Positions 1 through 39,804 of a stretch of DNA of 39,804 nt are shown piece after piece. The DNA is taken from the NCBI GenBank assembly GCA_017557185.1, contig JAFZAP010000049.1, forward strand, positions 1 to 39,804, written 5' to 3'. Made by a program: the position numbers and the translations under genes. A model generated the notes under the pieces. The model was not told the DNA's origin. It saw only the letters and a list, made by a program, of their open reading frames with translations, and made no database searches. Within the stretch, counting starts at the first letter, position 1, and every line of letters starts with the position of its first letter. This DNA is from Prevotella sp. (GTDB lineage Bacteria; Bacteroidota; Bacteroidia; Bacteroidales; Bacteroidaceae).

Positions 1-393
1 CTGCTGATGACCTTCTTCTTCCGCCGCATGCGACCCATCATCGAGAACGGCTACCTCTATATCGCCACGCCGCCCCTGTACCGTGCCCGCACTAAGAAGG
101 GCAACCGCGAGGAGTACTGCTGGGATGAGACGCACCTGCGCCGATTCATCGACGAGTACGCCGGCGGTAACGAGGATGCAGTCACCGTGCAGCGATTCAA
201 AGGTCTGGGTGAGATGAATCCCGAGCAGCTGTGGGAAACCACCATGGACCCCAACAACCGACTGCTCAAGCGCGTTAACATCAGTGACGCTGCGGAGGCC
301 GACCGCATCTTCTCCATGCTCATGGGTGAGGATGTCGATCCTCGCCGCAAGTTCATTGAGGAGAATGCCACCTATGCCACCATCGACACTTGA
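1..393 (+). CDS. gyrB: DNA gyrase subunit B, C-terminal fragment
   Basis: This is the 3' end of a gene truncated by the window edge; frame 1 is open from base 1 to the TGA at 391-393. The 130 visible residues carry the end of the TOPRIM region ([20 protein letters not shown]) and the GyrB tail motif [20 protein letters not shown], followed by [11 protein letters not shown]. GyrB is the ATPase subunit of the type II topoisomerase that introduces negative supercoils. The first ATG at base 7 is internal and not a start. GyrB is favoured over ParE because of the GEMNPEQLW and MDP motifs. A strong terminator follows about 80 nt downstream. Confidence 0.96.
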
Positions 394-435
394 TGATTAG
401 AGGTTAGTGACTAGAGATTAGAGAGTCATTGGTTA

Positions 436-455
436 CGCGGGGCGTAATCCCCGCG
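436..455. repeat. 7-bp inverted repeat downstream of gyrB
   Basis: CGCGGGG and CCCCGCG are separated by 6 nt in the gyrB 3' region. The repeat lies just before the real terminator and lacks a T tract. It may add 3'-end structure to the mRNA. Confidence 0.5.
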
Positions 456-473
456 ACAAAATATTTTTCCTTT

Positions 474-514
474 ACACCCCTGGGTGCGCTTTTGCGTCCC
501 AAGGGTGTTTTTTT
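474..514 (+). terminator. Rho-independent terminator of gyrB
   Basis: An 11-bp near-perfect stem (ACACCC-C-TGGG with CCCA-A-GGGTGT) encloses a 13-nt loop and runs directly into seven T residues. It is correctly placed to end gyrB transcription. Confidence 0.9.
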
Positions 515-911
515 ATCCATCTCGACAAGGGGGCTCCATGGTGGAAAAGGGTAGTGATTTGTTGAAAAAAATTTCGGGGGGAATGTTAAAATACTGTTAA
601 AATTTTTGTAACTACTTGATTTACAAGGTGCCTGCTTTTTGACAGGTTGCGGACCAAATCCGCGGAAGTGATGTTGTGTTGGATGTTCATGACGATGAAA
701 TTTAAGAGATTATTATCTAGCAAAGATAATGTGTTGAGGGGCGGTTGACAAGGGTAAAAAGTTTTTTAGTTTCTAGTCCCTAGTTTTTAGTCCTTAGTTG
801 GCATCTGCTTCGGTCGCCTGGAAAAAAGGATCGTGCTATCGCACGAGAAATTAAACAAAATTAGATATAAAATTCTTCAAATAAACTTTGTTGGCATCCG
901 TGCACCTTCTA

Positions 912-1023
912 TAAAACTACGAATTTGGCGAATTAAACGAAGGCATCCGCGCTCGGGCGGCATCCTAACTAGAAGCAATAGATTGGTATCCCTTCCGTTG
1001 GTTTTAAAAACAAGAAATACAAG
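912..1023 (+). repeat. Dispersed intergenic repeat, copy A
   Basis: Shares three exact blocks in the same order with copy B at 2351-2446: TAAAACTACGAATTTGGC (912-929), AATTAAACGAA, and a 20-nt A-rich block (1004-1023). Spacing differs between copies because of inserted short segments. The two copies are in direct orientation and bracket the lipoprotein gene at 1137-2315. Confidence 0.75.
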
Positions 1024-1136
1024 TAATTACTGAAAATGGCATTAAACTACAAGAGCATTTTGCAGTCTAATTATTATTACGTTTCATGATGGTTAATGTC
1101 ATGGAAATTAAATAACTCTAAAATACCTAATTAATT

Positions 1137-2315
1137 ATGAGAAATCTGATGAAAATGTTGAAGATGTCCCTGTTGCTGCTGGCGACTGTAGTGGTTGTCG
1201 CCTCATGCGGGGACAAGGAGGATATTTATCACAGTGGTGATTACTATTACTATTTAGACATCCAGTCCGAAGTTCGCCTCAACCTCAAGGAAGAGGATGA
1301 GGAACAGGGCACGATGTCTAATTCTGAATATGACCTGTTGTCCAAAACCATCTTGCATATGCTAAACGCTGTACGTGAAAATAATGCTATGCAAGGTGAT
1401 AACCGCAAGAAGGAGGCGGCTATGATTTCGTCCTGTGATAATCTGTATCGGGAGTTTGCCGATAGGAATCCCGAGAATAAAGGTTATGTCGTCTGCTATG
1501 TCAAGCTTATCCGTTGTCACTTGCGTCCTAATGGCACCGTCGAGAATGCGACGGCGATAAAATACTACAGCTTCTGGTGGGAAAAGCCTGAGGGCGGCGG
1601 CAACACTGGCGGTGGTTCGTCTTCAGACGATTATTTGGCTAAACCGGACACGCTCCAGGCCGTTGATTTGGGTCTTTCGGTGCTTTGGGCAAATTGCAAC
1701 ATCGGTGCTAAACAGCCTCGTAATTACGGTGCTCACCTGGCTTGGGGAGATGCTACAGGTGTATTGTGGTCTGGAGTAGGCATTGGATGGGAAAACGATG
1801 GCTACACCTGGAATACCGACAATTATGGCGGCAATAACCCGCCCGCCGACATCAGTGGCAGCGACCTGGATGTCGTGGCCGTTCATTGGGGTGACGGCTG
1901 GCGCATGCCCACTTATAGCGAGGCAAAGGAATTGTGCGAGCTATGCCAGTGGAAACTGCAAACCTATGGCGACATCAAGTGGTATGAGGTCATCGGTCCC
2001 AACGGCAACAGCATCGTCATGCCGCTGGCTGGAATGTATGGAGATGATGTAAGTTCCACAAACCGTTTCCAAGCGGGGCCTTACGGTGTAAGTGAAAGAG
2101 GATACTACTGGACATCAACCAGTTGTGCTGCTTCAAGCACGGTCGAGGAAAGAGGTTATGGCGTCAATGATGGCGTGGTCAACGCATGGTGCTTCAGGTT
2201 CAGAGAATTCAGTTACCATAGCGATAGCAGCAATAACGGTGATAATTATCCTCCCGAGTTTACTGACCAAGTGAGGGCGATGCACATGTCAATCAGGCCG
2301 GTGCATAACAAATAA
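1137..2315 (+). CDS. Lipoprotein with a C-terminal VDLGLSVLWA-type domain
   Basis: A 392-residue protein. It has a signal peptide with hydrophobic core at about residues 10-23 and a lipobox ending at Cys24 (VVVASC), so it is predicted to be lipidated and envelope-anchored. Residues about 40-140 form a non-recognised N-terminal region. After a Gly/Ser-rich linker near residue 160, residues about 175-390 match the Bacteroidota/Fibrobacter lipoprotein module that begins AVDLGLSVLWANCNIGA, continues with HLAWGD and WRMPTYSEAKELC, and ends YYWTSTS...SIRPV. This module is loosely related to the fold used in formylglycine-generating-enzyme-like and DUF1566 proteins. Its biochemical role is unknown. 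It is a single gene with its own terminator and repeats on both sides. Confidence 0.85.
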   Translation: MRNLMKMLKMSLLLLATVVVVASCGDKEDIYHSGDYYYYLDIQSEVRLNLKEEDEEQGTMSNSEYDLLSKTILHMLNAVRENNAMQGDNRKKEAAMISSCDNLYREFADRNPENKGYVVCYVKLIRCHLRPNGTVENATAIKYYSFWWEKPEGGGNTGGGSSSDDYLAKPDTLQAVDLGLSVLWANCNIGAKQPRNYGAHLAWGDATGVLWSGVGIGWENDGYTWNTDNYGGNNPPADISGSDLDVVAVHWGDGWRMPTYSEAKELCELCQWKLQTYGDIKWYEVIGPNGNSIVMPLAGMYGDDVSSTNRFQAGPYGVSERGYYWTSTSCAASSTVEERGYGVNDGVVNAWCFRFREFSYHSDSSNNGDNYPPEFTDQVRAMHMSIRPVHNK

Positions 2316-2350
2316 ATTAAGTTGATGATTAAAGGACAATGATGGGCTTT

Positions 2351-2446
2351 TAAAACTACGAATTTGGCTTCGCCGAGCTAAAGGTTCGCTAATTAAACGA
2401 ATTTTGGCGTCCGCGGTCGGTTAGTATTAAAAACAAGAAATACAAG
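2351..2446 (+). repeat. Dispersed intergenic repeat, copy B
   Basis: Second copy of the repeat at 912-1023, in the same orientation, with exact blocks at 2351-2368 and 2427-2446. It differs by a 22-nt insert (2369-2390) that itself contains the mini-hairpin GGC-ttc-GCC. Confidence 0.75.
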
Positions 2447-2542
2447 ATATACTATGCCATCCGGTTCGTAGCGGGATTAAAGACAACTGTAACAACATAT
2501 ATTGTGGCTGGCTGGGAGGGCTCTACTTCTTGATGAGATGAT

Positions 2543-2586
2543 AAAACACAGCACCGGGGCGGGAGAGCCTCGGTGCTGTGTTTTTT
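2543..2586. terminator. Strong bidirectional terminator
   Basis: A 14-bp arm at 543-556 of this kilobase pairs with 571-584 (core CACAGCACCG with CGGTGCTGTG) and is followed by TTTTTTG on the plus strand. On the minus strand the tail reads TTTTAT. It separates the lipoprotein gene (plus) from the convergent BlaR-like gene (minus). Confidence 0.9.
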
Positions 2587-2621
2587 GTTTAGGACTTTAA
2601 TAACTAGGATTGTTGTTGAGT

Positions 2622-3896
2622 TTACTGCTGCGGCAGTTCTGGTTGTGGTACTTGCGGCTGCGACTTGCTTTGGAGTTTGAACATAACGGGCAGGGTGTAC
2701 CACACGGCAACGGCTTTGCCGTCTTGGCGGCCTGGGGTGAACTTGGGCAAGGCCTTGACCACGCGGACTGCCTCGGCGTCAAGCTCGGGATCTACCGAGC
2801 GCACCACCTTGACTTCGCCAATCTGTCCATCCTTCTCAATGACAAATTGCACGATCACACGGCCCTCGATGTCATTCTTGGCAGCGTTCACAGGATATTG
2901 GATGTTCTGCATCAAATACTTCATCAGTGCAGCTTCGCCACCGGGGAACTGGGGCATCTGCTCGACAGACTTATAGACATCCTGGGATACTTCGGCCTGC
3001 TGATCGGCCACTACAACTAATTTGGCTGTTTCGGTTTTCTGGTTGGCAAAGGCCAACAGCGCCAATGCTATCACGGGCACCACAGCCAGCGCACGTAATC
3101 TATTCCATCGGCTGCTTTTGTTCATCGTCATCATACGGATACGTTTTTTTAGAGATTGATAATTGAGATTATTTGCCATCGTGAATAGCTGGTTCCCGAC
3201 GGACTTTCTAATCAGCAGCAATTGGTACTGCCGAGCATCGATGCCTTGATTTAAAACCGCCTTATCGGCCTCATATTCATGTACTTGCTTCAGTTCGCGG
3301 CAGATGAGCCAGGCGGCAGGATTCCACCACTGGAATATGGTCACAAGCCCCGCGAATACCACGTCGAGGGAATGGTGCAGTCTGATGTGGGCCTCCTCGT
3401 GGGTGAGGATCTCACGTGGGTTGTCATGATAGTCCTGCTCGTTGATCACGACGTGGTTGAAGTAGCTGAAAGGGGCAATATCACCAGGAAGCACATGCAA
3501 GGTGTTGCCACTGGGCAGCGTCTCCTTGTGCCCCTTCTTCATCATGCGGTGCAGGTTCCACCGTCCGTGCAGGAACCACAGCAGCACTGTCGCCATGCCC
3601 AAGTAATAGACCACGGTGGCGATATTCATGGGTGCCCATGAGGTGGCAGCCTGTTGGACCTGGGCAGCGCTGTCGGGCGTGATGAAGATATCCTCGAGCA
3701 CGATCATATTGTCGGCAATTGCTGCGGGGGCATCAACGGTGAGCTTGATCCACGGCAATACCAGTGCGAGCGCCATGACCGTCAGCAGCGCGATGCGGTT
3801 GAAGCGGTGGAAGGTCTCGCGGCTGAGCAGGAGTTTCCAGAGCAGGTAAAAGGCGATGAGACAGAGGCCTACCTTTATTTGATAAATTAGTAACAT
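2622..3896 (-). CDS. BlaR1/MecR1-family M56 peptidase fused to a TonB C-terminal domain
   Basis: A 424-residue membrane protein. N-terminal transmembrane segments lie at about residues 1-24, 35-52 and 92-110. The zinc-peptidase site is HEEAH (166-170), with EYEAD (207-211) giving a likely third ligand. Another transmembrane helix is at about 268-285. Residues about 308-410 form a TonB C-terminal domain (PQFPGGEAALMKYL, then EGRVIVQFVIEKDG and the closing FTPGRQDGKAV). In the family, the peptidase senses an envelope signal and inactivates a BlaI repressor. A TonB-type domain replaces the penicillin-binding sensor of classical BlaR1, so beta-lactam sensing is not implied. It lies 12 nt after the BlaI gene and is co-transcribed with it. 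Confidence 0.92.
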   Translation of the reverse strand: MLLIYQIKVGLCLIAFYLLWKLLLSRETFHRFNRIALLTVMALALVLPWIKLTVDAPAAIADNMIVLEDIFITPDSAAQVQQAATSWAPMNIATVVYYLGMATVLLWFLHGRWNLHRMMKKGHKETLPSGNTLHVLPGDIAPFSYFNHVVINEQDYHDNPREILTHEEAHIRLHHSLDVVFAGLVTIFQWWNPAAWLICRELKQVHEYEADKAVLNQGIDARQYQLLLIRKSVGNQLFTMANNLNYQSLKKRIRMMTMNKSSRWNRLRALAVVPVIALALLAFANQKTETAKLVVVADQQAEVSQDVYKSVEQMPQFPGGEAALMKYLMQNIQYPVNAAKNDIEGRVIVQFVIEKDGQIGEVKVVRSVDPELDAEAVRVVKALPKFTPGRQDGKAVAVWYTLPVMFKLQSKSQPQVPQPELPQQ

Positions 3897-3908
3897 AGCA
3901 TTCAGGAT

Positions 3909-4277
3909 TTAGAGTTGATTGTTCTGTTCCACTTCACGGATGAGTTCCTTCAGGTCCTCCACGCTGACCTTCTCGCTCTTGACCAGGGCCGAGACGGCGC
4001 TCAGGTAGGACTTACCGAAGAACTTGTTGACCACGCCCTCCAATGAGCCGCCGCGATATTCCTCGCGGCTGATGCGGGCGAAATACTGGAAGCAGCGGGC
4101 GGTGATGGCCTTGTGGCCCAGGAAGCCTTTTTCCTCCAATATCTTCATCAAAGTAGCCAAAGTATTCACATGGGGGCGGGGCTCGTCATAATAGGCCTGC
4201 AGCTCACGCACCAGCATAGGGCCATGGTCCCACATCCGCTCCATGATCTCCTCTTCTTTCTGTGTTAACTGCTTCAT
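3909..4277 (-). CDS. BlaI/MecI-family transcriptional repressor
   Basis: A winged-helix repressor of 122 residues from the preferred ATG at 4277 (MKQLTQKEEEIMERMW). An upstream in-frame ATG at 4301 would add eight residues, but it almost touches the predicted -7 box at 4306-4313, and family members begin at the LTxxEEEIM motif. Visible features are VRELQAYYDEPRPHVNTLATLMKILEEKGF (recognition helix and wing, here cited as one region) and the C-terminal dimerisation helices ending in LKELIREVE. The protein should repress its own operon and be cleaved on a signal from the adjacent M56 peptidase. Two palindromic operators lie directly upstream. Confidence 0.93.
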   Translation of the reverse strand: MKQLTQKEEEIMERMWDHGPMLVRELQAYYDEPRPHVNTLATLMKILEEKGFLGHKAITARCFQYFARISREEYRGGSLEGVVNKFFGKSYLSAVSALVKSEKVSVEDLKELIREVEQNNQL

Positions 4278-4305
4278 AATCCTGTCATTTTTAGGTTTCA
4301 TGTCG

Positions 4306-4313
4306 CAAATTAA
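4306..4313 (-). promoter_or_regulatory. Candidate -7 box of the blaI-like operon
   Basis: The minus strand reads TTAATTTG, one mismatch from the Bacteroidota TAnnTTTG consensus. The proximal operator overlaps it, so repressor binding would block initiation directly. Confidence 0.5.
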
Positions 4314-4328
4314 CTAAACATTTTAGTT
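4312..4328. promoter_or_regulatory. BlaI-type operator, proximal
   Basis: Perfect palindrome AACTAAA-CAT-TTTAGTT (7-3-7) overlapping the candidate -7 box of the repressor gene. Its format is identical to the distal site. Confidence 0.85.
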
Positions 4329-4353
4329 ATGTACCAAATTATTTTAGTTAAAA

Positions 4354-4370
4354 AACTAAAAAATTTAGTT
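4354..4370. promoter_or_regulatory. BlaI-type operator, distal
   Basis: Perfect palindrome AACTAAA-AAA-TTTAGTT with the same half-sites as the proximal operator. The two centres are 42 bp apart, four helical turns. An additional half-site TTTAGTT lies between them at 4343-4349. Confidence 0.85.
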
Positions 4371-4388
4371 ATTATATGAATGGGACAA

Positions 4389-4422
4389 GAAAAAAAGCAC
4401 AAACGATAGGTGATGTTTGTGC
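4389..4422 (-). terminator. Terminator of the lipoprotein gene at 4447-5256
   Basis: GCACAAAC (4397-4404) pairs with GTTTGTGC (4415-4422). On the minus strand the stem is followed by a run of T residues (complement of 4390-4396). Confidence 0.85.
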
Positions 4423-4446
4423 CCTTTTACCTTATTAATAATGTCC

Positions 4447-5256
4447 TTATTTCTCGACCTTGATTTCCCCGAGGACAATGCTCTGAGTGTCTTTCTCCAG
4501 AGGTACCTTGGCGCTGAAGGTGGGCATATCGTCATAGTGCAGCACCTTGCCCGTAACGAAGTTCAGGCCCGGAGTGATATGGACCGTCAACGAGTCCTCG
4601 ATGCTGTAGCTGATCTGCTCACCGATGTAGATGGCGTCGTCCATAAAGTCGCCCATGTCCTCGATGTGGTTAGTCACAGTGGTCAACGGTTTGCCGTTGG
4701 CATAGAACGTGATGTTCTGGCCGTCAATGCTGTAGGTCAGCGCCTTGCGCCAGGCTTCCTGCATCTCGTAGGGCTCGACTGCGTTGACTATGCTTGCATA
4801 GCCGTCTTCATCAAAGCGCAGCAGATAGGTGCGTTCAACGTTCACCCCGGTGCCCTCCATGGCGCCGCCCACAATCCACAAATTGCCCGTCGCGGCGTCA
4901 TAGCGCGCTCTGGGCATCCTGCCGTGCAGCATTTGGGGCATGGCGGTCTTGACGTCACCCTTGGCGATAACCATGCCATAGCCCTCGCTGGATACCGTGT
5001 CCGAGCATTTCATCAGGCTATAAACGGCTACGCCTGTCGCCTTGTCCTCCATCAATGTCTCGTAGCGATCATCTATGGTGACATGTTTCATCAGATCCTC
5101 TACCGCTTTGGGGGCATCGCCGAAAGCAAGAGCCTCTTCCATCGTTCCGTTCACAGGGCGCTGGGCACTACCTTTGTCCTTGCAGCCCGTCGTCATGCCG
5201 CACAATGCAACCACGGCGGCAACCATCAGCCATTGTTTTGTCTTTTTCATTGTCAT
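4447..5256 (-). CDS. Hypothetical lipoprotein
   Basis: A 269-residue protein with a signal peptide and a lipobox at Cys25 (MTTGC followed by KDKGS). The start could be Met1 or Met3 (MKKTKQWL); the difference is two residues. I do not recognise the mature domain. It looks mostly beta-structured, with repeated stretches such as GNLWIVGGAMEGTG and YLLRFDEDGYASIV, and lacks obvious catalytic motifs. It is transcribed alone, ends at a strong terminator and lies upstream of the blaI-like operon in the same direction. A role in the same envelope response is possible but not shown. Confidence 0.8.
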   Translation of the reverse strand: MTMKKTKQWLMVAAVVALCGMTTGCKDKGSAQRPVNGTMEEALAFGDAPKAVEDLMKHVTIDDRYETLMEDKATGVAVYSLMKCSDTVSSEGYGMVIAKGDVKTAMPQMLHGRMPRARYDAATGNLWIVGGAMEGTGVNVERTYLLRFDEDGYASIVNAVEPYEMQEAWRKALTYSIDGQNITFYANGKPLTTVTNHIEDMGDFMDDAIYIGEQISYSIEDSLTVHITPGLNFVTGKVLHYDDMPTFSAKVPLEKDTQSIVLGEIKVEK

Positions 5257-5345
5257 TTACCTGATTAATCGTTTTTAGTTGGGGCAAAGGTACTCATTTT
5301 TTAATACCAACTACAGAAATCTGGAATAATGGTTACTTCAACCAC

Positions 5346-5400
5346 AAAAAAAAGCGGTTATAATCGCAAAATAACGTGCAAAATCCACGACCATAACCGC
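5346..5400 (-). terminator. Probable terminator of the outer-membrane barrel gene
   Basis: GCGGTTAT (5354-5361) and ATAACCGC (5393-5400) form an 8-bp stem with a long 31-nt interior. On the minus strand it is followed by eight T residues. Confidence 0.65.
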
Positions 5401-5463
5401 AAAAAATAATTGTTACTGTAGTGAAGAGAGATAATCTACTATTTATTAGTCGGTTTTGTCTTT

Positions 5464-7671
5464 TTATTTGCCGCGAGTGATGCCGCCTTGCAGATCGTCG
5501 TTTTGGATGGTGGTGTCGGTTTTCTTGACGCTGCTATTGAGTTTACCGAAACGAAATGATACACTAAGTTTGAAATACCTTCCATTCTGGGCATTGACGA
5601 TATCTTCTCGGCACAAGACCTCGCCTTGGGTGGTGCGTGTCTTGTAGTTCATGTCCTTGTGGAAGGGAGCGCAGGCCAGAAGGCTCACGGTAAGGCGGTC
5701 TTCACTCAGGAAAGAACGCTGCAGGGTGAATGCATAGCGATTCCACGGCTCGCTGTATGAATAGAGATCCACACTGCTGTGTCCAACTTGCCCGAAGATG
5801 TAACCTGACAACTGGAGTTTCCAAGGCAACGTTTGAGCGGCATACAAGTAGTAGAACAGGGAATTACAGCGCTGCTTGAGTTGCTGCTCTCGGCTCTCAT
5901 AGCAGTTGTTCGAGAAGTTGAGATTGGCGATGAAAGTGGTGTTGTCAAAAGGCTTCCATTGGATGTAACCCTCGACCTGCCATCTGCGCTGATGCAGGAC
6001 GTTGTCCCAGGTGTGGTAGCGGATGTCACCTTCGGCATAGACGATGTCACCCAGGGCGTTGTTGGTCCATCTGTACTGCGGGAAAATCTGTAGCGTGAGA
6101 TGCTGCCCGACGTACATATAGGGCAAGCCGATGGATTGGCAGCGGGTACTGCCCAGTCGCGCGTTGCCGAACTGCACCGATGAGGGGTAAGTGCTGACGG
6201 CGGGATTGAGATACATAATACCCGGGCGGTTGATGCTGGTGGTATAGACCAACTTCAGCGACTGGCGGTCGTCAATCTGGTACTTCACGCTGGCTTGCGG
6301 CACCCAGTCGTTGAGGTGCTTGGCGAAGTCGGTTGACTTGCCGTCGGGGTAATGCCCCTTCATGTAACTGTGCTCGTAACGCAGTCCCGCGCGTGCCGAC
6401 CACTTGTCACGGCTCCACATATAATCGGCATAGGCTGCCGCAATCTGCATGGTGTGGTCAAAGGCATCGCTGGTGGTCGTGAAAACATCATCATAGAAAC
6501 GCTGGGAGTTCTCGCTGTTGTTGCGGCGGTCAATGTACTTGGTGCCCACTTCCAACCTGTGCCCTTCCCACAGCGGACGGACGTAATCAAACTGGAAAGT
6601 ATGCTCGGTGAAGCGTTCCCTCACGTTTAGCAGGCATCCATCATAACTGAAAGGAAAATTTACCATGTCGGTGTAATTGGTTTCCTGCTCGGTGTGCTGG
6701 CGGGTCAAGGCAAGCATGTAGGACAGGGTGAACCGCTCTCCGGCGCGCCTCATCTTGTGCTCATAGTCCATCCTGCCGTTCCACGAGTGGTGGCTATAAC
6801 TGGGCATCCAGTACCGCTCGTAATAGTGGTACAGTTCATTGTCGGCAGCATCCAGCATCGTTCTCAAACCACCACCCTGCACATCCATCTTGTAGAAATA
6901 GCCGCCGAACGAGGCAGAGAGCAGGTTGAGTGAGTCAATGTCATAGCTGGCGTTGATGTCGGCAAAATGGATGTTTCCTGGATTGCTGCCCTCGTTGTCC
7001 GAGATTTCTTTATTGCTCGTGGCGACATAGGTGCGTTCCTTGTGAAGGGTGTTGGTCGTACTCTTTTTACTCATGTTGCTGTAGCCATAGTCAACGCTGA
7101 CGATGGCTTTGCCCAGTTGCGCAGCAAGATAGGCCCCAAGTGAGGTGTAGTTGGTCGATTGGTGGGAAACCCTGAGTGTGCCAGTCACCCCGTCCATGCG
7201 CTTGTTGTCCATCATCACGATGTTCAGAATGGCGTTCACGCCTTCGGCATCCTCACGGGCGCCAGGATCGGTGATTACCTCAATACGCTTGACGGCCGAG
7301 GCCGGCATCGCCTTCAGAACGTTCTTGGCATTCTTGGAGAGCATCGGGTCATAGTGGCCGTTCTTGTAGATTTTGTAACTCTGGTTGCCTTTCACGAGGA
7401 TGTTGTCCTCGCCATCAACCATCACCATCGGCACTTTGCGCAGCATATCCATCACGTTATTCGTTTTGGAATCCTGGTCGGCTTGCACGTCATAGGCGAT
7501 GCGGTCCACCTCCTGTTTGATTAACTGTTGTTGTGCCTTGACGGTCACGCCATCGAGCATAATGTTCCAGGTAGCGGTGTCGGCATCTTCCACGTTAGTT
7601 GAGTCCACTGGCGTCTGGGCATTACAAACGAGCCCCAGAAGCGCAAAAACAGAAATGAGGAATTTTGTCAT
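5464..7671 (-). CDS. TonB-dependent-receptor-like outer membrane beta-barrel protein
   Basis: A 735-residue exported protein. The signal peptide is residues 1-18 (ending VCNAQ). A plug-like domain follows at about residues 40-150, containing NVMDMLRKVPMVMVDGEDNI and SAVKRIEVITDPGA, the latter close to the classical plug ending (RIEVITDPGAREDAEG...AILNIV). The rest is a long C-terminal barrel rich in alternating aromatic strands, of the OMP_b-brl_3 type common in Bacteroidota. There is no N-terminal carboxypeptidase-like domain and no SusD partner, so it is not a typical SusC. It may take up a small ligand or act as a signal receiver. It lies downstream of the ECF sigma operon in the same direction, separated by an inverted-repeat element. 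Confidence 0.88.
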   Translation of the reverse strand: MTKFLISVFALLGLVCNAQTPVDSTNVEDADTATWNIMLDGVTVKAQQQLIKQEVDRIAYDVQADQDSKTNNVMDMLRKVPMVMVDGEDNILVKGNQSYKIYKNGHYDPMLSKNAKNVLKAMPASAVKRIEVITDPGAREDAEGVNAILNIVMMDNKRMDGVTGTLRVSHQSTNYTSLGAYLAAQLGKAIVSVDYGYSNMSKKSTTNTLHKERTYVATSNKEISDNEGSNPGNIHFADINASYDIDSLNLLSASFGGYFYKMDVQGGGLRTMLDAADNELYHYYERYWMPSYSHHSWNGRMDYEHKMRRAGERFTLSYMLALTRQHTEQETNYTDMVNFPFSYDGCLLNVRERFTEHTFQFDYVRPLWEGHRLEVGTKYIDRRNNSENSQRFYDDVFTTTSDAFDHTMQIAAAYADYMWSRDKWSARAGLRYEHSYMKGHYPDGKSTDFAKHLNDWVPQASVKYQIDDRQSLKLVYTTSINRPGIMYLNPAVSTYPSSVQFGNARLGSTRCQSIGLPYMYVGQHLTLQIFPQYRWTNNALGDIVYAEGDIRYHTWDNVLHQRRWQVEGYIQWKPFDNTTFIANLNFSNNCYESREQQLKQRCNSLFYYLYAAQTLPWKLQLSGYIFGQVGHSSVDLYSYSEPWNRYAFTLQRSFLSEDRLTVSLLACAPFHKDMNYKTRTTQGEVLCREDIVNAQNGRYFKLSVSFRFGKLNSSVKKTDTTIQNDDLQGGITRGK

Positions 7672-7715
7672 AATTTTCTAATTATCAGGTTATTAATACT
7701 TAATATCTTTTTTGG

Positions 7716-7851
7716 GCAAAGACACGAGAGGGCCGAGGATGTAGATATACGTCCCCCTTGCGGCGCGGCATCTTCACGACGAGCGGCGCAGCTCAATAAT
7801 TAATAAACATCACTATTTTATGAAGCAGGCGTGCCCTCTCGAGGTCTTTGC
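7716..7851. repeat. 136-nt element bounded by near-perfect terminal inverted repeats
   Basis: GCAAAGACACGAGAGGGC at 7716-7733 is the inverted counterpart of 7833-7851, with one added base and one mismatch. The roughly 100-nt interior is non-coding. The right arm starts at the stop codon of the 7851-8831 gene. TTGGG flanks the element on both sides (7712-7716, 7854-7858). It could be a MITE-like element, a long-range stem between operon and barrel gene, or a regulatory structure. Confidence 0.55.
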
Positions 7852-8831
7852 TATTGGGTTTTGCTTTCTAGGAGATCGACCATGTTTTCGAGGAAAAGGA
7901 GTTCGTTTTCCTTGAGTTTGGACTTGGCCTTGAGTTGTTTATAGACCGAGGCGAGTTGCTGCATGGCGATTTTCAGGTCGGTCTGGTCCAGGCCGTCGGT
8001 ATTCTTGCACAGGTCGTAGAGTTTCGAGAGGTAGATGTAGCGCGAGTCCTTACTGTCGCTTTGTATCTTGTCCAGATAGAACAACATCTTTTTCATCCAG
8101 TTTTTCGCGTTGCCTGTGTCTGATGAGGAAGTGATGACAACGGTGCCTGATGCCGATTTCAGTCGTTCCATGCCTTCGTTGAAGCGTTCCATCCCAGCCT
8201 GCAGTTTCTCCATTTGGGCATTGAACGCTACTGTGTCTATATCAAAGTCATCAAAGGGCCAATTGTCGGAGTTGAATCTCAATGTGTGGACCTTGGACGC
8301 GACAGGACCGAAGGTGGTGATTACGCGGCCCTTGACACTGTCGCCGCTTGTGTTGCTCCACTCCAGGGTATAGGTGTTGCGGTAATTGGTGTTCTCCGAC
8401 AGGAAAAACCCCACCGTGTAGCAGTTGTCGGCGTCAGCGCCCACCAGGATGCTGTTCTCGTGACTGTAATAGAGGTTGATGCCGGAGTATAACCTGTCCT
8501 GATTGTCGTTGTTCAACCACAAGGTGTAGAGGTAGGGAACCTTTCCTCTTTTAGATTCGTTATTGATGAGCTGATATATGGCTTTGGCTTGGTCAATCAG
8601 ATGAGCCTCTCTGGGACCCAGTTTGAACTTGGCGATGCGGAGTTCACCGTCGTTTTGCCCGGTCTCGGGATCATTTTGGGCGTTGTAGGTGATTCCAATG
8701 CTACTGCTGTTGTTGGCATTTTTGGCGATTTTTTCCAGCGCCTCCTTTATCCTGCTCTCATAGTTGTTGGCACTCGCCATGACAGGCATGAGTAGTGTGA
8801 CCAGAGCGATAATATGGCTTAATGTCTTCAT
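7851..8831 (-). CDS. Exported hypothetical protein of the sigma-factor operon
   Basis: A 326-residue protein with a cleavable signal peptide (VMASANNYESR, cut at about residue 21). The middle region (about 90-190) looks like beta strands with Tyr/Asn-rich turns. The C-terminal third (about 205-326) is alpha-helical, with heptad-like stretches (QMEKLQAGMERFNEGMERL) and a Lys/Leu-rich tail. I do not recognise a family with certainty. Its ATG overlaps the stop of the upstream membrane protein by four bases (ATGA), so the two are translationally coupled and probably act together. It ends at the edge of an inverted-repeat element. Confidence 0.8.
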   Translation of the reverse strand: MKTLSHIIALVTLLMPVMASANNYESRIKEALEKIAKNANNSSSIGITYNAQNDPETGQNDGELRIAKFKLGPREAHLIDQAKAIYQLINNESKRGKVPYLYTLWLNNDNQDRLYSGINLYYSHENSILVGADADNCYTVGFFLSENTNYRNTYTLEWSNTSGDSVKGRVITTFGPVASKVHTLRFNSDNWPFDDFDIDTVAFNAQMEKLQAGMERFNEGMERLKSASGTVVITSSSDTGNAKNWMKKMLFYLDKIQSDSKDSRYIYLSKLYDLCKNTDGLDQTDLKIAMQQLASVYKQLKAKSKLKENELLFLENMVDLLESKTQ

Positions 8832-9538
8832 ATTTCGGGTATGTTGTTAGTGAGTTTTTGATTCAGTTCGTTTTCTATCTCTTGTTCCATGTCGATAAAG
8901 ACGATGTGACCGTCCTCGCCCATCACGGCCTTGAAGCCGTTGGCCTCCATATCAATGATGAAGGCGCGCCGACGCAGGTCTTGGAGTTCGCGTTGCAGTC
9001 GCTCGTTCTCTTTTACAAGTTTGGCATTTTCGGCTTGCAGATGACTTGCAGAATGCGAATGCTTCCGCTTGGTGGTTTGAGACGCAAGATGTTGCGTCTC
9101 TACCGTTGACGTGGGTCGGCTATGGAGAGACGCAAAATCTTGCGTCTCCACGCTGGGCGTTGAATCTGTCGGCGTGATGTTAGGCTTAACCACTGGCGTG
9201 GTTGTGGCAACTTCGGGAGCCTCGGACTGTGACGGTTGGTGCAATACGGCCGTTCCCACGATGGCAGCAGTGATGGCTGCGGCAGCGCCGATGCCCCACC
9301 AGCGGCGGCCCATAAGCCTGGTCAACGACGGTTGAGGCTTCTGCTCGGGTACCAAATCTCCCTCCATGCCGCAGTCGAAGTAGTTGAACATGACACGGTA
9401 GTCCTCCCACTCGGCGGGAACGTCACCGTTACGGAAGTAGTCGGCCAGCAGGGCTTCTTCTTCCACGTTGGTCTGCCCGTCCATAAATTTGTCGAGCAGT
9501 GCCTCTATCTGATGTTGTGAATACCGTTTCATTGTCAT
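8828..9538 (-). CDS. Putative anti-sigma factor-like membrane protein with a coiled coil
   Basis: A 236-residue protein. The N-terminal helical region (1-60, SQHQIEALLDKFMDGQTNVEEE) has the look of an anti-sigma N-terminal domain. One transmembrane helix lies at about 82-100. A Thr/Pro/Ser-rich linker (105-160) contains two repeat-derived heptapeptides (ETQDFAS at 131 and ETQHLAS at 147). The coiled coil is at about 165-192 (LQAENAKLVKENERLQRELQ), before a short C-terminal domain. It overlaps the sigma factor stop by 4 nt and the next gene's start by 4 nt. Anti-sigma function is inferred from position and topology. No zinc-binding HxxxCxxC motif is present. Confidence 0.75.
   Translation of the reverse strand: MTMKRYSQHQIEALLDKFMDGQTNVEEEALLADYFRNGDVPAEWEDYRVMFNYFDCGMEGDLVPEQKPQPSLTRLMGRRWWGIGAAAAITAAIVGTAVLHQPSQSEAPEVATTTPVVKPNITPTDSTPSVETQDFASLHSRPTSTVETQHLASQTTKRKHSHSASHLQAENAKLVKENERLQRELQDLRRRAFIIDMEANGFKAVMGEDGHIVFIDMEQEIENELNQKLTNNIPEI
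9079..9100. repeat. Palindromic repeat inside a coding sequence, copy 1
   Basis: GAGACGCAA-GATG-TTGCGTCTC is a perfect 9-bp palindrome with a 4-nt loop. It lies in the linker of the membrane protein and encodes part of ETQHLAS. Confidence 0.85.
9127..9148. repeat. Palindromic repeat inside a coding sequence, copy 2
   Basis: Same arms as copy 1 (GAGACGCAA and TTGCGTCTC) with loop AATC. Its centre is exactly 48 bp (16 codons) from copy 1, so both are read in the same frame. Confidence 0.85.
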
Positions 9539-10032
9539 TTCTTTCTATATTGTCTGATTTCTTCTAACAGTTGCCGCCTCGCTCTTGCCAGTAGGGTGTT
9601 CACGCTCGCTGGCGCAATGCCCAGGATGTCGGCGATTTGAGCGTTAGAACGATGTTCCACCTGTCTCATGTGCAGGACGGCGTGCAGGGTGGACGGCAAA
9701 TTCCTGATGCGCTCCTGCAGCCATCGCTCGTCCTCGCGTTGGACGATGATGTCCAGAGGCGAGGGGACGGTCTGGCTGACGGCCTGCCGCTCATCGAGCG
9801 GGAGCGGCGGCTTTCTGCGCAAGCGGTTCAGGGTCAGGTGGCGGGCAATCGTCGAGGCGTAGCCATCGGGATTGTAGAGCCGGGGATCATCACGCATCTG
9901 CCACAAGCGCAGCATCGTCTCCTGGGCGATGTCCTCGGCTGTGTCGGCATCGGCGCCCGCCGTAGCGGCCGCTTGCAGGGCCAGTGCCCTGAGTCGAGGT
10001 GCTTGTTTCTCAAATGCGTCTATCGTCATCAA
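9535..10032 (-). CDS. ECF-type RNA polymerase sigma factor
   Basis: A 165-residue sigma-70 family protein. Region 2 is at about residues 10-75 (DTAEDIAQETMLRLWQ, then NPDGYASTIARHLTLNRLRR). Region 4 is at about 105-160 (LPSTLHAVLHMRQVEH, then NAQIADILGIAPASVNTLLARARRQL, a clear helix-turn-helix). It directs RNA polymerase to a dedicated promoter set, usually for envelope functions in Bacteroidota. It is first in a minus-strand operon, overlapping the putative anti-sigma gene by ATGA. The start may be the first or second ATG (MM). The family assignment is secure but the regulon is unknown. Confidence 0.94.
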   Translation of the reverse strand: MMTIDAFEKQAPRLRALALQAAATAGADADTAEDIAQETMLRLWQMRDDPRLYNPDGYASTIARHLTLNRLRRKPPLPLDERQAVSQTVPSPLDIIVQREDERWLQERIRNLPSTLHAVLHMRQVEHRSNAQIADILGIAPASVNTLLARARRQLLEEIRQYRKK

Positions 10033-10308
10033 TTGGTTCTTATCGTTGTGATGTTACACTATAATAACACGCAAGATGCCCGTTTTTAAACAAGAAAACC
10101 GAGTTTTTTTTGAAACGGTGATTTATAATGGCTACAAATGTCATTAAAAATGCTGATTGGATTTGTTGATGGCATTGGAAAAAAAGAGCCCACCGAAGTC
10201 ATCGGTGAGCTCGTTTATCGATAGATTGGCTAAAGAGCTAGTCGCATACTATAGATCTGAAAGATGATAGCTCAGTGCCAATGCAGAACCGTCTGGAAAC
10301 TCGGCTGT
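10033..10308. other. Intergenic region upstream of the sigma factor gene
   Basis: Holds the presumed promoter side of the sigma operon (10033-10130, AT-rich with no clear TAnnTTTG) and the terminator described separately. No gene is seen. Confidence 0.5.
10179..10212 (-). terminator. Terminator of the large oxidoreductase gene
   Basis: GAGCCCACCGA (10186-10196) pairs with TCGGTGAGCTC (10202-10212) with one mismatch. The minus strand then reads seven T residues. It lies about 100 nt after the stop of the 10309-13542 gene. Confidence 0.85.
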
Positions 10309-13300
10309 TTACTGGAATGCGTTCTCGCTCAGTCCCTTGCCACCGATGGCGAGGTCCTTCATGTACTCGGGAACGGGCTTGCCCAGATACTTGTCCACAT
10401 AGAGCTTGGCGAGATACTGGCCGAGCATGAAACCGTGTCCACGCAGACCGGTAAGCAGACCGGCCTCGGGATCGATGATGTAGCGCGGCTCGATGTAGTA
10501 GCCTGCCCATACGGCATGGAAACCGACGGATGCCAGGTTAGGTATCCACTGGGCAAACATCTCGCTCACGATCTTGAGGAAGGCTTGGCTGTTGTACTTC
10601 AGGTTCTGGCGTGCCTCATAGGGATCGCAATCGGGAGAAGCGCAGCCGATGATTTGTCCGGTGTGCAAGAACTGCTGACCGTAAACAGCATTGAAGCCCT
10701 TGTAGTGACGGCGGTCGATAATCATATCGAGCGAGTCGCCGTTGATACCCATATTGGGCAGACGGCGCGTGATGAATGCCTGGTGCTTCACAGGATACAG
10801 ACCTGTGTCGAGGCCGAGTTGGTCGTTGAACTTCTCGGCTCCCCACCCCATCGCGTTGACGAAATGGTCGCAGGTGTATTCCACATAATGTCCCTCGTGG
10901 TCGCGAACCAACGCAACATAACGTCCGCCCACCTTCTGAACATGCAGCAGCTCACAGTCCTCGTAATAGCGGCCACCCTTCTCCACGCCGATGCCGCGGA
11001 TGTAGTCGATGACGCGTCCGGGCGTGGCCTGCCAACAGTCGCGGGTGATGAGTGCGTGGCTGTAGGTATCCTTGCTGTCGTCCCACAGCGGTGAGATCTC
11101 CTTCTTGAAGTCCTTGCGCTCAATCATATAGGCATCGCTCCACGCTCGCGAGGCATCCAACGACCTGTATGTAGCCTCATCGTGCACCAAATTGACATAG
11201 TGCGTCGTGCGGTAGTTGATGTTGTATTCCTGCTGCATCTGCTTGAAGATCTCATGATTGTGGACAGCGATATCGGCGATGTCGGGATTAGAGAAGGCCG
11301 GACGACCGCCGCCAATGCAGCGCCACGAGGCTCCGCGGCTGTAGTTGATCATCACCGGACGCTTGCCAGCCTCGGAGAAATAGCGGAACAGCGCGCTGCC
11401 CGCAATACCGCCGCCGGCAATGAATACTTCCACCTGCTCCTTCCTCACATCGTTCATCTTCGGGAATACAAACTCTTCCTTCGTCTGCGCGTTGAAGAGG
11501 TCGCCCAAGGTGACGGGGTTCGACAACGGAGCTCGCGGTGTGGCATCGCCCACCAGCTCAATGCCGTAGCTGCGCAGAATCTGCCGGGCACGCGGGATAC
11601 ACCGCTTGCCGCGACAAGGTCCCATACCCAGACGGGTGATGTGCTTCAACTCGTCGACCGATATCGTCTTGCGGTCGCCAACCACTTCCAGCACGCGGTC
11701 GAGCTTGATGTCTTCACAATGACAGACATAGGGGGAAGCCCCACCCCGGCCCTCCCCAGTAGGGAGGGAGGGGGCTAGAGATTCGGGATAACGGTCCTTG
11801 AGGATGAAGCCCTTCACATCGGTGAGATTGAGCGAGCCACTGCTCCTCACGCGCGCCACATTTGTCTTGTTGGGCTTGCGCAGGATTCTCTCAACGACTC
11901 CCTCGCCGATCTTCTTGCCATCGTTGTCGACCAGGTAAACTTCGGCACCTTCGTCAACCTCATACTCGATGGGCAGGAAGCAGACGTTCTTCTTCAGGTC
12001 GTAGCCGAAGATGGCCAAGCCCGGACAACTGTTGACACATTGCATACAGCCGAAGCACTTGTCGTAGTCAACCGTCGGCGTGGTGTTGGTGGCGGGCTTG
12101 CTGATAGCGCCCTGCGGACAACTGAACGAGCAGGGATTGCAGGCAAAGCCGTAGAGGCAGTCGAGCTGCACGAAGGGCTTCTGCGCCATACGCTCAGCAG
12201 TAGGCAGGTTAGGCTTCTCAAGAATGCGAACGGGATGCTGCTGCGAGTCGATATACTGGCGCGAAATGTCCAGATATTCATCGTAGTTGAAGCGAATGCC
12301 CTTCGCCTGAGCCACTTCGTAAGCAGCCTGACGGCCACGAAGTACCGCACTGGTGCCTTCGCCGATGCGGATGGCATCGCCCACACCATAGGTGTTCTGT
12401 CCGAACACCTCGCGACCCTTCACCAACAACTGATTGTCGGGAATCAGACCGGTACAAATATTGATGATGTCAATGCCGTCGATTACCTGTTCTGTGCCGG
12501 GAATGGCCTTGAAGTTCTCGCACTTCGCAATCACCGCACCCGTCACGCCCGTATAGTCGGCATTAGGGATGGCGCGCACCAGCGTGTAGCCCGTCATGAT
12601 GGGAATGCCTAAACGTCTGACGCGGTTGGCCTGCACGGGGAAGCCTCCCTCACGGGGCATAGCCTCGATGATGGCCTTGATGGTAGCTCCGGCCTGCATG
12701 CCCTGATAGGACGTCAGGTAGCCGATGTTGCCCGCGCCCACAGTGAGCACACGCTTGCCCAAGAGGGTGTGCTCCTGGTTCATCATCTTCTGGAACACAG
12801 CGGCAGTATAGACTCCCGGCACGTCGTCATTTTCAAATGTCGGCATGAAGGGAACGGCTCCCGTTGCCACCACCAGAAACTCGGCATCCACATATGCTAT
12901 CTCGCCCGTGACGATGTTCTTGATGGCCACACGGCGACCTTCCAACAGGTCCCAAACCGTATTATTCAACAGAATGCCCTCGTGGTTCTCGCCGGCCAGC
13001 GTCTTGGCAATGTCGAAACCGCGCATGCCGCCGAACTTCTTCTCCTTCTCGAAGAAAAAGAACTGATGCGTCTGCATATTGAACTGACCACCTATCTTGC
13101 TGTTGTTGTCGATTACGATATTGTCGATGCCGAAGGCGTTCAGCTGCTCACGGCAGGCAAGACCGGCAGGACCGGCACCGATGATGGCCACCTGCGTCTT
13201 GTACACCTTCACCTCACGCGGTTCATGTGTGCGAACCTCAGGAATCGTCGCTTCGCCTTCGTCAATACGGCGCACCTCCTTCACACCGTCGACCTTGGTG

Positions 13301-13542
13301 ATGCAGATGCGGCGCACCTCGCCATCGACGAGCATCTCACAGGCTCCGCACTTGCCGATGCCGCAGTTCAGACTGCGGTTGCGGCCGTCGAGGCTGTGAC
13401 TGTGAACAGGATAGCCCGCCTGGTGCAAAGCGGCGGCTATCGTATAGCCCTTCCGACCCTGTACCTTGTGTTCTTCATACATAAATTCCACCATCTCGCC
13501 CTGCGGGATGTCTAAGATGGGATGAGTTTCAATTCTGTACAT
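10309..13542 (-). CDS. Multidomain FAD/Fe-S oxidoreductase (Fer2 / Pyr_redox / 4Fe-4S / BFD-like / DAO fusion)
   Basis: A 1077-residue fusion. Residues about 1-95 are a [2Fe-2S] ferredoxin-type domain with Cys60, 65, 68 and 80 (LNCGIGKCGACEM...RRIC). Residues 115-440 form a pyridine-nucleotide-disulphide-type FAD domain (IIGAGPAGLAC at 120-130). Residues about 455-515 carry two 4Fe-4S clusters (NPCSFSCPQG and CFGCMQCVNSCPG). A BFD-like [2Fe-2S] segment starts at about 603 (YVCHCED ... GPCRGKRC). Residues 700-1077 are a DAO-family FAD domain (IAGGGIAGSALF). The order resembles sarcosine-oxidase alpha/HcnABC-type amine or imino-acid dehydrogenases joined into one chain. The substrate is unknown. 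An in-frame repeat insert (about residues 589-602) precedes the BFD-like cysteines. It is monocistronic. Confidence 0.88.
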   Translation of the reverse strand: MYRIETHPILDIPQGEMVEFMYEEHKVQGRKGYTIAAALHQAGYPVHSHSLDGRNRSLNCGIGKCGACEMLVDGEVRRICITKVDGVKEVRRIDEGEATIPEVRTHEPREVKVYKTQVAIIGAGPAGLACREQLNAFGIDNIVIDNNSKIGGQFNMQTHQFFFFEKEKKFGGMRGFDIAKTLAGENHEGILLNNTVWDLLEGRRVAIKNIVTGEIAYVDAEFLVVATGAVPFMPTFENDDVPGVYTAAVFQKMMNQEHTLLGKRVLTVGAGNIGYLTSYQGMQAGATIKAIIEAMPREGGFPVQANRVRRLGIPIMTGYTLVRAIPNADYTGVTGAVIAKCENFKAIPGTEQVIDGIDIINICTGLIPDNQLLVKGREVFGQNTYGVGDAIRIGEGTSAVLRGRQAAYEVAQAKGIRFNYDEYLDISRQYIDSQQHPVRILEKPNLPTAERMAQKPFVQLDCLYGFACNPCSFSCPQGAISKPATNTTPTVDYDKCFGCMQCVNSCPGLAIFGYDLKKNVCFLPIEYEVDEGAEVYLVDNDGKKIGEGVVERILRKPNKTNVARVRSSGSLNLTDVKGFILKDRYPESLAPSLPTGEGRGGASPYVCHCEDIKLDRVLEVVGDRKTISVDELKHITRLGMGPCRGKRCIPRARQILRSYGIELVGDATPRAPLSNPVTLGDLFNAQTKEEFVFPKMNDVRKEQVEVFIAGGGIAGSALFRYFSEAGKRPVMINYSRGASWRCIGGGRPAFSNPDIADIAVHNHEIFKQMQQEYNINYRTTHYVNLVHDEATYRSLDASRAWSDAYMIERKDFKKEISPLWDDSKDTYSHALITRDCWQATPGRVIDYIRGIGVEKGGRYYEDCELLHVQKVGGRYVALVRDHEGHYVEYTCDHFVNAMGWGAEKFNDQLGLDTGLYPVKHQAFITRRLPNMGINGDSLDMIIDRRHYKGFNAVYGQQFLHTGQIIGCASPDCDPYEARQNLKYNSQAFLKIVSEMFAQWIPNLASVGFHAVWAGYYIEPRYIIDPEAGLLTGLRGHGFMLGQYLAKLYVDKYLGKPVPEYMKDLAIGGKGLSENAFQ
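11737..11776. repeat. In-frame GC-rich palindromic element within the oxidoreductase gene
   Basis: On the coding (minus) strand it encodes [15 protein letters not shown] between the redox domain and the BFD-like cysteines. Nested inverted arms are AGCCCC/GGGGCT and CCCTCCC/GGGAGGG. Thirty-three of 34 bases match the element at 30555-30588 inside the GH130 gene, in the same coding orientation and frame. Confidence 0.9.
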
Positions 13543-13613
13543 AATGTGTTTTCTCTTGATAGGTTAGTCGTGGGTGAACAACGCCGCCCGAACTTCTGTT
13601 ATGTTTTCGCTTG

Positions 13614-13621
13614 CAAAAATA
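13614..13621 (-). promoter_or_regulatory. -7 box of the large oxidoreductase gene
   Basis: The minus strand reads TATTTTTG, a full match to TAnnTTTG. It lies about 70 nt before the start codon at 13542. Confidence 0.65.
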
Positions 13622-13671
13622 CACATTATTTTGTTAACTCACAAAATAAGCGATGCATTTTTTTTAAATTT

Positions 13672-14592
13672 TTACCCAATAGATGAAATGTTGCGGGGGT
13701 GGTGCTGGAGGATTTCCTCACGCAGGGTAGTGGTATCGATATGAGTGTAGATTTCGGTAGTGCCGATATCCTCATGACCCAGCATCGCCTGGATAACGCG
13801 CAGGTCGGCTCCACCTTCGAGGAGAGCGGTGGCGAAGGAGTGGCGAAGGGTGTGGGGAGAGATGGTCTTCTGGATGCCTGCAGCCTCGGCCTGTTGCTTC
13901 ACCATGATGAGAATCATCGTGCGGGTGAGATGGGCTCCGCGGCGGTTCAGGAACACGTAGTCTTCTTCGCCTGGCTTGATGGTCATAAGGTTGCGGTCGT
14001 AGAACCATAGTTGCAACTCATGGATGGCTCGCTGGGAGATGGGCACGAGGCGCTCCTTCGAGCCCTTGCCCATCACGCGCACGTAACCGTCGTCGAGGAA
14101 AAGGTCGGAAAGCCGCAGGTGGGTGAGCTCGCTGACGCGCAGACCACAGGAGAACAGCACTTCGATGATGGCGCGGTTGCGCTGTCCCTCAGGTTTTGAG
14201 AGGTCGATGCTGTTTTCGAGTTGGTCAACTTCGGCGGTGGTGAGCACCTCGGGCAGATGTTCGCCCAGACGTGGCGACTCGAGGAGTTCGGTGGGGTCGG
14301 CATCGATGCGTCCGTCGAGCAGCAGCCAACGGTAGAACGAGCGCACGCCGCTGAGGATGCGTGCCTGCGATGTCGGGCCGATGCCGAGTTCGTGAATACC
14401 TGCTGCAAAATGCTGCAGATCCTCCAACTTTATCTGCAACACGTCCTTCTGCTCACGATGGCAATAGGCGAGCAGATGACCGAGGTCGTGACGATAGGCC
14501 TCGAGGGTGTTGGGAGAATAGTTGCGCTCCAATTTCAGATAGCGCACGTATGCTCTGACGATATTTTCCTCTGATTTCTTGTCAGTTTGCAT
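13672..14592 (-). CDS. xerD: Tyrosine recombinase XerD
   Basis: A 306-residue site-specific recombinase that with XerC resolves chromosome dimers at dif. The SAM-like N-terminal domain (about 10-95) is followed by the catalytic domain with Arg152 (SCGLRVSEL), the GKGSKER beta-hairpin lysine, His247 and Arg250 (HTLRH), His273 (LGHEDI) and Tyr282 (TEIYTH). All catalytic residues are present. The start is ATG 14592. A GTG at 14616 would extend the frame by eight residues but lies inside the TACCTTTG promoter box. Length and lack of neighbouring mobile genes favour the housekeeping XerD over an integron or phage integrase. Confidence 0.94.
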   Translation of the reverse strand: MQTDKKSEENIVRAYVRYLKLERNYSPNTLEAYRHDLGHLLAYCHREQKDVLQIKLEDLQHFAAGIHELGIGPTSQARILSGVRSFYRWLLLDGRIDADPTELLESPRLGEHLPEVLTTAEVDQLENSIDLSKPEGQRNRAIIEVLFSCGLRVSELTHLRLSDLFLDDGYVRVMGKGSKERLVPISQRAIHELQLWFYDRNLMTIKPGEEDYVFLNRRGAHLTRTMILIMVKQQAEAAGIQKTISPHTLRHSFATALLEGGADLRVIQAMLGHEDIGTTEIYTHIDTTTLREEILQHHPRNISSIG

Positions 14593-14615
14593 GAAAAATC
14601 GTAACTTTGTCGGCA

Positions 14616-14623
14616 CAAAGGTA
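14616..14623 (-). promoter_or_regulatory. -7 box of xerD
   Basis: The minus strand reads TACCTTTG, an exact TAnnTTTG match, 23 nt from the ATG at 14592. It decides against the upstream GTG start. Confidence 0.75.
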
Positions 14624-14630
14624 CAAAAAA

Positions 14631-14660
14631 GTTGAGAGTTGAGCGTTGAGAGTTGAGAGT
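14631..14660 (+). repeat. Short-word array (GTTGAGAG/GTTGAGCG)
   Basis: About four successive imperfect copies of an 8-nt GTTGAGAG word between the divergent xerD and aroQ promoters. Confidence 0.7.
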
Positions 14661-14701
14661 TTTTCTGTTAAAGAAGTTAAAGAAATAAGATTATAGAACC
14701 G

Positions 14702-15130
14702 ATGAAGAAAATTCTGATTGTAAATGGCCCGAACCTGAATCTGTTGGGCCGCAGGGAACCGGGCATCTATGGCTCGGAGAGTTTCGACGACTACCTCGCA
14801 TCGCTGCGCAAGCGCTATGAAGGTGTAGCCACAATCGACTATTTCCAGAGCAACTGCGAGGGTAAGCTCATCGACCGACTGCAGCAGGCTGGCTTCGGCG
14901 AGGCCGACGGCATCGTGTTCAACGCCGGTGCCTACACCCATACCAGCATAGCGCTGGGCGACTGCATCCGCGCCATCAAGACTCCAGTGGTGGAGGTACA
15001 TATCTCGAATGTACACGCGCGCGAGGAGTTCCGCCACCACTCCATGCTGGCAGCAGCCTGCAAGGGCGTAATCTGCGGCTTCGGCCTCGACTCCTATCGT
15101 CTGGCCGTAGAAGCTTTGCTACAGGACTAA
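14702..15130 (+). CDS. aroQ: Type II 3-dehydroquinate dehydratase
   Basis: A 142-residue enzyme that converts 3-dehydroquinate to 3-dehydroshikimate, the third step of the shikimate pathway, in the cytoplasm as a dodecamer. Signatures are NGPNLNLLGRREPGIYG at the N-terminus (catalytic Tyr in the lid loop), FNAGAYTHTS (substrate-binding Asn) and VHISNVHAREEFRHHS (catalytic His region). The length is normal for the type II family. The start codon is ATG 14702. It is followed after 16 nt by an O-methyltransferase gene, so the two are probably co-transcribed. Confidence 0.96.
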   Translation: MKKILIVNGPNLNLLGRREPGIYGSESFDDYLASLRKRYEGVATIDYFQSNCEGKLIDRLQQAGFGEADGIVFNAGAYTHTSIALGDCIRAIKTPVVEVHISNVHAREEFRHHSMLAAACKGVICGFGLDSYRLAVEALLQD

Positions 15131-15146
15131 CCGCTCCGAGCTGAAG

Positions 15147-15794
15147 ATGACGCAAGAACCACTGTACACCAACCAGGAAGACTACATTCTGCAGCACATA
15201 GAGCCGGAACCGGAATACCTGCATCGGCTGTGGCGTGCCACCAACGTGCATACGATTCACGGACACATGGTGAGCGGACACTTGCAGGGTCGGCTGCTGA
15301 AGATGCTGGTGCAGATCAAACAACCGCTGAATGTGCTCGAAGTGGGCACCTTCAGCGGTTATAGTGCTATTTGTCTGGCAGAGGGACTGGGGCCGAGCGG
15401 ACACCTGTGGACCTTCGAAGTGAACGACGAGATGGAGGAATTCACACGGCCGTGGATTGAAAACTCGGCTGTCGCCGACCGCATCACATTCCGTATCGGC
15501 GATGCAAACGTTGAGGCTCCGAAGCTGGGCATCGTGTTCGATATGGCTTTTATCGACGGCGACAAGCGCACCTACGTGGAGACCTACGAGACGGTGCTTG
15601 CCCTGATGCAGCCGGGTGGACTGATTCTCGTTGATAACACGCTGTGGGACGGCCACATCACCGACCCTGCCTACGACCGCGACCACCAGACGGCAGGTAT
15701 CCGCCGCTTCAACGACTACGTGGCCAACGACACCCGTGTCGACAAGGTTATCCTCCCGCTACGCGACGGACTGACAATGCTAATAAAGAAATAG
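15147..15794 (+). CDS. SAM-dependent O-methyltransferase (class I, catechol-type fold)
   Basis: A 215-residue cytoplasmic enzyme of the Methyltransf_3 family. The SAM site is LEVGTFSGYSAICLAEGL (about residues 65-82). Motif II/III is seen in DMAFIDGDKRTYVETYE and GGLILVDNTLWDGHI, which hold the metal-binding Asp and Asn residues of the caffeoyl-CoA/catechol O-methyltransferase group. The acceptor is unknown. It is coupled with aroQ in an operon, as often found in Bacteroidota, although a direct pathway link is not evident. Confidence 0.92.
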   Translation: MTQEPLYTNQEDYILQHIEPEPEYLHRLWRATNVHTIHGHMVSGHLQGRLLKMLVQIKQPLNVLEVGTFSGYSAICLAEGLGPSGHLWTFEVNDEMEEFTRPWIENSAVADRITFRIGDANVEAPKLGIVFDMAFIDGDKRTYVETYETVLALMQPGGLILVDNTLWDGHITDPAYDRDHQTAGIRRFNDYVANDTRVDKVILPLRDGLTMLIKK

Positions 15795-15824
15795 GGAGGC
15801 CCTTTTTATTTTCTAATTCTTTAC

Positions 15825-16310
15825 TTACAGGTAGATACCGAATCCGAGGCGGAATCCTATCTTCGAGTAATCGCTGTGATCATTGAACGACTGCTGGTAG
15901 TAGAGGACCGGTTCGATGGTCACCGTACGGCTGATGAAGAAGGCATAGCCCACCTCAACACCTGGCATCACGTCGTTGTAGCCACCAGCTCCATGCACGT
16001 ACTTGCAGTTAGCACCCAGGAAAATGCCGTTCTGGATCAAGTAGTAGCGACCACCGCCACCCAGCTCCACAACATCGTTTTTCAGATTGTCGCCTGCATG
16101 CTGCCATCCGGCTGTAGCATAGAGCTGCACATCGTCGGCAATAAAGTAGCCCAACTGTCCCTGCAACCCGATACTGATTTTCTCGGCACCGCTATAGCTG
16201 AGGTTGAGTCCGGTGAGCGAAGCGCCCGAATAGAACTTTCCCTGTTCAAACTGTGCACTGGCTACAAGCGGCATCAGCGTCACCACTAAGATCACTAATA
16301 GTTTCTTCAT
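15825..16310 (-). CDS. Small outer-membrane beta-barrel protein (porin family)
   Basis: A 161-residue exported protein: signal peptide 1-20 (LVASAQ), then eight or so amphipathic strands ending in GFRLGFGIYL, the typical OmpA/OmpW-like barrel finish with a terminal hydrophobic residue. The start at 16310 (MKKLLVILVV) is preferred. The longer open frame from 16352 would begin inside the TAATTTTG promoter box. No plug or ligand motif is visible. It ends 30 nt from the convergent methyltransferase gene. Confidence 0.86.
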   Translation of the reverse strand: MKKLLVILVVTLMPLVASAQFEQGKFYSGASLTGLNLSYSGAEKISIGLQGQLGYFIADDVQLYATAGWQHAGDNLKNDVVELGGGGRYYLIQNGIFLGANCKYVHGAGGYNDVMPGVEVGYAFFISRTVTIEPVLYYQQSFNDHSDYSKIGFRLGFGIYL

Positions 16311-16349
16311 AATTTGTCTGTTTTTGTTTGATGAATGATTATTCTGATA

Positions 16350-16357
16350 CAAAATTA
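16350..16357 (-). promoter_or_regulatory. -7 box of the small barrel gene
   Basis: The minus strand reads TAATTTTG (TAnnTTTG), 39 nt upstream of the ATG at 16310. Confidence 0.7.
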
Positions 16358-16442
16358 CGGTTTTCTTGTGGGTTTATGGTTATTTTTGTTCACAAAAAAT
16401 CTTAAATACCGCGTGAAATTTGATAATTTGGCCAAATGTGAG

Positions 16443-16450
16443 TAACTTTG
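16443..16450 (+). promoter_or_regulatory. -7 box of the CotH-domain gene
   Basis: TAACTTTG, an exact consensus match followed by C, about 72 nt before the chosen start at 16523. It diverges from the barrel-gene promoter. Confidence 0.7.
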
Positions 16451-16522
16451 CACGGTTATGTGTGCTCTTTTTGCTGGATACAGCTTTTATATGACATTTC
16501 AAACAGGATAAAAAATAACAGA

Positions 16523-19500
16523 ATGACGATGAAGAAAAACCTGATGCGGGAATGGATTCTCTCCCTGGTGTGGCTGTTTGCACCATTGACAACATGGGCA
16601 GCGGAACAATGGATAGACCTGACCGAACAATATATCGTGAACCCCAGCTTTACCAATAACGAGAATACAGGCTGGACATGGGTGAGCGATGCCAGTTCAC
16701 AAACCGTGCGCTGTGAGGCTATGGAGTTCTGGAATGGAACGTGGTATCTCTATCAGACGCTGAACAATGTGCCGGCAGGACACTACCGGCTGATGGTGAA
16801 GGCCTACTATCGCTGCGGTGACAACAGTTGGAGCTATCAGGACTTCCTGAACGGCACTGAGAATATCACCGGTATGATGTTTGCCGGCAATACCGAACAG
16901 CCGGTGGTAAGTGTCTATAGTTATCACTTCGATGGTAACCAACCCGGCGGCTGCTGGAGTTCTACCGACGAGAATGGAAACGTCGTCTACTTCCCTAACT
17001 CAATGGAGAGCGGCACCGAGGCTTTCAACCGCGGTGCCTATGAGAACGTGATGGAGTTCGACCACGAAGGCGGCGACCTGACTATCGGTCTGCTCAACGA
17101 AAACCGGGTGCAGAGCAACTGGTGCCTCTTCGATGACTTCCGGCTGGAATATTTGGGAGAGGTGGTGCCTGTGGAGAAGATCACCCTGGAACCCAACTAT
17201 GCCGACATGGTGGCTGGCGAGACACTGCAGGTGACTGCTACCATCGCGCCCGACAATGCCACCATCAAAAAGCTCACGTGGCGCACGTCGCGCCCGCAGG
17301 TGGCCACTGTCGACGATCAGGGTGTTGTCACTGCCATCGGCAAGGGGGTTGCCCGCATCACCGCCATCAGCAACGACGGCACTTCATGTACGGGCGGTAT
17401 GTCGATCAACGTGACAAACAATCCTGCTACTGCCGAGTCGGTGATCGTCAATGAGATCATGGCCTCCAACGTCGATGAATTTGTAAGCCCGGCCTTTAAC
17501 TTCGACGGATGGGTGGAGTTCTACAATCCCACCGACAGGGCGGTAGAGCTGGGCGGAATCTACATGAGCGACGACGCTGCCAACCTGAAGAAATGGCATA
17601 CGCCTACCGACCTAGGCGTCATCCCAAGCAAAGGATTTCTGGTGGTGTGGTTCGACAGCAACAACCTGCGACAGCAGAACGCCATCTTCAAGCTCGATGT
17701 CGATGGCGGTACGCTATACATCAGCGATGCCGACGGCAAGTTGATCTGCAAGCAGAACTATCCGGCATCGATGGAGCGCATCAGCTATGCCCGCACCACC
17801 GACGGCGGCAAAGAATGGAGCACCACAGCAACACCTACGCCTGGAGCCTCTAACAACAAAGCCACCTATGCCACCCAGCAGCTGGCACCACCTGTTGTCA
17901 ACCAGCCGTCGCAGCTCTTCACCGGCACCATCGCCCTGAGCGTCGACATTCCTGCTGGCTGTACCCTGCGCTACACCACTGACGGCACGCTGCCCACCCG
18001 GACGAACGGTACAACCAGCCGCAGCGGACAGTTCAATATCAGTAAGACATCGCAGTATCGTTTCCGCCTGTTTGCCGATGGCTACCTGCCTTCGACCACC
18101 ACTACCCGCTCCTTCATCTATAATGACCGCGACTACGATGGTCTGCCCGTAGTGAGTGTCGTCAGCGACCCGCGGTTCCTCTACGACGACTCGCTGGGCA
18201 TCTACGTGCGCGGCAAGAACGGACGTCCCGGCAACGGACAGTCGTCGAAGTGCAACTGGAACATGGACTGGGCACGACCCGTCAACTTCTCCTACCTCGA
18301 CACTTATGGTGAGATGGTCCTCAATCAGGACGTTGACATCGAGATGTGCGGAGGTTGGAGCCGTGCGTGGACACCCCACTCTTTCAAGCTGAAGGGTGAG
18401 AAAGAATATGGCGGCTCGAAGCGGTTGGACTACCCCTTCTTTGCTGCCAAGCCCTATATCAACAACCGCACGCTGCAAATCCGCAACGGCGGTAATGATA
18501 ACGGCTGCCGCATCAAGGATGCTGCCATCCAGACAATCGTTCAAAGTTCGGGCATCGACCTCGACGGGCAGTCCTACCAACCCGTCCATGAATTCATCAA
18601 CGGCCAGTACATCGGCGTGCTTAACATGCGCGAACCTAACAACAAGCACTATGTCTATGCCAACTACGGCTGGGATGACGATGAAATAGACCTGTTCGAG
18701 ATCTCGCCCGACTCATTCTATGTGCAGAAGTGCGGCGACGACAAGGTTTATAAGCAACTCGTGTCGATGTCGGCCTATGCCAGCGACGACGAGGTCTATC
18801 AGGATATCTGCAAGATGCTCAACATCGATGAGTATGTCAACTACATGGCCGCCGAACTCTACCTCGGCAGCGACGACTGGCTGCGCAACAACGTGAAGGC
18901 CTTCCGCCACCGCGACGGCGGGCGCTTCCGCTTCGTGATGTTCGACACCGACCACTCCTTCAATCGCAGTAGCAATATGTTCAACGACGTGATGAACATG
19001 GAGAAGAACTATCACTTCAACGCCTTGCTGCCCAGCGGGAAAGTGATTATTGCCGACATTACGCTTATCACCATCTTCCGACAGCTGCTGCAGAATGAAA
19101 ACTTCCGCCGTAAGTTCATCGACACCTATTGCATGATGGGCGGCAGCGTGTTTGAAGCCACGCGTTGCACTGAGATCATCGATCAGCTCACTGCAGTCAG
19201 CGGACCAGCTATGGCTATCAACGGCGAGTCGCCCTACAGCACGGCCAACAACGTAAAGAACTCCTTCAACAGCCGCGAGCAGACGATGACCAACGCCCTG
19301 CGCAACTTCCAGCAGATGAAGATCACCACTTCCGCACAACGTGTCACCCTGTCTAGCAATACCGACGACGCACGCATCGAAGTCAACGGCATCAATGTCC
19401 CCACCGGCAGTTTCAACGGACACCTGTTCCAGCCCGTTACGTTGAAGGCTGTGGCACCGGCAGGATATACATTCCTCGGATGGTGCAGCAGCTCTGGCTC

Positions 19501-20869
19501 GCAGGCGGAGATCTTCGGCTTTGGTAGCCGCTGGACCTACTATGACCAAGGGTCGCTCGACGGACAGTCGTGGACTGCCAGCAACTACAGCACGACGAAA
19601 TGGAAGAGTGGCTACGCACCGCTCGGCTATTCCATGAGCGGCATCGCCACCACCATCTCCTATGGTAACAGCAGCAATAACAAATATCCCACCTACTACT
19701 TCCGCCGCTCGTTCACACTGAAAGAGAAACCCGCCTCCAATGCCGTGTTCACACTCAACTACAAGGTCGATGACGGATTCGTCGTCTACATCAACGGCAC
19801 TGAGGCAGGACGCTATAACATGCCGTCAGGCGACGTGAGCTACAACACCTGGTCGAGCACCTATGCCAACAGCACACCCTTCGAAGGGTCGCTGAACTTC
19901 AAGGGCTCGCTCTTCAAGGAAGGCTCGAATCTCATCTGTGTAGAGGTGCACAACTGTTCAGCAACATCCAGCGACATCTACTTCGACGCATCGCTCTTCG
20001 GCGAGCTCGGTGAAGACGAAGTCGACTACATCGCCACCGATGCCGAGATCAGCCTGCCCGACGGCACTGTGAACCTCGTGGCTACTTACCGCGAGATGAC
20101 CGCCGCTGAGCGCAAGGATGCCAATGTGCATCCTGTCTGCATCAACGAGGTTAGCGCTGCCAACTCCATCTATGTCAACGAATATGGCAAGAAGAACGAC
20201 TGGGTAGAACTCTACAACACTACCAACAATGAACAGGACGTCGAGGGAATGTTCCTCACCGACAACCTGGAGAAGATGGAGAAATACAAGATTTCGAAGG
20301 AACAGACCACAGCCCTCACACGCATCCCGCCTCACGGACGACTGATTATCTGGTGCGACAAACTCGAGACCACCCGCCAGGCCTTGCATGCTACGTTCAA
20401 GCTCGATGCTGAAGGCGGCGTTGTCGCACTCTCGGCAGCCGATCTCAGCTGGACCGACTCTCTGCGCTACGCCACCCACGATGGCAACCACACCGTGGGC
20501 CGCTACCCCGATGGCGGCAGCGATATCTATATCATGGACGTGCCCACCATTGCCAAGGCTAACCAGATTGGAAGCTACGACAGTGCCATCGATCAACAAG
20601 CGCTTGGCGTCACGCCGTCGCTCGTGGCTTCTGCCAACGGACTGCGCCTGCGCTGCGTTGCTGATATGCTGTTGCTCTTCAGCGATGACGCACAGTATGC
20701 CCGCATCGACATCCTGAACGGTAACGGACAGCTCGTTGAAACCAACGCTGCCAACTTCCACAGCGGTCGTTCGCAGCTCTCCATTGCCCATCTGCCCGCC
20801 GGTTTCTATATTGCCCGTGCCACCGACAATCTCGGCAACACCGTTAGCTGCAAGGTCGTGACTAAGTGA
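16523..20869 (+). CDS. Large secreted CotH/lamin-tail protein with a C-terminal sorting-like domain
   Basis: A 1448-residue exported protein starting MTMKKNLMREWILS; the longer frame from 16448 overlaps the promoter. The signal peptide ends at TTWAA. Domains in order: an N-terminal beta-sandwich (about 30-210), Big_2-like (216-297, VEKITLEP...GVVTAIGKGVARITA), lamin-tail LTD (305-441), chitobiase-like beta domain (452-532), CotH kinase-like domain (540-935) with MFDTDHSFN at about 807-813, another beta-sandwich, a second LTD (1203-1352) and a C-terminal domain (1366-1448) ending KVVTK, like a type IX secretion signal. CotH proteins phosphorylate proteins or act in spore/cell-surface assembly. 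The target here is unknown. Its 3' end has been duplicated by an insertion. Confidence 0.85.
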   Translation: MTMKKNLMREWILSLVWLFAPLTTWAAEQWIDLTEQYIVNPSFTNNENTGWTWVSDASSQTVRCEAMEFWNGTWYLYQTLNNVPAGHYRLMVKAYYRCGDNSWSYQDFLNGTENITGMMFAGNTEQPVVSVYSYHFDGNQPGGCWSSTDENGNVVYFPNSMESGTEAFNRGAYENVMEFDHEGGDLTIGLLNENRVQSNWCLFDDFRLEYLGEVVPVEKITLEPNYADMVAGETLQVTATIAPDNATIKKLTWRTSRPQVATVDDQGVVTAIGKGVARITAISNDGTSCTGGMSINVTNNPATAESVIVNEIMASNVDEFVSPAFNFDGWVEFYNPTDRAVELGGIYMSDDAANLKKWHTPTDLGVIPSKGFLVVWFDSNNLRQQNAIFKLDVDGGTLYISDADGKLICKQNYPASMERISYARTTDGGKEWSTTATPTPGASNNKATYATQQLAPPVVNQPSQLFTGTIALSVDIPAGCTLRYTTDGTLPTRTNGTTSRSGQFNISKTSQYRFRLFADGYLPSTTTTRSFIYNDRDYDGLPVVSVVSDPRFLYDDSLGIYVRGKNGRPGNGQSSKCNWNMDWARPVNFSYLDTYGEMVLNQDVDIEMCGGWSRAWTPHSFKLKGEKEYGGSKRLDYPFFAAKPYINNRTLQIRNGGNDNGCRIKDAAIQTIVQSSGIDLDGQSYQPVHEFINGQYIGVLNMREPNNKHYVYANYGWDDDEIDLFEISPDSFYVQKCGDDKVYKQLVSMSAYASDDEVYQDICKMLNIDEYVNYMAAELYLGSDDWLRNNVKAFRHRDGGRFRFVMFDTDHSFNRSSNMFNDVMNMEKNYHFNALLPSGKVIIADITLITIFRQLLQNENFRRKFIDTYCMMGGSVFEATRCTEIIDQLTAVSGPAMAINGESPYSTANNVKNSFNSREQTMTNALRNFQQMKITTSAQRVTLSSNTDDARIEVNGINVPTGSFNGHLFQPVTLKAVAPAGYTFLGWCSSSGSQAEIFGFGSRWTYYDQGSLDGQSWTASNYSTTKWKSGYAPLGYSMSGIATTISYGNSSNNKYPTYYFRRSFTLKEKPASNAVFTLNYKVDDGFVVYINGTEAGRYNMPSGDVSYNTWSSTYANSTPFEGSLNFKGSLFKEGSNLICVEVHNCSATSSDIYFDASLFGELGEDEVDYIATDAEISLPDGTVNLVATYREMTAAERKDANVHPVCINEVSAANSIYVNEYGKKNDWVELYNTTNNEQDVEGMFLTDNLEKMEKYKISKEQTTALTRIPPHGRLIIWCDKLETTRQALHATFKLDAEGGVVALSAADLSWTDSLRYATHDGNHTVGRYPDGGSDIYIMDVPTIAKANQIGSYDSAIDQQALGVTPSLVASANGLRLRCVADMLLLFSDDAQYARIDILNGNGQLVETNAANFHSGRSQLSIAHLPAGFYIARATDNLGNTVSCKVVTK

Positions 20870-20969
20870 GGGGAAAGCAAAACGGAATTTGTTCCAGTTT
20901 TGCTGAGTCGCGACAGAGGAAGACCGTAGGTCAACGTGAACGAGCTCGAGCATAGCTCAAGGTCGTGAC
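20846..20969 (+). repeat. Near-direct repeat bracketing an insert at the CotH gene 3' end
   Basis: CAAGGTCGTGAC occurs at 20851-20862 and again at 20958-20969, each preceded by TAGCT (one extra G in the first). The distance is 107 nt. The first copy runs into codons for KVVTK and TGA. The second preserves codons for KVVTK and TAA. The segment between holds a dispersed repeat (20878-20940). Confidence 0.85.
20878..20940 (+). repeat. Dispersed repeat R4, copy 1
   Basis: From 20892 to 20940, 44 of 49 bases match the reverse complement of 33451-33499, including GAGTCGCGACAGAGGAAGAC. Weaker similarity extends to 20878. It contains the mini-hairpin GACC-gta-GGTC. Confidence 0.8.
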
Positions 20970-20989
20970 AAAATAAATACTTATATAAA

Positions 20990-21035
20990 GAACTCTCCCC
21001 TTGTCATAAGATATGGCAGGGGGAGGGTTCTTTTA
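20990..21035. terminator. Bidirectional terminator between the CotH gene and recX
   Basis: GAACTCTCCCC (20990-21000) pairs with GGGGAGGGTTC (21020-21030) with a single G-U pair, followed by TTTT. The convergent recX gene ends at 21043. Confidence 0.8.
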
Positions 21036-21042
21036 TTGATTC

Positions 21043-21504
21043 CTATGGCATCGACTTCTCTATTTCATTCATTGAGAAGCCGCGGCTTTGGGAGAAGCGG
21101 ATGAGCTTCATCTGTCGTTCAAACTCGTTGCGTGCTGCGATGCTGCGGTTCTTGCTCTTCAGCAGTGGGCGTAACACTTTGATATATTCCTCCTCATCAA
21201 CAGCATCAAGGATACGCTTTTGAATATCGCAGTCCACGCCCTTTGCCCAGAGCGCCTGCTCAATCTTACGGCGTCCCCACTGGTTATATTTTATCTTGTC
21301 GTTGACGAAAGCCCGCGTATATCGCTCGTCATCGACAAACTTCTCCTTGATGAGGCGTTCCATGATGCGTGCTTGCGCCTCATCGCTCACTCCCCACAGG
21401 CGCATCTTCTGCAGCATCTCGCCCGACGAGTGTTCGCTGCGGGCACAAAGCGTCATGAGTTTGCTCAACGCCTGCTGTTCGGTAATCTCTTTTTGGTTGT
21501 TCAT
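21043..21504 (-). CDS. recX: Regulatory protein RecX
   Basis: A 153-residue RecX-family protein built of three-helix repeats. Motifs are LCARSEHSSGEMLQKMRLWGV near residues 20-40 and KFVDDERYTRAFVNDKIKY at about 55-73. GRRKIEQALWAKGV then matches the canonical (W)G.(R)KI...L..KG region. It modulates RecA filaments. The start ATG overlaps the prmC stop by 4 nt, making a prmC-recX operon. recX is not next to recA here, which is common in Bacteroidota. Confidence 0.92.
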   Translation of the reverse strand: MNNQKEITEQQALSKLMTLCARSEHSSGEMLQKMRLWGVSDEAQARIMERLIKEKFVDDERYTRAFVNDKIKYNQWGRRKIEQALWAKGVDCDIQKRILDAVDEEEYIKVLRPLLKSKNRSIAARNEFERQMKLIRFSQSRGFSMNEIEKSMP

Positions 21505-22340
21505 TTTCTGCCTCTAATCATTCTTGTTTTTCCAAACTGGTCCTGTCGTGTCTCCACATCGACAAATCCCATCTCGCTCATCAACGCCATGAGCTCGTCA
21601 GCATAAAGCGGGTTTATCTCGAAGTAAAGCCAGCCATCTGGGAGCAAAGCATGCTGTGCGAGTCTGCAGATGGCGCGATAGAACACCAGTGCATCGTCGT
21701 CGGGCACAAACAGTGCCTCATGGGGTTCGTGTTCTAGTACATGTGCCTCCATCTGCTCCGCCTCGCTCCGACAGACATACGGGGGATTGGAGACGATGAG
21801 GGAGAAAGGAGCCTCCCCCGACCCCTCCGAAGGGATGGGAGCTAACACATTATGCTTTTCCAACTTCACGCTAACCCCATGCCTCTTTGCATTCTCACGA
21901 GCGACGGCCAGCGCTGCTTCGCTGATGTCCCACGCCGTCACCGCAGCCTCAGGCAACTCTGCCGCCAGGGTCACTGCAATGCAGCCCGAACCCGTGCCGA
22001 TGTCGAGGATTCCACATTCCTCTCTCCATGCGCCATGCTCCTCTAATATCCAGCGGCATAGCTCCTCTGTCTCAGGTCGCGGAATCAAGACGCCTGGCCT
22101 CACGACGAACCGTCGCCCACAAAACTCCGCCTCGCCTATGACATACTGCACGGGCTCACCATCAAGCAACCGTTCCACATCGTCAACAAGAGCCGCATCA
22201 TTGAGCGAATCCACACCGCCACAGGCCACATCGGCCATCGACAGTCCGTATTTCATCTCCACGAGATAACGTGCCACAGCCGTTGCCTCGCCATCGCTAT
22301 ACCGCTGCTGGAGTCTTTTCTTCTGTTCTTGATACGTCAT
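21501..22340 (-). CDS. prmC: Peptide chain release factor N5-glutamine methyltransferase PrmC (HemK)
   Basis: A 279-residue enzyme that methylates the GGQ glutamine of RF1/RF2. The N-terminal helical domain contains EPVQYVIGEAEFCGRRF and RPGVLIPRPETEEL (about residues 62-95). SAM-binding motif I is LDIGTGSGCIAVTLA (about 113-127). The catalytic NPPYV is at about 187-191. Between them lies a proline/glycine-rich segment APIPSEGSGEAPF, encoded by an inserted palindromic repeat. The downstream recX overlaps by four bases. The promoter box is only seven bases from the start codon, so the mRNA may be nearly leaderless. Confidence 0.95.
   Translation of the reverse strand: MTYQEQKKRLQQRYSDGEATAVARYLVEMKYGLSMADVACGGVDSLNDAALVDDVERLLDGEPVQYVIGEAEFCGRRFVVRPGVLIPRPETEELCRWILEEHGAWREECGILDIGTGSGCIAVTLAAELPEAAVTAWDISEAALAVARENAKRHGVSVKLEKHNVLAPIPSEGSGEAPFSLIVSNPPYVCRSEAEQMEAHVLEHEPHEALFVPDDDALVFYRAICRLAQHALLPDGWLYFEINPLYADELMALMSEMGFVDVETRQDQFGKTRMIRGRK
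21808..21842. repeat. In-frame palindromic GC element in prmC
   Basis: GGAGCCTCCC at one end mirrors GATGGGAGC at the other, with CCCCTCC-gaAGGG arms in the centre. It encodes APIPSEGSGEAP on the coding strand, just before the NPPY motif. It belongs to the same GC-rich style as the elements at 11737 and 30555, but with a different sequence. Confidence 0.7.
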
Positions 22341-22347
22341 CGCTCTG

Positions 22348-22355
22348 CAAAGATA
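22348..22355 (-). promoter_or_regulatory. -7 box of prmC-recX
   Basis: The minus strand reads TATCTTTG, exact consensus, with only 7 nt between the box and the ATG at 22340. It overlaps the start of direct repeat copy A. Confidence 0.7.
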
Positions 22356-22386
22356 ATGAAAACCGAGCGCAGAACAAAATAATTTT
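22351..22386 (+). repeat. 36-bp direct repeat, copy A
   Basis: Identical over 36 bp to 22432-22467 (begins AGATAATGAAAACCGAGCGC). It carries the prmC promoter box at its left edge. Confidence 0.9.
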
Positions 22387-22431
22387 TATTAATTTTTATG
22401 CCGAGGTGCATCTTATCTTCGGCGAAGCCAG

Positions 22432-22467
22432 AGATAATGAAAACCGAGCGCAGAACAAAATAATTTT
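22432..22467 (+). repeat. 36-bp direct repeat, copy B
   Basis: Exact second copy, 81 bp from copy A. The CAAA preceding copy A is not preserved, so copy B lacks the full promoter box. Confidence 0.9.
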
Positions 22468-22512
22468 ATTTATTTTTTAGGTTTTGATATAGGAGATGAC
22501 CTATTAAAGCAC

Positions 22513-22532
22513 TAAAGCCCCATGGGGCTTTA
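22513..22532. repeat. 20-nt perfect palindrome
   Basis: Centred on CCCCATGGGG with flanks TAAAG/CTTTA. It lies between divergent genes, so it is unlikely to be a terminator. It may be an operator or a repeat module. Confidence 0.7.
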
Positions 22533-22545
22533 AGAAGTAAAGGTT

Positions 22546-22614
22546 TTTAAAAACAACACGAACAACAAAGGACAACGTAAAGTTGTCCAAAGTTGTCTAA
22601 GTTGTCTTAATGAA
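22546..22614 (-). repeat. Dispersed repeat R3, copy 1
   Basis: Reverse complement of 31253-31321 with 67 of 69 bases identical. It contains four to five GACAAC/GTTGTC words and the hairpin GGACAAC-tttac-GTTGTCC. Confidence 0.9.
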
Positions 22615-22713
22615 TCCACTACCTAGATAGTCTTATCAAAACAAATGGTTTTCGGAATCAATAAAGTAAAAGCAAAAAATCACTTTTTGCTTTGTATTTC
22701 ACTCACTTATTCG

Positions 22714-22721
22714 TACCTTTG
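22714..22721 (+). promoter_or_regulatory. -7 box of the HAD-ribF-CPBP-kinase operon
   Basis: TACCTTTG, with a -33 TTTG at 22691-22694 spaced 19 bp away. Only 9 nt separate the box from the ATG at 22731, implying a very short leader. This fixes the start at 22731 and not 22692. Confidence 0.8.
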
Positions 22722-22730
22722 CACACAATT

Positions 22731-23342
22731 ATGACGAAGAGCATCAAGAATATCGTGTTTGACCTAGGCGGTGTGCTGGTGGGTTTGGACGGACAACGCA
22801 GCATCGAGGCTTTCGACAGGCTGGGCTGCGAAGCCGTGTCGCAATACATCATTGACCACCGTACGGAAGACCTTTTCTACCGTATCGAACTAGGACTGAT
22901 CGACACGCATGGATTTTGCGAGGAAATCCGACAGATGACATCCACCGCTGCCACCGATGAAGAAATGGTGGCGGCATGGAACGCACTGCTCACGGAACTC
23001 ACCGACCACCGCGCACTGCGACTGCTGCAGCTGCGGGAGGCGGGATATAAACTCTTCCTGCTGAGCAACACCAACGACATGCATTGGCAACACTGTGCAC
23101 ATGTACTGTTCCCCAAGGAGGTGCTCGAGGCTTTCGAACGGGTGTTCCTGTCCTACGAGATGCAACTGGCAAAACCTGATAGCCGCATCTTCAAACAGCT
23201 GCTCCAGGAGACAGGCATCGCCGCCGACGAAACGCTCTTCATTGACGACAATCGCGAAAACATCGAGGCTGCTCAGGCATTGGACATCCATACATATCAT
23301 AACCCTACAATTGACAAATGGACGGAAGCGTTGCCACTATAG
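22731..23342 (+). CDS. HAD-superfamily (IA-type) phosphatase
   Basis: A 203-residue cytoplasmic HAD hydrolase. Motif I is FDLGGVLVGLD at about residues 8-18. The nucleophile is the first Asp; the second acidic position is Gly, as in the YihX/epoxide-hydrolase-like subgroup. Motif II is LLSNTND, motif III is the Lys of LAKPDSR, and motif IV is FIDDNREN. A small helical cap lies between motifs I and II. It probably dephosphorylates sugar- or nucleotide-phosphates. ribF starts inside its 3' end (25-nt overlap), so the pair is translationally coupled; a role in FMN/riboflavin phosphate metabolism is possible but not shown. Confidence 0.9.
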   Translation: MTKSIKNIVFDLGGVLVGLDGQRSIEAFDRLGCEAVSQYIIDHRTEDLFYRIELGLIDTHGFCEEIRQMTSTAATDEEMVAAWNALLTELTDHRALRLLQLREAGYKLFLLSNTNDMHWQHCAHVLFPKEVLEAFERVFLSYEMQLAKPDSRIFKQLLQETGIAADETLFIDDNRENIEAAQALDIHTYHNPTIDKWTEALPL

Positions 23343-24259
23343 GATTCTTCGACGGCGTACACTGCGGCCATCAGTTCGTGATTGGCTGTCTGGTGGACGA
23401 GGCTCGCCGACGCGGGCTGCAGTCAGTTGCGGTGACCTTCGACGAGCATCCGCGAAAGGTGATTGCCCCACACAGACCCTCTCCCACAGAGAGGGAGCAA
23501 TACCTGCTGACACCACGCGATGAGGTGAGGAGGCTGATTCTCGAGGCTGGTGCCGACCGCTGCGAAGTGATTCATTTCGACAAGGAGATGGCTCAGCTAT
23601 CGGCACGCGACTTCATGTCGAAAATACTGAAGGAACAGCTATGTGTCAAGGTCCTTCTGATGGGCTATGACAATCGGTTTGGTCACCGCATGCCGCAGAG
23701 CCAGGAAGACTTCAACGACTACGTGAGATATGGCCAGGAGTTGGGCATTGAGGTGAAGGCCTTGCCCGCATGGGACAAGGGGCCTCAGCTATCGTCGTCG
23801 GCCGTGCGACATGCCTTGCGTGACGGCGACGTAGCGTTGGCAGCCCAAATGCTGGGGCGCCACTACTCTATCACAGGACGTGTGGTGCATGGCTACGAGG
23901 AAGGCCATCGGCTGGGATTCCCCACTGCAAACATCGACCCCGCCAGTGTGGAGACACTCATTCCTGCTTCGGGTGTGTATGCTGTAGCGGTGAGTTCCTG
24001 CCCCACTTCCTCTCCCCTCTCTTCACCTTCCTCTCTCCTCTCTCCCGGCATGATGAACATCGGCACACGGCCCACGTATGGCAGTCATGATTTATCGCTG
24101 GAGGTGCACCTCCTTGACTTCGACGGCGACCTATATGATTCACGTCTGGTGGTGACATTCCTGCAGCGCATCCGTGCCGAGCGAACATTCTCGTCGCCCG
24201 AGGAACTCCGACAGCAACTGGAAGCCGACCGCGAGGCCGTGAAGAATTTGAACTTTTGA
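23318..24259 (+). CDS. ribF: Bifunctional riboflavin kinase / FAD synthetase
   Basis: A 313-residue enzyme that phosphorylates riboflavin to FMN and adenylylates FMN to FAD. The N-terminal nucleotidyltransferase domain shows ATIGFFDGVHCGH (residues 6-18), TFDEHPRKV and SSSAVRHALRDGD. The C-terminal riboflavin-kinase domain shows GYEEGHRLGFPTANID and MNIGTRPTYG. Two loops are repeat-derived: PSPTERE at about 54-60, and a Ser/Pro/Leu-rich stretch (SSPLSSPSSLLSP, about 228-245) that replaces the usual short beta-hairpin before MNIGTRP. The stop codon lies within the word repeat TTGAAC. The start overlaps the upstream HAD gene. Confidence 0.95.
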   Translation: MDGSVATIGFFDGVHCGHQFVIGCLVDEARRRGLQSVAVTFDEHPRKVIAPHRPSPTEREQYLLTPRDEVRRLILEAGADRCEVIHFDKEMAQLSARDFMSKILKEQLCVKVLLMGYDNRFGHRMPQSQEDFNDYVRYGQELGIEVKALPAWDKGPQLSSSAVRHALRDGDVALAAQMLGRHYSITGRVVHGYEEGHRLGFPTANIDPASVETLIPASGVYAVAVSSCPTSSPLSSPSSLLSPGMMNIGTRPTYGSHDLSLEVHLLDFDGDLYDSRLVVTFLQRIRAERTFSSPEELRQQLEADREAVKNLNF

Positions 24260-24297
24260 ACGCGACGAAGTCGCATTGAACCGCCCGTAGGGCTCTA
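24248..24297 (+). repeat. TTGAAC word-hairpin array, copy 1
   Basis: TTGAAC at 24248, 24256 and 24276 alternates with the hairpins GCGAC-gaa-GTCGC (24262-24274) and GCCC-gta-GGGC (24283-24293). The ribF stop codon (24257-24259) is part of the array, and the CPBP gene starts 10 nt after it. Confidence 0.9.
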
Positions 24298-24306
24298 ATA
24301 AAAAAT

Positions 24307-25146
24307 ATGAGAAGTAACATCGGTAGAAACATTCTGAATGTCCTAGGCTATCTGGCGGCATTCCTGATCATACAATACGTGATGATGCTCGTCGTGGGCA
24401 CCATATGGCTGGTTGTGAAAGGCACGACGCTGAGCGCAGCCATCAATCAAGTCGCCACAGGCATGCTGGCAAACGACGGCATGGCTTTGGCAATCATCAC
24501 AGCGGCATCGAGCGTGGTGACCATCCTTGTGTTCATGCTGTTGCGCTGGTCGCCATTCTCGCGCACCTATCTGCGCAGCCGCCCGTGGGGTGTGCTATTT
24601 TGGGTGTTCGTATTGACCTTCGGCACGGTCATTCCCTCGGAATGGCTGCTGGAACAGCTGGATGTGGAGATGTCGGAGAGCATGCAACACGTGTTCGAAC
24701 AAATCATGAGCACCCCAGCAGGCTATGTAGCCATCGGACTGTTGGCACCACTGGCAGAGGAGATGGTGTTTCGTGGAGCCATCCTTCGCGTACTGCTGAA
24801 GGTGTTCGACCGCCGCTGGCACTGGCTGCCCATCGTGATATCGGCCGTGTTATTCGGTGCCGTGCATGGAAATATGGCGCAGTTCCTGCATGCCACGCTA
24901 TTAGGACTGCTACTGGGATGGATGTACTATCGTACCGATTCCATCGTACCGGGCGTAGTGCTTCACTGGGTGAACAACTCCATCGCCTATGTCATCTTCA
25001 ACCTGCTGCCGCAGGCCACTGAAGGAAAACTCATCGATCTCTTCGACGGCAACCAGCGAGCAGTATGGATGGCCCTCGGCTTCTCACTCTGCATCCTGCT
25101 GCCTTCGCTGTTCCAGCTCAACGAAAGGATGAAGAGACAGCATTGA
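24307..25146 (+). CDS. CPBP-family intramembrane metalloprotease
   Basis: A 279-residue polytopic inner-membrane protein with about seven hydrophobic helices (first at residues 12-36). Catalytic motifs of the CAAX-protease/bacteriocin-processing (Abi) family are EEMVFRG at 151-157, FGAVHGN with His187, and HWVNNS with His220. These are the metal-ligand and glutamate residues of the glutamic-type intramembrane proteases. The substrate is unknown. It lies third in the HAD-ribF operon, separated from ribF only by a word-hairpin repeat. The start is ATG 24307 (MRSNIGRNIL). Confidence 0.92.
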   Translation: MRSNIGRNILNVLGYLAAFLIIQYVMMLVVGTIWLVVKGTTLSAAINQVATGMLANDGMALAIITAASSVVTILVFMLLRWSPFSRTYLRSRPWGVLFWVFVLTFGTVIPSEWLLEQLDVEMSESMQHVFEQIMSTPAGYVAIGLLAPLAEEMVFRGAILRVLLKVFDRRWHWLPIVISAVLFGAVHGNMAQFLHATLLGLLLGWMYYRTDSIVPGVVLHWVNNSIAYVIFNLLPQATEGKLIDLFDGNQRAVWMALGFSLCILLPSLFQLNERMKRQH

Positions 25147-25161
25147 AAATAAAAACGAAAA

Positions 25162-25986
25162 ATGGAAAGAAAACAGATACTACTGATTAACGACGTAGCA
25201 GGAAACAGCAAGGTGGGCATGGGGGCCATGATTCCCGTCTTGTCGTACCTCGGCTACCCTACGTTCAACCTCCCGACAGCACTCGTGTCGAATACGTTCG
25301 ACTACGGGCGCTTCGCCATTCAGGACACCACCGACTTCATCCGTCAGACGCTGCTCGTCTGGAAGGAACTGGGGTTCGGCTATGATGCCATCTGCACAGG
25401 ATGCATGCTCAGCGAAGAACAGGTACACCTCGTGGCCGACTATTGCCGCGAACAACGACAACACGGAACACTGGTATTCGTAGACCCCGTGATGGGCGAC
25501 GGCGGACACCTCTACAACGGAATGACGATGCGACAGGTGGAACTGATGCGGAAGATGGTGAACGTGGCCGACCTGACGTTCCCCAACTACACCGAGGCCA
25601 CCCTCCTCACAGGCATGGAATACCGACAGGAGGGCATCAGCTGGGACGAGGCGAAGGAACTGCTCGACCGACTGCGCAAGCTCGGTGCACGCTCGGTGCT
25701 GGTGACGAGTTGCCGCTGCGAGGATGCCAACAGCGTGGTGGGCTACAATGCCGACGACGACGATTATTTCCGACTGGAATACGAAGAGATTCCAGGACTG
25801 TTCCACGGAACTGGCGATCTGTTCTCAGCCATCCTCATCGGGAAGCTGTTCAGCGGGAAAACCCTGCGCGAGAGCACTCGCTATACGATGGACATCGTCT
25901 ACCAGCTCATCAGCCTCAACCGCGATATGCCCGACAAGAACCGCGGCATCCTCATTGAGCAGTTCTTGAACATCCTCGACGAGTAA
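25162..25986 (+). CDS. Pyridoxal/pyridoxamine kinase-like ribokinase-family enzyme
   Basis: A 274-residue PfkB/ribokinase-fold kinase, closest to PdxY/PdxK-type pyridoxal kinases. The N-terminus is LLINDVAGNSKVGMGA. The Mg-ATP region is FVDPVMGDGGHLYNG (about residues 110-125), NYTEATLLTG lies near 148, and the anion-hole motif is GLFHGTGDLFSAIL (about 213-226, catalytic Asp in GTGD). It would phosphorylate pyridoxine, pyridoxal or pyridoxamine in vitamin B6 salvage. A hydroxymethylpyrimidine kinase is the main alternative. It is last in the operon, 15 nt after the CPBP gene. Confidence 0.88.
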   Translation: MERKQILLINDVAGNSKVGMGAMIPVLSYLGYPTFNLPTALVSNTFDYGRFAIQDTTDFIRQTLLVWKELGFGYDAICTGCMLSEEQVHLVADYCREQRQHGTLVFVDPVMGDGGHLYNGMTMRQVELMRKMVNVADLTFPNYTEATLLTGMEYRQEGISWDEAKELLDRLRKLGARSVLVTSCRCEDANSVVGYNADDDDYFRLEYEEIPGLFHGTGDLFSAILIGKLFSGKTLRESTRYTMDIVYQLISLNRDMPDKNRGILIEQFLNILDE

Positions 25987-26085
25987 TCGCACGATGCATC
26001 TGCAAAAAACCACCGGTTCTTGCGAAACATCGTTCTTTTTTCAGAATTTTAAGCCTGCAAAGTTGCGGCATTCAGGAATTATGCC

Positions 26086-26093
26086 TAAATTTG
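26086..26093 (+). promoter_or_regulatory. -7 box of the mannoside-degradation genes
   Basis: TAAATTTG, an exact consensus match, with TTG at 26063-26065 about 20 bp upstream. It lies 31 nt before the GH92 start. Confidence 0.65.
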
Positions 26094-26124
26094 TAGTCTG
26101 AAAACCTATTCATGAACGATTACT

Positions 26125-28299
26125 ATGCGATTACGTCTTTATTTTCTGTCATTGGGCGTTTCCCTGCTGACGATGTTCAGCCTGTCGGCAACTGCCGCCG
26201 ATGGTGACTACACCCGTTTTGTGAATCCCCGTATCGGTACGGGCGGCCACGGCCACGTGTTTCTCGGTGCGAATGTGCCGTTCGGCTACATACAGCTCGG
26301 CCCCACACAGCCCACGAGCGGCTGGGACTGGTGTTCCGGCTATCACCACAGCGACTCGGTGCTCATAGGCTTCGGCCACCAGCATCTGAGCGGTACAGGC
26401 ATCGGCGACCTGGGCGATGTGGCTCTGCTGCCTGTCGCCACGCGCGAGCAGCGCCGCGTGCTGTTCACACATGCCCAGGAAACGGTGAGCCCGGGCTATT
26501 ATGCCATCAAGCTGGGCGAGCCCAATGTGTATGTCGAGCTAACGGCAACGAAGCGAGTGGGCATGCACCGCTATACGTTCGGTGCCGACCAGACCGAAGC
26601 CTTCGTGCGCCTCGACCTCAGGCAGGGCATCGGCTGGGATCATGTGAGCGAATGCCAGATGGTGCAGGAGTCGCCGACAACGGTGAGCGGCTACCGTCAC
26701 TCCATAGGCTGGGCAAATCGCCAGAAGGACTTCTTCGTGATGGAGTTCTCGCAGCCCGTCAGCCTGGAGAAGGTCGACGGCGACACCACGGGTGTGCTCA
26801 CGCTGAGCCGTCCTGCCGAGACGCTGCTGGTGAAAGTAGCGATGTCGGCGGTGAGCGTGGCGAATGCGAAGCTGAATCTGCAGGCCGAGCTGCCGGACTG
26901 GGACTTCGGTGCTACGGTAGCGGCAGCACGCAAAGCCTGGAACGATGAACTCTCGAAGATCAGCATCAAGACAAATGATGAGCATGTGCGCCGCATCTTC
27001 TATACGGCGATGTATCACTCGATGATCGCCCCGTCGGTGTTCAACGATGTGAACGGACAGTATCGCGGTGCTGATGGAAAGGTGCACGAGGGCAACTTCA
27101 CGAACTACACCACGCTTTCGCTGTGGGACACCTATCGCTCGGCACATCCGCTGCAGACGATCATCCATCCCGAAAAGCAAGCTGATATGGCGGAAACGTT
27201 CCTGCACATCTTCAAAGAGCAGGGCAAGCTGCCGGTGTGGCACCTGATGGGTAACGAGACCGACTGCATGGTGGGCAACCCGGGCATCCCCGTGCTGGCC
27301 GACCTCGTGTTGAAGGGCTACGTCACCGGTCAGGACCGCGAGCGGGCCTACGAGGCGATGCGCACATCGGCGATGCTCGACGAGCGCGGTATGAAATATC
27401 TGAAGGAGTACGGCTACATTCCCTTCGACAAGGACGAGACCAACGAGACCGTCGCCAAAGGCCTGGAGTATGCACTCGCCGACTGGTGTGTGGCACAGGT
27501 GGCGAAGCTGCTGGGCAAGAAGGCCGACTACAAATACTTCATGCAGCGCAGCAAACTCTACCAGAAGCACTTCGACCCGAAGGACGGCTTCATCAAGGGA
27601 CTGTCGTCCACGGGTGAGCGCCGCACGCCGTTCAACCCCTTCCGCTCGGCCCATCGCATCGACGACTTCACGGAAGGCAATGCGTGGCAGTACACGTGGC
27701 TGGTACCTCACGACGTGCACGGACTGGTGAAGACGTTCGGCTCGGAGGCCCGCTTCATCGAGAAATTCGACTCGCTCTTCATCGTGGAGGGTGATCTGGG
27801 TGAAGAAGCTTCGCCCGACATCAGCGGTCTCATCGGACAATATGCTCACGGCAACGAGCCTTCGCACCATATATTATATATGTATAACTACGTCGGTCAG
27901 CCGTGGAAGGGTGCAAAGTTGTTGCGCAAGACGATGAAGGAATTGTATTTCGACGACTACGACGGCCTGTCGGGCAATGAAGACGTTGGCCAGATGTCGG
28001 CGTGGTACATCCTCTCGGCCGTTGGTCTCTATCAGGTGGAGCCGGCCGGAGGAAAGTACTGCATCGGCTCGCCTGTCGTCGACGAGGCCGCCATCAATGT
28101 CGGCGATGGCCGCACGTTCACCGTGAAGGCCACGAACAACAGTGCCGAGAACATCTACGTACAGAGTGCTATGCTGAATGGCAAGCCGCTGACAAAGTCC
28201 TACATCATGTTCAGCGACATCAAACGTGGCGGCACGCTGGAACTCATGATGGGCCCGACGCCCGGCAACTTCGGCACAAAGGCGAAGGACAGACCGTGA
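26125..28299 (+). CDS. GH92 family alpha-mannosidase
   Basis: A 724-residue exported enzyme (signal peptide ending near ATAADGD). The GH92 opening FVNPRIGTGGHGHVFLGANV is followed by GYIQLGPT and GFGHQHLSGTG. The catalytic (alpha/alpha)6 domain shows YHSMIAPSVFNDVNGQY, LSLWDTYRSAHPL, WHLMGNETDCM and EGNAWQYTWLVPHDVHGL, with GLSGNEDVGQMSAWYILSA near the end. Members are Ca-dependent exo-alpha-mannosidases acting on N-glycans. There is no lipobox, so it is probably periplasmic. It is first of three mannoside genes. The linkage specificity cannot be read from the sequence. Confidence 0.95.
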   Translation: MRLRLYFLSLGVSLLTMFSLSATAADGDYTRFVNPRIGTGGHGHVFLGANVPFGYIQLGPTQPTSGWDWCSGYHHSDSVLIGFGHQHLSGTGIGDLGDVALLPVATREQRRVLFTHAQETVSPGYYAIKLGEPNVYVELTATKRVGMHRYTFGADQTEAFVRLDLRQGIGWDHVSECQMVQESPTTVSGYRHSIGWANRQKDFFVMEFSQPVSLEKVDGDTTGVLTLSRPAETLLVKVAMSAVSVANAKLNLQAELPDWDFGATVAAARKAWNDELSKISIKTNDEHVRRIFYTAMYHSMIAPSVFNDVNGQYRGADGKVHEGNFTNYTTLSLWDTYRSAHPLQTIIHPEKQADMAETFLHIFKEQGKLPVWHLMGNETDCMVGNPGIPVLADLVLKGYVTGQDRERAYEAMRTSAMLDERGMKYLKEYGYIPFDKDETNETVAKGLEYALADWCVAQVAKLLGKKADYKYFMQRSKLYQKHFDPKDGFIKGLSSTGERRTPFNPFRSAHRIDDFTEGNAWQYTWLVPHDVHGLVKTFGSEARFIEKFDSLFIVEGDLGEEASPDISGLIGQYAHGNEPSHHILYMYNYVGQPWKGAKLLRKTMKELYFDDYDGLSGNEDVGQMSAWYILSAVGLYQVEPAGGKYCIGSPVVDEAAINVGDGRTFTVKATNNSAENIYVQSAMLNGKPLTKSYIMFSDIKRGGTLELMMGPTPGNFGTKAKDRP

Positions 28300-28335
28300 T
28301 AGGTAAAAGGTAATAGGTTATAGGTAATAGGTAAG
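28300..28335 (+). repeat. Short-word array (TAGGTAA) filling the GH92-GH125 gap
   Basis: Four TAGGT-type words (TAGGTAA, TAATAGGTTA, TAGGTAATAGG, TAAG) occupy nearly all of the 40-nt spacer between the two genes. Confidence 0.75.
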
Positions 28336-28339
28336 AATT

Positions 28340-29800
28340 ATGAGAAAAATAGTATTGATTAGTTGTTTGGCCATGCTGAGCCTCACCGCTTCAGCACAGG
28401 CGGAGTATGGCAAGGAGTATATCAAGAAGATCGGGCAGCCAAGCACCACATTCGTATCGCGGCGTCCTGCCGAGAAGGACAGGCTGTTCCGCTCCGATGT
28501 AATCGACAAGAAAATCAAGGAAGTGCAGAAGCTGCTGAAGGACAACCCCAAGCTTGCATGGATGTTCGGCAACTGCTTCCCGAACACGCTGGAGACCACC
28601 GTGCACTACTCCGATGCGTCGGGCGACGACGACACATTCGTCTACACAGGCGACATCCACGCCATGTGGCTACGCGACTCGGGTGCTCAGGTATGGCCTT
28701 ATGTGCAGTTTGCCAATCAGGACCCGAAGCTGAAGAAGATGGTGCGCGGCACGATTCTCCGCCAGTTCCATTGCATCTGCCTCGATCCCTACGCCAACGC
28801 CTTCAACCTGGAGCCGAATCCAGGTGGCGAGTGGATGAAGGACCTCACAGAGATGAAGCCGTTCCTGCACGAGCGCAAGTACGAGATCGACTCGCTATGC
28901 TACCCGCTGCGACTGGCCTATCAGTATTGGCTCACCACCGGCGACACATCGGTGTTCGGTGAACTCTGGCTGCAGACCATCCAGAACATCCTGCGCACCT
29001 TCCGCGAGCAGCAGCGCAAGGACGGCAACCTCGGCCCCTATCGCTTCCAGCGTCGCACCGAGCGTGCCTCCGACACCACACAGAACGACGGCTGGGGCAA
29101 CCCCGTGAAGCCCGTAGGTCTCATCGCATCGGTGTTCCGTCCGAGCGACGATGCCACGACATTCCTGTTCCTCATCCCCTCAAACTTCATGGCGGTGTCG
29201 AGTTTGCGCAAGGCTGCCGAAATCCTGACGAAGGTGAACCAGCGTGCCGACCTCGCTGCGGAGTGTACCGCGCTGGCCGACGAGGTGCAGACGGCGCTGA
29301 ACAAATATGCCGTTCACATGCACCCGACCTATGGCCCTATCTATGCTTTTGAGGTCGACGGCTTCGGCAACCAGCTGCTGATGGACGATGCCAACGTACC
29401 CTCGCTGCTGGCGATGGGCTATCTCGGCGACGTTCCCATGAACGACCCCATCTATCAGAACACGCGTAGCTTCGTGTGGAGCGATAGCAACCCCTACTTC
29501 TTCCGCGGTCCTGCGGGTGAAGGAATCGGCGGTCCGCATATCGGCTACGGCTATGCGTGGCCCATGTCGATCATGATGAAGGCCTTCACTGCTCAGAACG
29601 ACAACGAGATCCGCGCCTGCATGCGCCAGCTGCTCACCACCGATGCCCAGACGGGATTCATCCACGAGTCGTTCAACGTCGAGAACTCCGACAAATACAC
29701 GCGTGCCTGGTTTGCGTGGCAGAACACCCTCTTCGGTGAACTCGTCCTGAAACTCATCAACGACGGAAAAACCGATCTGCTCGTACATTGTTTGGATTAA
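28340..29800 (+). CDS. GH125 family exo-alpha-1,6-mannosidase
   Basis: A 486-residue exported enzyme (signal 1-19, SLTASAQ). Family GH125 (formerly DUF1237) features are DTFVYTGDIHAMWLRDSGAQ, LDPYANAFN, ERKYEIDSLCYPLRLAY and DDATTFLFLIPSNFMA, with LLMDDANVPSLLAMGYLG and AGEGIGGPHIGYGYAWPM downstream. It is an inverting hydrolase that removes alpha-1,6-linked mannose from N-glycan cores. It lies 40 nt after the GH92 gene and is co-transcribed with it. Together they would reduce a high-mannose glycan to Man-beta-1,4-GlcNAc. Confidence 0.95.
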   Translation: MRKIVLISCLAMLSLTASAQAEYGKEYIKKIGQPSTTFVSRRPAEKDRLFRSDVIDKKIKEVQKLLKDNPKLAWMFGNCFPNTLETTVHYSDASGDDDTFVYTGDIHAMWLRDSGAQVWPYVQFANQDPKLKKMVRGTILRQFHCICLDPYANAFNLEPNPGGEWMKDLTEMKPFLHERKYEIDSLCYPLRLAYQYWLTTGDTSVFGELWLQTIQNILRTFREQQRKDGNLGPYRFQRRTERASDTTQNDGWGNPVKPVGLIASVFRPSDDATTFLFLIPSNFMAVSSLRKAAEILTKVNQRADLAAECTALADEVQTALNKYAVHMHPTYGPIYAFEVDGFGNQLLMDDANVPSLLAMGYLGDVPMNDPIYQNTRSFVWSDSNPYFFRGPAGEGIGGPHIGYGYAWPMSIMMKAFTAQNDNEIRACMRQLLTTDAQTGFIHESFNVENSDKYTRAWFAWQNTLFGELVLKLINDGKTDLLVHCLD

Positions 29801-29801
29801 G

Positions 29802-29844
29802 GGAGCCCCACCCGCAGTAGGGGCAGCCCCCCGTGTCTGCCCGA
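29802..29844. repeat. GC-rich intergenic repeat after GH125
   Basis: Direct and inverted runs of GGGGC/GCCCC (AGCCCCACCC, GGGGCAGCCCC) begin two bases after the stop codon. It is related in style to the in-frame GC elements but has its own sequence. Confidence 0.5.
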
Positions 29845-29856
29845 AATTCAGCAACA

Positions 29857-29925
29857 TTGAACCATTTGAACGCGCGAAGCGCATTGAACCTTTGAACACT
29901 TGAACTGCCCGAAGGGCTCTTGAAC
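29857..29925 (+). repeat. TTGAAC word-hairpin array, copy 2
   Basis: TTGAAC occurs at 29857, 29866, 29884, 29892, 29900 and 29920. Hairpins between the words are GCGC-gaa-GCGC (29872-29882) and GCCC-gaa-GGGC (29907-29917). Confidence 0.9.
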
Positions 29926-30033
29926 CGTAGGTCATCGACTGAAGCAGTGCTGTCACGCGAAGCGTGGTGCACGAATCAGCGAAGGAGATCGCTCGGCTTT
30001 GCCGCTTTCGTAGCGGAGCAGAGAAAGAACTTT

Positions 30034-30059
30034 TTGAACGCGCCGCAGGCGCATTGAAC
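30034..30059 (+). repeat. TTGAAC word-hairpin array, copy 3
   Basis: TTGAAC (30034), hairpin GCGCC-gca-GGCGC (30040-30052) and TTGAAC (30054-30059), ending one base before the GH130 start codon. Where a ribosome-binding site would be expected, only this hairpin module is present. Confidence 0.85.
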
Positions 30060-30060
30060 A

Positions 30061-31095
30061 ATGGAAAAACTAACCATCCAAGGGCAACCATTGCCCAACA
30101 TGCCTTGGGAAGAGCGGCCGGCAGGCTGCCATACACCAATGTGGCGCTACAGTAAGAATCCAGTTATTCGGCGCGACCTGCTTTTGACGTCGAACAGTAT
30201 TTTCAACAGTGCCGTCGTACCGTTCAGCAACGGCTATGCCGGCGTATTCCGCTGCGACGACACCAACCGCCGCATGACGCTCCACGTGGGTTTCAGCGAC
30301 GACGGTCTCGACTGGCATATCGAAGAGGAAACGCTGAAGTTCGAATGCGACAACAAGGAAGTCGGCCAGTGGGTGTACGGCTACGACCCGCGTGTCTGCC
30401 GCATCGACGACCGCTGGTGGGTGACCTGGTGCAACGGCTATCACGGACCGACCATCGGCGTAGCGTGGACCAAGGACTTCAAGACATTCCATCAGGTGGA
30501 GAATGCCTTCCTGCCCTACAACCGCAACGGCGTGCTCTTCCCGCGAAAGATTAACTCCCTCCCTACTGGGGAGGGTCGGGGTGGGGCTCGTTATGCTATG
30601 CTCAGCCGACCCAGCGACACAGGTCACACGGCCTTCGGCGACATCTTCTACAGCGAGTCGCCCGACATGGAGTTCTGGGGACACCATCGGCATGTCATGT
30701 CGCCGGCACCCTTCGAGGTGAGCGCGTGGCAAAGCATGAAGATTGGTGCCGGGCCGACACCCATCGAGACCAGCGAGGGATGGCTCCTCTTCCATCATGG
30801 CGTGTTGCTCTCCTGCAATGGCTACGTCTATGCCTTCGGATCAGCGTTGCTCGACCTCGACGAACCTTGGCGTGTCATCGCCCGTTCCGGTCCCTACCTG
30901 ATTTCGCCGCGTGAGCCTTACGAGTGCATGGGCGATGTGCCGAACGTGTGCTTCCCCTGTGCCGCACTCCACGACCCTGCGACCGGCCGCATCGCCATCT
31001 ACTACGGTTGTGCCGACACGGTGACCGGTCTGGTCTTCGGCTATATCCCCGAAATCATCGAGTTTACCAAGCGCAACAATATCAGCGCACTTTGA
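30061..31095 (+). CDS. GH130 mannoside phosphorylase (Man-beta-1,4-GlcNAc type)
   Basis: A 344-residue protein without signal peptide, so cytoplasmic or periplasmic through another route. Family GH130 motifs are [48 protein letters not shown] and [12 protein letters not shown], with [19 protein letters not shown] and a closing [18 protein letters not shown]130 enzymes use phosphate to release mannose-1-phosphate from beta-1,4-mannosides, and the gene context points to the N-glycan core. Residues about 165-175 ([11 protein letters not shown]) are encoded by a dispersed GC element inserted between PRKIN and RYAMLSRP. Its effect on activity is unknown. Confidence 0.93.
30555..30588 (+). repeat. 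In-frame GC-rich element within the GH130 gene
   Basis: Thirty-three of 34 bases match the reverse complement of 11737-11770 in the FAD oxidoreductase gene. Both are read to give [11 protein letters not shown]. Confidence 0.9.
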
Positions 31096-31133
31096 CAGAA
31101 AGACGTTGTTTTGACAAAGAGACAAAGAGAGGT

Positions 31134-31203
31134 TCTCCTTCTTTCATTCGGAGAAGTGTAAAGCGACGATGTCGCGTGTAACTGTCCTTCGGACGTGTAA
31201 GGT
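31134..31203 (+). repeat. 70-nt inverted repeat R1, left copy
   Basis: Identical over 70 nt to the reverse complement of 33223-33292. Internal grammar: the word GTGTAA three times, separated by the hairpins GCGAC-gat-GTCGC and GTCC-ttc-GGAC. Confidence 0.95.
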
Positions 31204-31213
31204 ATAAAGAGAA

Positions 31214-31248
31214 TTTTTATGTTTTTTGCCAGGCGTAGAGGTGATTTC
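31214..31248 (+). repeat. Repeat R2, copy 1
   Basis: About 30 of 35 positions shared with 33295-33328 in direct orientation (TTTTTATGTTTTTT, then AGAGGTGATTTC). Confidence 0.75.
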
Positions 31249-31252
31249 TGGT

Positions 31253-31321
31253 TTCATTAAGACAACATAGACAACTTTGGACAACTTTATGTTGTCCTTT
31301 GTTGTTCGTGTTGTTTTTAAA
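31253..31321 (+). repeat. Dispersed repeat R3, copy 2
   Basis: Inverted relative to 22546-22614 with only two mismatches in 69 nt. It lies 40 nt before the stop codon of the TPR regulator gene. Confidence 0.9.
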
Positions 31322-31360
31322 TTCTCTAATTCTTGACGAAAAAAAGTTTTAGCGGGCAAA

Positions 31361-33016
31361 CTATTCTTTGTTCGTCATTTTTTTCATTCTTGAGAGCATA
31401 GTCCTCCATGCACCCTCGCTCATACCCATGATGTTCCGGATCTCTTCATCGCTCTTCCCCATGTGGCTTAGTATCAGACAGCAGCGCTGCTGTGGCGACA
31501 GCGCAGCGTTTCCCTCGTTCAGTTCAATCGAGAACGGAATGTCGCGCATGCAGTAATAGCACTCGAAGTCGAGAAAATCCTGCTTGCGCCACAGCTGCGT
31601 AGTACCGCCAGCCAGCAAGGCATCGTGCAACACACGCCCATGCGACAGCTGTTGTGCATAGTCCATACGCATCTTCTCGATGGTCGAGTCCTGCTTCTCC
31701 TGCAGTTGTTCCACGCGTTGCTGCATATTGTACAACTGGTCCTTCGCCTTGCGGTGATCCCTGCGCAGCTCCGTCATCTTTCCCTCTACATCCTCCGCGT
31801 CCAGGCGCGCAGCCATGATGTCTTTTGCATTCTCCGCCATCTGCTGTTGCAACCTTCTCATTCTGACGTCGTCCTGACGCTTCCTGTAGAAGTAATACGC
31901 TGCAAACGCCAGCAGCAACACCAACAGCGACAAACTCCAGTACCACGACTTCCGAAGGTTGGCATTCATCTCCTTCTTCACCTGCCGATGATCTATCGAC
32001 TGCTGCTGGCGGGCCACATCCTCTGTCTTACGGGTTCTCTCCAGCGAGTCCTTCAGCATGGCGATATCGCTGGCCATCGCGTTTGCCGAACGATAGTCGC
32101 CCGTCTGCATCTTCAGCTCCCTCAACCCCTGCAGCGTACTGATGCGCGTGTCCAGTCTCTCCGCGATGGCCAGTGCCTGCTGGTAGAATTCCTCTGCTTT
32201 CACATAGTCGCCACGATCGGCATACAGACTTGCCAGCGAGCGATAGGCAAAGCCGTGCGGCTCTATTTCCACAGAGCGCTTCAGCAGTTCCTCCGCCTTC
32301 TGCAGACCGCCCATATTCTTATAGTACACACCCAGATTGGCCAGCACATGCGCCTGTTCCTCCTTCCGCACATAAGCCGTAAGCGGCACACACTGCTCAA
32401 AATAGTACAGGGCGCTGTCCTGCTTTCCCACATGGTGATAGGCCACCGCCAGTGCCTCGTAGTCCTCCAGCAGCAACTTCGGATTGTCCAGCCTGCTACA
32501 ACAGTCGACGGCTCTCAGCGCATATTCCAACGCCTTGTCGTACTCACCTGCCGAGAAATTGATGTCCTCCAAGCTGTTGCACACCTTGCTCTGCAATAGC
32601 AGGTCGCCACTCGCATCAGCCAGAAACTCCGCCTGCTTCAAGCTCTCCACCGCCTCGCGAGTTCTGTTCTGCTCCTTCTGGATCACACCTTTATAATAAT
32701 ATGTACGCGCGAGCAGCGCCTGCGGCCCGTTCTTTTCGTAATAGGCCAGGCTGAAGTCCAGCAGCGAGTCCGAGGCAACAGAAATATACGCCTTCCACAT
32801 CGTCTGCACACGCAGCAGAGCATAGTATGCCCGCACCTCGTCATTCATCGCTGTTGTGTCGATTCGATTGATTTCGTGCAGAGCCGAGTCCACCAGCTCG
32901 TGTGTCAACAACGTGTCGACAGTCGCCAACTGCCGCATAGCCCTCTCGTTGCCGTTCCGACAGCCCGACAGAGCCAGCACTGCTATCATCATAAATAAAA
33001 ATCGTCTCATCTTCAC
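31361..33016 (-). CDS. TPR-containing membrane regulator with C-terminal HTH
   Basis: A 551-residue protein. The N-terminal signal has a lipobox-like LALSGC19. TPR repeats span about 100-330 (AEELLKRSVEIEPHGFAYRSL and YVKAEEFYQQALAIAERL are clear units). A transmembrane helix is at 357-377. A basic stretch and a coiled coil (about 380-455) follow, and residues 503-545 (LSPQQRCCLILSHMGKSDEE ... GMSEGAWRTMLSRM) resemble a LuxR-like helix-turn-helix. The topology suggests a periplasmic TPR sensor coupled to a cytoplasmic DNA-binding domain, as in many Bacteroidota regulators. The gene is flanked by perfect 70-nt inverted repeats. Targets are unknown; the neighbouring mannoside and lipoprotein genes are candidates. 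Confidence 0.85.
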   Translation of the reverse strand: MKMRRFLFMMIAVLALSGCRNGNERAMRQLATVDTLLTHELVDSALHEINRIDTTAMNDEVRAYYALLRVQTMWKAYISVASDSLLDFSLAYYEKNGPQALLARTYYYKGVIQKEQNRTREAVESLKQAEFLADASGDLLLQSKVCNSLEDINFSAGEYDKALEYALRAVDCCSRLDNPKLLLEDYEALAVAYHHVGKQDSALYYFEQCVPLTAYVRKEEQAHVLANLGVYYKNMGGLQKAEELLKRSVEIEPHGFAYRSLASLYADRGDYVKAEEFYQQALAIAERLDTRISTLQGLRELKMQTGDYRSANAMASDIAMLKDSLERTRKTEDVARQQQSIDHRQVKKEMNANLRKSWYWSLSLLVLLLAFAAYYFYRKRQDDVRMRRLQQQMAENAKDIMAARLDAEDVEGKMTELRRDHRKAKDQLYNMQQRVEQLQEKQDSTIEKMRMDYAQQLSHGRVLHDALLAGGTTQLWRKQDFLDFECYYCMRDIPFSIELNEGNAALSPQQRCCLILSHMGKSDEEIRNIMGMSEGAWRTMLSRMKKMTNKE

Positions 33017-33222
33017 CTTTATATTTTGTAATTGATTCTTTTTGACACCTTTGAATTGAAAAAAACATCAAAAACACCGCTTGTATCGGCTGCGGTCTAT
33101 CGACCTGACGTGTTGTCCTTCCTGTCTGTGCCTGAAAGCAAGCTTTCCGCACATCCCACAAGTACATCACGGTTTTTGCCAAAACTCAGCCGCCACAGCG
33201 GCAAAAACAAAAAAAACTTTTC

Positions 33223-33292
33223 ACCTTACACGTCCGAAGGACAGTTACACGCGACATCGTCGCTTTACACTTCTCCGAATGAAAGAAGGAGA
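33223..33292 (-). repeat. 70-nt inverted repeat R1, right copy
   Basis: Perfect inverted partner of 31134-31203. Together they flank the complete TPR regulator gene, 2019 nt apart. Confidence 0.95.
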
Positions 33293-33294
33293 CT

Positions 33295-33328
33295 TTTTTA
33301 TGTTTTTTCCAGCCGAAGAGGTGATTTC
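33295..33328 (+). repeat. Repeat R2, copy 2
   Basis: Same orientation as copy 1 although the neighbouring R1 is inverted, so the two composite blocks are not a simple inverted duplication. Confidence 0.75.
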
Positions 33329-33450
33329 GCAGAAATGATGGATGTGAGGGTGAGGATCGGGGAGCTTGCTCACCAGAGCTGACTCACTCACAGACATCAA
33401 GGCACGCAGTGCCACCTCTTCGACTGGTGTTTTTTCTGTTTTTTTCTCTC

Positions 33451-33513
33451 TTCACTTTGACCTTCGGTCTTCCTCTGTCGCGACTCGGCATAGCTGGAAT
33501 AAACTCCGCTCTG
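33451..33513 (-). repeat. Dispersed repeat R4, copy 2
   Basis: Inverted relative to 20878-20940. Holds the mini-hairpin GACC-ttc-GGTC. Confidence 0.8.
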
Positions 33514-33769
33514 CCCTCGCTACTCCATCGGTTCACTTCGCGCTTGCGCGGAAAATATTTCTTTCCGCTGCAAAATTACGGAAAAAAAAGCACTCCACAA
33601 AGGGAAAAACACCCCTATTTTGTTACAATTTTTTGGCGATTTATCGTTTGTTAACACGGTTCAAACGCCCTGCCACGCTGGATTTCTTGCGAAAACACCC
33701 CCTCAAAAAACTGTAACAATGTTAATGCGATTTAACACTAAAAACCTTGCAGCATATTCTTTTTTCTCC

Positions 33770-33777
33770 TAACTTTG
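33770..33777 (+). promoter_or_regulatory. -7 box of the three-lipoprotein run
   Basis: TAACTTTG, exact consensus, with TTGC near 33747 about 20 bp upstream. It is 74 nt from the first lipoprotein start. Confidence 0.7.
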
Positions 33778-33851
33778 CCTACGGCAAGCCGAACAAAGCA
33801 TCGGCAACCTCATATAATTAAATAATGTAGAACCAAGAAAACGATAGTGCA

Positions 33852-34652
33852 ATGAAGAAACTAGTTTATCTCCTCTGCTGCCTATTCCTGCTCTCCGCAG
33901 GTTTCGCAGCCTGCTCCAACGAAACAGATGATCCGCCTGAACAACCCAGCTCGCATCAGAACGAAGAGCCTACGGATAGCATCGGAGGTTTCGAAGAAGA
34001 TTCTGCTCTGTTGGAACCAGAGTTTTCTGAAGAGATGGGAAATAACCCAAGGTATGCAAATAACTATCAAACCACAACGGAAGAAAACGGCATGGTGATA
34101 ACACGTGACGCTTTTGGATATATCAAATGGATTTCCTTCTCAAGCGCCATCAGGCCTACGACAGCAACAGAATTGTTTTCCCAATATATGGGGCTTTCAC
34201 CAGATGACTACCAACTTTATTATAAGGAGGATAATTCCTGGATGTCCAGTCCGCTGACCGTTGAACGCTATCATCAGCTATATCGGGGTATCGCTGTCAA
34301 TCAGGGTACATACATCGTGAGGTTCCAAAACGGGAGTGTAACTGACGCCAACGGCAACTACATCAAAGTAGAAAGTCTCGATATCACACCATCTTTCGAT
34401 GTGCAAACAGCAAAGGAAATCTATGCAAAGTATTTGAATGTACTCGTTGACAGAGTGGGTACAAGACAAAATGGCGATGCTCTGATGATTGCAGAGTTCC
34501 CTGTAAAGAAAGGCTCCTCAGAATGGGCACCCCGATTGGTCTATTGCTTGCATGACCGTGAAATGAACGATGAGGGATCTTGCTTCATCGATGCTCACAC
34601 AGGCCGCATTCTCCAAACGTGGTGCAACTACACAGATGAATTAATGGAATAG
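33852..34652 (+). CDS. Lipoprotein with a protease-propeptide-like (FTP/PepSY) domain
   Basis: A 266-residue lipoprotein, Cys21 in SAGFAAC. The acidic residues just after the cysteine (SNETDD) fit a Bacteroidota surface-export signal. Residues about 95-260 look like a fungalysin/thermolysin propeptide followed by PepSY: YHQLYRGIAVNQGTYIVRFQ, then PSFDVQTAKEIYAKYL and LVYCLHDREMNDEGSCFIDA with TGRIL. No catalytic HEXXH domain follows; the protein simply ends. It could be a stand-alone protease inhibitor or chaperone, or the relic of a secreted protease. It is first of three genes whose first 40 residues are nearly the same. Confidence 0.75.
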   Translation: MKKLVYLLCCLFLLSAGFAACSNETDDPPEQPSSHQNEEPTDSIGGFEEDSALLEPEFSEEMGNNPRYANNYQTTTEENGMVITRDAFGYIKWISFSSAIRPTTATELFSQYMGLSPDDYQLYYKEDNSWMSSPLTVERYHQLYRGIAVNQGTYIVRFQNGSVTDANGNYIKVESLDITPSFDVQTAKEIYAKYLNVLVDRVGTRQNGDALMIAEFPVKKGSSEWAPRLVYCLHDREMNDEGSCFIDAHTGRILQTWCNYTDELME

Positions 34653-34677
34653 ATCTCATTCAAATAATCTAACAACA

Positions 34678-36129
34678 ATGAAGAAACTGGTATATATCCT
34701 CAGCTGTCTGTTCCTGCTCTCTGCAGGTTTCGCAGCCTGCTCTTGCGAATCGGAAGATCCGCCAGAACAGCCCAACTCGCATCAGAACGAAACGCCTACT
34801 GTGGATTCTTTGGGAGCAGAGCCCTCGCAAAAGCCCTCGCAAGTTAATAAATCATTATGTGGAAAATGGTATTTGTTCAGACAGGACGGATATGACTACT
34901 CTCTGGAAAGGATTGAACTTGGTGAGGATGGTACTTTTGTTATAAAAACAAAAGGTTATATCCATTCAAGTAGTCCTATAACAGAAAAATGCACATATCG
35001 AATCGCGGAAGATTTCAAGTATGATGAAGAGATGCACATGGACAAAGCTACAGTTTATGTATATCATAGGAAAATCAGTTATAACAGCCATAATGAAAAT
35101 GATTCAACACGTTGTGACTTCTATCTAAAAGGCGACACTCTGATGTTCAGATACTACGAACCCTCTGACAGCTACTTTTTCAATTTCCTAGTTAATGCAG
35201 GTTCAAAACCTGAGAAATGGTATGTTAGGGACACAAAAGTAGACGACACCTATACTACTATCTCGCCTATTAAGGTGAGCAGTGAAGTAGAAGCCTTTTT
35301 CAATGAGGCTCTGCCCACCTTCTGTGATTCAGCTGTCATAGGCGACTGGGTCAAATACATTGGCGACTTCCAGTTCCTTGATCCTGTGGAACTCATGGGT
35401 TACAGCATCATCAGCGACCAAGAAACATTCGAGGCAAAGTATGTCGGCAACAAGACATTACCTCAAATTGATTTCAATAAGTACTCCTTCGTTTTTGGAC
35501 GTTATTTTTTAGGCATAGATGAAACTATCAATTATATTGACATTCAACCTGTCAATAACGACTATTATATTGTGCTGCACACTACTGATCCGTCATTTAA
35601 CTATTATGATGTATCATACTCAACAGACGAGCCTCATTGGTATTATAGCGGTATAGAAGGAAGACTCAAATCGTTCTGGGGTATCTTCCCTAAAGACCTA
35701 CCGGATATTTGGTGTGTATTCTCTGAAAAAAAATGTGACGGGAGAAAAGAACCTATTGAGGCAAGCAGCACTATAAAGGCTTTTTTTGAAGCGAACCTAT
35801 ACAACTCTTTCTTTAATGATGTAGAAAAAGGAAGGGACACTTGTCTTGTAGTAAATAGCCAAAAGGAACTTGCCGCCATCTATTCTGGTTCTGATGCCCT
35901 ACCCGACATAAACTTCAACACGCAAACACTTGTCATCGGAAAAGCTCTCAGGCCAACGGGCAAATACGTTGTGAAATACCAAGTAATACTAAAAGTGGAT
36001 GGAAAGACCTTTCTTTTTATCAAGATAGGTGATTCATCTGGCAGCACAACACTCTGGGACATGTACTACTGGGGACTCTATCCCAAATTCGAAGAACATA
36101 TAGATTGTGTAATGATAAGTCAAGAATAA
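34678..36129 (+). CDS. Lipoprotein with lipocalin-like region and two copies of a novel domain
   Basis: A 483-residue lipoprotein with the shared leader and Cys21. Residues about 58-180 (LCGKWYLFRQDGYDYSLERI ... CDFYLKGDTLMFRYYEP) resemble a lipocalin-like beta-barrel. Then come two diverged copies of a roughly 125-residue unit: one at about 200-345 (SSEVEAFFNEALP, SDQETFEAKYVGNKTLPQID, FWGIFPKDLP) and one at about 360-483 (SSTIKAFFEANLYN, NSQKELAAIYSGSDALPDIN, YYWGLYPKFE). The same unit occurs once in the next gene. The function is unknown. The gap to the previous gene is 25 nt and to the next gene is 6 nt, so they form an operon. Confidence 0.8.
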   Translation: MKKLVYILSCLFLLSAGFAACSCESEDPPEQPNSHQNETPTVDSLGAEPSQKPSQVNKSLCGKWYLFRQDGYDYSLERIELGEDGTFVIKTKGYIHSSSPITEKCTYRIAEDFKYDEEMHMDKATVYVYHRKISYNSHNENDSTRCDFYLKGDTLMFRYYEPSDSYFFNFLVNAGSKPEKWYVRDTKVDDTYTTISPIKVSSEVEAFFNEALPTFCDSAVIGDWVKYIGDFQFLDPVELMGYSIISDQETFEAKYVGNKTLPQIDFNKYSFVFGRYFLGIDETINYIDIQPVNNDYYIVLHTTDPSFNYYDVSYSTDEPHWYYSGIEGRLKSFWGIFPKDLPDIWCVFSEKKCDGRKEPIEASSTIKAFFEANLYNSFFNDVEKGRDTCLVVNSQKELAAIYSGSDALPDINFNTQTLVIGKALRPTGKYVVKYQVILKVDGKTFLFIKIGDSSGSTTLWDMYYWGLYPKFEEHIDCVMISQE

Positions 36130-36135
36130 GTTAAT

Positions 36136-36747
36136 ATGAAGAAACTGGTTTATATCCTCAGCTGCCTGTTCCTGCTCTCCGCAGGTTTCGCAGCCTGCTC
36201 CAGCGAAACAGATGATCCGCCAGAACAACCGAGTTCGCATCAGAACGAAACACCTGTGGACAGCATCGCAGTTAACAACGACACTACGGAGGTTGATTCA
36301 ACGGAAGCGTATACCATCATTTCCGCTGTCTCTGCCAGCGAGGAGGTGAAAGCGTTCTTCGATGAGATGTTGCCTTATTTGCCTATTTTGCCTCTGGAAC
36401 TTTCTCCATTCTCATTCTCGCCAAGTAAGGAAAGCGAATTCTTTGTCATCAACAGCGAGCAAGAACTGCGCGACATATATAAAGGCGAAAAACCTCTCCC
36501 TCAACTGGATTTTGAACAAAACACTCTGATTATAGGTCAGAAGCTTATGCCTGGTGCATCTTTCCACTTGGAATCCGTTGAATTACGAGTTTATGACGAT
36601 AGTAGTGTTTTGGCCATCTACACCCGTGAACCGCCATATCGATATGCAACATTGTATAATCTCTACTTCTGGGGACTATTCCCCAAGATAGAAAACAACA
36701 TTTCTAATCTCATACAAATCAACCGGAAGGAGGAACTTGTTGAATAA
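36136..36747 (+). CDS. Lipoprotein with a single copy of the same novel domain
   Basis: A 203-residue lipoprotein with the shared leader (MKKLVYILSCLFLLSAGFAA then Cys21). Residues about 70-200 match the repeated unit of the preceding gene: ASEEVKAFFDEMLP, INSEQELRDIYKGEKPLPQL, NTLIIGQKLMPG and YFWGLFPKIENNI. The conserved skeleton is AFF, a short-chain E-L-xx-IY-xG region, LPQLDF, and WGLFPK near the C-terminus. It begins 6 nt after the preceding gene. The domain is not one I recognise. Confidence 0.8.
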   Translation: MKKLVYILSCLFLLSAGFAACSSETDDPPEQPSSHQNETPVDSIAVNNDTTEVDSTEAYTIISAVSASEEVKAFFDEMLPYLPILPLELSPFSFSPSKESEFFVINSEQELRDIYKGEKPLPQLDFEQNTLIIGQKLMPGASFHLESVELRVYDDSSVLAIYTREPPYRYATLYNLYFWGLFPKIENNISNLIQINRKEELVE

Positions 36748-36755
36748 GGCGAGCT

Positions 36756-36801
36756 GGAGAATAAAAAAGAAAAAAAACGTTCTTTCTTTTTGTATTCTCC
36801 T
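36756..36801. repeat. 17-18-nt inverted repeat after the lipoprotein run
   Basis: GGAGAATAAAAAAGAAA (36756-36772) is mirrored by 36784-36801. It is AT-rich, could act as a weak terminator, and its right arm overlaps the -33 region of the next promoter. Confidence 0.6.
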
Positions 36802-36812
36802 CGTTTAATCGT

Positions 36813-36820
36813 ATCTTTGC
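36813..36820 (+). promoter_or_regulatory. -7 box of the 36855 gene
   Basis: TATCTTTG with TTTG at 36790-36793, 19 bp spacing, the same geometry as the HAD operon promoter. Confidence 0.75.
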
Positions 36821-36854
36821 AGCGCTTTTGGAAGAACAACGCTTATTATAAATA

Positions 36855-37532
36855 ATGTATAAAGAAATGAGAACAATGATATTAGGTGTGTTGCTGCTAA
36901 TGACCATCAATGTTAGCGGGCAATGCTGTTACTGCAATACCTACGAGGACTTCCTTGGAGGGCAGTGGGAAAAGCTCGATACAGTCTACTGCAATAGTCA
37001 TAGCAAGAGCCGGCAACTCTGGTGGGGCGGCAACGACTTCACGCTGACAACTGGCGATGCAGCGACCGACAGAATTCTGAAAAGGGAGGCTTTTGTGGTC
37101 ATGCAGGCCGACACGCTTTATGTGAACTGCCGTAACTTGGTGTTTGAGAAAACCCGCTTCGGCAGCGGATATACCAAAGCGAAGCGCATCGGTCGGCAGA
37201 GTCTGTTGTTCGTTAACAGAATAATTGGAAGCGACGCGGCAGGCCAGTCAATGGGAGCGAGGTTTGCATTGGGAGCCATCGGCGGTGCTATCGCCGCAGC
37301 AGACCAAATGAAGCAGCAAGTGTGTTACGTCATCTCCTGGGGACCTGAAGAAGGAAAACTACTCATCCCCATACGACTGGTAGACGACGAATTGGTGGAC
37401 AAAATGGTTACCGATAAAGACTTAATTCGTGAGTACTATTCTGAAAAAAACAAACAGAACCGTATTCTTGCCAATCATGTTATGCCTATTCTTGAGAAGG
37501 CAGGACTCTTTGAACAGCAACCCCAAGAATAA
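36855..37532 (+). CDS. Secreted hypothetical protein
   Basis: A 225-residue protein with a signal peptide ending in NVSGQ (about residue 22). The mature N-terminus is CCYCNTYEDFLGGQWEKLDT. A Gly/Ala-rich hydrophobic stretch is present at about residues 135-155 (ARFALGAIGGAIAAADQM). An ordinary Met at residue 5 (MRTMILG) is an alternative start. It resembles small Bacteroidota proteins of unknown function, tentatively the DUF6563 type, but I cannot confirm that. It has its own promoter and stands alone. Confidence 0.75.
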   Translation: MYKEMRTMILGVLLLMTINVSGQCCYCNTYEDFLGGQWEKLDTVYCNSHSKSRQLWWGGNDFTLTTGDAATDRILKREAFVVMQADTLYVNCRNLVFEKTRFGSGYTKAKRIGRQSLLFVNRIIGSDAAGQSMGARFALGAIGGAIAAADQMKQQVCYVISWGPEEGKLLIPIRLVDDELVDKMVTDKDLIREYYSEKNKQNRILANHVMPILEKAGLFEQQPQE

Positions 37533-37645
37533 GGCATTGATATAAGAGAGGACCAGATAGAGCACGGAAAGTGCGACAGAACACAGCCAAGGGCGAGGAA
37601 CTCCAATTCCGTTAGGCAAACTCATTTCGGAAAAGTATTATTTCG

Positions 37646-37653
37646 TATTTTTG
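37646..37653 (+). promoter_or_regulatory. -7 box of the PorT-like gene
   Basis: TATTTTTG, followed by C, 33 nt before the preferred ATG at 37687. It lies over the alternative upstream start at 37651, which is therefore rejected. Confidence 0.65.
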
Positions 37654-37686
37654 CAGTATGATTACAAACTTAAAAAAGATATATCT

Positions 37687-38463
37687 ATGAGGAGGATATT
37701 ACTATTTGCGCTGCTGTTGCTGGTAGCATTGGGCAGTAATGCACAAACAGAGAAAGGTCGGTTGACGATACAGCCGCGAGTAGGAATGACGCTTTCCAGT
37801 TTTACGGGCGGCGGCAGTGGCTTATCAGGAGGGAGATTCGGCATTGTCATTGCTGGCCACGGAGGTCTTACAGGGAAGTTCGGTTTTACGGGTGGTGTAG
37901 ACTTGGAATACGGACTGAGCGACTTGTGGTCTGTGTCAGTTGGCATGGGCTATACACAGTTAGGTGCCCGGGACGATTGCAATACTGCTATGGAAGGTTC
38001 TCTTACTGACGGACAACAGAACTACCAGATAATCATGACTGGCAAAAACGACATGAAATATAGTCTCGATTATCTTACAGTCCCAGTAACCATTGCTCTC
38101 TATCCCTATAGAGGATTATCACTACGTACAGGCTTGCAGTTAGGTTTATGTCTGAGTGCTCATGCCGAGGGCTCTTACTATGTGGAAACAATGCATATGG
38201 TGCCAGGTCATTCCAAGCAGAGCTTTCCATCATGGCAGACTCCTACACATATAGAATCGGCAATAGATGGTGACATTGGACATAACGTGCGCAAGCTGGA
38301 CCTGGGCATTCCTGTTGGCCTCGCCTATGAATATGAGAACTTCGTGCTGGATGCCCGTTATGTGTTTGGTCTGCTCAATCTGAGCAAGATTAGGCATGAT
38401 GGACACATGCGTAACAGCGTGTTCTCGCTGACGCTGGGCTACAAGTTTAAAGTAACTAAATAG
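37687..38463 (+). CDS. Outer-membrane beta-barrel protein (PorT-like family)
   Basis: A 258-residue exported protein. The signal peptide is MRRILLFALLLLVALGSNAQ. After it come Gly-rich loops and amphipathic strands typical of the PorT/OMP_b-brl_2 family: RVGMTLSSFTGG, GVDLEYGLSDLWSVSVGMGY, DYLTVPVTIALYPYRGLSLR and the closing FSLTLGYKFKV. The YLTVPVTIAL and GLxLG features are characteristic. A structural or gliding/secretion role is possible, but the short form is common and diverse. The hairpin at 38495-38531 may end the transcript. Confidence 0.85.
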   Translation: MRRILLFALLLLVALGSNAQTEKGRLTIQPRVGMTLSSFTGGGSGLSGGRFGIVIAGHGGLTGKFGFTGGVDLEYGLSDLWSVSVGMGYTQLGARDDCNTAMEGSLTDGQQNYQIIMTGKNDMKYSLDYLTVPVTIALYPYRGLSLRTGLQLGLCLSAHAEGSYYVETMHMVPGHSKQSFPSWQTPTHIESAIDGDIGHNVRKLDLGIPVGLAYEYENFVLDARYVFGLLNLSKIRHDGHMRNSVFSLTLGYKFKVTK

Positions 38464-38494
38464 CGATATCATTCAATTCTCAAGATGATATGAC

Positions 38495-38531
38495 GGGCGC
38501 TGGCTTTGGCCGAAAGGTTAGACCGGCGCCC
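38495..38531 (+). terminator. Possible terminator after the PorT-like gene
   Basis: GGGCGC-T-GG pairs with CC-G-GCGCCC (38523-38531) and is followed by ACTTTTAGG. The tail is weak, so it may also be structural. Confidence 0.5.
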
Positions 38532-38606
38532 ACTTTTAGGTAAAGAAGTATAGATAGTCGTGATTTAATGAGAATCTCGCGACTGGGGAAAACACTATTT
38601 CATTGA

Positions 38607-39635
38607 TCAATTGTCATTCTTGGCTTTGTCGTCTTCTTGTTCCACGATTCTTCTTTCCAAATCCTCAAGCATCTTCAGATCATCGTCATCGGCTGTTTGC
38701 GCCTCCAACTGTTTGCGTTTGGTATTGAAAACATCATAGACCTGCTTGACAGTTTCTTCTGCTTCATAGTTTGTAATACTGCCGGCACCTTGCAGAATGT
38801 CTTTTTCTTGGAATGTCAGCAAGCTGTCCACATTCTTGCGCCAATAGTCAAGTGTGAGGTCACGGCGACCCTTCACCCGTTCTTCGGCGCTTGTCAGGAA
38901 GATATCCACCAAACGATTCAAAGAGTCTATTTCCTCATTCTGCAGATAGTTCTTGGCTATGATAACATCACCTTTTCTGACAATGCTGCCTTTCCAAGTA
39001 GTGAGTCCCATATTGGGCTGGGTGGCATCTGCCCGACTGACAATCAATTCGGCAGCTGTCTTATGAGTAACGGCATAGAGCAGTTTGTTCTGCGTCTCGG
39101 CAAAGAACATCTGAGTTGCCTTGTCGCTCTTTTCATAGTCGCTGCTTAGTGCAAAGAGGTCGCGTATCTTCTGATAGAAGCGTTTTTCCGACGCCCGGAT
39201 ATCACGGATGCGCAGCAGTAATTCATCGAAGTAGTCGGGGCGTCCGTCAGGATTCTTCAGGCGTTCATCGTCCATCGTAAAACCTTTCACAAGATATTCC
39301 GTCAGATGCTCTGTGGCCCACTGTCTGAACTGTGTACCACGGACGCCTCGCACCCTATAGCCAACGGCTATAATCATCTCAAGTGAGTAGAATACCACAT
39401 TGTAGTTCTTGCCATCAGCTGCAGTTGTTAAGAAATTCTTAACTACTGAAATTTCTGCTAACTCTTTTTCTTTCAATATGTTAGCTATATGCATACTGAT
39501 GTTGGGTTTCGAGGTGGCAAAAAGTTCCGCCATCTGTTGCTGGTTCAGCCATATCTTGCCATCCTTAGCCAAGAGGGCTACTGATGCACGCCCGTCGGCT
39601 GTTCTATATATGATGATATTCTGCTGTTCGTTCAT
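38607..39635 (-). CDS. RhuM-family protein
   Basis: A 342-residue cytoplasmic protein of the virulence RhuM/PF13310 family. The N-terminal half has a winged-helix-like region (LNQQQMAELFATSKPNISMH), the family signature VGYRVRGVRGTQFRQWAT (about residues 92-109) and EYLVKGFTMDDERLKNPDG. A charged helical C-terminus follows, with acidic residues (TADDDDLKMLEDLERRI). RhuM proteins are scattered among pathogenicity islands and mobile regions. The molecular function is unknown. Its start is fixed by a promoter box only 5 nt away. Confidence 0.92.
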   Translation of the reverse strand: MNEQQNIIIYRTADGRASVALLAKDGKIWLNQQQMAELFATSKPNISMHIANILKEKELAEISVVKNFLTTAADGKNYNVVFYSLEMIIAVGYRVRGVRGTQFRQWATEHLTEYLVKGFTMDDERLKNPDGRPDYFDELLLRIRDIRASEKRFYQKIRDLFALSSDYEKSDKATQMFFAETQNKLLYAVTHKTAAELIVSRADATQPNMGLTTWKGSIVRKGDVIIAKNYLQNEEIDSLNRLVDIFLTSAEERVKGRRDLTLDYWRKNVDSLLTFQEKDILQGAGSITNYEAEETVKQVYDVFNTKRKQLEAQTADDDDLKMLEDLERRIVEQEDDKAKNDN

Positions 39636-39640
39636 AAGTG

Positions 39641-39648
39641 CAAAGTTA
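39641..39648 (-). promoter_or_regulatory. -7 box of the RhuM gene
   Basis: The minus strand reads TAACTTTG, exact consensus, with only 5 nt to the ATG at 39635, suggesting a leaderless transcript. Confidence 0.75.
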
Positions 39649-39804
39649 CGAATAAGTGAGGAGAAAACAAAATAAAATTGTTTTTATTTTGGGAGCTATA
39701 TACAATTAGACCCTCCGAACTTTTTAGACAAACGAAACAGACGGACAGATGTTTTTTACCCACAGATTCCACTGATGACGCAGATTTTTTTCAACACAAA
39801 TTCC

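Follow-up and report, generated by a model that had tools for sequence, protein, structure and literature searches.

Arrays of a six-base word and GNA-loop mini-hairpins in a Prevotella genome: REP/BIME-like DNA repeats that may act as folded single strands

Word-and-hairpin arrays in the window

The window, a 39,804-nt stretch of a Prevotella sp. genome (contig JAFZAP010000049.1), carries arrays in which a fixed six-base word alternates with small hairpins (Table 1). The original prediction of this layout was confirmed, and the letters are present as read, with the following corrections. The first array overlaps the 3' end of an ORF at 23318-24259, which we read as ribF-like, and stops 13 nt short of the ATG that opens the ORF at 24307, presumably a membrane-protease-like gene. 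The text at 24256-24293 is TTGAAC-GCGACgaaGTCGC-a-TTGAAC-c-GCCCgtaGGGC; the predicted letters are there, but single spacer bases that had been missed stand between word and stem in places, and one more word is present upstream, at 24248. The next two TTGAAC arrays hold as first described, and the second of them ends 1 nt short of the ATG (30061) of a gene that we take to be GH130-like. Between them lies a long insert composed of two dispersed elements, of which E1 starts directly after TTGAAC in the window and in five more places (two each in loci L052 and L215, one in L049) and is joined to E2 in one further place besides the window, while E2 is present in many other places too.

The GTGTAA layout proposed for the last two stretches is likewise present in its letters, but the two are inverted copies of a single repeat (76 nt, 97%) and thus not independent examples. 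The word itself had to be revised, as it reads TTACAC on the strand where TTGAAC arrays show GNA loops. A larger hairpin stands at the 3' end of the TTACAC strand (about 31134-31154), and a third copy, 97% alike over 64 nt, is found on contig C69 (L207:14713-14776).

Table 1. Arrays and associated repeats in the window
Feature	Position	Strand	Words, hairpins and remarks
TTGAAC array	24248..24293	+	Words at 24248, 24256, 24276; hairpins GCGAC-gaa-GTCGC (24262-24274), GCCC-gta-GGGC (24283-24293)
GTAG-type REP (GTAGGGGCAG..GTCTGCCC)	29817..29843	+	Adjoins array; separate family, the same as flanks the genome's RAYT-like gene
TTGAAC array	29857..29925	+	Words at 29857, 29866, 29884, 29892, 29900, 29920; hairpins GCGC-gaa-GCGC (29872-29882), GCCC-gaa-GGGC (29907-29917)
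Long insert between two TTGAAC words	29926..30033	+	Dispersed element E1 (29926-29989), then E2 (about 29990-30030)
TTGAAC array	30034..30059	+	Words at 30034, 30054 flank GCGCC-gca-GGCGC (30040-30052)
TTACAC array (GTGTAA on +)	31134..31203	-	GTGTAA at 31156, 31176, 31195; hairpins GCGAC-gat-GTCGC (31163-31175), GTCC-ttc-GGAC (31184-31194)
Inverted second copy of TTACAC array	33223..33292	+	Words at 33226, 33245, 33265

Abundance and architecture of the arrays

Compared with shuffled sequence, a check that had been proposed at the outset, the layout lies far above chance, and TTGAAC and TTACAC stand out. The pattern TTGAAC-N10-18-TTGAAC occurs 222 times in the genome versus 9 for reversed-pattern controls, and GTGTAA in the same pattern 34 times versus 7. 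In a 1.19-Mb sample, same-word pairs 10-18 nt apart numbered 106 for TTGAAC and 27 for TTACAC, against 0-2 and 0-4, respectively, in five dinucleotide shuffles. In 631 kb, frames of the form (6-mer)(hairpin)(same 6-mer) were counted without bias (262 frames, with 96 of masked N set aside): TTGAAC/GTTCAA gave 35/32 and TTACAC/GTGTAA 8/6, the paired values being the same sites viewed from either strand; other words at 4-6 were these sites in shifted register, the next word, AGTTAA, reached 3, and no word exceeded 2 in five shuffles. Sequence samples were partly picked at array positions, and densities per Mb are therefore not genome-wide values.

The words are direct repeats, nearly always at least two together, and the units run head-to-tail; in 78 of 180 pairs of adjacent TTGAAC words the gap is only 1-3 nt, and TTGAAC and TTACAC both occur within one array. 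The arrays also proved to be polar, a feature newly found here, with the word first and the hairpin last: 30/55 arrays have a hairpin after the last word and 7/55 have one before the first (background in random intergenic 24-mers, 251/4000). The corresponding values in relatives are 27/46 and 7/46, spread unevenly among genomes (G378, 13/16; G475, 0/6; G344, before/after 3/4 of 6). Units of word plus GNA hairpin hardly ever stand alone (2 in 1.19 Mb), although independent mobility of the unit would be expected to leave such singles behind, and their scarcity counts against the reading favored in the Discussion.

Repeated spacers and higher-order tandem copies (L052 10905-11160) show that duplication happens. 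The iterative copying or template mechanism first proposed was itself not observed: comparison of the nearest relatives revealed neither a recent array change nor a TTGAAC-unit insertion with an empty site, because these relatives are only about 82% alike and too distant for single events to be caught.

Hairpin loops and paired variation of the stems

Between TTGAAC words, hairpins with stems of at least 4 bp carry, on the word strand, a GNA loop in 58/82 cases, TNC in 1 and other loops in 23, and a C-G pair closes the loop in 79/82. The loops in relatives are similar (50/84 GNA, 3 TNC, 1 GNRA). Among 105 distinct inter-word segments of the genome itself, 61 form C-GNA-G triloops and none a GNRA tetraloop; the loop type matches d(GCGNAGC), a very stable DNA mini-hairpin, and not RNA GNRA tetraloops. 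GNA loops with at least two G-C pairs are described as extraordinarily stable, nuclease-resistant DNA mini-hairpins (PMC4686876), and GAA, the commonest loop in the arrays, is reported to be 6 °C more stable than GTA (PMC4686876, PMC6479982). A majority of the array hairpins combine a GNA loop, C-G closing and at least two G-C pairs, as judged from their letters.

The stems, by contrast with the loops, vary freely: 29 different 5' arms were found among the 82 hairpins, some distinct in length only. These variable stems still pair, which bears out the earlier view that the form stays constant while word and stem letters change. With arms read at a fixed offset and arms shuffled among segments as the control, 14-nt segments (28 distinct) form 3.43 of 4 pairs versus 2.02 shuffled, 12-nt segments (14 distinct) 3.64 versus 2.67, 13-nt segments (8 distinct) 2.75 versus 1.51, and 15-nt segments (27 distinct) 2.37 versus 1.32. 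Imperfect stems are few, G.T wobbles accounting for 3 and other single mismatches for 6 of 89 distinct segments, and neighbouring copies at L197 differ by a change on both sides of the stem (TGACC-gca-GGTC, TGCCC-gca-GGGC). In DNA folding, the advantage of whole arrays over shuffles is only modest (z -1.25 to -1.46).

Genomic context and distribution

TTGAAC arrays are indifferent to the direction of transcription yet avoid divergent gaps, a further feature newly found here. In co-directional gaps, the TTGAAC strand agrees with the gene strand in 16 cases and opposes it in 11 (relatives, 13 and 12). Divergent gaps hold 0/37 arrays in the genome, where 84/405 gaps are divergent, and 1/35 in relatives, where 35/246 are; the arrays are frequent in convergent and co-directional gaps. 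The few TTACAC arrays lean one way, with 1 same and 5 opposed in co-directional gaps, 3 in convergent gaps and 1 in a divergent gap. Crude ORF calls enclose 7/48 arrays. GC skew gives a weak hint of a replication-strand bias: G exceeds C on the word strand in 39/60 arrays, at an uncorrected p of 0.027 from a set of six such tests, and with no tie to the majority gene strand.

The arrays are carried by this rumen Prevotella-type bacterium and some relatives, with a patchy spread: by the strict pattern, 9/398 genomes of the genus, its own included, are array-rich. Small numbers of other words occupy the same slot in relatives, namely TTACCC (G615), TATCGTAG (G475) and, once, TCTCAAC (G494). Some relatives have tandem TTGAAC without hairpins, and of 19 in which words are in excess, 13 score 0 by the strict hairpin pattern and 4 score 1, with 3 in G295 and 13 in G117. 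In 80 relatives' loci around the GH130-like gene (1.43 Mb), four TTGAAC frames were found, all in L109; among the 25 commonest words and 18 loci listed, most were one-offs or hairpin-free tandems such as CTATAG. Placement differs as well, in that L109 lacks the array at 24248 and the window lacks the L109 array at 2742-2796.

In IMG/VR, the strict pattern matches seven stretches, none of which shows an array, so a phage origin is unsupported. Four represent one shared site in a single phage group, where one perfect unit (TTGAAC-c-CTAAC-gta-GTTAG-aa-TTGAAC) lies inside a 484-aa reading frame, and the stem never exceeds 1 bp in the other three; the lone perfect coding unit may be due to chance.

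Transposase and reverse transcriptase genes

A link to a reverse transcriptase or RAYT-like gene, as originally suggested, was not supported: neither gene class tracks array-rich genomes. Y1_Tnp was found at E<=0.01 in 6/9 array-rich versus 17/36 array-poor genomes (Fisher p 0.46) and over the family cut-off in 5/9 versus 17/36, the array-rich counts being lowered by the lesser completeness of these genomes. All 36 array-poor genomes are 99% complete; 31 scored 0 by the strict pattern, and the remaining five (G033, G075, G136, G164, G291), outside that count, were taken as array-poor from a separate listing alone. The reverse transcriptase candidate was rejected, as RVT_1 is equally spread (5/9 array-rich versus 15/27 array-poor, the latter being the first 27 of the 36).

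No Y1 gene was found in three of the nine array-rich genomes (G344, G475 and G307; MAGs 90-92% complete), and none of the Y1 loci examined in the draft genomes, each of about 3.3 kb, contains a TTGAAC-hairpin array. The nearest case is G498, with two array clusters 1.7-3.0 kb and a hairpin-free word pair 0.14 kb from its Y1 gene. C-GNA-G hairpins occur in 7/15 Y1-gene loci examined, including both ends of the L190 Y1 piece and the array before the L252 Y1 gene. The genome itself carries a RAYT-like gene at about 68.9 kb on contig C7, which exceeds the Pfam Y1_Tnp cut-off and matches NCBIfam REP_Tyr_transpos with an E value of 1.5e-17 but 63.8 bits, below the cut-off of 80. GTAG-type REPs (GTAGGGGCAG..GTCTGCCC) flank this gene, and its 3.2-kb locus contains no TTGAAC.

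Comparison with known repeats

In REPs, a short conserved word stands 5' of the hairpin foot (PMC6006769), and the arrays resemble REP/BIME elements as short, high-copy extragenic palindromes, single or arrayed, with a word in this position on a defined strand (PMC6006769, PMC3733652, PMC2817692). The likeness to BIMEs, in which palindromic units alternate with short motifs, is one of layout only. REP families differ in having a GT[AG]G or CGTC word, longer family-typical stems and a Y1 gene flanked by the same repeat, whereas the arrays have TTGAAC or TTACAC, freely varying 4-5 bp stems and units set head-to-tail as direct repeats, with no transposase found to be linked to them. The earlier statement that they are neither simple tandem repeats nor classical REPs is thereby upheld. 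REPINs similarly keep conserved flanks around a spacer whose hairpin capacity is retained by compensatory changes, with singlets taken as remnants (PMC3116915), but their flanks are inverted and longer, the two REPs and the spacer together making one long hairpin, whereas the flanks here are 6-nt direct repeats.

Within the same phylum, atypical secondary structures stand at Bacteroidetes TnpA-Y1 genes of subclass 2.6 and have copies elsewhere in the genome (PMC6006769); the likeness lies in this description, and no Y1 gene was seen with a TTGAAC-hairpin array directly beside it. BrickBuilt of Porphyromonas gingivalis also forms intergenic Bacteroidales arrays with predicted long stem loops, but it consists of 23-nt repeats in a MITE with terminal inverted repeats, and no word-and-mini-hairpin layout was noted in its description (PMC4596501). 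A CRISPR array was rejected, as the words are 6 nt and the spacers palindromic, whereas CRISPR repeats are identical, about 24-48 nt long and separated by non-repetitive spacers. The arrays share the loop rule of d(GCGAAGC), namely a GNA loop, C-G closing and a GC stem; the latter is a chemical motif, whereas the arrays are a genomic repeat family. Among the open-licence PMC papers listed, no title or abstract opening was recognisable as describing such arrays.

Discussion

The interpretation first offered for these arrays is partly supported. We tentatively favor the view that they are REP/BIME-like interspersed DNA repeats that act as folded single-stranded DNA, with the word and the hairpin shape, not the stem sequence, being maintained. 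In each unit, a 6-nt word (TTGAAC or TTACAC) would stand on the 5' side of a hairpin of 4-5 bp that usually bears a C-(GNA)-G triloop. Once the word strand is single, as in replication, repair or transcription, each hairpin could close by itself, since the C-GNA-G turn is extremely compact and stable in DNA, and a cellular activity may then read word and shape while ignoring the stem letters. The likeliest candidate is an HUH-type hairpin-recognising ssDNA nuclease or transposase that would cut or join at the word. Such reading would explain the constant word, closing C-G and GNA loop alongside paired stem drift, as well as head-to-tail arrays with the word first and an orientation blind to transcription. 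The REP-like layout and the C-GNA-G hairpins at some Y1 loci also speak for it. Against it count, besides the scarcity of solitary units, the Y1 results (array-rich genomes in which no such gene was found, no significant excess across genomes, no array inside a Y1 locus), the failure to see an insertion with an empty site, the uneven polarity in relatives, the one-sided lean of the few TTACAC arrays, the weakness of the replication-strand hint, the modest folding advantage of whole arrays and the stems with mismatches. It is possible, if doubtful, that the arrays represent a shape-encoded repeat class, in which an ssDNA machine (possibly non-Y1) reads word plus C-GNA-G mini-hairpin regardless of the stem letters and inserts or duplicates units at the word to form head-to-tail arrays; a word changed in step along an array would then give rise to dialects such as TTGAAC, TTACAC, TTACCC and TATCGTAG.

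We regard it as rather unlikely that no dedicated machinery is involved, with slippage expanding tandems of TTGAAC plus 1-3 nt, arm-to-arm template switching making and keeping the hairpins, and homologous recombination spreading the arrays. The closely spaced words, the hairpin-free tandems of relatives, the higher-order copies, the both-sided change at L197 and the scarcity of one-mismatch intermediates (9/89) agree with such an origin, and template switching is known to create and keep hairpins (PMC8794818). However, it is reported to invert the loop too (PMC8604942), whereas GNA outnumbers TNC by 58:1 here and 50:3 in relatives, and the C-GNA-G rule, the word common to several species and the polarity would be left unexplained. 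Selection of the arrays at gene ends as BIME-like multi-site binding or structural elements (a gyrase or nucleoid-protein site, or a 3'-end element) would suit their near absence from divergent gaps, the grouping of words and the conservation of word and shape under stem drift; we consider it improbable, as orthologous places are not kept and so few genomes of the genus are array-rich.

That the hairpins function in 5'- or 3'-UTRs as targets of an RNA-binding protein is very unlikely: several arrays do end near a start codon (those at 24248 and 30034 in the window, and that in L109), but TTGAAC orientation is independent of transcription, the triloops are of the DNA type with hardly any GNRA tetraloop, and no Rfam match was obtained at E<=1 in window positions 23900-33700. 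Least credible is that the resident REP-associated tyrosine transposase has TTGAAC units as its REPs; although a RAYT-like gene is present, it sits between REPs of another family in a locus devoid of TTGAAC, and in some array-rich genomes no Y1 gene was detected.

The GNA DNA mini-hairpin is known for the most part from chemistry, aptamer design and a small number of natural sites. The arrays would constitute its natural use in large numbers, in a family that tends to escape sequence-similarity searches because nothing but its layout is conserved. Should a protein read the shape, structure-specific recognition of chromosomal DNA hairpins would become directly testable; should none do so, the arrays would offer a natural setting in which to measure how hairpins are kept paired by template switching.

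Distribution and excess of the arrays

The draft genome to which the window belongs as contig C37 comprises 3.35 Mb in 116 contigs. Comparison of its GH130-like protein placed rumen Prevotellaceae MAGs closest among the named relatives found (RUG178, at 90% amino-acid identity); gene names such as GH130-like come from reading of translations, not from family searches. Arrays, in which a six-base word (TTGAAC, or TTACAC, which reads GTGTAA on the other strand) alternates with mini-hairpins, are intergenic in the window when ORF positions are compared, and all of the array letters in the original prediction were found on direct reading. Two GTGTAA arrays, described there as a different word in the same layout, are both present but represent one inverted repeat of 76 nt (97% alike), of which contig C69 carries a third copy.

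Genome-wide, TTGAACN10-18TTGAAC yielded 102+120 matches versus 4+5 for the pattern read backwards, and GTGTAAN8-20GTGTAA yielded 34 versus 7 for its control. The proposed comparison with shuffled sequence upheld the excess of word-hairpin-word units. When any 6-mer on both sides of any perfect hairpin (stem of at least 4, loop of 3) was counted from both strands in 631 kb, TTGAAC reached 35, GTTCAA 32, TTACAC 8 and GTGTAA 6, against a maximum of 2 for any word across five shuffles; masked N made up 96 of the 262 frames. Other words with counts of 4 to 6 were the same sites shifted by one base, and AGTTAA reached 3. Within this 631-kb sample, the grammar comprises two words and no open set.

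Among 398 genomes of the genus, including this one, a strict pattern matched 127 times here (control 0) and 136 times in G615 (control 1), followed by genomes G344 (51), G494 (40), G498 (24), G475 (20), G378 (18), G430 (17) and G307 (12), with at most 5 in each of the remainder; many of the listed single matches are one recurring site, TTGAACGACTCGAAGG. Some TTGAAC pair occurs in 296 of 301 family genomes, many at control level, and 13 of the 19 family genomes with a TTGAAC excess have no strict match. A genome of another genus (G117) carries 13 strict matches with GGC-gna-GCC stems. Stem repertoires vary (GGGC/GCCC in G344, GCGGC in G378, GCGC in G475 and G307), several stems being common to our genome, G615 and G498, and the slot holds other words in a few instances: TTACCC (G615), TATCGTAG (G475), and TTACAC with one TCTCAAC (G494). 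Comparison with a relative's locus around the GH130-like gene showed that arrays were gained and lost between species at syntenic places.

Coordinates of arrays, dispersed elements and candidate genes (L numbers denote sequence stretches examined)
Feature	Position	Context
TTGAAC array	window 24248-24293	between ORFs 23318-24259 and 24307-25146
TTGAAC array	window 29857-30059	between ORFs 28340-29800 and 30061-31095
GTGTAA arrays	window 31134-31203, 33223-33292	one on each side of ORF 31361-33016
E1 copies	window 29926-29989; L049:1706-1769; L052:5793-5856, 16343-16446; L215:2739-2889	
E2 (CGCTCGGCTTTGCCGCTTTCGTAGCGAAGCGGAGAAAGAAC)	window ~29990-30030	~41 nt
Phage TTGAAC unit	L286:1587-1614	IMG/VR; within a 484-aa reading frame
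CTCCCTCCC..GGGGAGGGTCGGGGTGGGG repeat, 34 nt	window 30555-30588, 11737-11770	97% inverted match; copy at 30555 within the open GH130-like reading frame
Lipoprotein-like gene starts	window 33852-33987, 34678-34813, 36136-36271	open three successive genes
Tandem heptamers near gene ends	window 28299-28334; 14630-14661	ATAGGTA, ~5 copies; AGTTGAG, ~4.6 copies
RAYT-like gene	L189:1306-1833	contig C7 of this genome, ~68.9 kb; GTAG-type REPs GTAGGGGCAGAC..GTCTGCCC inverted on both sides
Near copy of the RAYT-flanking REP	window 29817-29843	
Y1 gene of G615	L252:1402-2251	follows arrayed ~69-nt repeats bearing GTCCTC-gaa-GAGGAC hairpins

Anatomy and polarity of the unit

Anatomy was examined in 1.19 Mb (80 stretches, in part picked at array sites), in which 180 neighbouring TTGAAC pairs lay at most 26 nt apart. 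Hairpins with a stem of at least 4 occupied 82 of these, another 82 were short gaps (78 of 1-3 nt), frequently beginning with C, and the 16 others included several GCC-gaa-GGC or decayed hairpins. The 82 hairpins carried the loops GAA (28), GCA (17), GTA (13), TTC (1) and others (23), a C-G closing pair in 79 cases, and 29 different 5' arms, some distinct by length alone. Among 19 TTACAC hairpins, 12 had GNA loops on the TTACAC strand and 3 had ATC, these being three copies of one repeat. The stem pairing is real variation: 28 distinct 14-nt segments paired at fixed offset in 3.43 of 4 pairs versus 2.02 with arms shuffled, segments of 12, 13 and 15 nt likewise exceeded arm-shuffled controls, and three variable stem positions carried G-C, C-G and A-T/T-A pairs (67 segments selected for a stem). 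Across 89 distinct segments, the stem of at least 4 was perfect in 72, required a G.T wobble in 3 or another mismatch in 6, and was absent in 8. Both words occur within one array in the same orientation (e.g., L210 13075-13180 and L065 16719-16801), so that they align as TT-GA-AC and TT-AC-AC.

Beyond what the original prediction had observed, the unit is polar, namely a word followed by a hairpin. In 55 arrays with hairpins from this genome, a hairpin, in some cases of non-GNA type, stood right after the last word in 30 and right before the first in 7 (251 of 4000 random intergenic 24-mers in the control). The corresponding counts in relatives were 27 and 7 of 46, unevenly distributed among genomes (after/before: G378 13/0 of 16, G615 6/1 of 8, G344 4/3 of 6, G498 3/2 of 6, G475 0/1 of 6, G307 1/0 of 3, G430 0/0 of 1); the G494 stretches examined contained no TTGAAC hairpin. 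Solitary word-plus-hairpin units were almost absent (2 in 1.19 Mb).

Gene context and loop type

Hairpin-bearing TTGAAC arrays numbered 48: 37 were flanked by a called gene on each side, crude ORF calls contained 7, and the remaining 4 were at the ends of stretches. The 37 comprise 16 in co-directional gaps with the word on the gene strand, 11 opposed and 10 convergent; none is divergent, against 84 of 405 gaps overall (binomial p 0.0003). Among twelve TTACAC arrays, the word was on the gene strand in 1 and on the opposite strand in 5; a further 3 were convergent, 1 was inside an ORF call, 1 was at an end, and the lone divergent case (window 33225) had its next called gene 2.9 kb off. In relatives, whose gene gaps were 179 co-directional, 32 convergent and 35 divergent, 47 TTGAAC arrays gave 13 same, 12 opposed, 9 convergent, 1 divergent, 9 inside and 3 at ends.

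Most array loops are GNA triloops of the DNA type. The RNA-type GNRA tetraloop was found in 0 of 105 distinct segments from this genome and in 1 of 84 hairpins in relatives, and whole-array folding energies were only mildly better than those of shuffles. In PMC4686876, DNA mini-hairpins that combine a GNA or GNNA loop with two or more G-C pairs are described as extraordinarily stable and nuclease-resistant, with a Tm of 78 C for GCGAAGC, and PMC6479982 reports a GAA loop as 6 C more stable than GTA; the order GAA > GCA > GTA in the arrays is compatible with this reported stability.

Other repeats

At each of the six places found, the 64-nt element E1 (CGAAGGTCATCGACTGAAGCAGTG...GGAGAT) starts right behind a TTGAAC and has a further word after it, resembling a large spacer within the TTGAAC arrays. 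E2 is widely dispersed, occurring in many sample stretches, and is also nested in the repeat family of window 31249-31321 with a clean junction, GGAC|..|AACTTTATG (e.g., L205:15843-15888); short flanking duplications are suggested at some other E2 sites. A single, perfect phage unit, TTGAAC-c-CTAAC-gta-GTTAG-aa-TTGAAC, occupies the same site in L286, L287, L288 and L290, one of these four contigs being 419 kb. In the window, the near-same lipoprotein-like signal and linker at three gene starts are 78-89% alike over 136 nt, and the gene bodies differ.

Candidate machinery and relation to REP elements

The original prediction had suggested looking for a RAYT-like transposase or a reverse transcriptase near the arrays, and neither link was borne out. 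Genes of the Y1_Tnp family (Y1) occurred in 6 of 9 array-rich genomes (5 over the cut-off) versus 17 of 36 array-poor ones, and reverse transcriptases in 5 of 9 versus 15 of 27, absences from array-rich genomes being soft because these are drafts of 78-96% completeness. The closest approach of TTGAAC arrays to a Y1 gene was observed in G498, in which two clusters were 1.7-3.0 kb away. C-GNA-G hairpins, in which a C-G pair closes the loop, were present at 7 of 15 Y1 loci examined. Besides the RAYT-like gene, our genome has a second, incomplete Y1 gene flanked by CCCC-gaa-GGGG and GCCC-gaa-GGGC hairpins. The G615 Y1 gene carries the motif YIMNQKEHH, resembling subclass 1.2 of PMC6006769, which the table of that paper gives without terminal structures.

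The arrays resemble REP/BIME in having a short word 5' of a hairpin, in being extragenic and arrayed, and in avoiding divergent gaps, but they differ from the classical REP family in the word, the typical palindrome and the cognate RAYT, all of which fail to match. Because solitary units are nearly absent and neither a linked gene nor insertions were observed, we place the mechanism below an even chance. There is a real, though minority, chance that a recognition principle new to description lies behind the arrays. The layout works like REP/BIME outside classical REP membership, and it is on the word strand that the arrays would act, folded up as single-stranded DNA.
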